A DNA stretch of 64,000 nucleotides, from assembly GCA_026018925.1 (NCBI GenBank), contig JAKSZU010000508.1, positions 30,158 through 94,157 of the forward strand. Reading direction: 5' to 3'. Within the stretch, counting starts at the first letter, position 1; the number at the start of each line of letters is the position of its first letter. Below the pieces are notes generated by a model. It was not told the origin of the DNA. It saw nothing but the letters and a program-made list of their open reading frames with translations, and made no database searches. The position numbers and the translations under genes were made by a program. Shown here one piece after another: positions 1 through 64,000 of the stretch. The stretch is from Tupaia tana. Its lineage: Eukaryota; Chordata; Mammalia; Scandentia; Tupaiidae.

Positions 1-87
1 CCAGACTCCACCTTCTAGACTATCCAGGACTGCCAGAAGGCAATAGGCTCTCCTGCAAGCCTCTGGCCGGCAAGGGACACTGAGGGA

Positions 88-103
88 GGGTCACCTCTGA
101 CCC
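88..103. promoter_or_regulatory. Perfect inverted repeat GGGTCA-CCTC-TGACCC (one per core)
   Basis: Six-base arms GGGTCA and TGACCC are separated by CCTC, with further G:C pairing outside after one mismatch. GGGTCA is a known variant of the nuclear-receptor half-site AGGTCA. On the minus strand the same stretch reads GGGTCA-G-AGGTGA, resembling a DR1 element with one deviation in the second half. As RNA it would form a short tetraloop hairpin. It recurs in nearly every core, so the window holds roughly 400 copies. Binding by any receptor is not shown; the spacing of 4 is not the oestrogen-receptor spacing of 3. Confidence 0.45.
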
Positions 104-118
104 CCACCTCACTTCCAG
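96..118 (+). promoter_or_regulatory. Splice-acceptor-like motif inside the core
   Basis: CTGAC, a match to the branch-site pattern yUnAy, is followed after 18 bases by a C/T-rich tract ending CTTCCAG. Every core carries it. In long units the 29 nt between this AG and the donor-like GTAGGT of the insert form a micro-exon-like segment (for example 377-405). This suggests, without proving it, that the unit derives from a genic exon/intron fragment. In several units CTTCCAG has become CTTCTAG (for example near 1813 and 2514). Confidence 0.3.
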
Positions 119-405
119 ACCCCCAGGCCCCAGACTCCACCTTCTAGACTATCCAGGACTGCCAGAAGGCAATAGGCTCTCCTGCATGACTCTGGCCAGC
201 AAGGGACACTGAGGGAGGGTCACCTCTGACCCCCACCTCACTTCCAGACCCCCAGGCCCCAGACTCCACCTTCTAGACTATCCAGGACTGCCAGAAGGCA
301 ATAGGCTCTCCTGCAAGCCTCTGGCCGGCAAGGGACACTGAGGGAGGGTCACCTCTGACCCCCACCTCACTTCCAGACCCCCAGGCCCCAGACTCCACCT
401 TCTAG

Positions 406-498
406 GTAGGTAGCCAGGATTTCCTTGAGGCGGTTTTTTGTTCTCTCTTGAAACCCCTGCATTCCGTTGTTAACACCTAGCTCTCCTTCTCCCCCCAG
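406..498 (+). repeat. Reference 93-bp insert with spliceosomal-intron anatomy
   Basis: The segment lies between CTAG (402-405) and ATTATCC (499 on). In units lacking it, CTAG joins directly to ACTATCC. It begins GTAGGTAG, which resembles a donor site (AG|GTAGGT), contains TTAAC about 22 bases before its end, and ends with a long pyrimidine tract and CCCCCCAG. AG stands on both sides of the boundary, so the same data fit a GT-AG intron, an insertion with a 2-bp target duplication, or a deletion between AG repeats. I see no terminal inverted repeats. GC is about 51%, lower than the core. That it acts as an intron is inference; the flanking core has no open frame. Confidence 0.85.
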
Positions 499-720
499 AT
501 TATCCAGGACTGCCAGAAGGCAATAGGCTCTCCTGCAAGCCTCTGGCCGGCAAGGGACACTGAGGGAGGGTCACCTCTGACCCCCACCTCACTTCCAGAC
601 CCCCAGGCCCCAGACTCCACCTTCTAGGTAGGTAGCCAGGATTTCCTTGAGGCAGTTTTTTGTTCTCTCTTGAAACCCCTGCATTCCGTTGTTAACACCT
701 AGCTCTCCTTCTCCCCCCAG
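499..720 (+). repeat. Reference 222-bp long unit (core plus insert)
   Basis: A 129-bp core at 499-627 is followed by a 93-bp insert at 628-720, and the next core starts at 721. This composite is the second unit type of the array. Long units tend to be adjacent to one another, giving runs with 221-223 bp period, and are otherwise scattered among short units. The insert removes the junction XbaI site, because TCTAGA becomes TCTAGG. It is usually followed by ATTATCC, where short units have ACTATCC. Confidence 0.93.
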
Positions 721-3700
721 ATTATCCAGGACAGCCAGAAGGCAATAGGCTCTCCTGCAAGCCTCTGGCCGGCAAGGGACACTGAGGGAGGGTCACCTCT
801 GACCCCCACCTCACTTCCAGACCCCCAGGCCCCAGACTCCACCTTCTAGACTATCCAGGACTGCCAGAAGGCAATAGGCTCTCCTGCAAGCCTCTGGCCG
901 GCAAGGGACACTGAAGGAGGGTCACCTCTGACCCCCACCTCACTTCCAGACCCCCAGGCCCCAGACTCCACCTTCTAGACTATCCAGGACTGCCAGAAGG
1001 CAATAGGCACTCCTGCAAGCCTCTGGCCGGCAAGGGACACTGAGGGAGGGTCACCTCTGACCCCCACCTCACTTCCAGACCACCAGGCCCCAGACTCCAC
1101 CTTCTAGACTATCCAGGACTGCCAGAAGTCAATAGGCTCTCCTGCAAGCCTCTGGCCGGCAAGGGACACTGAGGGAGGGTCACCTCTGACCCCCACCTCA
1201 CTTCCAGACCCCCAGGCCCCAGACTCCACCTTCTAGACTATCCAGGACTGCCAGAAGGCAATAGGCTCTCCTGCAAGCCTCTGGCCGGCAAGGGACACAG
1301 AGGGAGGGTCACCTCTGACCCCCACCTCACTTCCAGACCACCAGGCCCCAGACTCCACCTTCTAGGTAGGTAGCCAGGATTTCCTTGAGGCGGTTTTTTG
1401 TTCTCTCTTGAAACCCCTGCATTCCGTTGTTAACACCTAGCTCTCCTTCTCCCCCCCGATTATCCAGGACTGCCAGAAGGCAATAGGCTCTCCTGCAAGC
1501 CTCTGGCCGGCAAGGGACACTGAGGGAGCGTCACCTCTGACCCCCACCTCACTTCCAGACCCCCAGGCCCCAGACTCCACCTTCTAGACTATCCAGGACT
1601 GCCAGAAGGCAATAGGCTCTCCTGCAAGCCTCTGGCCGGCAAGGGACACTGAGGGAGAGTCACCTCTGACCCCCACCTCACTTCCAGACCCCCAGTCCCC
1701 AGACTCCACCTTCTAGACTATCCAGGACTGCCAGAAGGCAATAGGCCCTCCTGCAAGCCTCTGGCCGGCAAGGGACACTGAGGGAGGGTCACCTCTTACC
1801 CCCACCTCACTTCTAGACCCCCAGGCCCCAGACTCCACCTTCTAGACTATCCAGGACTGCCAGAAGGCAATAGGCTCTCCTGCAAGCCTCTGGCCGGCAA
1901 GGGACACTGAGGGAGGGTCACCTCTGACCCCCACCTCACTTCCAGACCCCCAGGCCCCAGACTCCACCTTCTAGGTAGGTAGCCAGGATTTCCTTGAGGC
2001 GGTTTTTTGTTCTCTCTTGAAACCCCTGCATTCCGTTGTAACACCTAGCTCTCCTTCTCCCCCCAGATTATCCAGGACTGCCAGAAGGCAATAGGCTCTC
2101 CTGCAATCCTCTGGCCGGCAAGGAACACTGAGGGAGGGTCACCTCTGACCCCCACCTCACTTCCAGACCCCCAGGCCCCAGACTCCACCTTCTAGGTAGG
2201 TAGCCAGGATTTCCTTGAGGCTGTTTTTTGTTCTCTCTTGAAACCCCTGCATTCCGTTGTTAACACCTAGCTCTCCTTCCCCCCCCAGATTATCCAGGAC
2301 TGCCAGAAGGCAATAGGCTCTCCTGCAAGCCTCTGGACAGCAAGGGACCCTGAGGGAGGGTCACCTCTGACCCCCACCTCACTTCCAGACCCCCAGGTCC
2401 CAGACTCCACCTTCTAGACTATCCAGGACTGCCAGAAGGCAATAGGCTCTCCTGCAAGCCTCTGGCCGGCAAGGGACACTGAGGGAGGGTCACCTATGAC
2501 CCCCACCTCACTTCTAGACCCCCAGGCCCCAGACTCCACCTTCTAGACTATCCAGGACTGCCAGAAGGCAATAGGCTCTCCTGCAAGACTCTGGCCGGCA
2601 AGGGACACTGAGGGAGGGTCACCTCTGACCCCCACCTCACTTCCAGACCCCCAGGCCCCAGACTCCACCTTCTAGACTATCCAGGACTGCCAGAAGGCAA
2701 TAGGCTCTCCTGCAAGCCTCTGGCCGGCAAGGGACACTGAGGGAGGGTCACCTCTGACCCCCACCTCTCTTCCAGACCCCCAGGCCCCAGACTCCACCTT
2801 CTAGACTATCCAGGACTGCCAGAAGGCAATAGGCTCTCCTGCAAGCCTCTGGCCAGCAAGGGACACTGAGGGAGGGTCACCTCTGACCCCCACCTCACTT
2901 CCAGACCCCCAGGCCCCAGACTCCACCTTCTAGACTATCCAGGACTGCCAGAAGGCAATAGGCTCTCCTGCAAGCCTCTGGCCGGCAAGGGACACTGAGG
3001 GAGGGTCACCTCTGACCCCCACCTCACTTCCAGACCCCCAGGCCCCAGACTCCACCTTCTAGACTATCCAGGACTGCCAGAAGGCAATAGGCTTTCCTGC
3101 AAACCTCTGGCCGGCAAGGGACACTGAGGGAGGGTCACCTCTGACAACCACCACACTTCCAGACCCCCAGGCCACAGACTCCACCTTCTAGACTATCCAG
3201 GACTGCCAGAAGGCAATAGGCTCTCCTGCAAGCCTCTGGCCGGCAAGGGACACTGAGGGAGGGTCACCTCTGACCCCCACCTCACTTCCAGACCCCCAGG
3301 CCCCAGACTCCACCTTCTAGACTATCCAGGACTGCCAGAAGGCAATAGGCTCTCCTGCAAGCCTCTGGCCGGCAAGGGACACTGAGGGAGTGTCACCTCT
3401 GACCCCCACCTCACTTCCAGACCCCCAGGCCCCAGACTCCACCTTCTAGACTATCCAGGACTGCCAGAAGGCAATAGGCTCTCCTGCAAGCCTCTGGCCG
3501 GCAAGGGACACTGAGGGAGTGTCACCTCTGACCCCCACCTCACTTCCAGACCCCCAGGCCCCAGACTCCACCTTCTAGACTATCCAGGACTGCCAGAAGG
3601 CAATAGGCTCTCCTGCAAGCCTCTGGCCGGCAAGGGACACTGAGGGAGGGTCACCTCTGACCCCAACATCACTTCCAGACCCCCAGGCACCAGACTCCAC

Positions 3701-4757
3701 CTTCTAAACTATCCAGGACTGCCAGAAGGCAATAGGATCTCCTGCAAGCCTCTGGCCGGCAAGGGACACTGAGGGAGGGTCACCTCTGACCCCCACCTCA
3801 CTTCCAGACCCCCAGGCCCCAGACTCCACCGTCTAGGTAGGTAGCCAGGATTTCCTGGAGGCGGTTTTTTGTTCTCTCTTGAAACCCCTGCATTCCGTTG
3901 TAACACCTAGCTCTCCTTCTCCCCCCAGATTATCCAGGACTGCCAGAAGGCAATAGGCTCTCCTGCAATCCTCTGGCCGGCAAGGAACACTGAGGGAGGG
4001 TCACCTCTGACCCCCACCTCACTTCCAGACCCCCAGGCACCAGACTCCACCTTCTAGGTAGGTAGCCAGGATTTCCTTGAGGCGGTTTTTTGTTCTCTCT
4101 TGAAACCCCTGCATTCCGTTGTTAACACCTAGCTCTCCTTCTCCCCCAGATTATCCAGGACTGCCAGAAGGCAATAGGCTCTCTTGCAAGCCTCTGGCCG
4201 GCAAGGGACCCTGAGGGAGGGTCACCTCTGACCCCCACCTCACTTCCAGACCCCCAGGCCCCAGACTCCACCTTCTAGACTATCCAGGACTGCCAGAAGG
4301 CAATAGGCTCTCCTGCAAGCCTCTGGCCGGCAAGGGACACTGAGGGAGGGTCACCTCTGACCCCCACCTCACTTCCAGACCCCCAGGCCCCAGACTCCAC
4401 CTTCTAGAATATCCAGGACTGCCAGAAGGCAATAGGCTCTCCTTCAAGCCTCTGGCCGGCAAGGGACACTGAGGGAGGGTCACCTCTGACCCCCACCTCA
4501 CTTCCAGACCCCCAGGCCCCAGACTCCACCTTCTAGACTATCCAGGACTGCCAGAAGGCAATAGGCTCTCCTGCAAGCCTCTGGCCGGCAAGGGACACTG
4601 AGGGAGGGTCACCTCTGACCCCCACCTCACTTCCAGACCCCCAGGCCCCAGACTCCACCTTCTAGGTAGGTAGCCAGGATTTCCTTGAGGCGGTTTTTTG
4701 TTCTCTCTTGAAACCCCTGCATTCCGTTGTTAACACCTAGCTCTCCTTCCCCCCCAG

Positions 4758-6691
4758 ATTATCCAGGACTGCCAGAAGGCAATAGGCTCTCCTGCAAGCC
4801 TCTGGCCAGCAAGGGACCCTGAGGGAGGGTCACCTCTGACCCCCACCTCACTTCCAGACCCCCAGGCCCCAGACTCCACCTTCTAGACTATCCAGGACTG
4901 CCAGAAGGCAATAGGCTCTCCTGCAAGCCTCTGGCCGGCAAGGGACACTGAGGGAGGGTCACCTCTGACCCCCACCTCACTTCCAGACCCCCAGGCCCCA
5001 GACTCCACCTTCTAGACTATCCAGGACTGCCAGAAGGCAATAGGCACTCCTGCAAGCGTCTGGCCAGCAAGGGACACTGAGGGAGTGTCACCTCTGACCC
5101 CCACCTCACTTCCAGACCCCCAGGCCCCAGACTCCACCTTCTAGACTATCCAGGACTGCCAGAAGGCAATAGGCTCTCCTGCAAGACTCTGGCCGGCAAG
5201 GGACACTGAGGGAGGGTCACCTCTGACCCCCACCTCACTTCCAGACCCCCAGGCCCCAGACTCCACCTTCTAGACTATCCAGGACTGCCAGAAGGCAATA
5301 GGCTCTCCTGCAAGCTCTAGCCGGCAAGGGACACTGAGGGAGGGTCACCTCTGACCCCCACCTCACTTCCAGACCGCCAGGCCCCAGACTCCACCTTTTA
5401 GATTATCCAGGACTGCCAGAAGGCAATAGGCTCTCCTGCAAGCCTCTGGCCAGCAAGGGACCCTGAGGGAGGGTCACCTCTGACCCCCACCTCACTTCCA
5501 GACCCCCAGGTCCCAGACTCCACCTTCTAGACTATCCAGGACTGCCAGAAGGCAATAGGCTCTCCTGCAAGCCTCTGGCCGGCAAGGGACACTGAGGGAG
5601 GGTCACCTCTGACCCCCACCTCACTTCCAGACCCCCAGGCCCCAGACTCCACCTTCTAGACTATCCAGGACTGCCAGAAGGCAATAGGCTCTCCTGCAAG
5701 CCTCTGGCCGGCAAGGGACACTGAGGGAGGGTCACCTCTGACCCCCACCTCACTTCCAGACCCCCAGGCCCCAGACTCCACCTTCTAGACTATCCAGGAC
5801 TGCCAGAAGGCAATAGGCTCTTCTGCAAGCCTCTGGCCGGCAAGGGACACTGAGGGAGGGTCACCTCTGACCCCCACCTCACTTCTAGACCCCCAGGCCC
5901 CAGACTCCAACTTCTAGACTATCCAGGACTGCGAGAAGGCAAAAGGCTCTCCTGCAAGCCTCTGGCCGGCAAGGGACACTGAGGGAGGGTCACCTCTGAC
6001 CCCCACCTCACTTCCAGACCCCCAGGCCCCAGACTCCACCTTCTAGACTATCCAGGACTGCCAGAAGGCAATAGGCTCTCCTGCAAGCCTCTGGCCGGCA
6101 AGGGACACTGAAGGAGGGTCACCTCTGACCCCCACCTCACTTCCAGACCCCCAGGCCCCAGACTCCACCTTCTAGACTATCCAGGACTGCCAGAAGGCAA
6201 TAGGCTCTCCTGCAAGCCTCTGGCCGGCAAGGGACACTGAGGGAGGGTCACCTCTGACCCCCACCTCACTTCCAGACCCCCAGGCCCCAGACTCCACCTT
6301 CTAGACTATCCAGGACTGCCAGAAGGCAATAGGCTCTCCTGCAAGCCTCTGGCCGGCAAGGGACACTGAGGGAGGGTCACCTCTGACCCCCACCTCACTT
6401 CCAGACCCCCAGGCCCCAGACTCCACCTTCTAGACTATCCAGGACTGCCAGAAGGCAATAGGCTCTCCTGCAAGCCTCTGGCCGGCAAGGGACACTGAGG
6501 GAGGGTCACCTCTGACCCCCACCTCACTTCCAGACCCCCAGGTCCCAGACTCCACCTTCTAGACTATCCAGGACTGCCAGAAGGCAATAGGCTCTCCTGC
6601 AAGCCTCTGGCCGGCAAGGGACACTGAGGGAGGGTCACCTCTGACCCCCACCTCACTTCCAGACCCCCAGGCCCCAGACTCCACCTTCTAG
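4758..6691 (+). repeat. Insert-free run of 15 core units
   Basis: 1934 bp of consecutive short units without an insert. It includes the marker unit near 5309 with one base deleted in GCAAGCTCTAGCC and with ACCGCCAGG downstream. The same marker pair recurs near 11246, 16370, 19137 and 26125. The unit near 5930 carries GCGAGAAGGCAAAAGG, which reappears near 12568 and 14394. Nothing other than the repeat is visible. Confidence 0.9.
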
Positions 6692-9600
6692 GTAGGTAGC
6701 CAGGATTTCCTTGAGGCGGTTTTTTGTTCTCTCTTGAAACCCCTGCATTCCGTTGTTAACACCTAGCTCTCCTTCTCCCCCCAGATTATCCAGGACTGCC
6801 AGAAGGCAATAGGCTCTCCTGCAAGCCTCTGGCCGGCAAGGGACACTGAGGGAGGGTCACCTCTGACCCCCACCTCACTTCCAGACCCCCAGGCCCCAGA
6901 CTCCACCTTCTAGGTAGGTAGCCAGGATTTCCTTGAGGCGGTTTTTTGTTCTCTCTTGAAACCCCTGCATTCCGTTGTTAACACCTAGCTCTCCTTCTCC
7001 CCCCAGATTATCCAGGACTGCCAGAAGGCAATAGGCTCTCCTGCAAGCCTCTGGCCGGCAAGGGACACTGAGGGAGGGTCACCTCTGACCCCCACCTCAC
7101 TTCCAGACCCCCAGGCCCCAGACTCCACCTTCTAGGTAGGTAGCCAGGATTTCCTTGAGGCAGTTTTTTGTTCTCTCTTGAAACCCCTGCATTCCGTTGT
7201 TAACACCTAGCTCTCCTTCTCCCCCCAGATTATCCAGGACAGCCAGAAGGCAATAGGCTCTCCTGCAAGCCTCTAGCCGGCAACGGACACTGAGGGAGGG
7301 TCACCTCTTTCCCCCACCTCACTTCCAGACCCCCAGGCCCCAGACTCCACCTTCTAGACTATCCAGGACTGCCAGAAGGCAATAGGCTCTCCTGCAAGCC
7401 TCTGGCCGGCAAGGGACACTGAGGGAAGGTCACCTCTGACCCCCACCTCACTTCCAGACCCCCAGGCCCCAGACTCCACCTTCTAGACTATCCAGGACTG
7501 CCAGAAGGCAATAGGCTCTTCTGCAAGCCTCTGGCCGGCAAGGGACACTGAGGGAGGGTCACCTCTGACCCCCACCTCTCTTCTAGACCCCCAGGCCCCA
7601 TACTCCACCTTCTAGACTATCCAGGACTGCCAGAAGGCAATAGGCTCTCCTGCAAGCCTCTGGCCGGCAAGGGACACTGAGGGAGGGTCACCTCTGACCC
7701 CCACCTCACTTCCAGACCCCCAGGCCCCAGACTCCACCTTCTAGACTATCCAGGACTGCCAGAAGGCAATAGGCTCTCCTGCAAGCCTCTGGCCGGCAAG
7801 GGACACTGAAGGAGGGTCACCTCTGACCCCCACCTCACTTCCAGACCCCCAGGCCCCAGACTCCACCTTCTAGACTATCCAGGACTGCCAGAAGGCAATA
7901 GGCACTCCTGCAAGCCTCTGGCCGGCAAGGGACACTGAGGGAGGGTCACCTCTGACCCCCACCTCACTTCCAGACCACCAGGCCCCAGACTCCACCTTCT
8001 AGACTATCCAGGACTGCCAGAAGGCAATAGGCTCTCCTGCAAGCCTCTGGCCGGCAAGGGACACTGAGGGAGGGTCACCTCTGACCCCCACCTCACTTCC
8101 AGACCCCCAGGCCCCAGACTCCACCTTCTAGACTATCCAGGACTGCCAGAAGGCAATAGGCTCTCCTGCAAGCCTCTGGCCGGCAAGGGACACAGAGGGA
8201 GGGTCACCTCTGACCCCCACCTCACTTCCAGACCCCCAGGCCCCAGACTCCACCTTCTAGGTAGGTAGCCAGGATTTCCTTGAGGCGGTTTTTTGTTCTC
8301 TCTTGAAACCCCTGCATTCCGTTGTTAACACCTAGCTCTCCTTCTCCCCCCCGATTATCCAGGACTGCCAGAAGGCAATAGGCTCTCCTGCAAGCCTCTG
8401 GCCGGCAAGGGACACTGAGGGAGCGTCACCTCTGACCCCCACCTCACTTCCAGACCCCCAGGCCCCAGACTCCACCTTCTAGACTATCCAGGACTGCCAG
8501 AAGGCAATAGGCTCTCCTGCAAGCCTCTGGCCGGCAAGGGACACTGAGGGAGAGTCACCTCTGACCCCCACCTCACTTCCAGACCCCCAGTCCCCAGACT
8601 CCACCTTCTAGACTATCCAGGACTGCCAGAAGGCAATAGGCTCTCCTGCAAGCCTCTGGCCGGCAAGGGACACTGAGGGAGGGTCACCTCTGACCCCCAC
8701 CTCTCTTCCAGACCCCCAGGCCCCAGACTCCACCTTCTAGACTATCCAGGACTGCCAGAAGGCAATAGGCTCTCCTGCAAGCCTCTGGCCAGCAAGGGAC
8801 ACTGAGGGAGGGTCACCTCTGACCCCCACCTCACTTCCAGACCCCCAGGCCCCAGACTCCACCTTCTAGACTATCCAGGACTACCAGAAGGCAATAGGCT
8901 CTCCTGCAAGCATCTGGCCGGCAAGGGACACTGAGGGAGGGTCACCTCTGACCCCCACCTCACTTCCAGACCCCCAGGCCACAGACTCCACCTTCTAGAC
9001 TATCCAGGACTGCCAGAAGGCAATAGGCTTTCCTGCAAACCTCTGGCCGGCAAGGGACACTGAGGGAGGGTCACCTCTGACAACCACCACACTTCCAGAC
9101 CCCCAGGCCACAGACTCCACCTTCTAGACTATCCAGGACTGCCAGAAGGCAATAGGCTCTCCTGCAAGCCTCTGGCCGGCAAGGGACACTGAGGGAGGGT
9201 CACCTCTGACCCCCACCTCACTTCCAGACCCCCAGGCCCCAGACTCCACCTTCTAGACTATTCAGGACTGCCAGAAGGCAATAGGCTCTCCTGCAAGCCT
9301 CTGGCCGGCAAGGGACACTGAGGGAGTGTCACCTCTGACCCCCACCTCACTTCCAGACCCCCAGGCCCCAGACTCCACCTTCTAGACTATCCAGGACTGC
9401 CAGAAGGCAATAGGCTCTCCTGCAAGCCTCTGGCCGGCAAGGGACACTGAGGGAGTGTCACCTCTGACCCCCACCTCACTTCCAGACCCCCAGGCCCCAG
9501 ACTCCACCTTCTAGACTATCCAGGACTGCCAGAAGGCAATAGGCTCTCCTGCAAGCCTCTGGCCGGCAAGGGACACTGAGGGAGGGTCACCTCTGACCCC

Positions 9601-11350
9601 AACATCACTTCCAGACCCCCAGGCACCATACTCTACCTTCTAAACTATCCAGGACTGCCAGAAGGCAATAGGATCTCCTGCAAGCCTCTGGCCGGCAAGG
9701 GACACTGACGGAGGGTCACCTCTGACCCCCACCTCACTTCCAGACCCCCAGGCCCCAGACTCCACCGTCTAGGTAGGTAGCCAGGATTTCCTTGAGGCGG
9801 TTTTTTGTTCTCTCTTGAAACCCCTGCATTCCATTGTAACACCTAGCTCTCCTTCTCCCCCCAGATTATCCAGGACAGCCAGAAGGCAATAGGCTCTCCT
9901 GCAATCCTCTGGCCGGCAAGGAACACTGAGGGAGGGTCACCTCTGACCCCCACCTCACTTCCAGACCCCCAGGCACCAGACTCCACCTTCTAGGTAGGTA
10001 GCCAGGATTTCCTTGAGGCGGTTTTTTGTTCTCTCTTGAAACCCCTGCATTCCGTTGTTAACACCTAGCTCTCCTTCTCCCCCAGATTATCCAGGACTGC
10101 CAGAAGGCAATAGGCTCTCTTGCAAGCCTCTGGCCGGCAAGGGACCCTGAGGGAGGGTCACCTCTGACCCCCACCTCACTTCCAGACCCCCAGGCCCCAG
10201 ACTCCACCTTCTAGACTATCCAGGACTGCCAGAAGGCAATAGGCTCTCCTGCAAGCCTCTGGCCGGCAAGGGACACTGAGGGAGGGTCACCTCTGACCCC
10301 CACCTCACTTCCAGACCCCCAGGCCCCAGACTCCACCTTCTAGAATATCCAGGACTGCCAGAAGGCAATAGGCTCTCCTGCAAGCCTCTGGCCGGCAAGG
10401 GACACTGAGGGAGGGTCACCTCTGACCCCCACCTCACTTCCAGACCCCCAGGCCCCAGACTCCACCTTCTAGACTATCCAGGACTGCCAGAAGGCAATAG
10501 GCTCTCCTGCAAGCCTCTGGCCGGCAAGGGACACTGAGGGAGGGTCACCTCTGACCCCCACCTCACTTCCAGACACCCAGGCCCCAGACTCCACCTTCTA
10601 GGTAGGTAGCCAGGATTTCCTTGAGGCGGTATTTTGTTCTCTCTTGAAACCCCTGCATTCCGTTGTTAACACCTAGCTCTCCTTCCCCCCCAGATTATCC
10701 AGGACTGCCAGAAGGCAATAGGCTCTCCTGCAAGCCTCTGGCCAGCAAGGGACCCTGAGGGAGGGTCACCTCTGACCCCCACCTCACTTCCAGACCCCCA
10801 GGCCCCAGACTCCACCTTCTAGACTATCCAGGACTGCCAGAAGGCAATAGGCTCTCCTGCAAGCCTCTGGCCGGCAAGGGACACTGAGGGAGGGTCACCT
10901 CTGACCCCCACCTCACTTCCAGACCCCCAGGCCCCAGACTCCACCTTCTAGACTATCCAGGACTGCCAGAAGGCAATAGGCACTCCTGCAAGCCTCTGGC
11001 CAGCAAGGGACACTGAGGGAGTGTCACCTCTGACCCCCACCTCACTTCCAGACCCCCAGGCCCCAGACTCCACCTTCTAGACTATCCAGGACTGCCAGAA
11101 GGCAATAGGCTCTCCTGCAAGACTCTGGCCGGCAAGGGACACTGAGGGAGGGTCACCTCTGACCCCCACCTCACTTCCAGACCCCCAGGCCCCAGACTCC
11201 ACCTTCTAGACTATCCAGGACTGCCAGAAGGCAATAGGCTCTCCTGCAAGCTCTAGCCAGCAAGGGACACTGAGGGAGGGTCACCTCTGACCCCCACCTC
11301 ACTTCCAGACCGCCAGGCCCCAGACTCCACCTTTTAGATTATCCAGGACT
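6692..11350 (+). repeat. Left-domain block A, second copy with whole-unit deletions and gains
   Basis: Seven inserts: 6692-6784, 6914-7006, 7136-7228, 8261-8353 (ends CCCG), 9773-9864 (92 bp), 9994-10085 and 10602-10693. Three consecutive long units start at 6692. Relative to the first copy it has gained 387 bp (three cores) between 7136 and 8261. It lacks 959 bp (six cores and two inserts) corresponding to about 1.7-2.7 kb. From about 8.7 kb it tracks the first copy at a constant offset of 5936 up to about 11346. The same triplet-plus-1125 spacing is found again at 19744-21313. Confidence 0.85.
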
Positions 11351-12075
11351 GCCAGAAGGCAATAGGCTCTCCTGCAAGCCTCTGGCCGGCAAGGGACACT
11401 GAGGGAGGGTCACCTCTGACCCCCACCTCACTTCCAGACCCCCAGGCCCCAGACTCCACCTTCTAGACTATCCAGGACTGCCAGAAGGCAATAGGCTCTC
11501 CTGCAAGCCTCTGGCCGGCAAGGGACACTGAGGGAGGGTCACCTCTGACCCCCACCTCACTTCCAGACCCCCAGGCCCCAGACTCCACCTTCTAGACTAT
11601 CCAGGACTGCCAGAAGGCAATAGGCTCTCCTGCAAGACTCTGGCCAGCAAGGGACACTGAGGGAGGGTCACCTCTGACCCCCACCTCACTTCCAGACCCC
11701 CAGGCCCCAGACTCCACCTTCTAGACTATCCAGGACTGCCAGAAGGCAATAGGCTCTCCTGCAAGCCTCTGGCCGGCAAGGGACACTGAGGGAGGGTCAC
11801 CTCTGACCCCCACCTCACTTCCAGACCCCCAGGCCCCAGACTCCACCTTCTAGGTAGGTAGCCAGGATTTCCTTGAGGCGGTTTTTTGTTCTCTCTTGAA
11901 ACCCCTGCATTCCGTTGTTAACACCTAGCTCTCCTTCTCCCCCCAGATTATCCAGGACTGCCAGAAGGCAATAGGCTCTCCTGCAAGCCTCTGGCCGGCA
12001 AGGGACACTGAGGGAGGGTCACCTCTGACCCCCACCTCACTTCCAGACACCCAGGCCCCAGACTCCACCTTCTAG
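11351..12075 (+). repeat. Core run and one long unit between blocks
   Basis: Short units, then the insert 11854-11946 and one more core, whose variant CAGACACCCAGG (about 12045) is also seen near 10573. Only the satellite is present. Confidence 0.85.
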
Positions 12076-13901
12076 GTAGGTAGCCAGGATTTCCTTGAGG
12101 CGGTTTTTTGTTCTCTCTTGAAACCCCTGCATTCCGTTGTTAACACCTAGCTCTCCTTCTCCCCCCAGATTATCCAGGACAGCCAGAAGGCAATAGGCTC
12201 TCCTGCAAGCCTCTAGCCGGCAACGGACACTGAGGGAGGGTCACCTCTTTCCGGCACCTCACTTCCAGACCCCAAGGCCCCAGACTCCACCTTCTAGACT
12301 ATCCAGGACTGCCAGAAGGCAATAGGCTCTCCTGCAAGCCTCTGGCCGGCAAGGGACACTGAGGGAGGGTCACCTCTGACCCCCACCTCACTTCCAGACC
12401 CCCAGGCCCCAGACTCCACCTTCTAGACTATCCAGGACTGCCAGAAGGCAATAGGCTCTTCTGCAAGCCTCTGGCCGGCAAGGGACACTGAGGGAGGGTC
12501 ACCTCTGACCCCCACCTCACTTCTAGACCCCCAGGCCCCAGACTCCAACTTCTAGACTATCCAGGACTGCGAGAAGGCAAAAGGCTCTCCTGCAAGCCTC
12601 TGGCCGGCAAGGGACACTGAGGGAGGGTCACCTCTGACCCCCACCTCACTTCCAGACCCCCAGGCCCCAGACTCCACCTTCTAGACTATCCAGGACTGCC
12701 AGAAGGCAATAGGCTCTCCTGCAAGCCTCTGGCCGGCAAGGGACACTGAAGGAGGGTCACCTCTGACCCCCACCTCACTTCCAGACCCCCAGGCCCCAGA
12801 CTCCACCTTCTAGACTATCCAGGACTGCCAGAAGGCAATAGGCACTCCTGCAAGCCTCTGGCCGGCAAGGGACACTGAGGGAGGGTCACCTCTGACCCCC
12901 ACCTCACTTCCAGACCACCAGGCCCCAGACTCCACCTTCTAGACTATCCAGGACTGCCAGAAGGCAATAGGCTCTCCTGCAAGCCTCTGGCCGGCAAGGG
13001 ACACTGAGGGAGGGTCACCTCTGACCCCCACCTCACTTCCAGACCCCCAGGCCCCAGACTCCACCTTCTAGACTATAGAGGACTGCCAGAAGGCAATAGG
13101 CTCTCCTGCAAGCCTCTGGCCGGCAAGGGACACAGAGGGAGGGTCACCTCTGACCCCCACCTCACTTCCAGACCCCCAGGCCCCAGACTCCACCTTCTAG
13201 GTAGGTAGCCAGGATTTCCTTGAGGCGGTTTTTTGTTCTCTCTTGAAACCCCTGCATTCCGTTGTTAACACCTAGCTCTCCTTCTCCCCCCCCGATTATC
13301 CAGGACTGCCAGAAGGCAAAAGGCTCTCCTGCAAGCCTCTGGCCGGCAACGGACACTGAGGGAGCGTCACCTCTGACCCCCACCTCACTTCCAGACCCCC
13401 AGGCCCCAGACTCCACCTTCTAGACTATCCAGGACTGCCAGAAGGCAATAGGCTCTCCTGCAAGCCTCTGGCCGGCAAGGGACATTGAGGGAGGGTCACC
13501 TCTGACCCCCACCTCACTTCCAGACCCCCAGTCCCCAGACTCCACCTTCTAGACTATCCAGAACTGCCAGAAGGCAATAGGCTCTCCTGCAAGCCTCTGG
13601 TCGGCAAGGGACACTGAGGGAGGGTCACCTCTGACCCCCACCTCACTTCCAGACCCCCAGGCCCCAGACTCCACCTTCTAGGTAGGTAGCCAGGATTTCC
13701 TTGAGGCGGTTTTTTGTTCTCTCTTGAAACCCCTGCATTCCGTTGTAACACCTAGCTCTCCTTCTCCCCCCAGATTATCCAGGACTGCCAGAAGGCAATA
13801 GGCTCTCCTGCAAGCCTCTGGCCGGCAAGGGACACTGAGGGAGGGTCACCTCTGACCCCACCTCACTTCCAGACCCCCAGGCCCCAGACTCCACCTTCTA
13901 G
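12076..13901 (+). repeat. 1826-bp tandem duplication, first copy
   Basis: Contains inserts 12076-12168, 13201-13294 (94 bp, ends CCCG) and 13682-13773 (92 bp). Private variants are repeated exactly 1826 bp downstream: CTTTCCGGCACC (about 12247), CCCCAAGGCC (about 12272), the GACTATAGAGGAC junction (about 13073) and GGCAAAAGG (about 13316). The shared rare variants show a recent duplication of a 14-unit block rather than general homogenisation. Confidence 0.88.
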
Positions 13902-15727
13902 GTAGGTAGCCAGGATTTCCTTGAGGCGGTTTTTTGTTCTCTCTTGAAACCCCTGCATTCCGTTGTTAACACCTAGCTCTCCTTCTCCCCCCAGATTATC
14001 CAGGACAGCCAGAAGGCAATAGGCTCTCCTGCAAGCCTCTAGCCGGCAACGGACACTGAGGGAGGGTCACCTCTTTCCGGCACCTCACTTCCAGACCCCA
14101 AGGCCCCAGACTCCACCTTCTAGACTATCCAGGACTGCCAGAAGGCAATAGGCTCTCCTGCAAGCCTCTGGCCGGCAAGGGACACTGAGGGAGGGTCACC
14201 TCTGACCCCCACCTCACTTCCAGACCCCCAGGCCCCAGACTCCACCTTCTAGACTATCCAGGACTGCCAGAAGGCAATAGGCTCTTCTGCAAGCCTCTGG
14301 CCGGCAAGGGACACTGAGGGAGGGTCACCTCTGACCCCCACCTCACTTCTAGACCCCCAGGCCCCAGACTCCAACTTCTAGACTATCCAGGACTGCGAGA
14401 AGGCAAAAGGCTCTCCTGCAAGCCTCTGGCCGGCAAGGGACACTGAGGGAGGGTCACCTCTGACCCCCACCTCACTTCCAGACCCCCAGGCCCCAGACTC
14501 CACCTTCTAGACTATCCAGGACTGCCAGAAGGCAATAGGCTCTCCTGCAAGCCTCTGGCCGGCAAGGGACACTGAAGGAGGGTCACCTCTGACCCCCACC
14601 TCACTTCCAGACCCCCAGGCCCCAGACTCCACCTTCTAGACTATCCAGGACTGCCAGAAGGCAATAGGCACTCCTGCAAGCCTCTGGCCGGCAAGGGACA
14701 CTGAGGGAGGGTCACCTCTGACCCCCACCTCACTTCCAGACCACCAGGCCCCAGACTCCACCTTCTAGACTATCCAGGACTGCCAGAAGGCAATAGGCTC
14801 TCCTGCAAGCCTCTGGCCGGCAAGGGACACTGAGGGAGGGTCACCTCTGACCCCCACCTCACTTCCAGACCCCCAGGCCCCAGACTCCACCTTCTAGACT
14901 ATAGAGGACTGCCAGAAGGCAATAGGCTCTCCTGCAAGCCTCTGGCCGGCAAGGGACACAGAGGGAGGGTCACCTCTGACCCCCACCTCACTTCCAGACC
15001 CCCAGGCCCCAGACTCCACCTTCTAGGTAGGTAGCCAGGATTTCCTTGAGGCGGTTTTTTGTTCTCTCTTGAAACCCCTGCATTCCGTTGTTAACACCTA
15101 GCTCTCCTTCTCCCCCCCCGATTATCCAGGACTGCCAGAAGGCAAAAGGCTCTCCTGCAAGCCTCTGGCCGGCAACGGACACTGAGGGAGCGTCACCTCT
15201 GACCCCCACCTCACTTCCAGACCCCCAGGCCCCAGACTCCACCTTCTAGACTATCCAGGACTGCCAGAAGGCAATAGGCTCTCCTGCAAGCCTCTGGCCG
15301 GCAAGGGACATTGAGGGAGGGTCACCTCTGACCCCCACCTCACTTCCAGACCCCCAGTCCCCAGACTCCACCTTCTAGACTATCCAGAACTGCCAGAAGG
15401 CAATAGGCTCTCCTGCAAGCCTCTGGTCGGCAAGGGACACTGAGGGAGGGTCACCTCTGACCCCCACCTCACTTCCAGACCCCCAGGCCCCAGACTCCAC
15501 CTTCTAGGTAGGTAGCCAGGATTTCCTTGAGGCGGTTTTTTGTTCTCTCTTGAAACCCCTGCATTCCGTTGTAACACCTAGCTCTCCTTCTCCCCCCAGA
15601 TTATCCAGGACTGCCAGAAGGCAATAGGCTCTCCTGCAATCCTCTGGCCGGCAAGGAACACTGAGGGAGGGTCACCTCTGACCCCCACCTCACTTCCAGA
15701 CCCCCAGGCCCCAGACTCCACCTTCTA
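13902..15727 (+). repeat. 1826-bp tandem duplication, second copy
   Basis: Inserts 13902-13994, 15027-15120 (94 bp, ends CCCG) and 15508-15599 (92 bp) sit at exactly +1826 from their partners. Similarity by shared variants ends just after about 15600, where the second copy has the GCAATCC/GGAACACTG core and the first does not. The next insert, 15729-15819, is a 91-bp variant. Confidence 0.88.
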
Positions 15728-15728
15728 G

Positions 15729-15819
15729 GTAGGTGCCAGGATTTCCTTGAGGCGGTTTTTTGTTCTCTCTTGAAACCCCTGCATTCCGTTGTTAACACCT
15801 AGCTCTCCTTCCCCCCCAG
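15729..15819 (+). repeat. 91-bp insert variant
   Basis: One A is missing from the donor-side GTAGGTAG (it reads GTAGGTGCC) and one base from the pyrimidine tract. The terminal CCAG is kept. It is one of the two shortest inserts in the window, the other being 63074-63164. Confidence 0.85.
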
Positions 15820-18800
15820 ATTATCCAGGACTGCCAGAAGGCAATAGGCTCTCCTGCAAGCCTCTGGCCAGCAAGGGACCCTGAGGGAGGGTCACCTCTG
15901 ACCCCCACCTCACTTCCAGACCCCCAGGTCCCAGACTCCACCTTCTAGACTATCCAGGACTGCCAGAAGGCAATAGGCTCTCCTGCAAGCCTCTGGCCGG
16001 CAAGGGACACTGAGGGAGGGTCACCTCTGACCCCCACCTCACTTCCAGACCCCCAGGTCCCAGACTCCACCTTCTAGACTATCCAGGACTGCCAGAAGGC
16101 AATAGGCTCTCCTGCAAGCCTCTGGCCGGCAAGGGACACTGAGGGAGTGTCACCTCTGACCCCCACCTCACTTCCAGACCCCCAGGCCCCAGACTCCACC
16201 TTCTAGACTATCCAGGACTGCCAGAAGGCAATAGGCTCTCCTGCAAGCCTCTGGCCGGCAAGGGACACTGAGGGAGGGTCACCTCTGACCCCCACCTCAC
16301 TTCCAGACCCCCAGGCCCCAGACTCCACCTTCTAGACTATCCAGGACTGCCAGAAGGCAATAGGCTCTCGTGCAAGCTCTAGCCGGCAAGGGACACTGAG
16401 GGAGGGTCACCTCTGACCCCCACCTCACTTCCAGACCGCCAGGCCCCAGACTCCACCTTCTAGACTATCCAGGACTGCCAGAAGGCAATAGGCTCTCCTG
16501 CAAGCCTCTGGCCGGCAAGGGACACTGAGGGAGGGTCACCTCTGACCCCCACCTCACTTCCAGACCCCCAGGCCCCAGACTCCACCTTCCAGACTATCCA
16601 GGACTGCCAGAAGGCAATAGGCTCTCCTGCAAGCCTCTGGCTTGCAAGGGACACTGAGGGAGGGTCACCTCTGACCCTCACCTCACATCCAGACCCCCAG
16701 GCCCCAGACTCCACCTTCTAGACTATCCAGGACTGCCAGAAGGCAATAGGCTCTCCTGCAAGCCTCTGGCCGGCAAGGGACACTGAGGGAGGGTCACCTC
16801 TGACCCCCACCTCACTTCCAGTCCCCCAGGCCCCAGACTCCACTTTCTAGACTATCCAGGACTGCCAGAAGGCAATAGGCTCTCCTGCAAGCCTCTGGCC
16901 GGCAAGGGACACTGAGGGAGGGTCACCTCTGACCCCTACCTCACTTCCAGACCCTCAGGCCCCAGACTCCACCTTCTAGACTATCCAGGACTGCCAGAAG
17001 GCAATAGGCTCTCCTGCAAGCCTCTGGCCGGCAAGGGACACTGAGGGAGGGTCACCTCTGACTCCCACCTCTCTTCCAGACCCCCAGGTCCCAGACTCCA
17101 CCTTCTAGACTATCCAGGACTGCCAGAAGGCAATAGGCTCTCCTGCAAGCCTCTGGCCAGCAAGGGACACTGAGGGAGGGTCACCTCTGACCCCCACCTC
17201 ACTTCCAGTCCCCCAGGCCCCAGACTCCACCTTCTAGACTATCCAGGACTGCCAGAAGGCAATAGGCTCTCCTGCAAGCCTCTGGCCGGCAAGGGACACT
17301 GAGGGAGGGTCACCTCTGACCCCGACCTCACTTCCAGACACTCAGGCCCCAGACTCCACCTTCTAGACTATCCAGGACTGCCAGAAGGCAATAGGCTCTC
17401 CTGCAAGCCTCTGGCCGGCAAGGGACACTGAGGGAGGGTCACCTCTGACCCCCACCTCACTTCCAGACCCCCAGGCCCCAGACTCCACCTTCTAGGTAGG
17501 TAGCCAGGATTTCCTTGAGGCGGTTTTTTGTTCTCTCTTGAAACCCCTGCATTCCGTTGTTAACACCTAGCTCTCCTTCTCCCCCCAGATTATCCAGGAC
17601 AGCCAGAAGGCAATAGGCTCTCCTGCAAGCCTCTAGCCGGCAACGGACACTGGGGGAGGGTCACCTCTTTCCCCCACCTCACTTCTAGACCCCCAGGCCC
17701 CAGACTCCACCTTCTAGACTACCCAGGACTGCCAGAAGGCAATAGGCTCTCCTGCAAGCCTCTGGCCGGCAAGGGACACTGAGGGAAGGTCACCTCTGAC
17801 CCCCACCTCACTTCCAGACCCCCAGGCCCCAGACTCCACCTTCTAGACTATCCAGGACTGCCAGAAGGCAATAGGCTCTTCTGCAAGCCTCTGGCCGGCA
17901 AGGGACACTGAGGGAGGGTCACCTCTGACCCCCACCTCTCTTCTAGACCCCCAGGCCCCATACTCCACCTTCTAGACTATCCAGGACTGCCAGAAGGCAA
18001 TAGGCTCTCCTGCAAGCCTCTGGCCGGCAAGGGACACTGAGGGAGGGTCACCTCTGACCCCCACCTCACTTCCAGACCCCCAGGCCCCAGACTCCACCTT
18101 CTAGACTATCCAGGACTGCCAGAAGGCAATAGGCTCTCCTGCAAGCCTCTGGCCGGCAAGGGACACTGAAGGAGGGTCACCTCTGACCCCCACCTCACTT
18201 CCAGACCCCCAGGACCCAGACTCCACCTTCTAGACTATCCAGGACTGCCAGAAGGCAATAGGCACTCCTGCAAGCCTCTGGCCGGCAAGGGACACTGAGG
18301 GAGGGTCACCTCTGACCCCCACCTCACTTCCAGACCCCAGGCCCCAGACTCCACCTTCTAGACTATCCAGGACAGCCAGAAGGCAATAGGCTCTCCTGCA
18401 AGCCTCTGGCCGGCAAGGGACACTGAGGGAGGGTCACCTCTGACCCCCACCTCACTTCCAGACCCCCAGGCCCCAGACTCCACCTTCTAGACTATCCAGG
18501 ACTGCCAGAAGGCAATAGGCTCTCCTGCAAGCCTCTGGCCGGCAAGGGACACAGAGGGAGGGTCACCTCTGACCCCCACCTCACTTCCAGACCCCCAGGC
18601 CCCAGACTCCACCTTCTAGGTAGGTAGCCAGGATTTCCTTGAGGCGGTTTTTTTGTTCTCTCTTGAAACCCCTGCATTCCGTTGTTAACACCTAGCTCTC
18701 CTTCCCCCCCAGATTATCCAGGACTGCCAGAAGGCAATAGGCTCTCCTGCAAGCCTCTGGCCAGCAAGGGACCCTGAGGGAGGGTCACCTCTGACCCCCA

Positions 18801-19743
18801 CCTCACTTCCAGAACCCCAGGTCCCAGACTCCACCTTCTAGACTATCCAGGACTGCCAGAAGGCAATAGGCTCTCCTGCAAGCCTCTGGCCGGCAAGGGA
18901 CACTGAGGGAGGGTCACCTCTGACCCCCACCTCACTTCCAGACCCCCAGGCCCCAGACTCCACCTTCTAGACTATCCAGGACTGCCAGAAGGCAATAGGC
19001 TCTCCTGCAAGACTCTGGCCGGCAAGGGACACTGAGGGAGGGTCACCTCTGACCCCCACCTCACTTCCAGACCCCCAGGCCCCAGACTCCACCTTCTAGA
19101 CTATCCAGGAATGCCATAAGGCAATAGGCTCTCCTGCAAGCTCTAGCCGGCAAGGGACACTGAGGGAGGGTCACCTCTGACCCCCACCTCACTTCCAGAC
19201 CGCCAGGCCCCAGACTCCACCTTCTAGACTATCCAGGACTGCCAGAAGGCAATAGGCTCTCCTGCAAGCCTCTGGCCGGCAAGGGACACTGAGGGAGGGT
19301 CACCTCTGACCCCCACCTCACTTCCAGACCCCCAGGCCCCAGACTCCACCTTCTAGACTATCCAGGACTGCCAGAAGGCAATAGGCTCTCCTGCAAGCCT
19401 CTGGCCGGCAAGGGACACTGAGGGAGGGTCACCTCTGACCCCCACCTCACTTCCAGACCCCCAGGCCCCAGACTCCACCTTCTAGACTATCCAGGACTGC
19501 CAGAAGGCAATAGGCTCTCCTGCAAGCCTCTGGCCGGCAAGGGACACTGAGGGAGGGTCACCTCTGACCCCCACCTCACTTCCAGACCCCCAGGCCCCAG
19601 ACTCCACCTTCTAGACTATCCAGGACTGCCAGAAGGCAATAGGCTCTCCTGCAAGCCTCTGGCCGGCAAGGGACACTGAGGTAGGGTCACCTCTGACCCC
19701 CACCTCAATTCCAGACCCCCAGGCCCCAGACTCCACCTTCTAG
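15820..19743 (+). repeat. Core-dominated stretch with two inserts
   Basis: Only inserts 17496-17588 and 18620-18712 occur here. The stretch from 17496 is another version of the about 1125-bp segment marked by ACAGCCAGAAGG, CTCTAGCCGGCAACGG and CTCTTTCC that follows inserts at 7136, 12076, 13902 and 20188. Here it is 1124 bp because of a one-base loss in CAGACCCCAGG (about 18335). At about 16589 the junction CTAG has become CCAG, which removes the sole stop in one frame on each strand and joins two units without a stop. The sequence is otherwise the repeat. Confidence 0.85.
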
Positions 19744-22700
19744 GTAGGTAGCCAGGATTTCCTTGAGGCTGTTTTTTGTTCTCTCTTGAAACCCCTGCAT
19801 TCCGTTGTTAACACCTAGCTCTCCTTCTCCCCCCAGATTATCCAGGACTGCCAGAAGGCAATAGGCTCTCCTGCAAGCCTCTGGCCGGCAAGGGACACTG
19901 AGGGAGGGTCACCTCTGACCCCCACCTCACTTCCAGACCCCCAGGCCCCAGACTCCACCTTCTAGGTAGGTAGCCAGGATTTCCTTGAGGCGGTTTTTTG
20001 TTCTCTCTTGAAACCCCTGCATTCCGTTGTTAACACCTAGCTCTCCTTCTCCCCCCAGATTATCCAGGACTGCCAGAAGGCAATAGGCTCTCCTGCAAGC
20101 CTCTGGCCGGCAAGGGACACTGAGGGAGGGTCACCTCTGACCCCCACCTCACTTCCAGACCCCCAGGCCCCAGACTCCACCTTCTAGGTAGGTAGCCAGG
20201 ATTTCCTTGAGGCGGTTTTTTGTTCTCTCTTGAAACCCCTGCATTCCGTTGTTAACACCTAGCTCTCCTTCTCCCCCCAGATTATCCAGGACTGCCAGAA
20301 GGCAATAGGCTCTCCTGCAAGCCTCTAGCCGGCAACGGACACTGAGGGAGGGTCACCTCTTTCCCCCACCTCACTTCCAGACCCCCAGGCCCCAGACTCC
20401 ACCTTCTAGACTATCCAGGACTGCCAGAAGGCAATAGGCTCTCCTGCAAGCCTCTGGCCGGCAAGGGACACTGAGGGAAGGTCACCTCTGACCCCCACCT
20501 CACTTCCAGACCCCCAGGCCCCAGACTCCACCTTCTAGACTATCCAGGACTGCCAGAAGGCAATAGGCTCTTCTGCAAGCCTCTGGCCGGCAAGGGACAC
20601 TGAGGGAGGGTCACCTCTGACCCCCACCTCTCTTCTAGACCCCCAGGCCCCATACTCCACCTTCTAGACTATCCAGGACTGCCAGAAGGCAATAGGCTCT
20701 CCTGCAAGCCTCTGGCCGGCAAGGGACACTGAGGGAGGGTCACCTCTGACCCCCACCTCACTTCCAGACCCCCAGGCCCCAGATTCCACCTTCTAGACTA
20801 TCCAGGACTGCCAGAAGGCAATAGGCTCTCCTGCAAGCCTCTGGCCGGCAAGGGACACTGAAGGAGGGTCACCTCTGACCCCCACCTCACTTCCAGACCC
20901 CCAGGCCCCAGACTCCACCTTCTAGACTATCCAGGACTGCCAGAAGGCAATAGGCACTCCTGCAAGCCTCTGGCCGGCAAGGGACACTGAGGGAGGGTCA
21001 CCTCTGACCCCCACCTCACTTCCAGACCACCAGGCCCCAGACTCCACCTTCTAGACTATCCAGGACTGCCAGAAGGCAATAGGCTCTCCTGCAAGCCTCT
21101 GGCCGGCAAGGGACACTGAGGGAGGGTCACCTCTGACCCCCACCTCACTTCCAGACCCCCAGGCCCCAGACTCCACCTTCTAGACTATCCAGGACTGCCA
21201 GAAGGCAATAGGCTCTCCTGCAAGCCTCTGGCCGGCAAGGGACACAGAGGGAGGGTCACCTCTGACCCCCACCTCACTTCCAGACCCCCAGGCCCCAGAC
21301 TCCACCTTCTAGGTAGGTAGCCAGGATTTCCTTGAGGCGGTTTTTTGTTCTCTCTTGAAACCCCTGCATTCCGTTGTTAACACCTAGCTCTCCTTCTCCC
21401 CCCCGATTATCCAGGACTGCCAGAAGGCAATAGGCTCTCCTGCAAGCCTCTGGCCGGCAAGGGACACTGAGGGAGCGTCACCTCTGACCCCCACCTCACT
21501 TCCAGACCCCCAGGCCCCAGACTCCACCTTCTAGACTATCCAGGACTGCCAGAAGGCAATAGGCTCTCCTGCAAGCCTCTGGCCGGCAAGGGACACTGAG
21601 GGAGAGTCACCTCTGACCCCCACCTCACTTCCAGACCCCCAGTCCCCAGACTCCACCTTCTAGACTATCCAGGACTGCCAGAAGGCAATAGGCTCTCCTG
21701 CAAGCCTCTGGCCGGCAAGGGACACTGAGGGAGGGTCACCTCTTACCCCCACCTCACTTCCAGACCCCCAGGCCCCAGACTCCACCTTCTACACTATCCA
21801 GGACTGCCAGAAGGCAATAGGCTCTCCTGCAAGCCTCTGGCCGGCAAGGGACACTGAGGGAGGGTCACCTCTGACCCCCACCTCACTTCCAGACCCCCAG
21901 GCCCCAGACTCCACCTTCTAGGTAGGTAGCCAGGATTTCCTTGAGGCGGTTTTTTGTTCTCTCTTGAAACCCCTCCATTCCGTTGTAACACCTAGCTCTC
22001 CTTCTCCCCCCAGATTATCCAGGACTGCCAGAAGGCAATAGGCTCTCCTGCAATCCTCTGGCCGGCAAGGAACACTGAGGGAGGGTCACCTCTGACCCCC
22101 ACCTCACTTCCAGACCCCCAGGCCCCAGACTCCACCTTCTAGGTAGGTAGCCGGGATTTCCTTGAGGCTGTTTTTTGTTCTCTCTTGAAACCCCTGCATT
22201 CCGTTGTTAACACCTAGCTCTCCTTCCCCCCCCAGATTATCCAGGACTGCCAGAAGGCAATAGGCTCTCCTGCAAGCCTCTGGACAGCAAGGGACCCTGA
22301 GGGAGGGTCACCTCTGACCCCCACCTCACTTCCAGACCCCCAGGTCCCAGACTCCACCTTCTAGACTATCCAGGACTGCCAGAAGGCAATAGGCTCTCCT
22401 GCAAGCCTCTGGCCGGCAAGGGACACTGAGGGAGGGTCACCTATGACCCCCACCTCACTTCTAGACCCCCAGGCCCCAGACTCCACCTTCTAGACTATCC
22501 AGGACTGCCAGAAGGCAATAGGCTCTCCTGCAAGACTCTGGCCGGCAAGGGACACTGAGGGAGGGTCACCTCTGACCCCCACCTCACTTCCAGACCCCCA
22601 GGCCCCAGACTCCACCTTCTAGACTATCCAGGACTGCCAGAAGGCAATAGGCTCTCCTGCAAGCCTCTGGCCGGCAAGGGACACTGAGGGAGGGTCACCT

Positions 22701-24577
22701 CTGACCCCCACCTCTCTTCCAGACCCCCAGGCCCCAGACTCCACCTTCTAGACTATCCAGGACTGCCAGAAGGCAATAGGCTCTCCTGCAAGCCTCTGGC
22801 CGGCAAGGGACACTGAGGGAGGGTCACCTCTGACCCCCACCTCACTTCCAGACCCCCAGGCCCCAGACTCCACCTTCTAGACTATCCAGGACTGCCAGAA
22901 GGCAATAGGCTCTCCTGCAAGCCTCTGGCCGGCAAGGGACACTGAGGGAGTGTCACCTCTGACCCCCACCTCACTTCCAGACCCCCAGGCCCCAGACTCC
23001 ACCTTCTAGGTAGGTAGCCAGGATTTCCTTGAGGCGGTTTTTGGTTCTCTCTTGAAACCCCTGCATTCCGTTGTTAACACCTAGCTCTCCTTCTCCCCCC
23101 AGATTATCCAGGACTGCCAGAAGGCAATAGGCTCTCCTGCAAGCCTCTGGCCGGCAAGGGACACTGAGGGCGGGTCACCTCTGACCCCCACCTCACTTCC
23201 AGACCCCCAGGCCCCAGACTCCACCTTCTAGACTATCCAGGACTGCCAGAAGGCAATAGGCTCTCCTGCAAGCCTCTGGCCAGCAAGGGACACTGAGGGA
23301 GGGTCACCTCGGACCCCCACCTCACTTCCAGACCCCCAGGCCCCAGACTCGACCTTCTAGACTATCCAGGACTGCCAGAAGGCAATAGGCTCTCCTGCAA
23401 GCCTCTGGCCGGCAAGGGACACTGAGGGAGGGTCACCTCTGACCCCCACCTCACTTCCAGACCCCCAGGCCCCAGACTCCACCTTCTAGACTATCCAGGA
23501 CTGCCAGAAGGCAATAGGCTCTCCTGCAAACCTCTGGCCGGCAAGGGACACTGAGGGAGGGTCACCTCTGACCCCCACCTCACTTCCAGACCCCCAGGCC
23601 CCAGACTCCACCTTCTAGACTATCCAGGACTGCCAGAAGGCAATAGGCTCTCCTGCAAGCCTCTGGCCGGCAAGGGACACTGAGGGAGGGTCACCTCTGA
23701 CCCCCACCTCACTTCCAGACCCCCAGGCCCCAGACTCCACCTTCTAGACTATCCAGGACTGCCAGAAGGCAATAGGCTCTCCTGCAAGCCTCTGGCCGGC
23801 AAGGGATACTGAGGGAGTGTCACCTCTGACCCCCACCTCACTTCCAGACCCCCAGGCCCCAGACTCCACCTTCTAGACTATCCAGGACTGCCAGAAGGCA
23901 ATAGGCTCTCCTGCAAGCCTCTGGCCGGCAAGGGACACTGAGGGAGTGTCACCTCTGACCCCCACCTCACTTCCAGACCCCCAGGCCCCAGACTCCACCT
24001 TCTAGACTATCTAGGACTGCCAGAAGGCAATAGGCTCTCCTGCAAGCCTCTGGCCGGCAAGGGACACTGAGGGAGGGTCACCTCTGACCCCCACATCACT
24101 TACAGACCCCCAGGCCCCAGACTCCACCTTCTAGACTATCCAGGACTGCCAGAAGGCAATAGGATCTCCTGCAAGCCTCTGGCCGGCAAGGGACACTGAG
24201 GGAGGGTCACCTCTGACCCCCACCTCACTTCCAGACCCCCAGGCCCCAGACTCCACCTTCTAGGTAGGTAGCCAGGATTTCCTTGAGGCGGTTTTTTGTT
24301 CTCTCTTAAAACACCTGCATTCCTTTGTAACACCTAGCTCTCCTTCTCCCCCCAGATTAACCAGGACTGCCAGAAGGCAATAGGCTCTCCTGCAATCCTC
24401 TGGCCGGCAAGGAACACTGAGGGAGGGTCACCTCTGACCCCCACCTCACTTCCAGACCCCCAGGCACCAGACTCCACCTTCTAGGTAGGTAGCCAGGATT
24501 TCCTTGAGGCGGTTTTTTGTTCTCTCTTGAAACCCCTGCATTCCGATGTTAACACCTAGCTCTCCTTCTCCCCCCAG
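19744..24577 (+). repeat. Left-domain block with nine inserts
   Basis: Inserts: 19744-19836, 19966-20058, 20188-20280, 21313-21405 (ends CCCG), 21922-22013 (92 bp), 22143-22235, 23010-23102, 24264-24355 (92 bp) and 24485-24577. The first four repeat the spacing 222, 222, 1125 of inserts 6692 to 8261. From 21922 on, all inserts match 32549-35204 at a constant +10627, including the TCTAGGACTGCC variant (about 24010) and the GGTTTTTGG insert change at 23010. Confidence 0.85.
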
Positions 24578-27500
24578 ATTATCCAGGACTGCCAGAAGGC
24601 AATAGGCTCTCTTGCAAGCCTCTGGCCGGCAAGGGACCCTGAGGGAGGGTCACCTCTGACCCCCACCTCACTTCCAGACCCCCAGGCCCCAGACTCCACC
24701 TTCTAGACTATCCAGGACTGCCAGAAGGCAATAGGCTCTCCTGCAAGCCTCTGGCAGGCAAGGGACACTGAGGGAGGGTCACCTCTGACCCCCACCTCAC
24801 TTCCAGACCCCCAGACCCCAGACTCCACCTTCTAGACTATCCAGGACTGCCAGAAGGCAATTGGCTCTCCTGCAAGCCTCTGGCCGGCAAGGGACACTGA
24901 GGGAGGGTCACCTCTGACCCCCACCTCACTTCCAGACCCCCAGGCCCCAGACTCCACCTTCTAGACTATCCAGGACTGCCAGAAGGCAATAGGCTCTCCT
25001 GCAAGCCTCTGGCCGGCAAGGGACACTGGGGGAGGGTCACCTCTGACCCCCACCTCACTTCCAGACCCCCAGGCCCCAGACTCCACCTTCTAGACTATCC
25101 AGGACTGCCAGAAGGCAATAGGCTCTCCTGCAAGCCTCTGGCCGGCAAGGGACACTGAGGGAGGGTCACCTCTGACCCCCACCTCACTTCCAGACCCCCA
25201 GGCCCCAGACTCCACCTTCTAGACTATCCAGGACTGCCTGAAGGCAATAGGCTCTCCTGCAAGCCTCTGGCCGGCAAGGGACACTGAGGGAGGGTCACCT
25301 CTGACCCCCACATCACTTCCAGACCCCCAGGCCCCAGACTCCACCTTCTAGGTAGGTAGCCAGGATTTCCTTGAGGCGGTTTTTTGTTCTCTCTTGAAAC
25401 CCCTGCATTCCGTTGTTAACACCTAGCTCTCCTTCCCCCCCAGATTATCCAGGACTGCCAGAAGGCAATAGGCTCTCCTGCAAGCCTCTGGCCAGCAAGG
25501 GACCCTGAGGGAGGGTCACCTCTGACCCCCACCTCACTTCCAGACCCCCAGGTCCCAGACTCCACCTTCTAGACTATCCAGGACTGCCAGAAGGAAATAG
25601 GCTCTCCTGCAAGCCTCTGGCCGGCAAGGGACACTGAGGGAGGGTCACCTCTGACCCCCACCTCACTTCCAGACCCCCAGGACCCAGACTCCACCTTCTA
25701 GACTATCCAGGACTGCCAGAAGGCAATAGGCTCTCCTGCAAGCCTCTGGCCGGCAAGGGACACTGAGGGAGGGTCACCTCTGACCCCCACCTCACTTCCA
25801 GACCCCCAGGCCCCAGACTCCACCTTCTAGACTATCCAGGACTGCCAGAAGGCAATAGGCTCTCCTGCAAGCCTCTGGCCGGCAAGGGACACTGAGGGAG
25901 TGTCACCTCTGACCCCCACCTCACTTCCAGACCCCCAGGCCCCAGACTCCACCTTCTAGACTATCCAGGACTGCCAGAAGGCAATAGGCTCTCCTGCAAG
26001 ACTCTGGCCGGCAAGGGACACTGAGGGAGGGTCACCTCTGACCCCCACCTCACTTCCAGACCCCCAGGCCCCAGACTCCACCTTCTAGACTATCCAGGAA
26101 TGCCAGAAGGCAATAGGCTCTCCTGCAAGCTCTAGCCGGAAAGGGACACTGAGGGAGGGTCACCTCTGACCCCCACCTCACTTCCAGACCGCCAGGCCCC
26201 AGACTCCACCTTCTAGACTATCCAGGACTACCAGAAGGCAATAGGCTCTCCTGCAAGCCTCTGGCCGGCAAGGGACACTGAGGGAGGGTCACCTCTGACC
26301 CCCACCTCACTTCCAGACCCCCAGGCCCCAGACTCCACCTTCTAGACTATCCAGGACTGCCAGAAGGCAATAGGCTCTCCTGCAAGCCTCTGGCCGGCAA
26401 GGGACACTGAGGGAGGGTCACCTCTGACCCCCACCTCACTTCCAGACCCCCAGGCCCCAGACTCCAACTTCTAGACTATCCAGGACTGCCAGAAGGCAAT
26501 AGGATCTCCTGCAAGCCTCTGGCCGGCAAGGGACACTGAGGGAGGGTCACCTCTGACCCCCACCTCACTTCCAGACCCCCAGGCCCCAGACTCCACCTTC
26601 TAGACTATCCAGGACTGCCAGAAGGCAATAGGCTCTCCTGCAAGCCTCTGGCCGGCAAGGGACACTGAGGGAGGGTCACCTCTGACCCCCACCTCACTTC
26701 CAGACCCCCAGGCCCCAGACTCCACCTTCTAGGTAGGTAGCCAGGATTTCCTTGAGGCGGTTTTTTGTTCTCTCTTGAAACCCCTGCATTCCGTTGTTCA
26801 CACCTAGCTCTCCTTCTCCCCCCAGAGTATCCAGGACTGCCAGAAGGCAATAGGCTCTCCTGCAAGCCTCTGGCCGGCAAGGGACACTGAGGGAGGGTCA
26901 CCTCTGACCCCCACCTCACTTCCAGACCCCCAGGCCCCAGACTCCACCTTCTAGGTAGGTAGCCAGGATTTCCTTGAGGCGGTTTTTTGTTCTCTCTTGA
27001 AACCCCTGCATTCCGTTGTTAACACCTAGCTCTCCTACTCGCCCCAGATTATCCAGGACTGCCAGAAGGCAATAGGCTCTCCTGCAAGCCTCTGGCCGGC
27101 AAGGGACACTGAGGGAGGGTCACCTCTGACCTCCACCTCACTTCCAGACCCCCAGGCCCCAGACTCCACCTTCTAGGTAGGTAGCCAGGATTTCCTTGAG
27201 GCGGTTTTTTGTTCTCTCTTGAAACCCCTGCATTCCGTTGTTAACACCTAGCTCTCCTTCTCCCCCCAGATTATCCAGGACAGCCAGAAGGCAATAGGCT
27301 CTCCTGCAAGCCTCTAGCCGGCAACGGACACAGAGGGAGGGTCACCTCTTTCCCTCACCTCACTTCCAGACCCCCAGGCCCCAGACTCCACCTTCTAGAC
27401 TATCCAGGACTGCCAGAAGGCAATAGGCTCTCCTGCAAGCCTCTGGCCGGCAAGGGACACTGAGGGAGGGTCACCTCTGACCCCCACCTCACTTCCAGAC

Positions 27501-30205
27501 CCCCAGGCCCCAGACTCCACCTTCTAGACTATCCAGGACTGCCAGAAGGCAATAGGCTCTCCTGCAAGCCTCTGGCCGGCAAGGGACACAGAGGGAGGGT
27601 CACCTCTGACCCCCACCTCACTTCCAGACCCCCAGGCCCCAGACTCCACCTTCTAGGTAGGTAGCCAGGATTTCCTTGAGGCGGTTTTTTGTTCTCTCTT
27701 GAAACCCCTGCATTCCGTTGTTAACACCTAGCTCTCCTTCTCCCCCCCGATTATCCAGGACTGCCAGAAGGCAATAGGCTCTCCTGCAAGCCTCTGGCCG
27801 GCAAGGGACACTGAGGGAGCGTCACCTCTGACCCCCACCTCACTTCCAGACCCCCAGGCCCCAGACTCCACCTTCTAGACTATCCAGGACTGCCAGAAGG
27901 CAATAGGCTCTCCTGCAAGCCTCTGGCCGGCAAGGGACACTGAGGGAGAGTCACCTCTGACCCCCACCTCACTTCCAGACCCCCAGTCCCCAGACTCCAC
28001 CTTCTAGACTATCCAGGACTGCCAGAAGGCAATAGGCTCTCCTGCAAGCCTCTGGCCGGCAAGGGACACTGAGGGAGGGTCACCTCTTACCCCCACCTCA
28101 CTTCCAGACCCCCAGGCCCCAGACTCCACCTTCTAGACTATCCAGGACTGCCAGAAGGCAATAGGCTCTCCTGCAAGCCTCTGGCCGGCAAGGGACACTG
28201 AGGGAGGGTCACCTCTGACCCCCACCTCACTTCCAGACCCCCAGGCCCCAGACTCCACCTTCTAGGTAGGTAGCCAGGATTTCCTTGAGGCGGTTTTTTG
28301 TTCTCTCTTGAAACCCCTGCATTCCGTTGTAACACCTAGCTCTCCTTCTCCCCCCAGATTATCCAGGACTGCCAGAAGGCAATAGGCTCTCCTGCAATCC
28401 TCTGGCCGGCAAGGAACACTGAGGGAGGGTCACCTCTGACCCCCACCTCACTTCCAGACCCCCAGGCCCCAGACTCCACCTTCTAGGTAGGTAGCCAGGA
28501 TTTCCTTGAGGCGGTTTTTTGTTCTCTCTTGAAACCCCTGCATTCCGTTGTTAACACCTAGCTCTCCTTCCCCCCCCAGATTATCCAGGACTGCCAGAAG
28601 GCAATAGGCTCTCCTGCAAGCCTCTGGACAGCAAGGGACCCTGAGGGAGGGTCACCTCTGACCCCCACCTCTCTTCCAGACCCCCAGGCCCCAGACTCCA
28701 CCTTCTAGACTATCCAGGACTGCCAGAAGGCAATAGGCTCTCCTGCAAGCCTCTGGCCGGCAAGGGACACTGAGGGAGGGTCACCTCTGACCCCCACCTC
28801 ACTTCCAGACCCCCAGGCCCCAGACTCCACCTTCTAGACTATCCAGGACTGCCAGAAGGCAATAGGCTCTCCTGCAAGCCTCTGGCCGGCAAGGGACACT
28901 GAGGGAGTGTCACCTCTGACCCCCACCTCACTTCCAGACCCCCAGGCCCCAGACTCCACCTTCTAGGTAGGGAGCCAGGATTTCCTTGAGGCGGTTTTTT
29001 GTTCTCTCTCGAAACCCCTGCATTCCGTTGTTAACACCTAGCTCTCCTTCTCCCCCCAGATTATCCAGGACTGCCAGAAGGCAATAGGATCTCCTGCAAG
29101 CCTCTGGCTGGCAAGGGACACTGAGGGAGGGTCACCTCTGACCCCCACCTCACTTCCAGACCCCCAGGCCCCAGACTCCACCTTCTAGGTAGGTAGCCAG
29201 GATTTCCTTGAGGCGGTTTTTTGTTCTCTCTTGAAACTCCTGCATTCCCTTGTTAACACCTAGCTCTCCTTCTCCCCCCAGATTATCCAGGACAGCCAGA
29301 AGGCAATAGGTTCTCCTGCAAGCCTCTAGCCGTCAACGGACACTGAGGGAGGGTCACCTCTTTCCCCCACCTCACTTCCAGACCCCCAGGCCCCAGACTC
29401 CACCTTCTAGACTATCCAGGACTGCCAGAAGGCAATAGGCTCTCCTGCAAGCCTCTGGCCGGCAAGGGACACTGAGGGAGGGTCACCTCTGACCCCCACC
29501 TCACTTCCAGACCCCCAGGCCCCAGACTCCACCTTCTAGACTATCCAGGACTGCCAGAAGGCAATAGGCTCTCCTGCAAGCCTCTGGCCGGCAAGGGACA
29601 CTGAGGTAGGGTCACCTCTGACCCCCACCTCACTTCCAGACCCCCAGGCCCCAGACTCCACCTTCTAGGTAGGTAGCCAGGATTTCCTTGAGGCGGTTTT
29701 TTGTTCTCTCTTGAAACCCCTGCATTCCGTTGTTAACACCTAGCTCTCCTTCTCCCCCCAGATTATCCAGGACTGCCAGAAGGAAATAGGCTCTCCTGCA
29801 AGCCTCTGGCCGGCAAGGGACACTGAGGGAGGGTCACCTCTGACCCCCACCTCACTTCCAGTCCCCCAGGCCCCAGACTCCACCTTCTAGGTAGGTAGCC
29901 AGGATTTCCTTGATGCGGTTTTTTGTTCTCTCTTGAAACCCCTGCATTCCGTTGTTAACACCTAGCTCTCCTTCTCCCCCCAGATTATCCAGGACTGCCA
30001 GAAGGCAATAGGCTCTCCTGCAAGCCTCTGGCCGGCAAGGGACACTGAGGGAGGGTCACCTCTGACCCCCACCTCACTTCCAGACCCCCAGGCCCCAGAC
30101 TCCACCTTCTAGGTAGGTAGCCAGGATTTCCTTGAGGCGGTTTTTTGTTCTCTCTTGAAACCCCTGCATTCCGTTGTTAACACCTAGCTCTCCTTCTCCC
30201 CCCAG
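24578..30205 (+). repeat. Left-domain block with twelve inserts and two long-unit triplets
   Basis: Inserts: 25352-25443, 26733-26825, 26955-27047, 27177-27269, 27657-27749 (ends CCCG), 28266-28357 (92 bp), 28487-28579, 28967-29059, 29189-29281, 29669-29761, 29891-29983 and 30113-30205. Triplets of adjacent long units start at 26733 and 29669. Inserts 27657 to 29189 are repeated at +7455 (35112 to 36644), including the donor-side change GTAGGGAGCC and CTCTCGAAAC in the 28967 insert. Confidence 0.85.
26733..26825 (+). repeat. Insert with altered branch-like motif
   Basis: The usual GTTAACACC reads GTTCACACC, changing TTAAC to TTCAC, which still fits yUnAy. The following core begins AGTATCC rather than ATTATCC. 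It opens a run of three long units. Confidence 0.8.
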
Positions 30206-30721
30206 ATTATCCAGGACTGCCAGAAGGCAATAGGCTCTCCTGCAAGCCTCTGGCCGGCAAGGGACACTGAGGGAGCGTCACCTCTGACCCCCACCTCACT
30301 TCCAGACCCCCAGGCCCCAGACTCCACCTTCTAGACTATCCAGGACTGCCAGAAGGCAATAGGCTCTCCTGCAAGCCTCTGGCCGGCAAGGGACACTGAG
30401 GGAGAGTCACCTCTGACCCCCACCTCACTTCCAGACCCCCAGTCCCCAGACTCCACCTTCTAGACTATCCAGGACTGCCAGAAGGCAATAGGCTCTCCTG
30501 CAAGCCTCTGGCCGGCAAGGGACACTGAGGGAGGGTCACCTCTTACCCCCACCTCACTTCCAGACCCCCAGGCCCCAGACTCCACCTTCTAGACTATCCA
30601 GGACTGCCAGAAGGCAATAGGCTCTCCTGCAAGCCTCTGGCCGGCAAGGGACACTGAGGGAGGGTCACCTCTGACCCCCACCTCACTTCCAGACCCCCAG
30701 GCCCCAGACTCCACCTTCTAG

Positions 30722-33700
30722 GTAGGTAGCCAGGATTTCCTTGAGGCGGTTTTTTGTTCTCTCTTGAAACCCCTGCATTCCGTTGTAACACCTAGCTCTC
30801 CTTCTCCCCCCAGATTATCCAGGACTGCCAGAAGGCAATAGGCTCTCCTGCAATCCTCTGGCCGGCAAGGAACACTGAGGGAGGGTCACCTCTGACCCCC
30901 ACCTCACTTCCAGACCCCCAGGCCCCAGACTCCACCTTCTAGGTAGGTAGCCAGGATTTCCTTGAGGCTGTTTTTTGTTCTCTCTTGAAACCCCTGCATT
31001 CCGTTGTTAACACCTAGCTCTCCTTCCCCCCCCAGATTATCCAGGACTGCCAGAAGGCAATAGGCTCTCCTGCAAGCCTCTGGACAGCAAGGGACCCTGA
31101 GGGAGGGTCACCTCTGACCCCCACCTCACTTCCAGACCCCCAGGTCCCAGACTCCACCTTCTAGACTATCCAGGACTGCCAGAAGGCAATAGGCTCTCCT
31201 GCAAGCCTCTGGCCGGCAAGGGACACTGAGGGAGGGTCACCTATGACCCCCACCTCACTTCTAGACCCCCAGGCCCCAGACTCCACCTTCTAGACTATCC
31301 AGGACTGCCAGAAGGCAATAGGCTCTCCTGCAAGACTCTGGCCGGCAAGGGACACTGAGGGAGGGTCACCTCTGACCCCCCACCTCACTTCCAGACCCCC
31401 AGGCCCCAGACTCCACCTTCTAGACTATCCAGGACTGCCAGAAGGCAATAGGCTCTCCTGCAAGCCTCTGGCCGGCAAGGGACACTGAGGGAGGGTCACC
31501 TCTGACCCCCACCTCTCTTCCAGACCCCCAGGCCCCAGACTCCACCTTCTAGACTATCCAGGACTGCCAGAAGGCAATAGGCTCTCCTGCAAGCCTCTGG
31601 CCGGCAAGGGACACTGAGGGAGGGTCACCTCTGACCCCCACCTCACTTCCAGACCCCCAGGCCCCAGACTCCACCTTCTAGACTATCCAGGACTGCCAGA
31701 AGGCAATAGGCTCTCCTGCAAGCCTCTGGCCGGCAAGGGACACTGAGGGAGTGTCACCTCTGACCCCCACCTCACTTCCAGACCCCCAGGCCCCAGACTC
31801 CACCTTCTAGGTAGGTAGCCAGGATTTCCTTGAGGCGGTTTTTGGTTCTCTCTTGAAACCCCTGCATTCCGTTGTTAACACCTAGCTCTCCTTCTCCCCC
31901 CAGATTATCCAGGACTGCCAGAAGGCAATAGGCTCTCCTGCAAGCCTCTGGCCGGCAAGGGACACTGAGGGAGGGTCACCTCTGACCCCCACCTCACTTC
32001 CAGACCCCCAGGCCCCAGACTCCACCTTCTAGACTATCCAGGACTGCCAGAAGGCAATAGGCTCTCCTGCAAGCCTCTGGCCAGCAAGGGACACTGAGGG
32101 AGGGTCACCTCGGACCCCCACCTCACTTCCAGACCCCCAGGCCCCAGACTCGACCTTCTAGACTATCCAGGACTGCCAGAAGGCAATAGGCTCTCCTGCA
32201 AGCCTCTGGCCGGCAAGGGACACTGAGGGAGGGTCACCTCTGACCCCCACCTCACTTCCAAACCCCCAGGCCCCAGACTCCACCTTCTAGACTATCCAGG
32301 ACTGCCAGAAGGCAATAGGCTCTCCTGCAAACCTCTGGCCGGCAAGGGACACTGAGGGAGGGTCACCTCTGACCCCCACCTCACTTCCAGACCCCCAGGC
32401 CCCAGACTCCACCTTCTAGACTATCCAGGACTGCCAGAAGGCAATAGGCTCTCCTGCAAGCCTCTGGCCGGCAAGGGACACTGAGGGAGGGTCACCTCTG
32501 ACCCCCACCTCACTTCCAGACCCCCAGGCCCCAGACTCCACCTTCTAGGTAGGTAGCCAGGATTTCCTTGAGGCGGTTTTTTGTTCTCTCTTGAAACCCC
32601 TGCATTCCGTTGTAACACCTAGCTCTCCTTCTCCCCCCAGATTATCCAGGACTGCCAGAAGGCAATAGGCTCTCCTGCAATCCTCTGGCCGGCAAGGAAC
32701 ACTGAGGGAGGGTCACCTCTGACCCCCACCTCACTTCCAGACCCCCAGGCCCCAGACTCCACCTTCTAGGTAGGTAGCCAGGATTTCCTTGAGGCTGTTT
32801 TTTGTTCTCTCTTGAAACCCCTGCATTCCGTTGATAACACCTAGCTCTCCTTCCCCCCCCAGATTATCCAGGACTGCCAGAAGGCAATAGGCTCTCCTGC
32901 AAGCCTCTGGACAGCAAGGGACCCTGAGGGAGGGTCACCTCTGACCCCCACCTCACTTCCAGACCCCCAGGTCCCAGACTCCACCTTCTAGACTATCCAG
33001 GACTGCCAGAAGGCAATAGGCTCTCCTGCAAGCCTCTGGCCGGCAAGGGACACTGAGGGAGGGTCACCTATGACCCCCACCTCACTTCTAGACCCCCAGG
33101 CCCCAGACTCCACCTTCTAGACTATCCAGGACTGCCAGAAGGCAATAGGCTCTCCTGCAAGACTCTGGCCGGCAAGGGACACTGAGGGAGGGTCACCTCT
33201 GACCCCCACCTCACTTCCAGACCCCCAGGCCCCAGACTCCACCTTCTAGACTATCCAGGACTGCCAGAAGGCAATAGGCTCTCCTGCAAGCCTCTGGCCG
33301 GCAAGGGACACTGAGGGAGGGTCACCTCTGACCCCCACCTCTCTTCCAGACCCCCAGGCCCCAGACTCCACCTTCTAGACTATCCAGGACTGCCAGAAGG
33401 CAATAGGCTCTCCTGCAAGCCTCTGGCCGGCAAGGGACACTGAGGGAGGGTCACCTCTGACCCCCACCTCACTTCCAGACCCCCAGGCCCCAGACTCCAC
33501 CTTCTAGACTATCCAGGACTGCCAGAAGGCAATAGGCTCTCCTGCAAGCCTCTGGCCGGCAAGGGACACTGAGGGAGTGTCACCTCTGACCCCCACCTCA
33601 CTTCCAGACCCCCAGGCCCCAGACTCCACCTTCTAGGTAGGTAGCCAGGATTTCCTTGAGGCGGTTTTTGGTTCTCTCTTGAAACCCCTGCATTCCGTTG

Positions 33701-34375
33701 TTAACACCTAGCTCTCCTTCTCCCCCCAGATTATCCAGGACTGCCAGAAGGCAATAGGCTCTCCTGCAAGCCTCTGGCCGGCAAGGGACACTGAGGGAGG
33801 GTCACCTCTGACCCCCACCTCACTTCCAGACCCCCAGGCCCCAGACTCCAACTTCTAGACTATCCAGGACTGCCAGAAGGCAATAGGCACTCCTGCAAGC
33901 CTCTGGCCAGCAAGGGACACTGAGGGAGGGTCACCTCGGACCCCCACCTCACTTCCAGACCCCCAGGCCCCAGACTCGACCTTCTAGACTATCCAGGACT
34001 GCCAGAAGGCAATAGGCTCTCCTGCAAGCCTCTGGCCGGCAAGGGACACTGAGGGAGGGTCACCTCTGACCCCCACCTCACTTCCAAACCCCCAGGCCCC
34101 AGACTCCACCTTCTAGACTATCCAGGACTGCCAGAAGGCAATAGGCTCTCCTGCAAACCTCTGGCCGGCAAGGGACACTGAGGGAGGGTCACCTCTGACC
34201 CCCACCTCACTTCCAGACCCCCAGGCCCCAGACTCCACCTTCTAGACTATCCAGGACTGCCAGAAGGCAATAGGCTCTCCTGCAAGCCTCTGGCCGGCAA
34301 GGGACACTGAGGGAGGGTCACCTCTGACCCCCACCTCACTTCCAGACCCCCAGGCCCCAGACTCCACCTTCTAGA
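30722..34375 (+). repeat. 1827-bp tandem duplication (two copies)
   Basis: Copy one (30722-32548) has inserts 30722-30813 (92 bp), 30943-31035 and 31811-31903. Copy two (from 32549) has 32549-32640 (92 bp), 32770-32862 and 33637-33729. The offset is 1827, dropping to 1826 after a one-base C gain near 31380 in copy one. Shared private variants include GGACAGCAAGGGACCC, CACCTATGACC, CTCGGACCCCC, GACTCGACC, TTCCAAACCCC and the GGTTTTTGG insert change. The related segment at 21.9-23.8 kb lacks the TTCCAAACCCC change, so that change predates this duplication but postdates the +10627 copy event. Confidence 0.88.
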
Positions 34376-34499
34376 CTATCCAGGACTGCCAGAAGGCAAT
34401 AGGCTCTCCTGCAAGCCTCTGGCCGGCAAGGGATACTGAGGGAGTGTCACCTCTGACCCCCACCTCACTTCCAGACCCCCAGGCCCCAGACTCCACCTT

Positions 34500-36890
34500 C
34501 TAGACTATCCAGGACTGCCAGAAGGCAATAGGCTCTCCTGCAAGCCTCTGGCCGGCAAGGGACACTGAGGGAGTGTCACCTCTGACCCCCACCTCACTTC
34601 CAGACCCCCAGGCCCCAGACTCCACCTTCTAGACTATCTAGGACTGCCAGAAGGCAATAGGCTCTCCTGCAAGCCTCTGGCCGGCAAGGGACACTGAGGG
34701 AGGGTCACCTCTGACCCCCACATCACTTACAGACCCCCAGGCCCCAGACTCCACCTTCTAGACTATCCAGGACTGCCAGAAGGCAATAGGATCTCCTGCA
34801 AGCCTCTGGCCGGCAAGGGACACTGAGGGAGGGTCACCTCTGACCCCCACCTCACTTCCAGACCCCCAGGCCCCAGACTCCACCTTCTAGGTAGGTAGCC
34901 AGGATTTCCTTGAGGCGGTTTATTGTTCTCTCTTAAAACCCCTGCATTCCTTTGTAACACCTAGCTCTCCTTCTCCCCCCAGATTATCCAGGACTGCCAG
35001 AAGGCAATAGGCTCTCCTGCAATCCTCTGGCCGGCAAGGAACACTGAGGGAGGGTCACCTCTGACCCCCACCTCACTTCCAGACCCCCAGGCACCAGACT
35101 CCACCTTCTAGGTAGGTAGCCAGGATTTCCTTGAGGCGGTTTTTTGTTCTCTCTTGAAACCCCTGCATTCCGATGTTAACACCTAGCTCTCCTTCTCCCC
35201 CCCGATTATCCAGGACTGCCAGAAGGCAATAGGCTCTCCTGCAAGCCTCTGGCCGGCAAGGGACACTGAGGGAGCGTCACCTCTGACCCCCACCTCACTT
35301 CCAGACCCCCAGGCCCCAGACTCCACCTTCTAGACTATCCAGGACTGCCAGAAGGCAATAGGCTCTCCTGCAAGCCTCTGGCCGGCAAGGGACACTGAGG
35401 GAGAGTCACCTCTGACCCCCACCTCACTTCCAGACCCCCAGTCCCCAGACTCCACCTTCTAGACTATCCAGGACTGCCAGAAGGCAATAGGCTCTCCTGC
35501 AAGCCTCTGGCCGGCAAGGGACACTGAGGGAGGGTCACCTCTTACCCCCACCTCACTTCCAGACCCCCAGGCCCCAGACTCCACCTTCTAGACTATCCAG
35601 GACTGCCAGAAGGCAATAGGCTCTCCTGCAAGCCTCTGGCCGGCAAGGGACACTGAGGGAGGGTCACCTCTGACCCCCACCTCACTTCCAGACCCCCAGG
35701 CCCCAGACTCCACCTTCTAGGTAGGTAGCCAGGATTTCCTTGAGGCGGTTTTTTGTTCTCTCTTGAAACCCCTGCATTCCGTTGTAACACCTAGCTCTCC
35801 TTCTCCCCCCAGATTATCCAGGACTGCCAGAAGGCAATAGGCTCTCCTGCAATCCTCTGGCCGGCAAGGAACACTGAGGGAGGGTCACCTCTGACCCCCA
35901 CCTCACTTCCAGACCCCCAGGCCCCAGACTCCACCTTCTAGGTAGGTAGCCAGGATTTCCTTGAGGCGGTTTTTTGTTCTCTCTTGAAACCCCTGCATTC
36001 CGTTGTTAACACCTAGCTCTCCTTCCCCCCCCAGATTATCCAGGACTGCCAGAAGGCAATAGGCTCTCCTGCAAGCCTCTGGACAGCAAGGGACCCTGAG
36101 GGAGGGTCACCTCTGACCCCCACCTCTCTTCCAGACCCCCAGGCCCCAGACTCCACCTTCTAGACTATCCAGGACTGCCAGAAGGCAATAGGCTCTCCTG
36201 CAAGCCTCTGGCCGGCAAGGGACACTGAGGGAGGGTCACCTCTGACCCCCACCTCACTTCCAGACCCCCAGGCCCCAGACTCCACCTTCTAGACTATCCA
36301 GGACTGCCAGAAGGCAATAGGCTCTCCTGCAAGCCTCGGGCCGGCAAGGGACACTGAGGGAGTGTCACCTCTGACGCCCACCTCACTTCCAGACCCCCAG
36401 GCCCCAGACTCCACCTTCTAGGTAGGGAGCCAGGATTTCCTTGAGGCGGTTTTTTGTTCTCTCTCGAAACCCCTGCATTCCGTTGTTAACACCTAGCTCT
36501 CCTTCTCCCCCCAGATTATCCAGGACTGCCAGAAGGCAATAGGATCTCCTGCAAGCCTCTGGCTGGCAAGGGACACTGAGGGAGGGTCACCTCTGACCCC
36601 CACCTCACTTCCAGACCCCCAGGCCCCAGACTCCACCTTCTAGGTAGGTAGCCAGGATTTCCTTGAGGCGGTTTTTTGTTCTCTCTTGAAACTCCTGCAT
36701 TCCCTTGTTAACACCTAGCTCTCCTTCTCCCCCCAGATTATCCAGGACAGCCAGAAGGCAATAGGTTCTCCTGCAAGCCTCTAGCCGGCAACGGACACTG
36801 AGGGAGGGTCACCTCTTTCCCCCACCTCACTTCCAGACCCCCAGGCCCCAGACTCCACCTTCTAGACTATCCAGGACTGCCAGAAGGCAA
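34500..36890 (+). repeat. 2362-bp tandem duplication, first copy
   Basis: Inserts 34891-34982 (92 bp, TTTATTG and CTTAAAAC changes), 35112-35204 (ends CCCG, CCGATG change), 35721-35812 (92 bp), 35942-36034, 36422-36514 and 36644-36736. All six recur at +2362. Private variants CCTCGGGCCGG (about 36336) and CTGACGCCC (about 36372) are also repeated. The precise breakpoint cannot be placed because flanking cores are near-consensus. Confidence 0.88.
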
Positions 36891-39240
36891 TAGGCTCTCC
36901 TGCAAGCCTCTGGCCGGCAAGGGACACTGAGGGAGTGTCACCTCTGACCCCCACCTCACTTCCAGACCCCCAGGCCCCAGACTCCACCTTCTAGACTATC
37001 TAGGACTGCCAGAAGGCAATAGGCTCTCCTGCAAGCCTCTGGCCGGCAAGGGACACTGAGGGAGGGTCACCTCTGACCCCCACATCACTTACAGACCCCC
37101 AGGCCCCAGACTCCACCTTCTAGACTATCCAGGACTGCCAGAAGGCAATAGGATCTCCTGCAAGCCTCTGGCCGGCAAGGGACACTGAGGGAGGGTCACC
37201 TCTGACCCCCACCTCACTTCCAGACCCCCAGGCCCCAGACTCCACCTTCTAGGTAGGTAGCCAGGATTTCCTTGAGGCGGTTTATTGTTCTCTCTTAAAA
37301 CCCCTGCATTCCTTTGTAACACCTAGCTCTCCTTCTCCCCCCAGATTATCCAGGACTGCCAGAAGGCAATAGGCTCTCCTGCAATCCTCTGGCCGGCAAG
37401 GAACACTGAGGGAGGGTCACCTCTGACCCCCACCTCACTTCCAGACCCCCAGGCACCAGACTCCACCTTCTAGGTAGGTAGCCAGGATTTCCTTGAGGCG
37501 GTTTTTTGTTCTCTCTTGAAACCCCTGCATTCCGATGTTAACACCTAGCTCTCCTTCTCCCCCCCGATTATCCAGGACTGCCAGAAGGCAATAGGCTCTC
37601 CTGCAAGCCTCTGGCCGGCAAGGGACACTGAGGGAGCGTCACCTCTGACCCCCACCTCACTTCCAGACCCCCAGGCCCCAGACTCCACCTTCTAGACTAT
37701 CCAGGACTGCCAGAAGGCAATAGGCTCTCCTGCAAGCCTCTGGCCGGCAAGGGACACTGAGGGAGAGTCACCTCTGACCCCCACCTCACTTCCAGACCCC
37801 CAGTCCCCAGACTCCACCTTCTAGACTATCCAGGACTGCCAGAAGGCAATAGGCTCTCCTGCAAGCCTCTGGCCGGCAAGGGACACTGAGGGAGGGTCAC
37901 CTCTTACCCCCACCTCACTTCCAGACCCCCAGGCCCCAGACTCCACCTTCTAGACTATCCAGGACTGCCAGAAGGCAATAGGCTCTCCTGCAAGCCTCTG
38001 GCCGGCAAGGGACACTGAGGGAGGGTCACCTCTGACCCCCACCTCACTTCCAGACCCCCAGGCCCCAGACTCCACCTTCTAGGTAGGTAGCCAGGATTTC
38101 CTTGAGGCGGTTTTTTGTTCTCTCTTGAAACCCCTGCATTCCGTTGTAACACCTAGCTCTCCTTCTCCCCCCAGATTATCCAGGACTGCCAGAAGGCAAT
38201 AGGCTCTCCTGCAATCCTCTGGCCGGCAAGGAACACTGAGGGAGGGTCACCTCTGACCCCCACCTCACTTCCAGACCCCCAGGCCCCAGACTCCACCTTC
38301 TAGGTAGGTAGCCAGGATTTCCTTGAGGCGGTTTTTTGTTCTCTCTTGAAACCCCTGCATTCCGTTGTTAACACCTAGCTCTCCTTCCCCCCCCAGATTA
38401 TCCAGGACTGCCAGAAGGCAATAGGCTCTCCTGCAAGCCTCTGGACAGCAAGGGACCCTGAGGGAGGGTCACCTCTGACCCCCACCTCTCTTCCAGACCC
38501 CCAGGCCCCAGACTCCACCTTCTAGACTATCCAGGACTGCCAGAAGGCAATAGGCTCTCCTGCAAGCCTCTGGCCGGCAAGGGACACTGAGGGAGGGTCA
38601 CCTCTGACCCCCACCTCACTTCCAGACCCCCAGGCCCCAGACTCCACCTTCTAGACTATCCAGGACTGCCAGAAGGCAATAGGCTCTCCTGCAAGCCTCG
38701 GGCCGGCAAGGGACACTGAGGGAGTGTCACCTCTGACGCCCACCTCACTTCCAGACCCCCAGGCCCCAGACTCCACCTTCTAGGTAGGGAGCCAGGATTT
38801 CCTTGAGGCGGTTTTTTGTTCTCTCTCGAAACCCCTGCATTCCGTTGTTAACACCTAGCTCTCCTTCTCCCCCCAGATTATCCAGGACTGCCAGAAGGCA
38901 ATAGGATCTCCTGCAAGCCTCTGGCTGGCAAGGGACACTGAGGGAGGGTCACCTCTGACCCCCACCTCACTTCCAGACCCCCAGGCCCCAGACTCCACCT
39001 TCTAGGTAGGTAGCCAGGATTTCCTTGAGGCGGTTTTTTGTTCTCTCTTGAAACTCCTGCATTCCCTTGTTAACACCTAGCTCTCCTTCTCCCCCCAGAT
39101 TATCCAGGACAGCCAGAAGGCAATAGGTTCTCCTGCAAGCCTCTAGCCGGCAACGGACACTGAGGGAGGGTCACCTCTTTCCCCCACCTCACTTCCAGAC
39201 CCCCAGGCCCCAGACTCCACCTTCTAGACTATCCAGGACT
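36891..39240 (+). repeat. 2362-bp tandem duplication, second copy
   Basis: Inserts 37253-37344, 37474-37566 (ends CCCG), 38083-38174, 38304-38396, 38784-38876 and 39006-39098 lie exactly 2362 bp after their partners, with the same private variants. I saw almost no differences from the first copy, which suggests a very recent event or an assembly duplication. Confidence 0.88.
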
Positions 39241-40800
39241 GCCAGAAGGCAATAGGCTCTCCTGCAAGCCTCTGGCCGGCAAGGGACACTGAGGGAGGGT
39301 CACCTCTGACCCCCACCTCACTTCCAGACCCCCAGGCCCCAGACTCCACCTTCTAGACTATCCAGGACTGCCAGAAGGCAATAGGGTCTCCTGCAAGCCT
39401 CTGGCCGGCAAGGGAAACTGAGGGAGGGTCACCTCTGACCCCCACCTCACTTCTAGACCCCCAGGCCCCAGACTCCACCTTCTAGACTATCCAGGACTGC
39501 CAGAAGGCAATAGGCTCTCCTGCAAGCCTCTGGCAGGCAAGGGACACTGAGGGAGGGTCACCTCTGACCCCCACCTCACTTCCAGACCCCCAGGCCCCAG
39601 ACTCCACCTTCTAGACTATCCAGGACTGCCAGAAGGCAATAGGCTCTCCTGCAAGCCTCTGGCCGGCAAGGAACACTGAGGGAGGGTCACCTCTGACCCC
39701 CACCTCACTTCCAGACCCCCAGGCCCCAGACTCCACCTTCTAGACTATCCAGGACTGCCAGAAGGCAATAGGCTCTCCTGCAAGCCTCTGGCCGGCAAGG
39801 GACACTGAGGGAGGGTCACCTCTGACCCCCACCTCACTTCCAGACCCCCAGGCCCCAGACTCCACCTTCTAGGTAGGTAGCCAGGATTTCCTTGAAGCGG
39901 TTTTTTGTTCTCTCTTGAAACCCCTGCATTCCGTTGTTAACACCTAGCTCTCCTTCTCCCCCCAGATTATCCAGGAAAGCCAGAAGGCAATAGGCTCTCC
40001 TGCAAGCCTCTAGCCGGCAAGGGACACTGAGGGAGGGTCACCTCTGACCCCCACCTCACTTCCAGACCCCCAGGCCCCAGACTCCACCTTCTAGACTATC
40101 CAGGACTGCCAGAAGGCAATAGGCTCTCCTGCAAGCCTCTGGCCGGCAAGGGACACTGAGTGAGGGTCACCTCTGACCCCCACCTCACTTCCAGACCCCC
40201 AGGCCGCAGACTCTACCTTCTAGACTATCCAGGACTGCCAGAAGGCAATAGGCTCTCCTGCAAGCCTCTGGCCGGCAAGGGATACTGAGGGAGGGTCACC
40301 TCTGACCCCCACCTCACTTCTAGACCCCCAGGCCCCAGACTCCACCTTCTAGACTATCCAGGACTGCCAGAAGGCAATAGGCTCTCCTGCAAGCCTCTGG
40401 CCGGCAAGGGACACTGAGGGAGGGTCACCTCTGACCCCCACCTCACTTCCAGACCCCCAGGCCCCAGACTCCACCTTCTAGACTATCCAGGACTGCCAGA
40501 AGGCAATAGGCTCTCCTGCAAGCCTCTGGCCGGCAAGGGACACTGAGGGAGGGTCACCTCTGACCCCCACCCCACTTCCAGATCCCCAGGCCCCAGACTC
40601 CAACTTCTAGACTATCCAGGACTGCCAGAAGGCAATAGGCTCTCCTGCAAGCCTCTGGCCGGCAAGGGACACTGAGGGAGGGTCACCTCTGACCCCCACC
40701 TCACTTCCAGACCCCCAGGCCCTAGACTCCACCTTCTAGACTATCCAGGACTGCCAGAAGGCAATAGGCTCTCCTGCAAGCCTCTGGCCGGCAAGGGACA
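39241..40800 (+). repeat. Transition between left and right domains
   Basis: Core units with a single insert, 39873-39965 (GAAGCGG change). Several private variants appear, such as CCAGGAAAGCC (about 39974), GAGTGAGGG (about 40159) and CACCCCACTTCC (about 40568). The left-domain markers (the 92-bp insert paired with a GGAACACTG core) stop before this point. Confidence 0.8.
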
Positions 40801-42344
40801 CTGAGGGAGGGTCACCTCTGACCCCCACCTCACTTCCAGACCCCCAGGCCCCAGACTCCACCTTCTAGACTATCCAGGACTGCCAGAAGGCAATAGGCTC
40901 TCCTGCAAGCCTCTGGCCGGCAAGGGACACTGAGGGAGGGTCACCTCTGACCCCCACCTCACTTCCAGACCCCAGGCCCCAGACTCCACCTTCTAGACTA
41001 TCCAGGACTGCCAGAAGGCAATAGGCTCTCCTGCAAGCCTCTGACCGGCAAGGGACACTGAGGGAGTGTCACCTCTGACCCCCACCTGACTTCCAGACCC
41101 CCAGTCCCCAGACTCCACCTTCTAGACTATCCAGGACTGCCAGAAGGCAATAGGCTCTCCTGCAAGCCTCTGGCCGGCAAGGGACACTGAGGGAGGGTCA
41201 CCTCTGACCCCCACCTCACTTCCAGACCCCCAGGCCCCAGACTCCACCTTCTAGACTATCCAGGACTGCCAGAAGGCAATAGGCTCTCCTGCAAGCCTCT
41301 GGCCGGCAAGGGACACTAAGGGAGGGTCACCTCTGACCCCCACCTCACTTCCAGACCCCCAGGCCCCAGACTCCACCTTCTAGACTATCCAGGACTGCCA
41401 GAAGGCAATAGGCTCTCCTGCAAGCCTCTGGCCGGCAAGGGACACTGAGGGAGGGTCACCTCTGACCCCCACCTCACTTCCAGACCCCCAGGCCCCAGAC
41501 TCCACCTTCTAGACTATCCAGGACTGCCAGAAGGCAATAGGCACTCCTGCAAGCCTCTGGCCGGCAAGGGACACTGAGGGAGGGTCACCTCTTACCCCCA
41601 CCTCACTTCCAGACCCCCAGGCCCCAGACTCCACCTTCTAGACTATCCAGAACTGCCAGAAGGAAATAGGCTCTCCTGCAAGCCTCTGGCCGGCAAGGGA
41701 CACTGAGGGAGGGTCACCTCTGACCCCCACCTCACTTCCAGACCCCCAGGCCCCAGACTCCACCTTCTAGACTATCCAGGACTGCCAGAAGGCAATAGGC
41801 TCTCCTGCAAGCCTCTGGCCGGCAAGGGACACTGAGGGAGGGTCACCTCTGACCCCCACCTCACTTCCAGACCCCCAGGCCCCAGACTCCACCTTCTAGG
41901 TAGGTAGCCAGGATTTCCTTGAGGCGGTTTTTTGTTCTCTCTTGAAACCCCTGCATTCCGTTGTTAACACCTAGCTCTCCTTCTCCCCCCCCGATTATCC
42001 AGGACTGCCAGAAGGCAATAGGCTCTCCTGCAAGCCTCTGGCCGGCAAGTGACACTGAGGGAGGGTCACCTCTGACCCCCACCTCACTTCCAGACCCCCA
42101 GGCCCCAGACTCCACCTTCTAGGTAGGTAGCCAGGATTTCCTTGAGGCGGTTTTTTGTTCTCTCTTGAAACCCCTGCATTCCGTTGTTAACACCTAGCTC
42201 TCCTTCTCCCCCCAGATTATCCAGGACTGCCAGAAGGTAATAGGCTCTCCTGCAAGCCTCTGGCCGGCAAGGGACACTGAGGGAGGGTCACCTCTGACCC
42301 CCACCTCACTTCCAGACCCCCAGGCCCCAGACTCCACCTTCTAG

Positions 42345-42437
42345 GTAGGTAGCTAGTATTTCCTTGAGGCGGTTTTTTGTTCTCTCTTGAAACGCCTGCA
42401 TTCCGTTGTTAACACCTAGCTCTCCTTCTCCCCCCAG
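42345..42437 (+). repeat. Right-domain insert subtype
   Basis: This insert reads GTAGGTAGCTAGTATT at its 5' end and AAACGCCTGC in the middle, and is followed by ACTCTCC instead of ATTATCC. The same combination is found at 44302, 47676, 49633 and 54409. A partial form (AGCTAGTATT with ATTCTGTTG) occurs at 53356 and 57782. It is absent from the first 42 kb. Confidence 0.88.
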
Positions 42438-43855
42438 ACTCTCCAGGACTGCCAGAAGGCAATAGGCTCTCCTGCAAGCCTCTGGCCGGCAAGGGACACT
42501 GAGGGAGGGTCACCTCTGACCCCCACCTCACTTCCCGACCCACAGGACCCAGACTCCACCTTCTAGACTATCCAGGACTGCCAGAAGGCAATAGGCTCTC
42601 CTGCAAGCCTCTGGCCAGCAAGGGACACTGAGGGAGGGTCACCTCTGACCCCCACCTCACTTCCACACCCCCAGGCCACAGACTCCACATTCTAGACTAT
42701 CCAGGACTGCCAGAAGGCAATAGGCTCTCCTGCAAGCCTCTGGCCGGCAAGGGACACTGAGGGAGGGTCACCTCTGACCCCCACCTCACTTCCAGACCCC
42801 CAGGCCCCAGACTCCACCTTCTAGACTATCCAGGACTGCCAGAAGGCAATAGGCTCTCCTGCAAGCCTCTGGCCGGCAAGGGACACTGAGGGAGGGTCAC
42901 CTCTGACCCCCACCTCACTTCCAGACCCCAGGCCCCAGACTCCACCTTCTAGACTATCCAGGACTGCCAGAAGGCAATAGGCTCTCCTGCAAGCCTCTGA
43001 CCGGCAAGGGACACTGAGGGAGTGTCACCTCTGACCCCCACCTGACTTCCAGACCCCCAGTCCCCAGACTCCACCTTCTAGACTATCCAGGACTGCCAGA
43101 AGGCAATAGGCTCTCCTGCAAGCCTCTGGCCGGCAAGGGACACTGAGGGAGGGTCACCTCTGACCCCCACCTCACTTCCAGACCCCCAGGCCCCAGACTC
43201 CACCTTCTAGACTATCCAGGACTGCCAGAAGGCAATAGGCTCTCCTGCAAGCCTCTGGCCGGCAAGGGACACTAAGGGAGGGTCACCTCTGACCCCCACC
43301 TCACTTCCAGACCCCCAGGCCCCAGACTCCACCTTCTAGACTATCCAGGACTGCCAGAAGGCAATAGGCTCTCCTGCAAGCCTCTGGCCGGCAAGGGACA
43401 CTGAGGGAGGGTCACCTCTGACCCCCACCTCACTTCCAGACCCCCAGGCCCCAGACTCCACCTTCTAGACTATCCAGGACAGCCAGAAGGCAATAGGCAC
43501 TCCTGCAAGCCTCTGGCCGGCAAGGGACACTGAGGGAGGGTCACCTCTTACCCCCACCTCACTTCCAGACCCCCAGGCCCCAGACTCCACCTTCTAGACT
43601 ATCCAGAACTGCCAGAAGGAAATAGGCTCTCCTGCAAGCCTCTGGCCGGCAAGGGACACTGAGGGAGGGTCACCTCTGACCCCCACCTCACTTCCAGACC
43701 CCCAGGCCCCAGACTCCACCTTCTAGACTATCCAGGACTGCCAGAAGGCAATAGGCTCTCCTGCAAGCCTCTGGCCGGCAAGGGACACTGAGGGAGGGTC
43801 ACCTCTGACCCCCACCTCACTTCCAGACCCCCAGGCCCCAGACTCCACCTTCTAG

Positions 43856-43950
43856 GTAGGTAGCCAGGATTTCCTTGAGGCGGTTTTTTGTTCTCTCTTG
43901 AAACCCCTGCATTCCGTTGTTAACACCTAGCTCTCCTTCTCCCCCCCCCG
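43856..43950 (+). repeat. 95-bp insert with expanded C tract and CG end
   Basis: The terminal CCCCCCAG has become nine C followed by G, so the acceptor-like AG is lost and the tract is longer. The same 95-bp form is at 49187-49281. Related CCCG-ending forms with seven or eight C are at 1366, 8261, 13201, 15027, 21313, 27657, 35112, 37474, 41900, 47231 and 53965. Confidence 0.88.
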
Positions 43951-46130
43951 ATTATCCAGGACTGCCAGAAGGCAATAGGCTCTCCTGCAAGCCTCTGGCC
44001 GGCAAGGGACACTGAGGGAGGGTCACCTCTGACCCCCACCTCACTTCCAGACCCCCAGGCCCCAGACTCCACCTTCTAGGTAGGTAGCCAGGATTTCCTT
44101 GAGGCGGTTTTTTGTTCTCTCTTGAAACCCCTGCATTCCGTTGTTAACACCTAGCTCTCCTTCTCCCCCCAGATTATCCAGGACTGCCAGAAGGAAATAG
44201 GCTCTCCTGCAAGCCTCTGGCCGGCAAGGGACACTGAGGGAGGGTCACCTCTGACCCCCACCTCACTTCCAGACCCGCAGGCCCCAGACTCCACCTTCTA
44301 GGTAGGTAGCTAGTATTTCCTTGAGGCGGTTTTTTGTTCTCTCTTGAAACGCCTGCATTCCGTTGTTAACACCTAGCTCTCCTTCTCCCCCCAGACTCTC
44401 CAGGACTGCCAGAAGGCAATAGGCTCTCCTGCAAGCCTCTGGCCGGCAAGGGACACTGAGGGAGGGTCACCTCTGACCCCCACCTCACTTCCCGACCCAC
44501 AGGACCCAGACTCCACCTTCTAGACTATCCAGGACTGCCAGAAGGCAATAGGCTCTCCTGCAAGCCTCTGGCCAGCAAGGGACACTGAGGGAGGGTCACC
44601 TCTGACCCCCACCTCACTTCCACACCCCCAGGCCCCAGACTCCACCTTCTAGACTATCCAGGACTGCCAGAAGGCAATAGGCTCTCCTGCAAGCCTCTGG
44701 CCGGCAAGGGACACTGAGCGAGGGTCACCTCTGACCCCCACCTCACTTCCAGACCCCCAGGCCCCAGACTCCACCTTCTAGATTATCCAGGACTGCCAGA
44801 AGGCAATAGGCTCTCCTGCAAGCCTCTGGCCGGCAAGGAACACTGAGGGAGGGTCACCTCTGACCCCCACCTCACTTCCAGACCCCCAGGCCCAGACTCC
44901 ACCTTCTAGACTATCCAGGACTGCCAGAAGGCAATAGGCTCTCCTGCAAGCGTCTGGCCGGCAAGGGACACTGAGGGAGGGTCACCTCTGACCCCCACCT
45001 CACTTCCAGACCCTCAGGCCCCAGACTCCAACTTCTAGACTATCCAGGACTGCCAGAAGGCAATAGGCTCTCCTGCAAGCCTCTGGCCAGCAAGGGACAC
45101 TGAGGGAGGGTCACCTCTGACCCCCACCTCACTTCCAGACCCCCAGGCCCCAGACTCCACCTTCTAGACTATCCAGGACTGCCAGAAGGCAATAGGCTCT
45201 CCTGCAAGCCTCTGGCCAGCAAGGGACACTGAGGGAGGGTCACCTCTGACCCCCACCTCACTTCCAGACCCCCAGGCCCCAGACTCCACCTTCTAGACTA
45301 TCCAGGACTGCCAGAAGGCAATAGGCTCTCCTGCAAGCCTCTGGCCGGCAAGGGACACTGAGGGAGGGTCACCTCTGACCCCCACCTCACTTCCAGACCC
45401 CCAGGCCGCAGACTCCACCTTCTAGACTATCCAGGACTGCCAGAAGGCAATAGGCTCTCCTGCAAGCCTCTGGCCGGCAAGGGACGCTGAGGGAGGGTCA
45501 CCTCTGACCCCCACCTCACTTCCAGACCCCCAGGCCCCAGACTCCACCTTCTAGACTATCCAGGACTGCCAGAAGGCAATAGGCTCTCCTGCAAGCCTCT
45601 GGCCGGAAATGGACAATGAGGGAGGGTCACCTCTGTCCCCCACCTCACTTCCAGACCCCCAGGCCCCAGACTCCACCTTCTAGACTATCCAGGACTGCCA
45701 GAAGGCAATAGGCTCTCCTGCAAGCCTCTGGCCGGCAAGGGACACTGAGGGAGGGTCACCTCTGACCCCCACCTCACTTCCAGACCCCCAGGCCCCAGAC
45801 TCCACCTTCTAGACTATCCAGGACTGCCAGAAGGCAATAGGCTCTCCTGCAAGCCTCTGGCCGGCAAGGGACACTGAGGGAGGGTCACCTCTGACCCCCA
45901 CCTCACTTCCAGACCCCCAGGCCCCAGACTCCACCTTCTAGACTATCCAGGACTGCCAGAAGGCAATAGGCTCTCCTGCAAGCCTCTGGCCGGCAAGGGA
46001 CACTGAGGGAGGGTCACCTCTGACCCCCACCTCACTTCCAGACCCCCAGGCCCCAGACTCCACCTTCTAGACTATCCAGGACTGCCAGAAGGCAATAGGC
46101 TCTCCTGCAAGCCTCTGGCCGGCAAGGGAC

Positions 46131-49100
46131 ACTGAGGGAGGGTCACCTCTGACCCCCACCTCACTTCCAGACCCCCAGGCCCCAGACTCCACCTTCTAGA
46201 CTATCCAGGACTGCCAGAAGGCAATAGGCTCTCCTGCAAGCCTCTGGCCGGCAAGGGACACTGAGGGAGGGTCACCTCTGACCCCCACCTCACTTCCAGA
46301 CCCCAGGCCCCAGACTCCACCTTCTAGACTATCCAGGACTGCCAGAAGGCAATAGGCTCTCCTGCAAGCCTCTGACCGGCAAGGGACACTGAGGGAGTGT
46401 CACCTCTGACCCCCACCTGACTTCCAGACCCCCAGTCCCCAGACTCCACCTTCTAGACTATCCAGGACTGCCAGAAGGCAATAGGCTCTCCTGCAAGCCT
46501 CTGGCCGGCAAGGGACACTGAGGGAGGGTCACCTCTGACCCCCACCTCACTTCCAGACCCCCAGGCCCCAGACTCCACCTTCTAGACTATCCAGGACTGC
46601 CAGAAGGCAATAGGCTCTCCTGCAAGCCTCTGGCCGGCAAGGGACACTAAGGGAGGGTCACCTCTGACCCCCACCTCACTTCCAGACCCCCAGGCCCCAG
46701 ACTCCACCTTCTAGACTATCCAGGACTGCCAGAAGGCAATAGGCTCTCCTGCAAGCCTCTGGCCGGCAAGGGACACTGAGGGAGGGTCACCTCTGACCCC
46801 CACCTCACTTCCAGACCCCCAGGCCCCAGACTCCACCTTCTAGACTATCCAGGACTGCCAGAAGGCAATAGGCACTCCTGCAAGCCTCTGGCCGGCAAGG
46901 GACACTGAGGGAGGGTCACCTCTTACCCCCACCTCACTTCCAGACCCCCAGGCCCCAGACTCCACCTTCTAGACTATCCAGAACTGCCAGAAGGAAATAG
47001 GCTCTCCTGCAAGCCTCTGGCCGGCAAGGGACACTGAGGGAGGGTCACCTCTGACCCCCACCTCACTTCCAGACCCCCAGGCCCCAGACTCCACCTTCTA
47101 GACTATCCAGGACTGCCAGAAGGCAATAGGCTCTCCTGCAAGCCTCTGGCCGGCAAGGGACACTGAGGGAGGGTCACCTCTGACCCCCACCTCACTTCCA
47201 GACCCCCAGGCCCCAGACTCCACCTTCTAGGTAGGTAGCCAGGATTTCCTTGAGGCGGTTTTTTGTTCTCTCTTGAAACCCCTGCATTCCGTTGTTAACA
47301 CCTAGCTCTCCTTCTCCCCCCCCGATTATCCAGGACTGCCAGAAGGCAATAGGCTCTCCTGCAAGCCTCTGGCCGGCAAGTGACACTGAGGGAGGGTCAC
47401 CTCTGACCCCCACCTCACTTCCAGACCCCCAGGCCCCAGACTCCACCTTCTAGGTAGGTAGCCAGGATTTCCTTGAGGCGGTTTTTTGTTCTCTCTTGAA
47501 ACCCCTGCATTCCGTTGTTAACACCTAGCTCTCCTTCTCCCCCCAGATTATCCAGGACTGCCAGAAGGTAATAGGCTCTCCTGCAAGCCTCTGGCCGGCA
47601 AGGGACACTGAGGGAGGGTCACCTCTGACCCCCACCTCACTTCCAGACCCCCAGGCCCCAGACTCCACCTTCTAGGTAGGTAGCTAGTATTTCCTTGAGG
47701 CGGTTTTTTGTTCTCTCTTGAAACGCCTGCATTCCGTTGTTAACACCTAGCTCTCCTTCTCCCCCCAGACTCTCCAGGACTGCCAGAAGGCAATAGGCTC
47801 TCCTGCAAGCCTCTGGCCGGCAAGGGACACTGAGGGAGGGTCACCTCTGACCCCCACCTCACTTCCCGACCCACAGGACCCAGACTCCACCTTCTAGACT
47901 ATCCAGGACTGCCAGAAGGCAATAGGCTCTCCTGCAAGCCTCTGGCCAGCAAGGGACACTGAGGGAGGGTCACCTCTGACCCCCACCTCACTTCCACACC
48001 CCCAGGCCACAGACTCCACATTCTAGACTATCCAGGACTGCCAGAAGGCAATAGGCTCTCCTGCAAGCCTCTGGCCGGCAAGGGACACTGAGGGAGGGTC
48101 ACCTCTGACCCCCACCTCACTTCCAGACCCCCAGGCCCCAGACTCCACCTTCTAGACTATCCAGGACTGCCAGAAGGCAATAGGCTCTCCTGCAAGCCTC
48201 TGGCCGACAAGGGACACTGAGGGAGGGTCACCTCTGACCCCCACCTCACTTCCAGACCCCAGGCCCCAGACTCCACCTTCTAGACTATCCAGGACTGCCA
48301 GAAGGCAATAGGCTCTCCTGCAAGCCTCTGACCGGCAAGGGACACTGAGGGAGTGTCACCTCTGACCCCCACCTGACTTCCAGACCCCCAGTCCCCAGAC
48401 TCCACCTTCTAGACTATCCAGGACTGCCAGAAGGCAATAGGCTCTCCTGCAAGCCTCTGGCCGGCAAGGGACACTGAGGGAGGGTCACCTCTGACCCCCA
48501 CCTCACTTCCAGACCCCCAGGCCCCAGACTCCACCTTCTAGACTATCCAGGACTGCCAGAAGGCAATAGGCTCTCCTGCAAGCCTCTGGCCGGCAAGGGA
48601 CACTAAGGGAGGGTCACCTCTGACCCCCACCTCACTTCCAGACCCCCAGGCCCCAGACTCCACCTTCTAGACTATCCAGGACTGCCAGAAGGCAATAGGC
48701 TCTCCTGCAAGCCTCTGGCCGGCAAGGGACACTGAGGGAGGGTCACCTCTGACCCCCACCTCACTTCCAGACCCCCAGGCCCCAGACTCCACCTTCTAGA
48801 CTATCCAGGACAGCCAGAAGGCAATAGGCACTCCTGCAAGCCTCTGGCCGGCAAGGGACACTGAGGGAGGGTCACCTCTTACCCCCACCTCACTTCCAGA
48901 CCCCCAGGCCCCAGACTCCACCTTCTAGACTATCCAGAACTGCCAGAAGGAAATAGGCTCTCCTGCAAGCCTCTGGCCGGCAAGGGACACTGAGGGAGGG
49001 TCACCTCTGACCCCCACCTCACTTCCAGACCCCCAGGCCCCAGACTCCACCTTCTAGACTATCCAGGACTGCCAGAAGGCAATAGGCTCTCCTGCAAGCC

Positions 49101-51460
49101 TCTGGCCGGCAAGGGACACTGAGGGAGGGTCACCTCTGACCCCCACCTCACTTCCAGACCCCCAGGCCCCAGACTCCACCTTCTAGGTAGGTAGCCAGGA
49201 TTTCCTTGAGGCGGTTTTTTGTTCTCTCTTGAAACCCCTGCATTCCGTTGTTAACACCTAGCTCTCCTTCTCCCCCCCCCGATTATCCAGGACTGCCAGA
49301 AGGCAATAGGCTCTCCTGCAAGCCTCTGGCCGGCAAGGGACACTGAGGGAGGGTCACCTCTGACCCCCACCTCACTTCCAGACCCCCAGGCCCCAGACTC
49401 CACCTTCTAGGTAGGTAGCCAGGATTTCCTTGAGGCGGTTTTTTGTTCTCTCTTGAAACCCCTGCATTCCGTTGTTAACACCTAGCTCTCCTTCTCCCCC
49501 CAGATTATCCAGGACTGCCAGAAGGAAATAGGCTCTCCTGCAAGCCTCTGGCCGGCAAGGGACACTGAGGGAGGGTCACCTCTGACCCCCACCTCACTTC
49601 CAGACCCGCAGGCCCCAGACTCCACCTTCTAGGTAGGTAGCTAGTATTTCCTTGAGGCGGTTTTTTGTTCTCTCTTGAAACGCCTGCATTCCGTTGTTAA
49701 CACCTAGCTCTCCTTCTCCCCCCAGACTCTCCAGGACTGCCAGAAGGCAATAGGCTCTCCTGCAAGCCTCTGGCCGGCAAGGGACACTGAGGGAGGGTCA
49801 CCTCTGACCCCCACCTCACTTCCCGACCCACAGGACCCAGACTCCACATTCTAGACTATCCAGGACTGCCAGAAGGCAATAGGCTCTCCTGCAAGCCTCT
49901 GGCCAGCAAGGGACACTGAGGGAGGGTCACCTCTGACCCCCACCTCACTTCCACACCCCCAGGCCCCAGACTCCACCTTCTAGACTATCCAGGACTGCCA
50001 GAAGGCAATAGGCTCTCCTGCAAGCCTCTGGCCGGCAAGGGACACTGAGCGAGGGTCACCTCTGACCCCCACCTCACTTCCAGACCCCCAGGCCCCAGAC
50101 TCCACCTTCTAGATTATCCAGGACTGCCAGAAGGCAATAGGCTCTCCTGCAAGCCTCTGGCCGGCAAGGAACACTGAGGGAGGGTCACCTCTGACCCCCA
50201 CCTCACTTCCAGACCCCCAGGCCCAGACTCCACCTTCTAGACTATCCAGGACTGCCAGAAGGCAATAGGCTCTCCTGCAAGCGTCTGGCCGGCAAGGGAC
50301 ACTGAGGGAGGGTCACCTCTGACCCCCACCTCACTTCCAGACCCTCAGGCCCCAGACTCCAACTTCTAGACTATCCAGGACTGCCAGAAGGCAATAGGCT
50401 CTCCTGCAAGCCTCTGGCCAGCAAGGGACACTGAGGGAGGGTCACCTCTGACCCCCACCTCACTTCCAGACCCCCAGGCCCCAGACTCCACCTTCTAGAC
50501 TATCCAGGACTGCCAGAAGGCAATAGGCTCTCCTGCAAGCCTCTGGCCAGCAAGGGACACTGAGGGAGGGTCACCTCTGACCCCCACCTCACTTCCAGAC
50601 CCCCAGGCCCCAGACTCCACCTTCTAGACTATCCAGGACTGCCAGAAGGCAATAGGCTCTCCTGCAAGCCTCTGGCCGGCAAGGGACACTGAGGGAGGGT
50701 CACCTCTGACCCCCACCTCACTTCCAGACCCCCAGGCCGCAGACTCCACCTTCTAGACTATCCAGGACTGCCAGAAGGCAATAGGCTCTCCTGCAAGCCT
50801 CTGGCCGGCAAGGGACGCTGAGGGAGGGTCACCTCTGACCCCCACCTCACTTCCAGACCCCCAGGCCCCAGACTCCACCTTCTAGACTATCCAGGACTGC
50901 CAGAAGGCAATAGGCTCTCCTGCAAGCCTCTGGCCGGAAATGGACAATGAGGGAGGGTCACCTCTGTCCCCCACCTCACTTCCAGACCCCCAGGCCCCAG
51001 ACTCCACCTTCTAGACTATCCAGGACTGCCAGAAGGCAATAGGCTCTCCTGCAAGCCTCTGGCCGGCAAGGGACACTGAGGGAGGGTCACCTCTGACCCC
51101 CACCTCACTTCCAGACCCCCAGGCCCCAGACTCCACCTTCTAGACTATCCAGGACTGCCAGAAGGCAATAGGCTCTCCTGCAAGCCTCTGGCCGGCAAGG
51201 GACACTGAGGGAGGGTCACCTCTGACCCCCACCTCACTTCCAGACCCCCAGGCCCCAGACTCCACCTTCTAGACTATCCAGGACTGCCAGAAGGCAATAG
51301 GCTCTCCTGCAAGCCTCTGGCCGGCAAGGGACACTGAGGGAGGGTCACCTCTGACCCCCACCTCACTTCCAGACCCCCAGGCCCCAGACTCCACCTTCTA
51401 GACTATCCAGGACTGCCAGAAGGCAATAGGCTCTCCTGCAAGCCTCTGGCCGGCAAGGGA
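46131..51460 (+). repeat. 5331-bp higher-order unit, second copy
   Basis: Inserts 47231-47324, 47454-47546, 47676-47768, 49187-49281, 49411-49503 and 49633-49725 are all at exactly +5331. Shared private variants include AAGGTAATAGG (about 47567), GGACGCTGAGG (about 50816), the CCGGAAATGGACAATG core (about 50936) and GGCCCAGACTCC (about 50221). The few differences include ACATTCTAG at about 49848 versus ACCTTCTAG in the first copy. The correspondence fails near 51467. Confidence 0.88.
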
Positions 51461-54400
51461 CACTGAGCGAGGGTCACCTCTGACCCCCACCTCACTTCCA
51501 GACCCCCAGGCCCCAGACTCCACCTTCTAGGTAGGTAGCCAGGATTTCCTTGAGGCGGTTTTTTGTTCTCTCTTGAAACCCCTGCATTCCGTTGTAACAC
51601 CTAGCTCTCCCTCTCCCCCCAGATTATCCAGGACTGCCAGAAGGCAATAGGCTCTTCTGCAATCCTCTGGCCGGCAAGGGACACTGAGGGAGGGTCACCT
51701 CTGACCCCCACCTCACTTCCAGACCCTCAGGCCCCAGACTCCAACTTCTAGACTATCCAGGACTGCCAGAAGGCAATAGGCTCTCCTGCAAGCCTCTGGC
51801 CAGCAAGGGACACTGAGGGAGGGTCACCTCTGACCCCCACCTCACTTCCAGACCCCCAGGCCCCAGACTCCACCTTCTAGACTATCCAGGACTGCCAGAA
51901 GGCAATAGGCTCTCCTGCAAGCCTCTGGCCAGCAAGGGACACTGAGGGAGGGTCACCTCTGACCCCCACCTCACTTCCAGACCCCCAGGCCCCAGACTCC
52001 ACCTTCTAGACTATCCAGGACTGCCAGAAGGCAATAGGCTCTCCTGCAAGCCTCTGGCCGGCAAGGGACACTGAGGGAGGGTCACCTCTGACCCCCACCT
52101 CACTTCCAGACCCCCAGGCCCCAGACTCCACCTTCTAGACTATCCAGGACTGCCAGAAGGCAATAGGCTCTCCTGCAAGCCTCTGGCCGGCAAGGGACGC
52201 TGAGGGAGGGTCACCTCTGACCCCCACCTCACTTCCAGACCCCCAGGCCCCAGACTCCACCTTCTAGACTATCCAGGACTGCCAGAAGGCAATAGGCTCT
52301 CCTGCAAGCCTCTGGCCGGAAATGGACAATGAGGGAGGGTCACCTCTGTCCCCCACCTCACTTCCAGACCCCCAGGCCCCAGACTCCACCTTCTAGACTA
52401 TCCAGGACTGCCAGAAGGCAATAGGCTCTCCTGCAAGCCTCTGGCCGGCAAGGGACACTGAGGGAGGGTCACCTCTGACCCCCACCTCACTTCCAGACCC
52501 CCAGGCCCCAGACTCCACCTTCTAGACTATCCAGGACTGCCAGAAGGCAATAGGCTCTCCTGCAAGCCTCTGGCCGGCAAGGGACACTGAGGGAGGGTCA
52601 CCTCTGACCCCCACCTCACTTCCAGACCCCCAGGCCCCAGACTCCACCTTCTAGACTATCCAGGACTGCCAGAAGGCAATAGGCTCTCCTGCAAGCCTCT
52701 GGCCGGCAAGGGACACTGAGGGAGGGTCACCTCTGACCCCCACCTCACTTCCAGACCCCCAGGCCCCAGACTCCACCTTCTAGACTATCCAGGACTGCCA
52801 GAAGGCAATAGGCTCTCCTGCAAGCCTCTGGCCGGCAAGGGACACTGAGGGAGGGTCACCTCTGACCCCCACCTCACTTCCAGACCCCCAGGCCCCAGAC
52901 TCCACCTTCTAGGTAGGTAGCCAGGATTTCCTTGAGGCGGTTTTTTGTTCTCTCTTGAAACCCCTGCATTCCGTTGTAACACCTAGCTCTCCCTCTCCCC
53001 CCAGATTATCCAGGACTGCCAGAAGGCAATAGGCTCTCCTGCAATCCTCTGGCCGGCAAGGGACACTGAGGGAGGGTCACCTCTGACCCCCACCTCACTT
53101 CCAGACCCCCAGGCCCCAGACTCCACCTTCTAGGTAGGTAGCCAGGATTTCCTTGAGGCGGTTTTTTGTTCTCTCTTGAAACCCCTGCATTCCGTTGTTA
53201 ACACCTAGCTCTCCTTCTCCCCCCAGATTATCCAGGACTGCCAGAAGGCAATAGGCTCTCCTGCAAGCCTCTGGCCGGCAAGGGACACTGAGGGAGGGTC
53301 ACCTCTGACCCCTACCTCACTTCCAGACCCCCAAGCCCCAGACTCCACCTTCTAGGTAGGTAGCTAGTATTTCCTTGAGGCGGTTTTTTGTTCTCTCTTG
53401 AAACCCCTGCATTCTGTTGTTAACACCTAGCTCTCCTTCTCCCCCCAGACTATCCAGGACTGCCAGAAGGCAATAGGCTCTCCTGCAAGCGTCTGGCCGG
53501 CAAGGGACACTGAGGGAGGGTCACCTCTGACCCCCACCTCACTTCCAGACCCTCAGGCCCCAGACTCCACCTTCTAGATTATCCAGGACTGCCAGAAGGC
53601 AATAGGCTCTCCTGCAAGCCTCTGGCCGGCAAGGGACACTGAGGGAGGGTCACCTCTGACCCCCACCTCACTTCCAGACCCCCAGGCCCCAGACTCCACC
53701 TTCTAGACTATCCAGGACTGCCAGAAGGCAATAGGCTCTCCTGCAAGCCTCTGGCCAGCAAGGGACACTGAGGGAGGGTCACCTCTGACCCCCACCTCAC
53801 TTCCAGACCCCCAGGCCCCAGACTCCACCTTCTAGACTATCCAGGACTGCCAGAAGGCAATAGGCTCTCTTGCAAGCCTCTGGCCGGCAAGGGACACTGA
53901 GGGAGGGTCACCTCTGACCCCCACCTCACTTCCAGACCCCCAGGCCCCAGACTCCACCTTCTAGGTAGGTAGCCAGGATTTCCTTGAGGCGGTTTTTTGT
54001 TCTCTCTTGAAACCCCTGCATTCCGTTGTTAACACCTAGCTCTCCTTCTCCCCCCCGATTATCCAGGACTGCCAGAAGGCAATAGGCTCTCCTGCAAGCC
54101 TCTGGCCGGCAAGGGACACTGAGGGAGGGTCACCTCTGACCCCCACCTCACTTCCAGACCCCCAGGCCCCAGACTCCACCTTCTAGGTAGGTAGCCAGGA
54201 TTTCCTTGAGGCGGTTTTTTGTTCTCTCTTGAAACCCCTGCATTCCGTTGTTAACACCTAGCTCTCCTTCTCCCCCCAGATTATCCAGGACTGCCAGAAG
54301 GCAATAGGCTCTCCTGCAAGCCTCTGGCCGGCACGGGACACTGAGGGAGGGTCACCTCTGACCCCCACCTCACTTCCAGACCCCCAGGCCCCAGACTCCA

Positions 54401-54501
54401 CCTTCTAGGTAGGTAGCTAGTATTTCCTTGAGGCGGTTTTTTGTTCTCTCTTGAAACGCCTGCATTCCGTTGTTAACACCTAGCTCTCCTTCTCCCCCCA
54501 G
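51461..54501 (+). repeat. Duplicated segments around 1382- and 4426-bp offsets
   Basis: Inserts: 51531-51622 (92 bp), 52913-53004 (92 bp), 53134-53226, 53356-53448, 53965-54057 (ends CCCG), 54187-54279 and 54409-54501. About 50.3-51.7 kb recurs at +1382, carrying the CCGGAAATGGACAATG core to about 52317. The triplet 52913 to 53356 recurs at +4426 (57339 to 57782), as does the TCTCTTGCAAGCC core near 53866 at about 58292. The three 92-bp inserts of this area (51531, 52913, 57339) share CTCCCTCTCCCC in the pyrimidine tract. Confidence 0.85.
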
Positions 54502-57338
54502 ACTCTCCAGGACTGCCAGAAGGCAATAGGCTCTCCTGCAAGCCTCTGGCTGGCAAGGGACACTGAGGGAGGGTCACCTCTGACCCCCACTTCACTTCCC
54601 GACCCACAGGACCCAGACTCCACCTTCTAGACTATCCAGGACTGCCAGAAGGCAATAGGCTCTCCTGCAAGCCTCTGGCCAGCAAGGGACACTGAGGGAG
54701 GGTCACCTCTGACCCCCACCTCACTTCCAGACCCCCAGGCCCCAGACTCCACCTTCTAGACTATCCAGGACTGCCAGAAGGCAATAGGCTCTCCTGCAAG
54801 CCTCTGGCCGGCAAGGGACACTGAGCGAGGGTCACCTCTGACCCCCACCTCACTTCCAGACCCCCAGGCCCCAGACTCCACCTTCTAGATTATCCAGGAC
54901 TGCCAGAAGGCAATAGGCTCTCCTGCAAGCCTCTGGCCGGCAAGGGACACTGAGGGAGGGTCACCTCTGACCCCCACCTCACTTCTAGACCCCCAGGCCC
55001 CAGACTCCACCTTCTAGACTATCCAGGACTGCCAGAAGGCAATAGGCTCTCCTGCAAGCGTCTGGCCGGCAAGGGACACTGAGGGAGGGTCACCTCTGAC
55101 CCCCACCTCACTTGCAGACCCTCAGGCCCCAGACTCCAACTTCTAGACTATCCAGGACTGCCAGAAGGCTATAGGCTCTCCTGCAAGCCTCTGGCCGGCA
55201 TGGGACACTGAGGGAGCGTCACCTCTGACCCCCACCTCACTTCCAGACCCCCAGGCCCCAGACTCCACCTTCTAGACTATCCAGGACTGCCAGAAGACAA
55301 TAGGCTCTCCTGCAAGCCTCTGGCCAGCAAGGGACACTGAGGGAGGGTCACCTCTGACCCCCACCTCACTTCCAGACCCCCAGGCCCCAGACTCCACCTT
55401 CTAGACTATCCAGGACTGCCAGAAGGCAATAGGCTCTCCTGCAAGCCTCTGGCCGGCAAGGGACACTGAGGGAGGGTCACCTCTGACCCCCACCTCACTT
55501 CCAGACCCCCAGGCCCCAGAGTCCACCTTCTAGACTATCCAGGACTGCCAGAAGGCAATAGGCTCTCCTGCAAGCCTCTGGCCGGCAAGGGACGCTGAGG
55601 GAGGGTCACCTCTGACCCCCACCTCACTTCCAGACCCCCAGGCCCCAGACTCCACCTTCTAGACTATCCAGGACTGCCAGAAGGCAATAGGCTCTCCTGC
55701 AAGCCTCTGGCCGGCAAGGGACACTGAGGGAGGGTCACCTCTGTCCCCCACCTCACTTCCAGACCCCCAGGCCCGAGACTCCACCTTCTAGACTATCCAG
55801 GACTGCCAGAAGGCAATAGGCTCTCCTGCAAGCCTCTGGCCGGCAAGGGACACTGAGGGAGGGTCACCTCTAACCCCAACCTCACTTCTAGACCCCCAGG
55901 CCCCAGACTCCACCTTCTAGACTATCCAGGACTGCCAGAAGGCAATAGGCTCTCCTGCAAGCCTCTGACGGCAAGGGACACTGAGGGAGGGTCACCTCTG
56001 ACCCCCACCTCACTTCTAGACCCCCAGGCCCCAGACTCCACCTTCTAGACTATCCAGGACTGCCAGAAGGCAATAGGCTCTCCTGCAAGCGTCTGGCCGG
56101 CAAGGGACACTGAGGGAGGGTCACCTCTGACCCCCACCTCACTTCCAGACCCTCAGGCCCCAGACTCCAACTTCTAGACTATCCAGGACTGCCAGAAGGC
56201 TATAGGCTCTCCTGCAAGCCTCTGGCCGGCAAGGGACACTGAGGGAGCGTCACCTCTGACCCCCACCTCACTTCCAGACCCCCAGGCCCCAGACTCCACC
56301 TTCTAGACTATCCAGGACTGCCAGAAGACAATAGGCTCTCCTGCAAGCCTCTGGCCAGCAAGGGACACTGAGGGAGGGTCACCTCTGACCCCCACCTCAC
56401 TTCCAGACCCCCAGGCCCCAGACTCCACCTTCTAGACTATCCAGGACTGCCAGAAGGCAATAGGCTCTCCTGCAAGCCTCTGGCCGGCAAGGGACACTGA
56501 GGGAGGGTCACCTCTGACCCCCACCTCACTTCCAGACCCCCAGGCCCCAGAGTCCACCTTCTAGACTATCCAGGACTGCCAGAAGGCAATAGGCTCTCCT
56601 GCAAGCCTCTGGCCGGCAAGGGACGCTGAGGGAGGGTCACCTCTGACCCCCACCTCACTTCCAGACCCCCAGGCCCCAGACTCCACCTTCTAGACTATCC
56701 AGGACTGCCAGAAGGCAATAGGCTCTCCTGCAAGCCTCTGGCCGGCAAGGGACACTGAGGGAGGGTCACCTCTGTCCCCCACCTCACTTCCAGACCCCCA
56801 GGCCCGAGACTCCACCTTCTAGACTATCCAGGACTGCCAGAAGGCAATAGGCTCTCCTGCAAGCCTCTGGCCGGCAAGGGACACTGAGGGAGGGTCACCT
56901 CTAACCCCAACCTCACTTCTAGACCCCCAGGCCCCAGAGTCCACCTTCTAGACTATCCAGGACTGCCAGAAGGCAATAGGCTCTCCTGCAAGCCTCTGGC
57001 CGGCAAGGGACACTGAGGGAGGGTCACCTCTGACCCCCACCTCACTTCCAGACCCCCAGGCCCCAGACTCCACCTTCTAGACTATCCAGGACTGCCAGAA
57101 GGCAATAGGCTCTCCTGCAAGCCTCTGGCCGGCAAGGGACACTGAGGGAGGGTCACCTCTGACCCCCACCTCACTTCCAGACCCCCAGGCCAGAGACTCC
57201 ACCTTCTAGACTATCCAGGACTGCCAGAAGGCAATAGGCTCTCCTGCAAGCCTCTGGCCGGCAAGGGACACTGAGGGAGGGTCACCTCTGACCCCCACCT
57301 CACTTCCAGACCCCCAGGCCCCAGACTCCACCTTCTAG
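54502..57338 (+). repeat. Longest insert-free run (22 cores) with a 1031-bp duplication
   Basis: 2837 bp of short units with no insert. From about 54980, private variants recur at +1031: CTTCTAGACC, GGCTATAGG (55170 and 56201), GAAGACAATAGG, CAGAGTCCACC (about 55519 and 56550), GGACGCTGAG and CTAACCCCAACC (about 55871 and 56902). The offset is eight cores minus one base, explained by the one-base loss in CTCTGACGGCAAGG near 55968. Confidence 0.86.
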
Positions 57339-60300
57339 GTAGGTAGCCAGGATTTCCTTGAGGCGGTTTTTTGTTCTCTCTTGAAACCCCTGCATTCCGT
57401 TGTAACACCTAGCTCTCCCTCTCCCCCCAGATTATCCAGGACTGCCAGAAGGCAATAGGCTCTCCTGCAATCCTCTGGCCGGCAAGGGACACTGAGGGAG
57501 GGTCACCTCTGACCCCCACCTCACTTCCAGACCCCCAGGCCCCAGACTCCACCTTCTAGGTAGGTAGCCAGGATTTCCTTGAGGCGGTTTTTTGTTCTCT
57601 CTTGAAACCCCTGCATTCCGTTGTTAACACCTAGCTCTCCTTCTCCCCCCAGATTATCCAGGACTGCCAGAAGGCAATAGGCTCTCCTGCAAGCCTCTGG
57701 CCGGCAAGGGACACTGAGGGAGGGTCACCTCTGACCCCTACCTCACTTCCAGACCCCCAAGCCCCAGACTCCACCTTCTAGGTAGGTAGCTAGTATTTCC
57801 TTGAGGCGGTTTTTTGTTCTCTCTTGAAACCCCTGCATTCTGTTGTTAACACCTAGCTCTCCTTCTCCCCCCAGACTATCCAGGACTGCCAGAAGGCAAT
57901 AGGCTCTCCTGCAAGCGTCTGGCCGGCAAGGGACACTGAGGGAGGGTCACCTCTGACCCCCACCTCACTTCCAGACCCTCAGGCCCCAGACTCCACCTTC
58001 TAGACTATCCAGGACTGCCAGAAGGCAATAGGCTCTCCTGCAAGCCTCTGGCCGGCAAGGGACACTGAGGGAGGGTCACCTCTGACCCCCACCTCACTTC
58101 CAGACCCCCAGGCCCCAGACTCCACCTTCTAGACTATCCAGGACTGCCAGAAGGCAATAGGCTCTCCTGCAAGCCTCTGGCCAGCAAGGGACACTGAGGG
58201 AGGGTCACCTCTGACCCCCACCTCACTTCCAGACCCCCAGGCCCCAGACTCGACCTTCTAGACTATCCAGGACTGCCAGAAGGCAATAGGCTCTCTTGCA
58301 AGCCTCTGGCCGGCAAGGGACACTGAGGGAGGGTCATCTCTGACCCCCACCTCACTTCCAGACCCCCAGGCACCAGACTCCAGCTTCTAGACTATCCAGG
58401 ACTGCCAGAAGGCAATAGGCTCTCCTGCAAGCCTCTGGCCGGCAAGGGACACTGAGGGAGGGTCACCTCTGACCCCCACCTCACTTCCAGGCCCCCAGGC
58501 CCCAGACTCCACCTTCTAGACTATCCAGGACTGCCAGTAGGCAATAGGCTCTCCTGCAAGCCTCTGGCCGGCAAGGGACACTGAGGGAGGGTCACCTCTG
58601 TCCCCCACCTCACTTCCAGACCCCCAGGCCCCAGACTCCACCTTCTAGACTATCCAGGACTGCCAGAAGGCAATAGGCTCTCCTGCAAGCCTCTGGCCGG
58701 CAAGGGACACTGAGGGAGGGTCACCTCTGACCCCCACCTCACTTCCAGACCCCCAGGCCCCAGACTCCACCTTCTAGACTATCCAGGACTGCCAGAAGGC
58801 AATAGGCTCTCCTGCAAGCCTCTGGCCGGCAAGGGACACTGAGGGAGGGTCACCTCTGACCCCCACCTCACTTCCAGACCCACAGGCCCCAGACTCCACC
58901 TTCTAGACTATCCAGGACTGCCAGAAGGCAATAGGCTCTCCTGCAAGCCTCTGGCCGGCAAGGGACACTGAGGGAGGGTCACCTCTGACCCCCACCTCAC
59001 TTCCAGACCCCCAGGCCCCAGACTCCACCTTCTAGACTATCCAGGACTGCCAGAAGGCAATAGGCTCTCCTGCAAGCCTCTGGCCGGCAAGGGACACTGA
59101 GGGAGGGTCACCTCTGACCCCCACCTCACTTCCAGACCCCTAGGCCCCAGACTCCACCTTCTAGGTAGGTAGCCAGGATTTCCTTGAGGCGGTTTTTTGT
59201 TCTCTCTTGAAACCCCTGCATTCCGTTGTAACACCTAGGTCTCCCTCTCCCCCCAGATTATCCAGGACTGCCAGAAGGCAATAGGCTCTCCTGCAATCCT
59301 CTGGCCGGCAAGGGACACTGAGGGAGGGTCACCTCTGACCCCCACCTCACTTCCAGACCCCCAGGCCCCAGACTCCACCTTCTAGGTAGGTAGCCAGGAT
59401 TTCCCTGAGGCGGTTTTTTGTTCTCTCTTGAAACCCCTGCATTCCGTTGTTAACACCTAGCTCTCCTTCTCCCCCCAGATTATCCAGGACTGCCAGAAGG
59501 CAATAGGCTCTCCTGCAAGCCTCTGGCCGGCAAGGGACCCTTAGGGAGGGTCACCTCTGACCCCCACCTCACTTCCAGACCCCCAGGCCCCAGACTCCAC
59601 CTTCTAGACTATCCAGGACTGCCAGAAGGCAATAGGCTCTCCTGCAAGCCTCTAGCCGGCAAGGGACACTGAGGGAGGGTCACCTCTGACCCCCACCTCA
59701 CTTCCAGACCCCCAGGCCCCAGACTCCACCTTCTAGACTATGCAGGACTGCCAGAAGGCAATAGGCTCTCCTGCAAGCCTCTGGCCGGCAAGGGACACTG
59801 AGGGAGGGTCACCTCTGACCCCCACCTCACTTCCAGACCCCCAGGCCCCAGACTCCACCTTCTAGACTATCCAGGACTGCCAGAAGGCAATAGGCTCTCC
59901 TGCAAGCCTCTGGCCGGCAAGGGACACTGAGGGAGTGTCACCTCTGACCGCCACTTCACTTCCAGACCCCCAGGCCCCAGACTCCACCTTCTAGACTATC
60001 CAGGACTGCCAGAAGGCAATAGGCTCTCCTGCAAGCCTCTGGCCGGCAAGGGACACTGAGGGAGGGTCTCCTCTGACCCCCACCTCACTTCCAGACCCCC
60101 AGGCCCCAGACTCCACCTTCTAGACTATCCAGGACTGCCAGAAGGCAATAGGCTTCCTGCAAGCCTCTGGCCGGCAAGGGACACTGAGGGAGGGTCACCT
60201 CTGACCCCCACCTCACTTCCAGACCCCCAGGCCCCAGACTCCACCTTCTAGACTATCCAGGACTGCCAGAAGGCAATAGGCTCTCCTGCAAGCCTCTGGC

Positions 60301-61267
60301 CGGCAAGGGACACTGAGGGAGGGTCACCTCTGACCCCCACCTCACTTCCAGACCCCCAGGCCCCAGATTCCACCTTCTAGACTATCCAGGACTGCCAGAA
60401 GGCCATAGGCTCTCCTGCAAGCCTCTGGCCGGCAAGGGACACTGAGGGAGGGTCACCTCTGACCCCCACCTCACTTCCAGACCCCCAGGCCCCAGACTCC
60501 ACCTTCTAGGTAGGTAGCCAGGATTTCCTTGAGGCGGTTTTTTGTTCTCTCTTGAAACCCCTGCATTCCGTTGTTAACACCTAGCTCTCCTTCTCCCCCC
60601 AGATTATCCAGGACTGCCAGAAGGCAATAGGCTCTCCTGCAATCCTCTGGCCGGCAAGGGACACTGAGGGAGGGTCACCTCTGACCCCCACCTCACTTCC
60701 AGACCCCCAGGCCCCAGACTCCACCTTCTAGGTAGGTAGCCAGGATTTCCTTGAGGCGGTTTTTAGTTCTTTCTTCAAACCCCTGCATTCCGTTGTTAAC
60801 ACATAGCTCTCCTTCTTTCCCCAGACTATCCAGGACTGCCAGAAGGCAATAGGCTCTCCTGCAAGCCTCTGGTCGGCAAGGGACACTGAGGGAGGGTCAC
60901 CTCTGACCCCCACCTCACTTCCAGACCCCCAGGCCCCAGACTCCACCTTCTAGGTAGGTAGCCAGGATTTCCTTGAGGCGGTTTTTTGTTCTCTCTTGAA
61001 ACCCCTGCATTCCGTTGTTAACACCTAGCTCTCCTTCTCCCCCCAGATTATCCAGGACTGCCAGAAGGCAATAGGCTCTCCTGCAAGCCTCTGGCCGGCA
61101 AGGGACACTGAGGGAGGGTCACCTCTGACCCCACCTCACTTCCAGACCCCCAGGCCCCAGACTCCACCTTCTAGGTAGGTAGCCAGGATTTCCTTGAGGC
61201 GGTTTTTTGTTCTCTCTTGAAACCCCTGCATTCCGTTGTTAACACCTACCTCTCCTTCTCCCCCCAG
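57339..61267 (+). repeat. Right-hand block with nine inserts, including a run of four long units
   Basis: Inserts: 57339-57430 (92 bp), 57560-57652, 57782-57874, 59165-59256 (92 bp), 59386-59478, 60510-60602, 60732-60824, 60954-61046 and 61175-61267. The last four are adjacent long units, the longest such run in the window. The unit after 61046 has lost one base in CTGACCCCACC. The first three correspond to 52913-53448. Confidence 0.86.
60732..60824 (+). repeat. Most diverged insert
   Basis: It carries several private changes: GGTTTTTAGTTC, TTTCTTCAAACC, ACACATAGC and a pyrimidine tract ending CTTTCCCCAG. It is followed by the short-unit junction ACTATCC. GT and AG ends and TTAAC are intact. 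It may be an older or independently drifting lineage. Confidence 0.82.
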
Positions 61268-64000
61268 ACTATCCAGGACTGCCAGAAGGCAATAGGCTCT
61301 CCTGCAAGCCTCTAGCCGGCAAGGGACACTGAGGGAGGGTCACCTCTGACCCCCACCTCACTTCCAGACCCCCAGGCCCCAGACTCCACCTTCTAGAATA
61401 TCCAGGACTGCCAGAAGGCAATAGGCTCTCCTGCAAGCCTCTGGCCGGCAAGGGACACTGAGGGAGGGTCACCTCTGACCCCCACCTCACTTCCAGACCC
61501 CCAGGCCCCAGACTCCACCTTCTAGACTATCCAGGACTGCCAGAAGGCAATAGGCTCTCCTGCAAGCCTCTGGCCGGCAAGGGACACTGAGGGAGGGTCA
61601 CCTCTGACCCCCACCTCACTTCCAGACCCCCAGGCCCCAGACTCCACCTTCTAGACTATCCAGGACTACCAGAAGGCAATAGGCTCTCCTGCAAGCGTCT
61701 GGCCGGCAAGGGACACTGAGGGAGGGTCACCTCTGACCCCCACCTCACTTCCAGACCCCCAGGCCCCAGACTCCACCTTCTAGACTATCCAGGACTGCCA
61801 GAAGGCAATAGGCTCTCCTGCAAGCCTCTGGCCTGCAACTGACACTGAGGGAGGGTCACCTCTGACCCCCACCTCACTTCCAGACCCCCAGGCCCCAGAC
61901 TCCACCTTCTAGACTATCCAGGACTGCCAGAAGGCAATAGGATCTCCTGCAAGCCTCTGGCCGGCAAGGGACACTGAGGGAGGGTCACCTCTGACCCCCA
62001 CCTCACTTCCAGACCCCCAGGCCCCAGACTCCACCTTCTAGACTATCCAGGACTGCCAGAAGGCAATAGGCTCTCCTGCAAGCCTCTGGCCGGCAAGGGA
62101 CACTGAGGGAGGGTCACCTCTGACCCCCACCTCACTTCCAGACCCCCAGGCCCCAGACTGCACCTTCTAGATTATCCAGGACTGCCAGAAGGCAATAGGC
62201 TCTCCTCCAAGCCTCTGGCCGGCAAAGGACCCTGAGGGAGGGTCACCTCGGACCCCCACCTAACTTCCAGACCCCCAGGCCCCAGACTCCAACTTCTAGA
62301 CTATCCAGGACTGCCAGAAGGCAATAGGCTCTCCTGCAAGCCTCTGGCCGGCAAGGGACACTGAGGGAGGGTCACCTCTGACCCCCACCTCACTTCCAGA
62401 CCCCCAGGCCCCAGACTCCACCTTCTAGACTATCCAGGACTGCCAGAAGGCAATAGGCTCTCCTGCAAGCCTCTGGCTGGCAAGGGACACTGAGGGAGGG
62501 TCACCTCTTACCCCCACCTCACTTCCAGACCCCCAGGCCCCAGACTCCACCTTCTAGACTATCCGGGACTGCCAGAAGGCAATAGGCTCTCCTGCAAGCC
62601 TCTGGCCGGCAAGGGACACTGAGGGAGGGTCACCTCTGACCCCCACCTCACTTCCAGACCCCCAGGCCCCAGACTCCACCTTCTAGACTATCCAGGACTG
62701 CCAGAAGGCAATAGGCTCTCCTGCAAGCCTCTGGCCGGCAAGGGACACTGAGGGAGGGTCACCTCTGACCCCCACCTCACTTCCAGACCCCCAGGCCCCA
62801 GACTCCACCTTCTAGACTATCCAGGACTGCCAGAAGGCAATAGGCTCTCCTGCAAGCCTCTGGCCGGCAAGGGACCCTGAGGGAGGGTCACCTCTGACCC
62901 CCACCTCACTTCCAGACCCCCAGGCCCCAGACTCCACCTTCTAGACTATCCAGGACTGCCAGAAGGCAATAGGCTCTCCTGCAAGCGTCTGGCCGGCAAG
63001 GGACACTGAGGGAGGGTCACCTCTGACCCCCACCTCACTTCCAGACCCCCAGGCCCCAGACTCCACCTTCTAGGTAGGTAGCCAGGATTTCCTTGAGGCG
63101 GATTTTTGTTCTCTTGAAACCCCAGCATTCCGTTGTTAACACCTAGCTTTCCTTCTCCCCCCAGATTATCCAGGACTGCCAGAAGGCAATAGGCTCTCCT
63201 GCAAGCCTCTGGCCGGCAAGGGACACTGAGGGAGGGTCACCTCTGACCCCCACCTCACTTCCAGACCCCCAGGCACCAGACTCCACCTTCTAGACTATCC
63301 AGGACTGCCAGAAGGCAATAGGCTCTCCTGCAAGCCTCTGGCCGGCAAGGGACACTGAGGGAGGGTCACCTCTGACCCCCACCTCACTTCCAGACCCCCA
63401 GGCCCCAGACTCCACCTTCTAGACTATCCAGGACTGCCAGAAGGCAATAGGCTCTCCTGCAAGCCTCTGGGCGGCAAGGGACACTGAGGGAGGGTCACCT
63501 CTGACCCCCACCTCAATTCCAGACCCCCAGGCCCCAGACTCCACCTTCTAGACTATCCAGGACTGCCAGAAGGCAATAGGCTCTCCTGCAAGCCTCTGGC
63601 CGGCAAGGGACACTGCGGGAGGGTCACCTCTGACCCCCACCTCACTTCCAGACCCCCAGGCCCCAGACTCCACCTTCTAGACTATCCAGGACTGCCAGAA
63701 GGCAATAGGCTCTCCTGCAAGTCTCTGGCCGGCAAGGGACACTGAGGGAGGGTCACCTCTGACCCCCACCTCACTTCCAGACCCCCAGGCCCCAGACTCC
63801 ACCTTCTAGACTATCCAGGACTGCCAGAAGGCAATAGGCTCTCCTGCAAGCCTCTGGCCGGCAAGGGACACTGAGGGAGGGTCACCTCTGACCCCCACCT
63901 CACTTCCAGACCCCCAGGCCCCAGACTCCACCTTCTAGACTATCCAGGACTGCCAGAAGGCAATAGGCTCTCCTGCAAGCATCTGGCCGCAAGGGACACT
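61268..64000 (+). repeat. Right-edge core-dominated stretch
   Basis: Short units apart from one insert, 63074-63164. That insert is 91 bp, having lost two bases in TTCTCTTG, with GGATTTTTG and CCCAGCATT changes. Private core variants are scattered, such as CTGCAACTGACAC (about 61835), CTCCTCCAAGCC (about 62205) and CTGCGGGAGG (about 63612). The repeat is still running at the last base, so no array boundary is in view. Confidence 0.88.

What the first reader, a model, noticed from the sequence alone, without database searches (positions are those of the whole stretch)
406..498. Insert has the anatomy of a complete minimal intron, present or absent precisely among satellite units
The + strand shows AG|GTAGGT at the left boundary, TTAAC about 22 nt from the end, a pyrimidine-rich tract and CCCCCCAG at the right boundary, while insert-free units join seamlessly at that point. 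This is what intron presence/absence would look like inside a satellite. Candidate origins are a genic exon-intron fragment amplified in both unspliced and spliced-like forms, an intron-generating insertion (introner-like, here with AG duplication), or chance. The lack of any open frame argues against present coding use.
Basis: partly seen in the sequence, partly recalled or inferred. Interest (0 to 1): 0.75.

Follow-up and report, generated by a model that had tools for sequence, protein, structure and literature searches.

The report
Satellite length variant resembling an intron
This stretch is one long tandem satellite whose 129-base unit comes with or without one extra 93-base block, and although the block's ends look like those of an intron, it behaves as an old inherited length variant, with no sign here that splicing maintains it.

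Summary
Position 406-498 is exactly GTAGGT...CCCCCCAG, 93 nt, inside a 129-bp satellite that fills the 64-kb window; 94 of 428 units carry it, at the same point, and 334 lack it. The intron likeness exceeds chance: the best donor and best acceptor of the 222-nt unit's + strand lie exactly at the two ends.

It does not behave like a maintained or mobile intron. It has one site in the array. The acceptor AG is gone in 13 of 94 copies and TTAAC altered in 20 of 94. In recent duplicates its state agrees in 285 of 287 inner junction pairs. No consensus frame is open and no coding bias is seen. The block's start imperfectly repeats the sequence just after it (15/21; suggestive only), which points to slippage.

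Best reading: one ancient indel with AG/AG ends, spread by unequal exchange (0.7). A fossil intron stays possible (0.2). Species, flanks, relatives and RNA could not be reached; whether the event was a loss or a gain is unresolved.

The parts
406..498 (+). the 93-nt optional block (GTAGGT...CCCCCCAG); it can equally be phased as 404-496 because AG stands at both ends
403..411 (+). donor-like boundary TAG|GTAGGT, best donor score of the unit on the + strand
   Evidence: recalled matrix
470..474 (+). TTAAC, branch-site-like; intact in 74 of 94 copies
481..501 (+). pyrimidine tract and acceptor-like boundary CCCCCCAG|ATT; AG lost in 13 of 94 copies
411..431 (+). left copy of an imperfect direct repeat (near the start of the block)
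   Evidence: D1, 15 of 21 identical
501..521 (+). right copy of the imperfect direct repeat (just after the block)
   Evidence: D1
499..627 (+). 129-bp core that follows this block; a second block starts at 628
1..64000 (.). the satellite array; all 428 distances between successive unit anchors are 128-130 or 220-224, so no flanking DNA is in the window

Best explanation
The block is an old, single-origin 93-bp indel in a satellite monomer, not a working intron. Shown: two unit lengths, 129 and 222, differ by one block at one place; the ends share AG; the block's state is copied along with neighbouring units when parts of the array duplicate. Suggested, weakly: the start of the block is an imperfect repeat of the bases right after it. 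Inferred: the two forms arose once, most likely when a 222-bp unit lost 93 bp by mispairing between these imperfect repeats, joining at the shared AG; the opposite direction (one insertion) is not excluded. Both forms then spread together by unequal exchange and local duplication, while exchange between them kept the rest of the unit common to both. The splice-like ends are read as a coincidence of AG microhomology with a CT-rich sequence, or as a trace of an ancestor from before the satellite, with no present use.
For: One position in all 94 cases. State agrees in 285 of 287 inner junction pairs of 21 overlapping duplicate segment pairs; in 18 plain runs of 10 or more units, 0 of 257 inner junctions differ. 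Insert-bearing junctions cluster: 45 adjacent pairs against 20.4 expected, 0 of 5000 shuffles as high. Insert diversity 0.023 is close to core diversity 0.027, so the dimorphism looks about as old as the array's present diversity. Downstream only the second base after the AG follows the state nearly completely (84 of 94 against 7 of 333); no site upstream does. Longest direct repeat of the 223-nt stretch stands at the block's start and just after its end, 15 of 21. Acceptor lost in 13 of 94. No consensus frame open, no synonymous excess.
Against: Splice-like ends are rarer than this reading would like (5.5e-5 conditional on AG). The repeat is weak evidence: similarity of both ends in register is reached in 0.67% of shuffles, but only the 5' end carries it (0.87%; the 3' end alone 22%), and register and length were chosen after seeing the match. 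Without the restriction it is not significant (188, 405 and 621 of 1000 shuffles under three scorings), nor are whole-length alignments (159 to 498 of 1000 under four scorings), and zero offset ranks only 16 to 46 of 129 rotations. A crossover inside the 21-mer would have removed 90 bp and left a hybrid; none was found. At the last junction of matched runs the state differs in 8 of 18. No outgroup, and diversity around the junction points both ways, so direction is unknown.
Confidence: 0.7

Rival explanations
1. Fossil intron: the satellite was seeded from a transcribed region; the long unit keeps a 93-nt U2-type intron and the short unit comes from a spliced, reverse-transcribed copy that entered the array, or from conversion with such a copy.
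For: Best donor and best acceptor of the unit lie exactly at the two ends; conditional chance about 5e-5; TTAAC at -26; the block is T-richer (0.344 against 0.155) and poorer in GC (0.505 against 0.62) than the core; donor GT kept in 94 of 94.
Against: Of 8 translated stretches of the consensus, 7 found no Pfam family at E up to 1 and one a match at 0.31; 2 stretches found nothing in the PDB. These libraries would miss a noncoding or lineage-specific gene. No consensus frame is open. An AG lies between TTAAC and the acceptor (CACCTAG). Acceptor and TTAAC are altered in 13 and 20 of 94. No clear recent gain or loss in duplicates.
Confidence: 0.2
2. Intron gained by tandem duplication: a piece carrying AG|GT was duplicated in tandem, so the block's start repeats the downstream exon's start, and the copies diverged.
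For: The start of the block resembles the sequence just after it, as that model would give (model as described in the introduction of PMC4974935; the application is mine).
Against: Only about the first 28 nt of the block resemble; the whole block is not significantly like the core. The downstream copy reads AGAT or AGAC, in one case AGAG, not AGGT. No evidence of transcription.
Confidence: 0.06
3. Introner-like mobile intron inserted into the satellite.
For: Splice-like ends and a precise empty site.
Against: One site in 428 junctions; only AG shared at the ends, no terminal inverted repeats found; a 21-mer of it has no exact match in viral contigs; state stays put within duplicates. The host's other DNA could not be searched.
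Confidence: 0.02

Closest known systems
Satellite DNA with monomer length variants (general knowledge, recalled)
   Same: Tandem units over the whole window, two lengths that differ by one block, variants cluster and are copied in blocks.
   Different: The variable block ends in strong splice-like sequences; exact words of the satellite were not found in viral or GTDB contigs, plasmid and phage matches were chance level, and six sequence words occur in no held paper.
Spliceosomal (U2-type) intron presence/absence
   Same: GT...AG ends, branch-like TTAAC, pyrimidine tract, seamless empty form.
   Different: No open frame, no transcript evidence, acceptor altered in 13 of 94, present in satellite units rather than in a known gene.
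[quoted passage not shown] abstract and introduction read)
   Same: Start of the block resembles what follows its end.
   Different: Only a 21-nt stretch at 71% here, not a recognisable duplicated segment.
Introners (PMC9860276; two passages and the opening of the abstract in a listing seen)
   Same: Precise splice-like ends at an empty site.
   Different: Introners insert into many genes; here a single site in a satellite, no 3-9 bp flanking repeat, no terminal inverted repeats (both occur in only part of the introner families).

Membership tests
Satellite DNA | long head-to-tail array of near-identical units | tested here: met
   428 units, mean pairwise core difference 0.027
Satellite DNA | variants spread by duplication and exchange | tested here: met
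   duplicate blocks, 285 of 287 inner states kept, clustering 45 against 20.4
Spliceosomal intron | GT and AG ends with good splice scores | tested here: met
   both ends intact in 81 of 94 copies; matrices recalled
Spliceosomal intron | removed from a transcript | not testable with these tools
   no RNA data held
Spliceosomal intron | ends kept by selection | tested here: not met
   acceptor AG lost in 13 of 94, TTAAC altered in 20 of 94, though GT is intact in 94 of 94
Spliceosomal intron | flanked by coding exon sequence (only for a protein-coding gene) | tested here: not met
   stops in all six consensus frames; synonymous changes in the three + frames 42, 49, 39 against 44.6, 48.3, 48.0 expected
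Introner | copies at many separate sites | tested here: inconclusive
   one site in this window; rest of the genome unreachable
Introner | 3-9 bp target repeat and/or terminal inverted repeats (49 of 130 and 72 of 177 families, PMC9860276; so not required) | tested here: not met
   AG only at the ends; the one inverted repeat found lies in the core
Tandem-duplication intron gain | intron is a copy of adjacent sequence | tested here: inconclusive
   21 nt at 71% in register, whole block not significant

The most novel reading that the evidence does not exclude
A satellite seeded by both the unspliced and the spliced form of one transcribed region, so that intron-bearing and intron-less monomers have been amplified and homogenised side by side; long units might still be spliced when transcribed.
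Probability: 0.15. Interest if true: 0.75.

Novelty: new member of a known kind. Interest (0 to 1): 0.3.

Why it matters
As an ordinary length variant it is one more satellite with two monomer forms, useful as a marker of exchange: nearly all core variation is shared between the forms to within a few bases of the indel. If the block were a real intron, it would be evidence that satellite arrays can be seeded through RNA, and would give hundreds of natural intron-plus and intron-minus copies in one array.

Tried and rejected
Coding or gene origin: six-frame reading of the consensus, Pfam on 8 translated stretches, PDB on 2, codon-position counts gave nothing. RNA family: no Rfam match at gathering scores in the window; one family weakly matched, far below its cut-off. 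RNA fold of the block no better than shuffles on either strand. Block as a complete diverged monomer: global alignment not significant. Internal duplication within the core: not significant. Named relatives: core 20-mer in viral and GTDB contigs and block 21-mer in viral contigs, exact matches only, all zero; plasmid and phage matches are chance level (E-values 3 to 9 in the 20 of 45 and 20 of 30 records listed). Literature: no paper with all three of 'satellite DNA', '129 bp' and '222 bp', none with any of six sequence words, and I saw no described case of a satellite with intron-plus and intron-minus monomers in the listings (20 of 23 listed; 10 of 24 listed); only titles and abstract openings were seen there, so this is no proof that none is in print.

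Mended after a check: the first column of the unit alignment is not a core site but the last base before the junction (T or C), so it was dropped from the diversity and linkage figures given here (core 0.027, not 0.029); the insert figure is for 92 of its 93 bases. One search was run with that column still in (one of 158 variants). The last junction of each segment was left out of the 287; one search counts such ends apart.

Full report
What is there. The window is nothing but a tandem satellite: 428 complete units, 334 of about 129 bp and 94 of about 222 bp. The long ones carry one 93-nt block (91 to 95 with small length changes), always at the same point. Because AG stands before the block and at its end, the same length can be cut at 404, 405 or 406. 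The insert-free junction is CTTCTAG|ACTATCC; 293 of 334 are identical over 16 bases, the other 41 differ by base changes.

Is the intron likeness more than chance? Yes, with limits. I used donor and acceptor weight matrices recalled from memory. On the + strand of the 222-nt consensus unit, the left boundary is the best donor (8.72 bits; next 3.10) and the right boundary the best acceptor (10.53; next 8.51). In 300 shuffles (66,600 positions) no donor and acceptor 93 apart reached both scores. A fairer null grants AG at both ends, as a microhomology indel would have; then donors reach the score at 60 of 27,000 AG sites and acceptors at 667 of 27,000, product 5.5e-5. As a rank, each is the best among 18 AG sites, about 1 in 324, or roughly twice that if both strands are allowed. 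The core's other strand holds donors of 7.47 and 6.69, and the core's + strand acceptors of 7.37, 7.02 and 6.40, so moderately good sites are common in this CT-rich unit. TTAAC sits at -26, but a YTNAY motif occurs in that range in 42% of shuffled blocks, and an AG (CACCTAG) lies between it and the acceptor.

Does it behave like an intron? GT is intact in 94 of 94, CAG in 81 of 94, TTAAC in 74 of 94. The 13 failures of the acceptor all read CCG for CAG, with C tracts of varying length, so the loss was tolerated and amplified. All six frames of the short and long consensus hold stops. Among 158 variants of the core, synonymous changes in the three + frames are 42, 49 and 39 against 44.6, 48.3 and 48.0 expected, so there is no coding trace. 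Of eight translated stretches one met a Pfam family at E 0.31 and seven none; two found nothing in the PDB at E up to 10.

How does the state change? I compared segments of at least 6 units that match each other. In the 21 segment pairs with at least 10 shared rare variants and at most half as many mismatches, 285 of 287 inner junction pairs have the same state. The two exceptions are one junction, the first of its segment, compared with two others, where the next unit differs by 5 bases. The pairs overlap and are not independent; the unit comparison includes the site linked to the insert, which favours agreement slightly; and the last junction of each segment was left out. Counting those ends in 18 plain runs of 10 or more units: 0 of 257 inner junctions differ and 8 of 18 last ones do. 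At a last junction the following units no longer match, so these look like block ends rather than precise gains or losses, and a difference there is about what random pairing of the two forms would give (94 and 334 of 428, about a third). In looser segments more states differ, in some with near-identical neighbours (for example distances 2 and 1, units 45/79), but those share too few rare variants to be called recent duplicates, and 92 units equal the consensus. Long units cluster: 45 adjacent pairs against 20.4 expected, none of 5000 shuffles as high. So the state is mostly copied with its neighbourhood, and no clear recent precise gain or loss is seen.

How old, and how mixed? Mean pairwise difference is 0.023 in the block and 0.027 in the core. 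Downstream of the junction one site, C to T at the second base after the AG, follows the state (84 of 94 against 7 of 333); other linked core variants occur in at most 18 of 94; upstream none is near-fixed. I infer that the two forms exchange core sequence to within a few bases of the indel. Diversity beside the junction does not settle direction: after an insert it is higher than after a seamless junction (0.037 against 0.021), before an insert lower in the last 30 bases (0.011 against 0.029).

What made it? The longest direct repeat in the long unit is TAGCCAGGATTTCCTTGAGGC at 411-431 and TATCCAGGACTGCCAGAAGGC at 501-521, 15 of 21: the start of the block resembles what follows the block. With the comparison restricted to the two ends in register, 0.67% of shuffles do as well, carried by the 5' end alone (0.87%; 3' end 22%); for the ungapped 21-mer, 0 of 2000. 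The register and length were set after seeing the match. Unrestricted tests are not significant (188, 405 and 621 of 1000), and neither are whole-length alignments (159 to 498 of 1000), so this is suggestive only. It fits slippage between imperfect repeats with a join at the shared AG, that is, loss of 93 bp from a 222-bp unit. No 90-bp hybrid was found, and without an outgroup a single insertion remains possible.

Relatives. None found: exact core 20-mer in the viral and GTDB contigs, exact block 21-mer in the viral contigs; plasmid and phage matches are chance. The host genome search did not answer in five tries. The species is unknown to me. None of six sequence words occurs in the held papers.

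Verdict. Observation confirmed, interpretation partly supported. I put 0.7 on an ordinary single-origin indel spread by satellite dynamics and 0.2 on a fossil intron, with smaller shares for a duplication-born intron and an introner. Papers seen: PMC4974935 abstract and introduction, PMC4202315 abstract and outline, PMC9860276 two passages and the opening of its abstract; all others as search listings only.

Noticed in passing
40608-45938 and 45939 onward: A run of 39 units matches itself at an offset of 37 units (about 5.3 kb) with 4 mismatches in all, a recent duplication within the array.
   Followed up: partly
34501-36862 and 36863 onward: A run of 15 units matches at an offset of 14 units (about 2.36 kb) with 1 mismatch, insert states identical.
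   Followed up: partly
42349, 44306, 47680, 49637, 53360, 54413, 57786: A sub-variant of the block (GTAGCTAGTATTTCC), 7 copies, stands third in a run of three long units in 7 of 7 cases.
   Followed up: partly
1451-1458 and 12 further places: 13 of 94 blocks end CCCCCCCG instead of CCCCCCAG, apparently one amplified lineage.
   Followed up: partly
336-404, 558-626 and 780-848, - strand: Very weak Rfam likeness to MIMT1_1 (17.4 bits, gathering 45, E 0.76), probably chance.
   Followed up: no
whole window: Consensus lengths 129, 93 and 222 are all multiples of three, yet no consensus frame is open; the only ORF of 100 aa or more is one of 104 aa at 26605-26919 on the - strand.
   Followed up: partly
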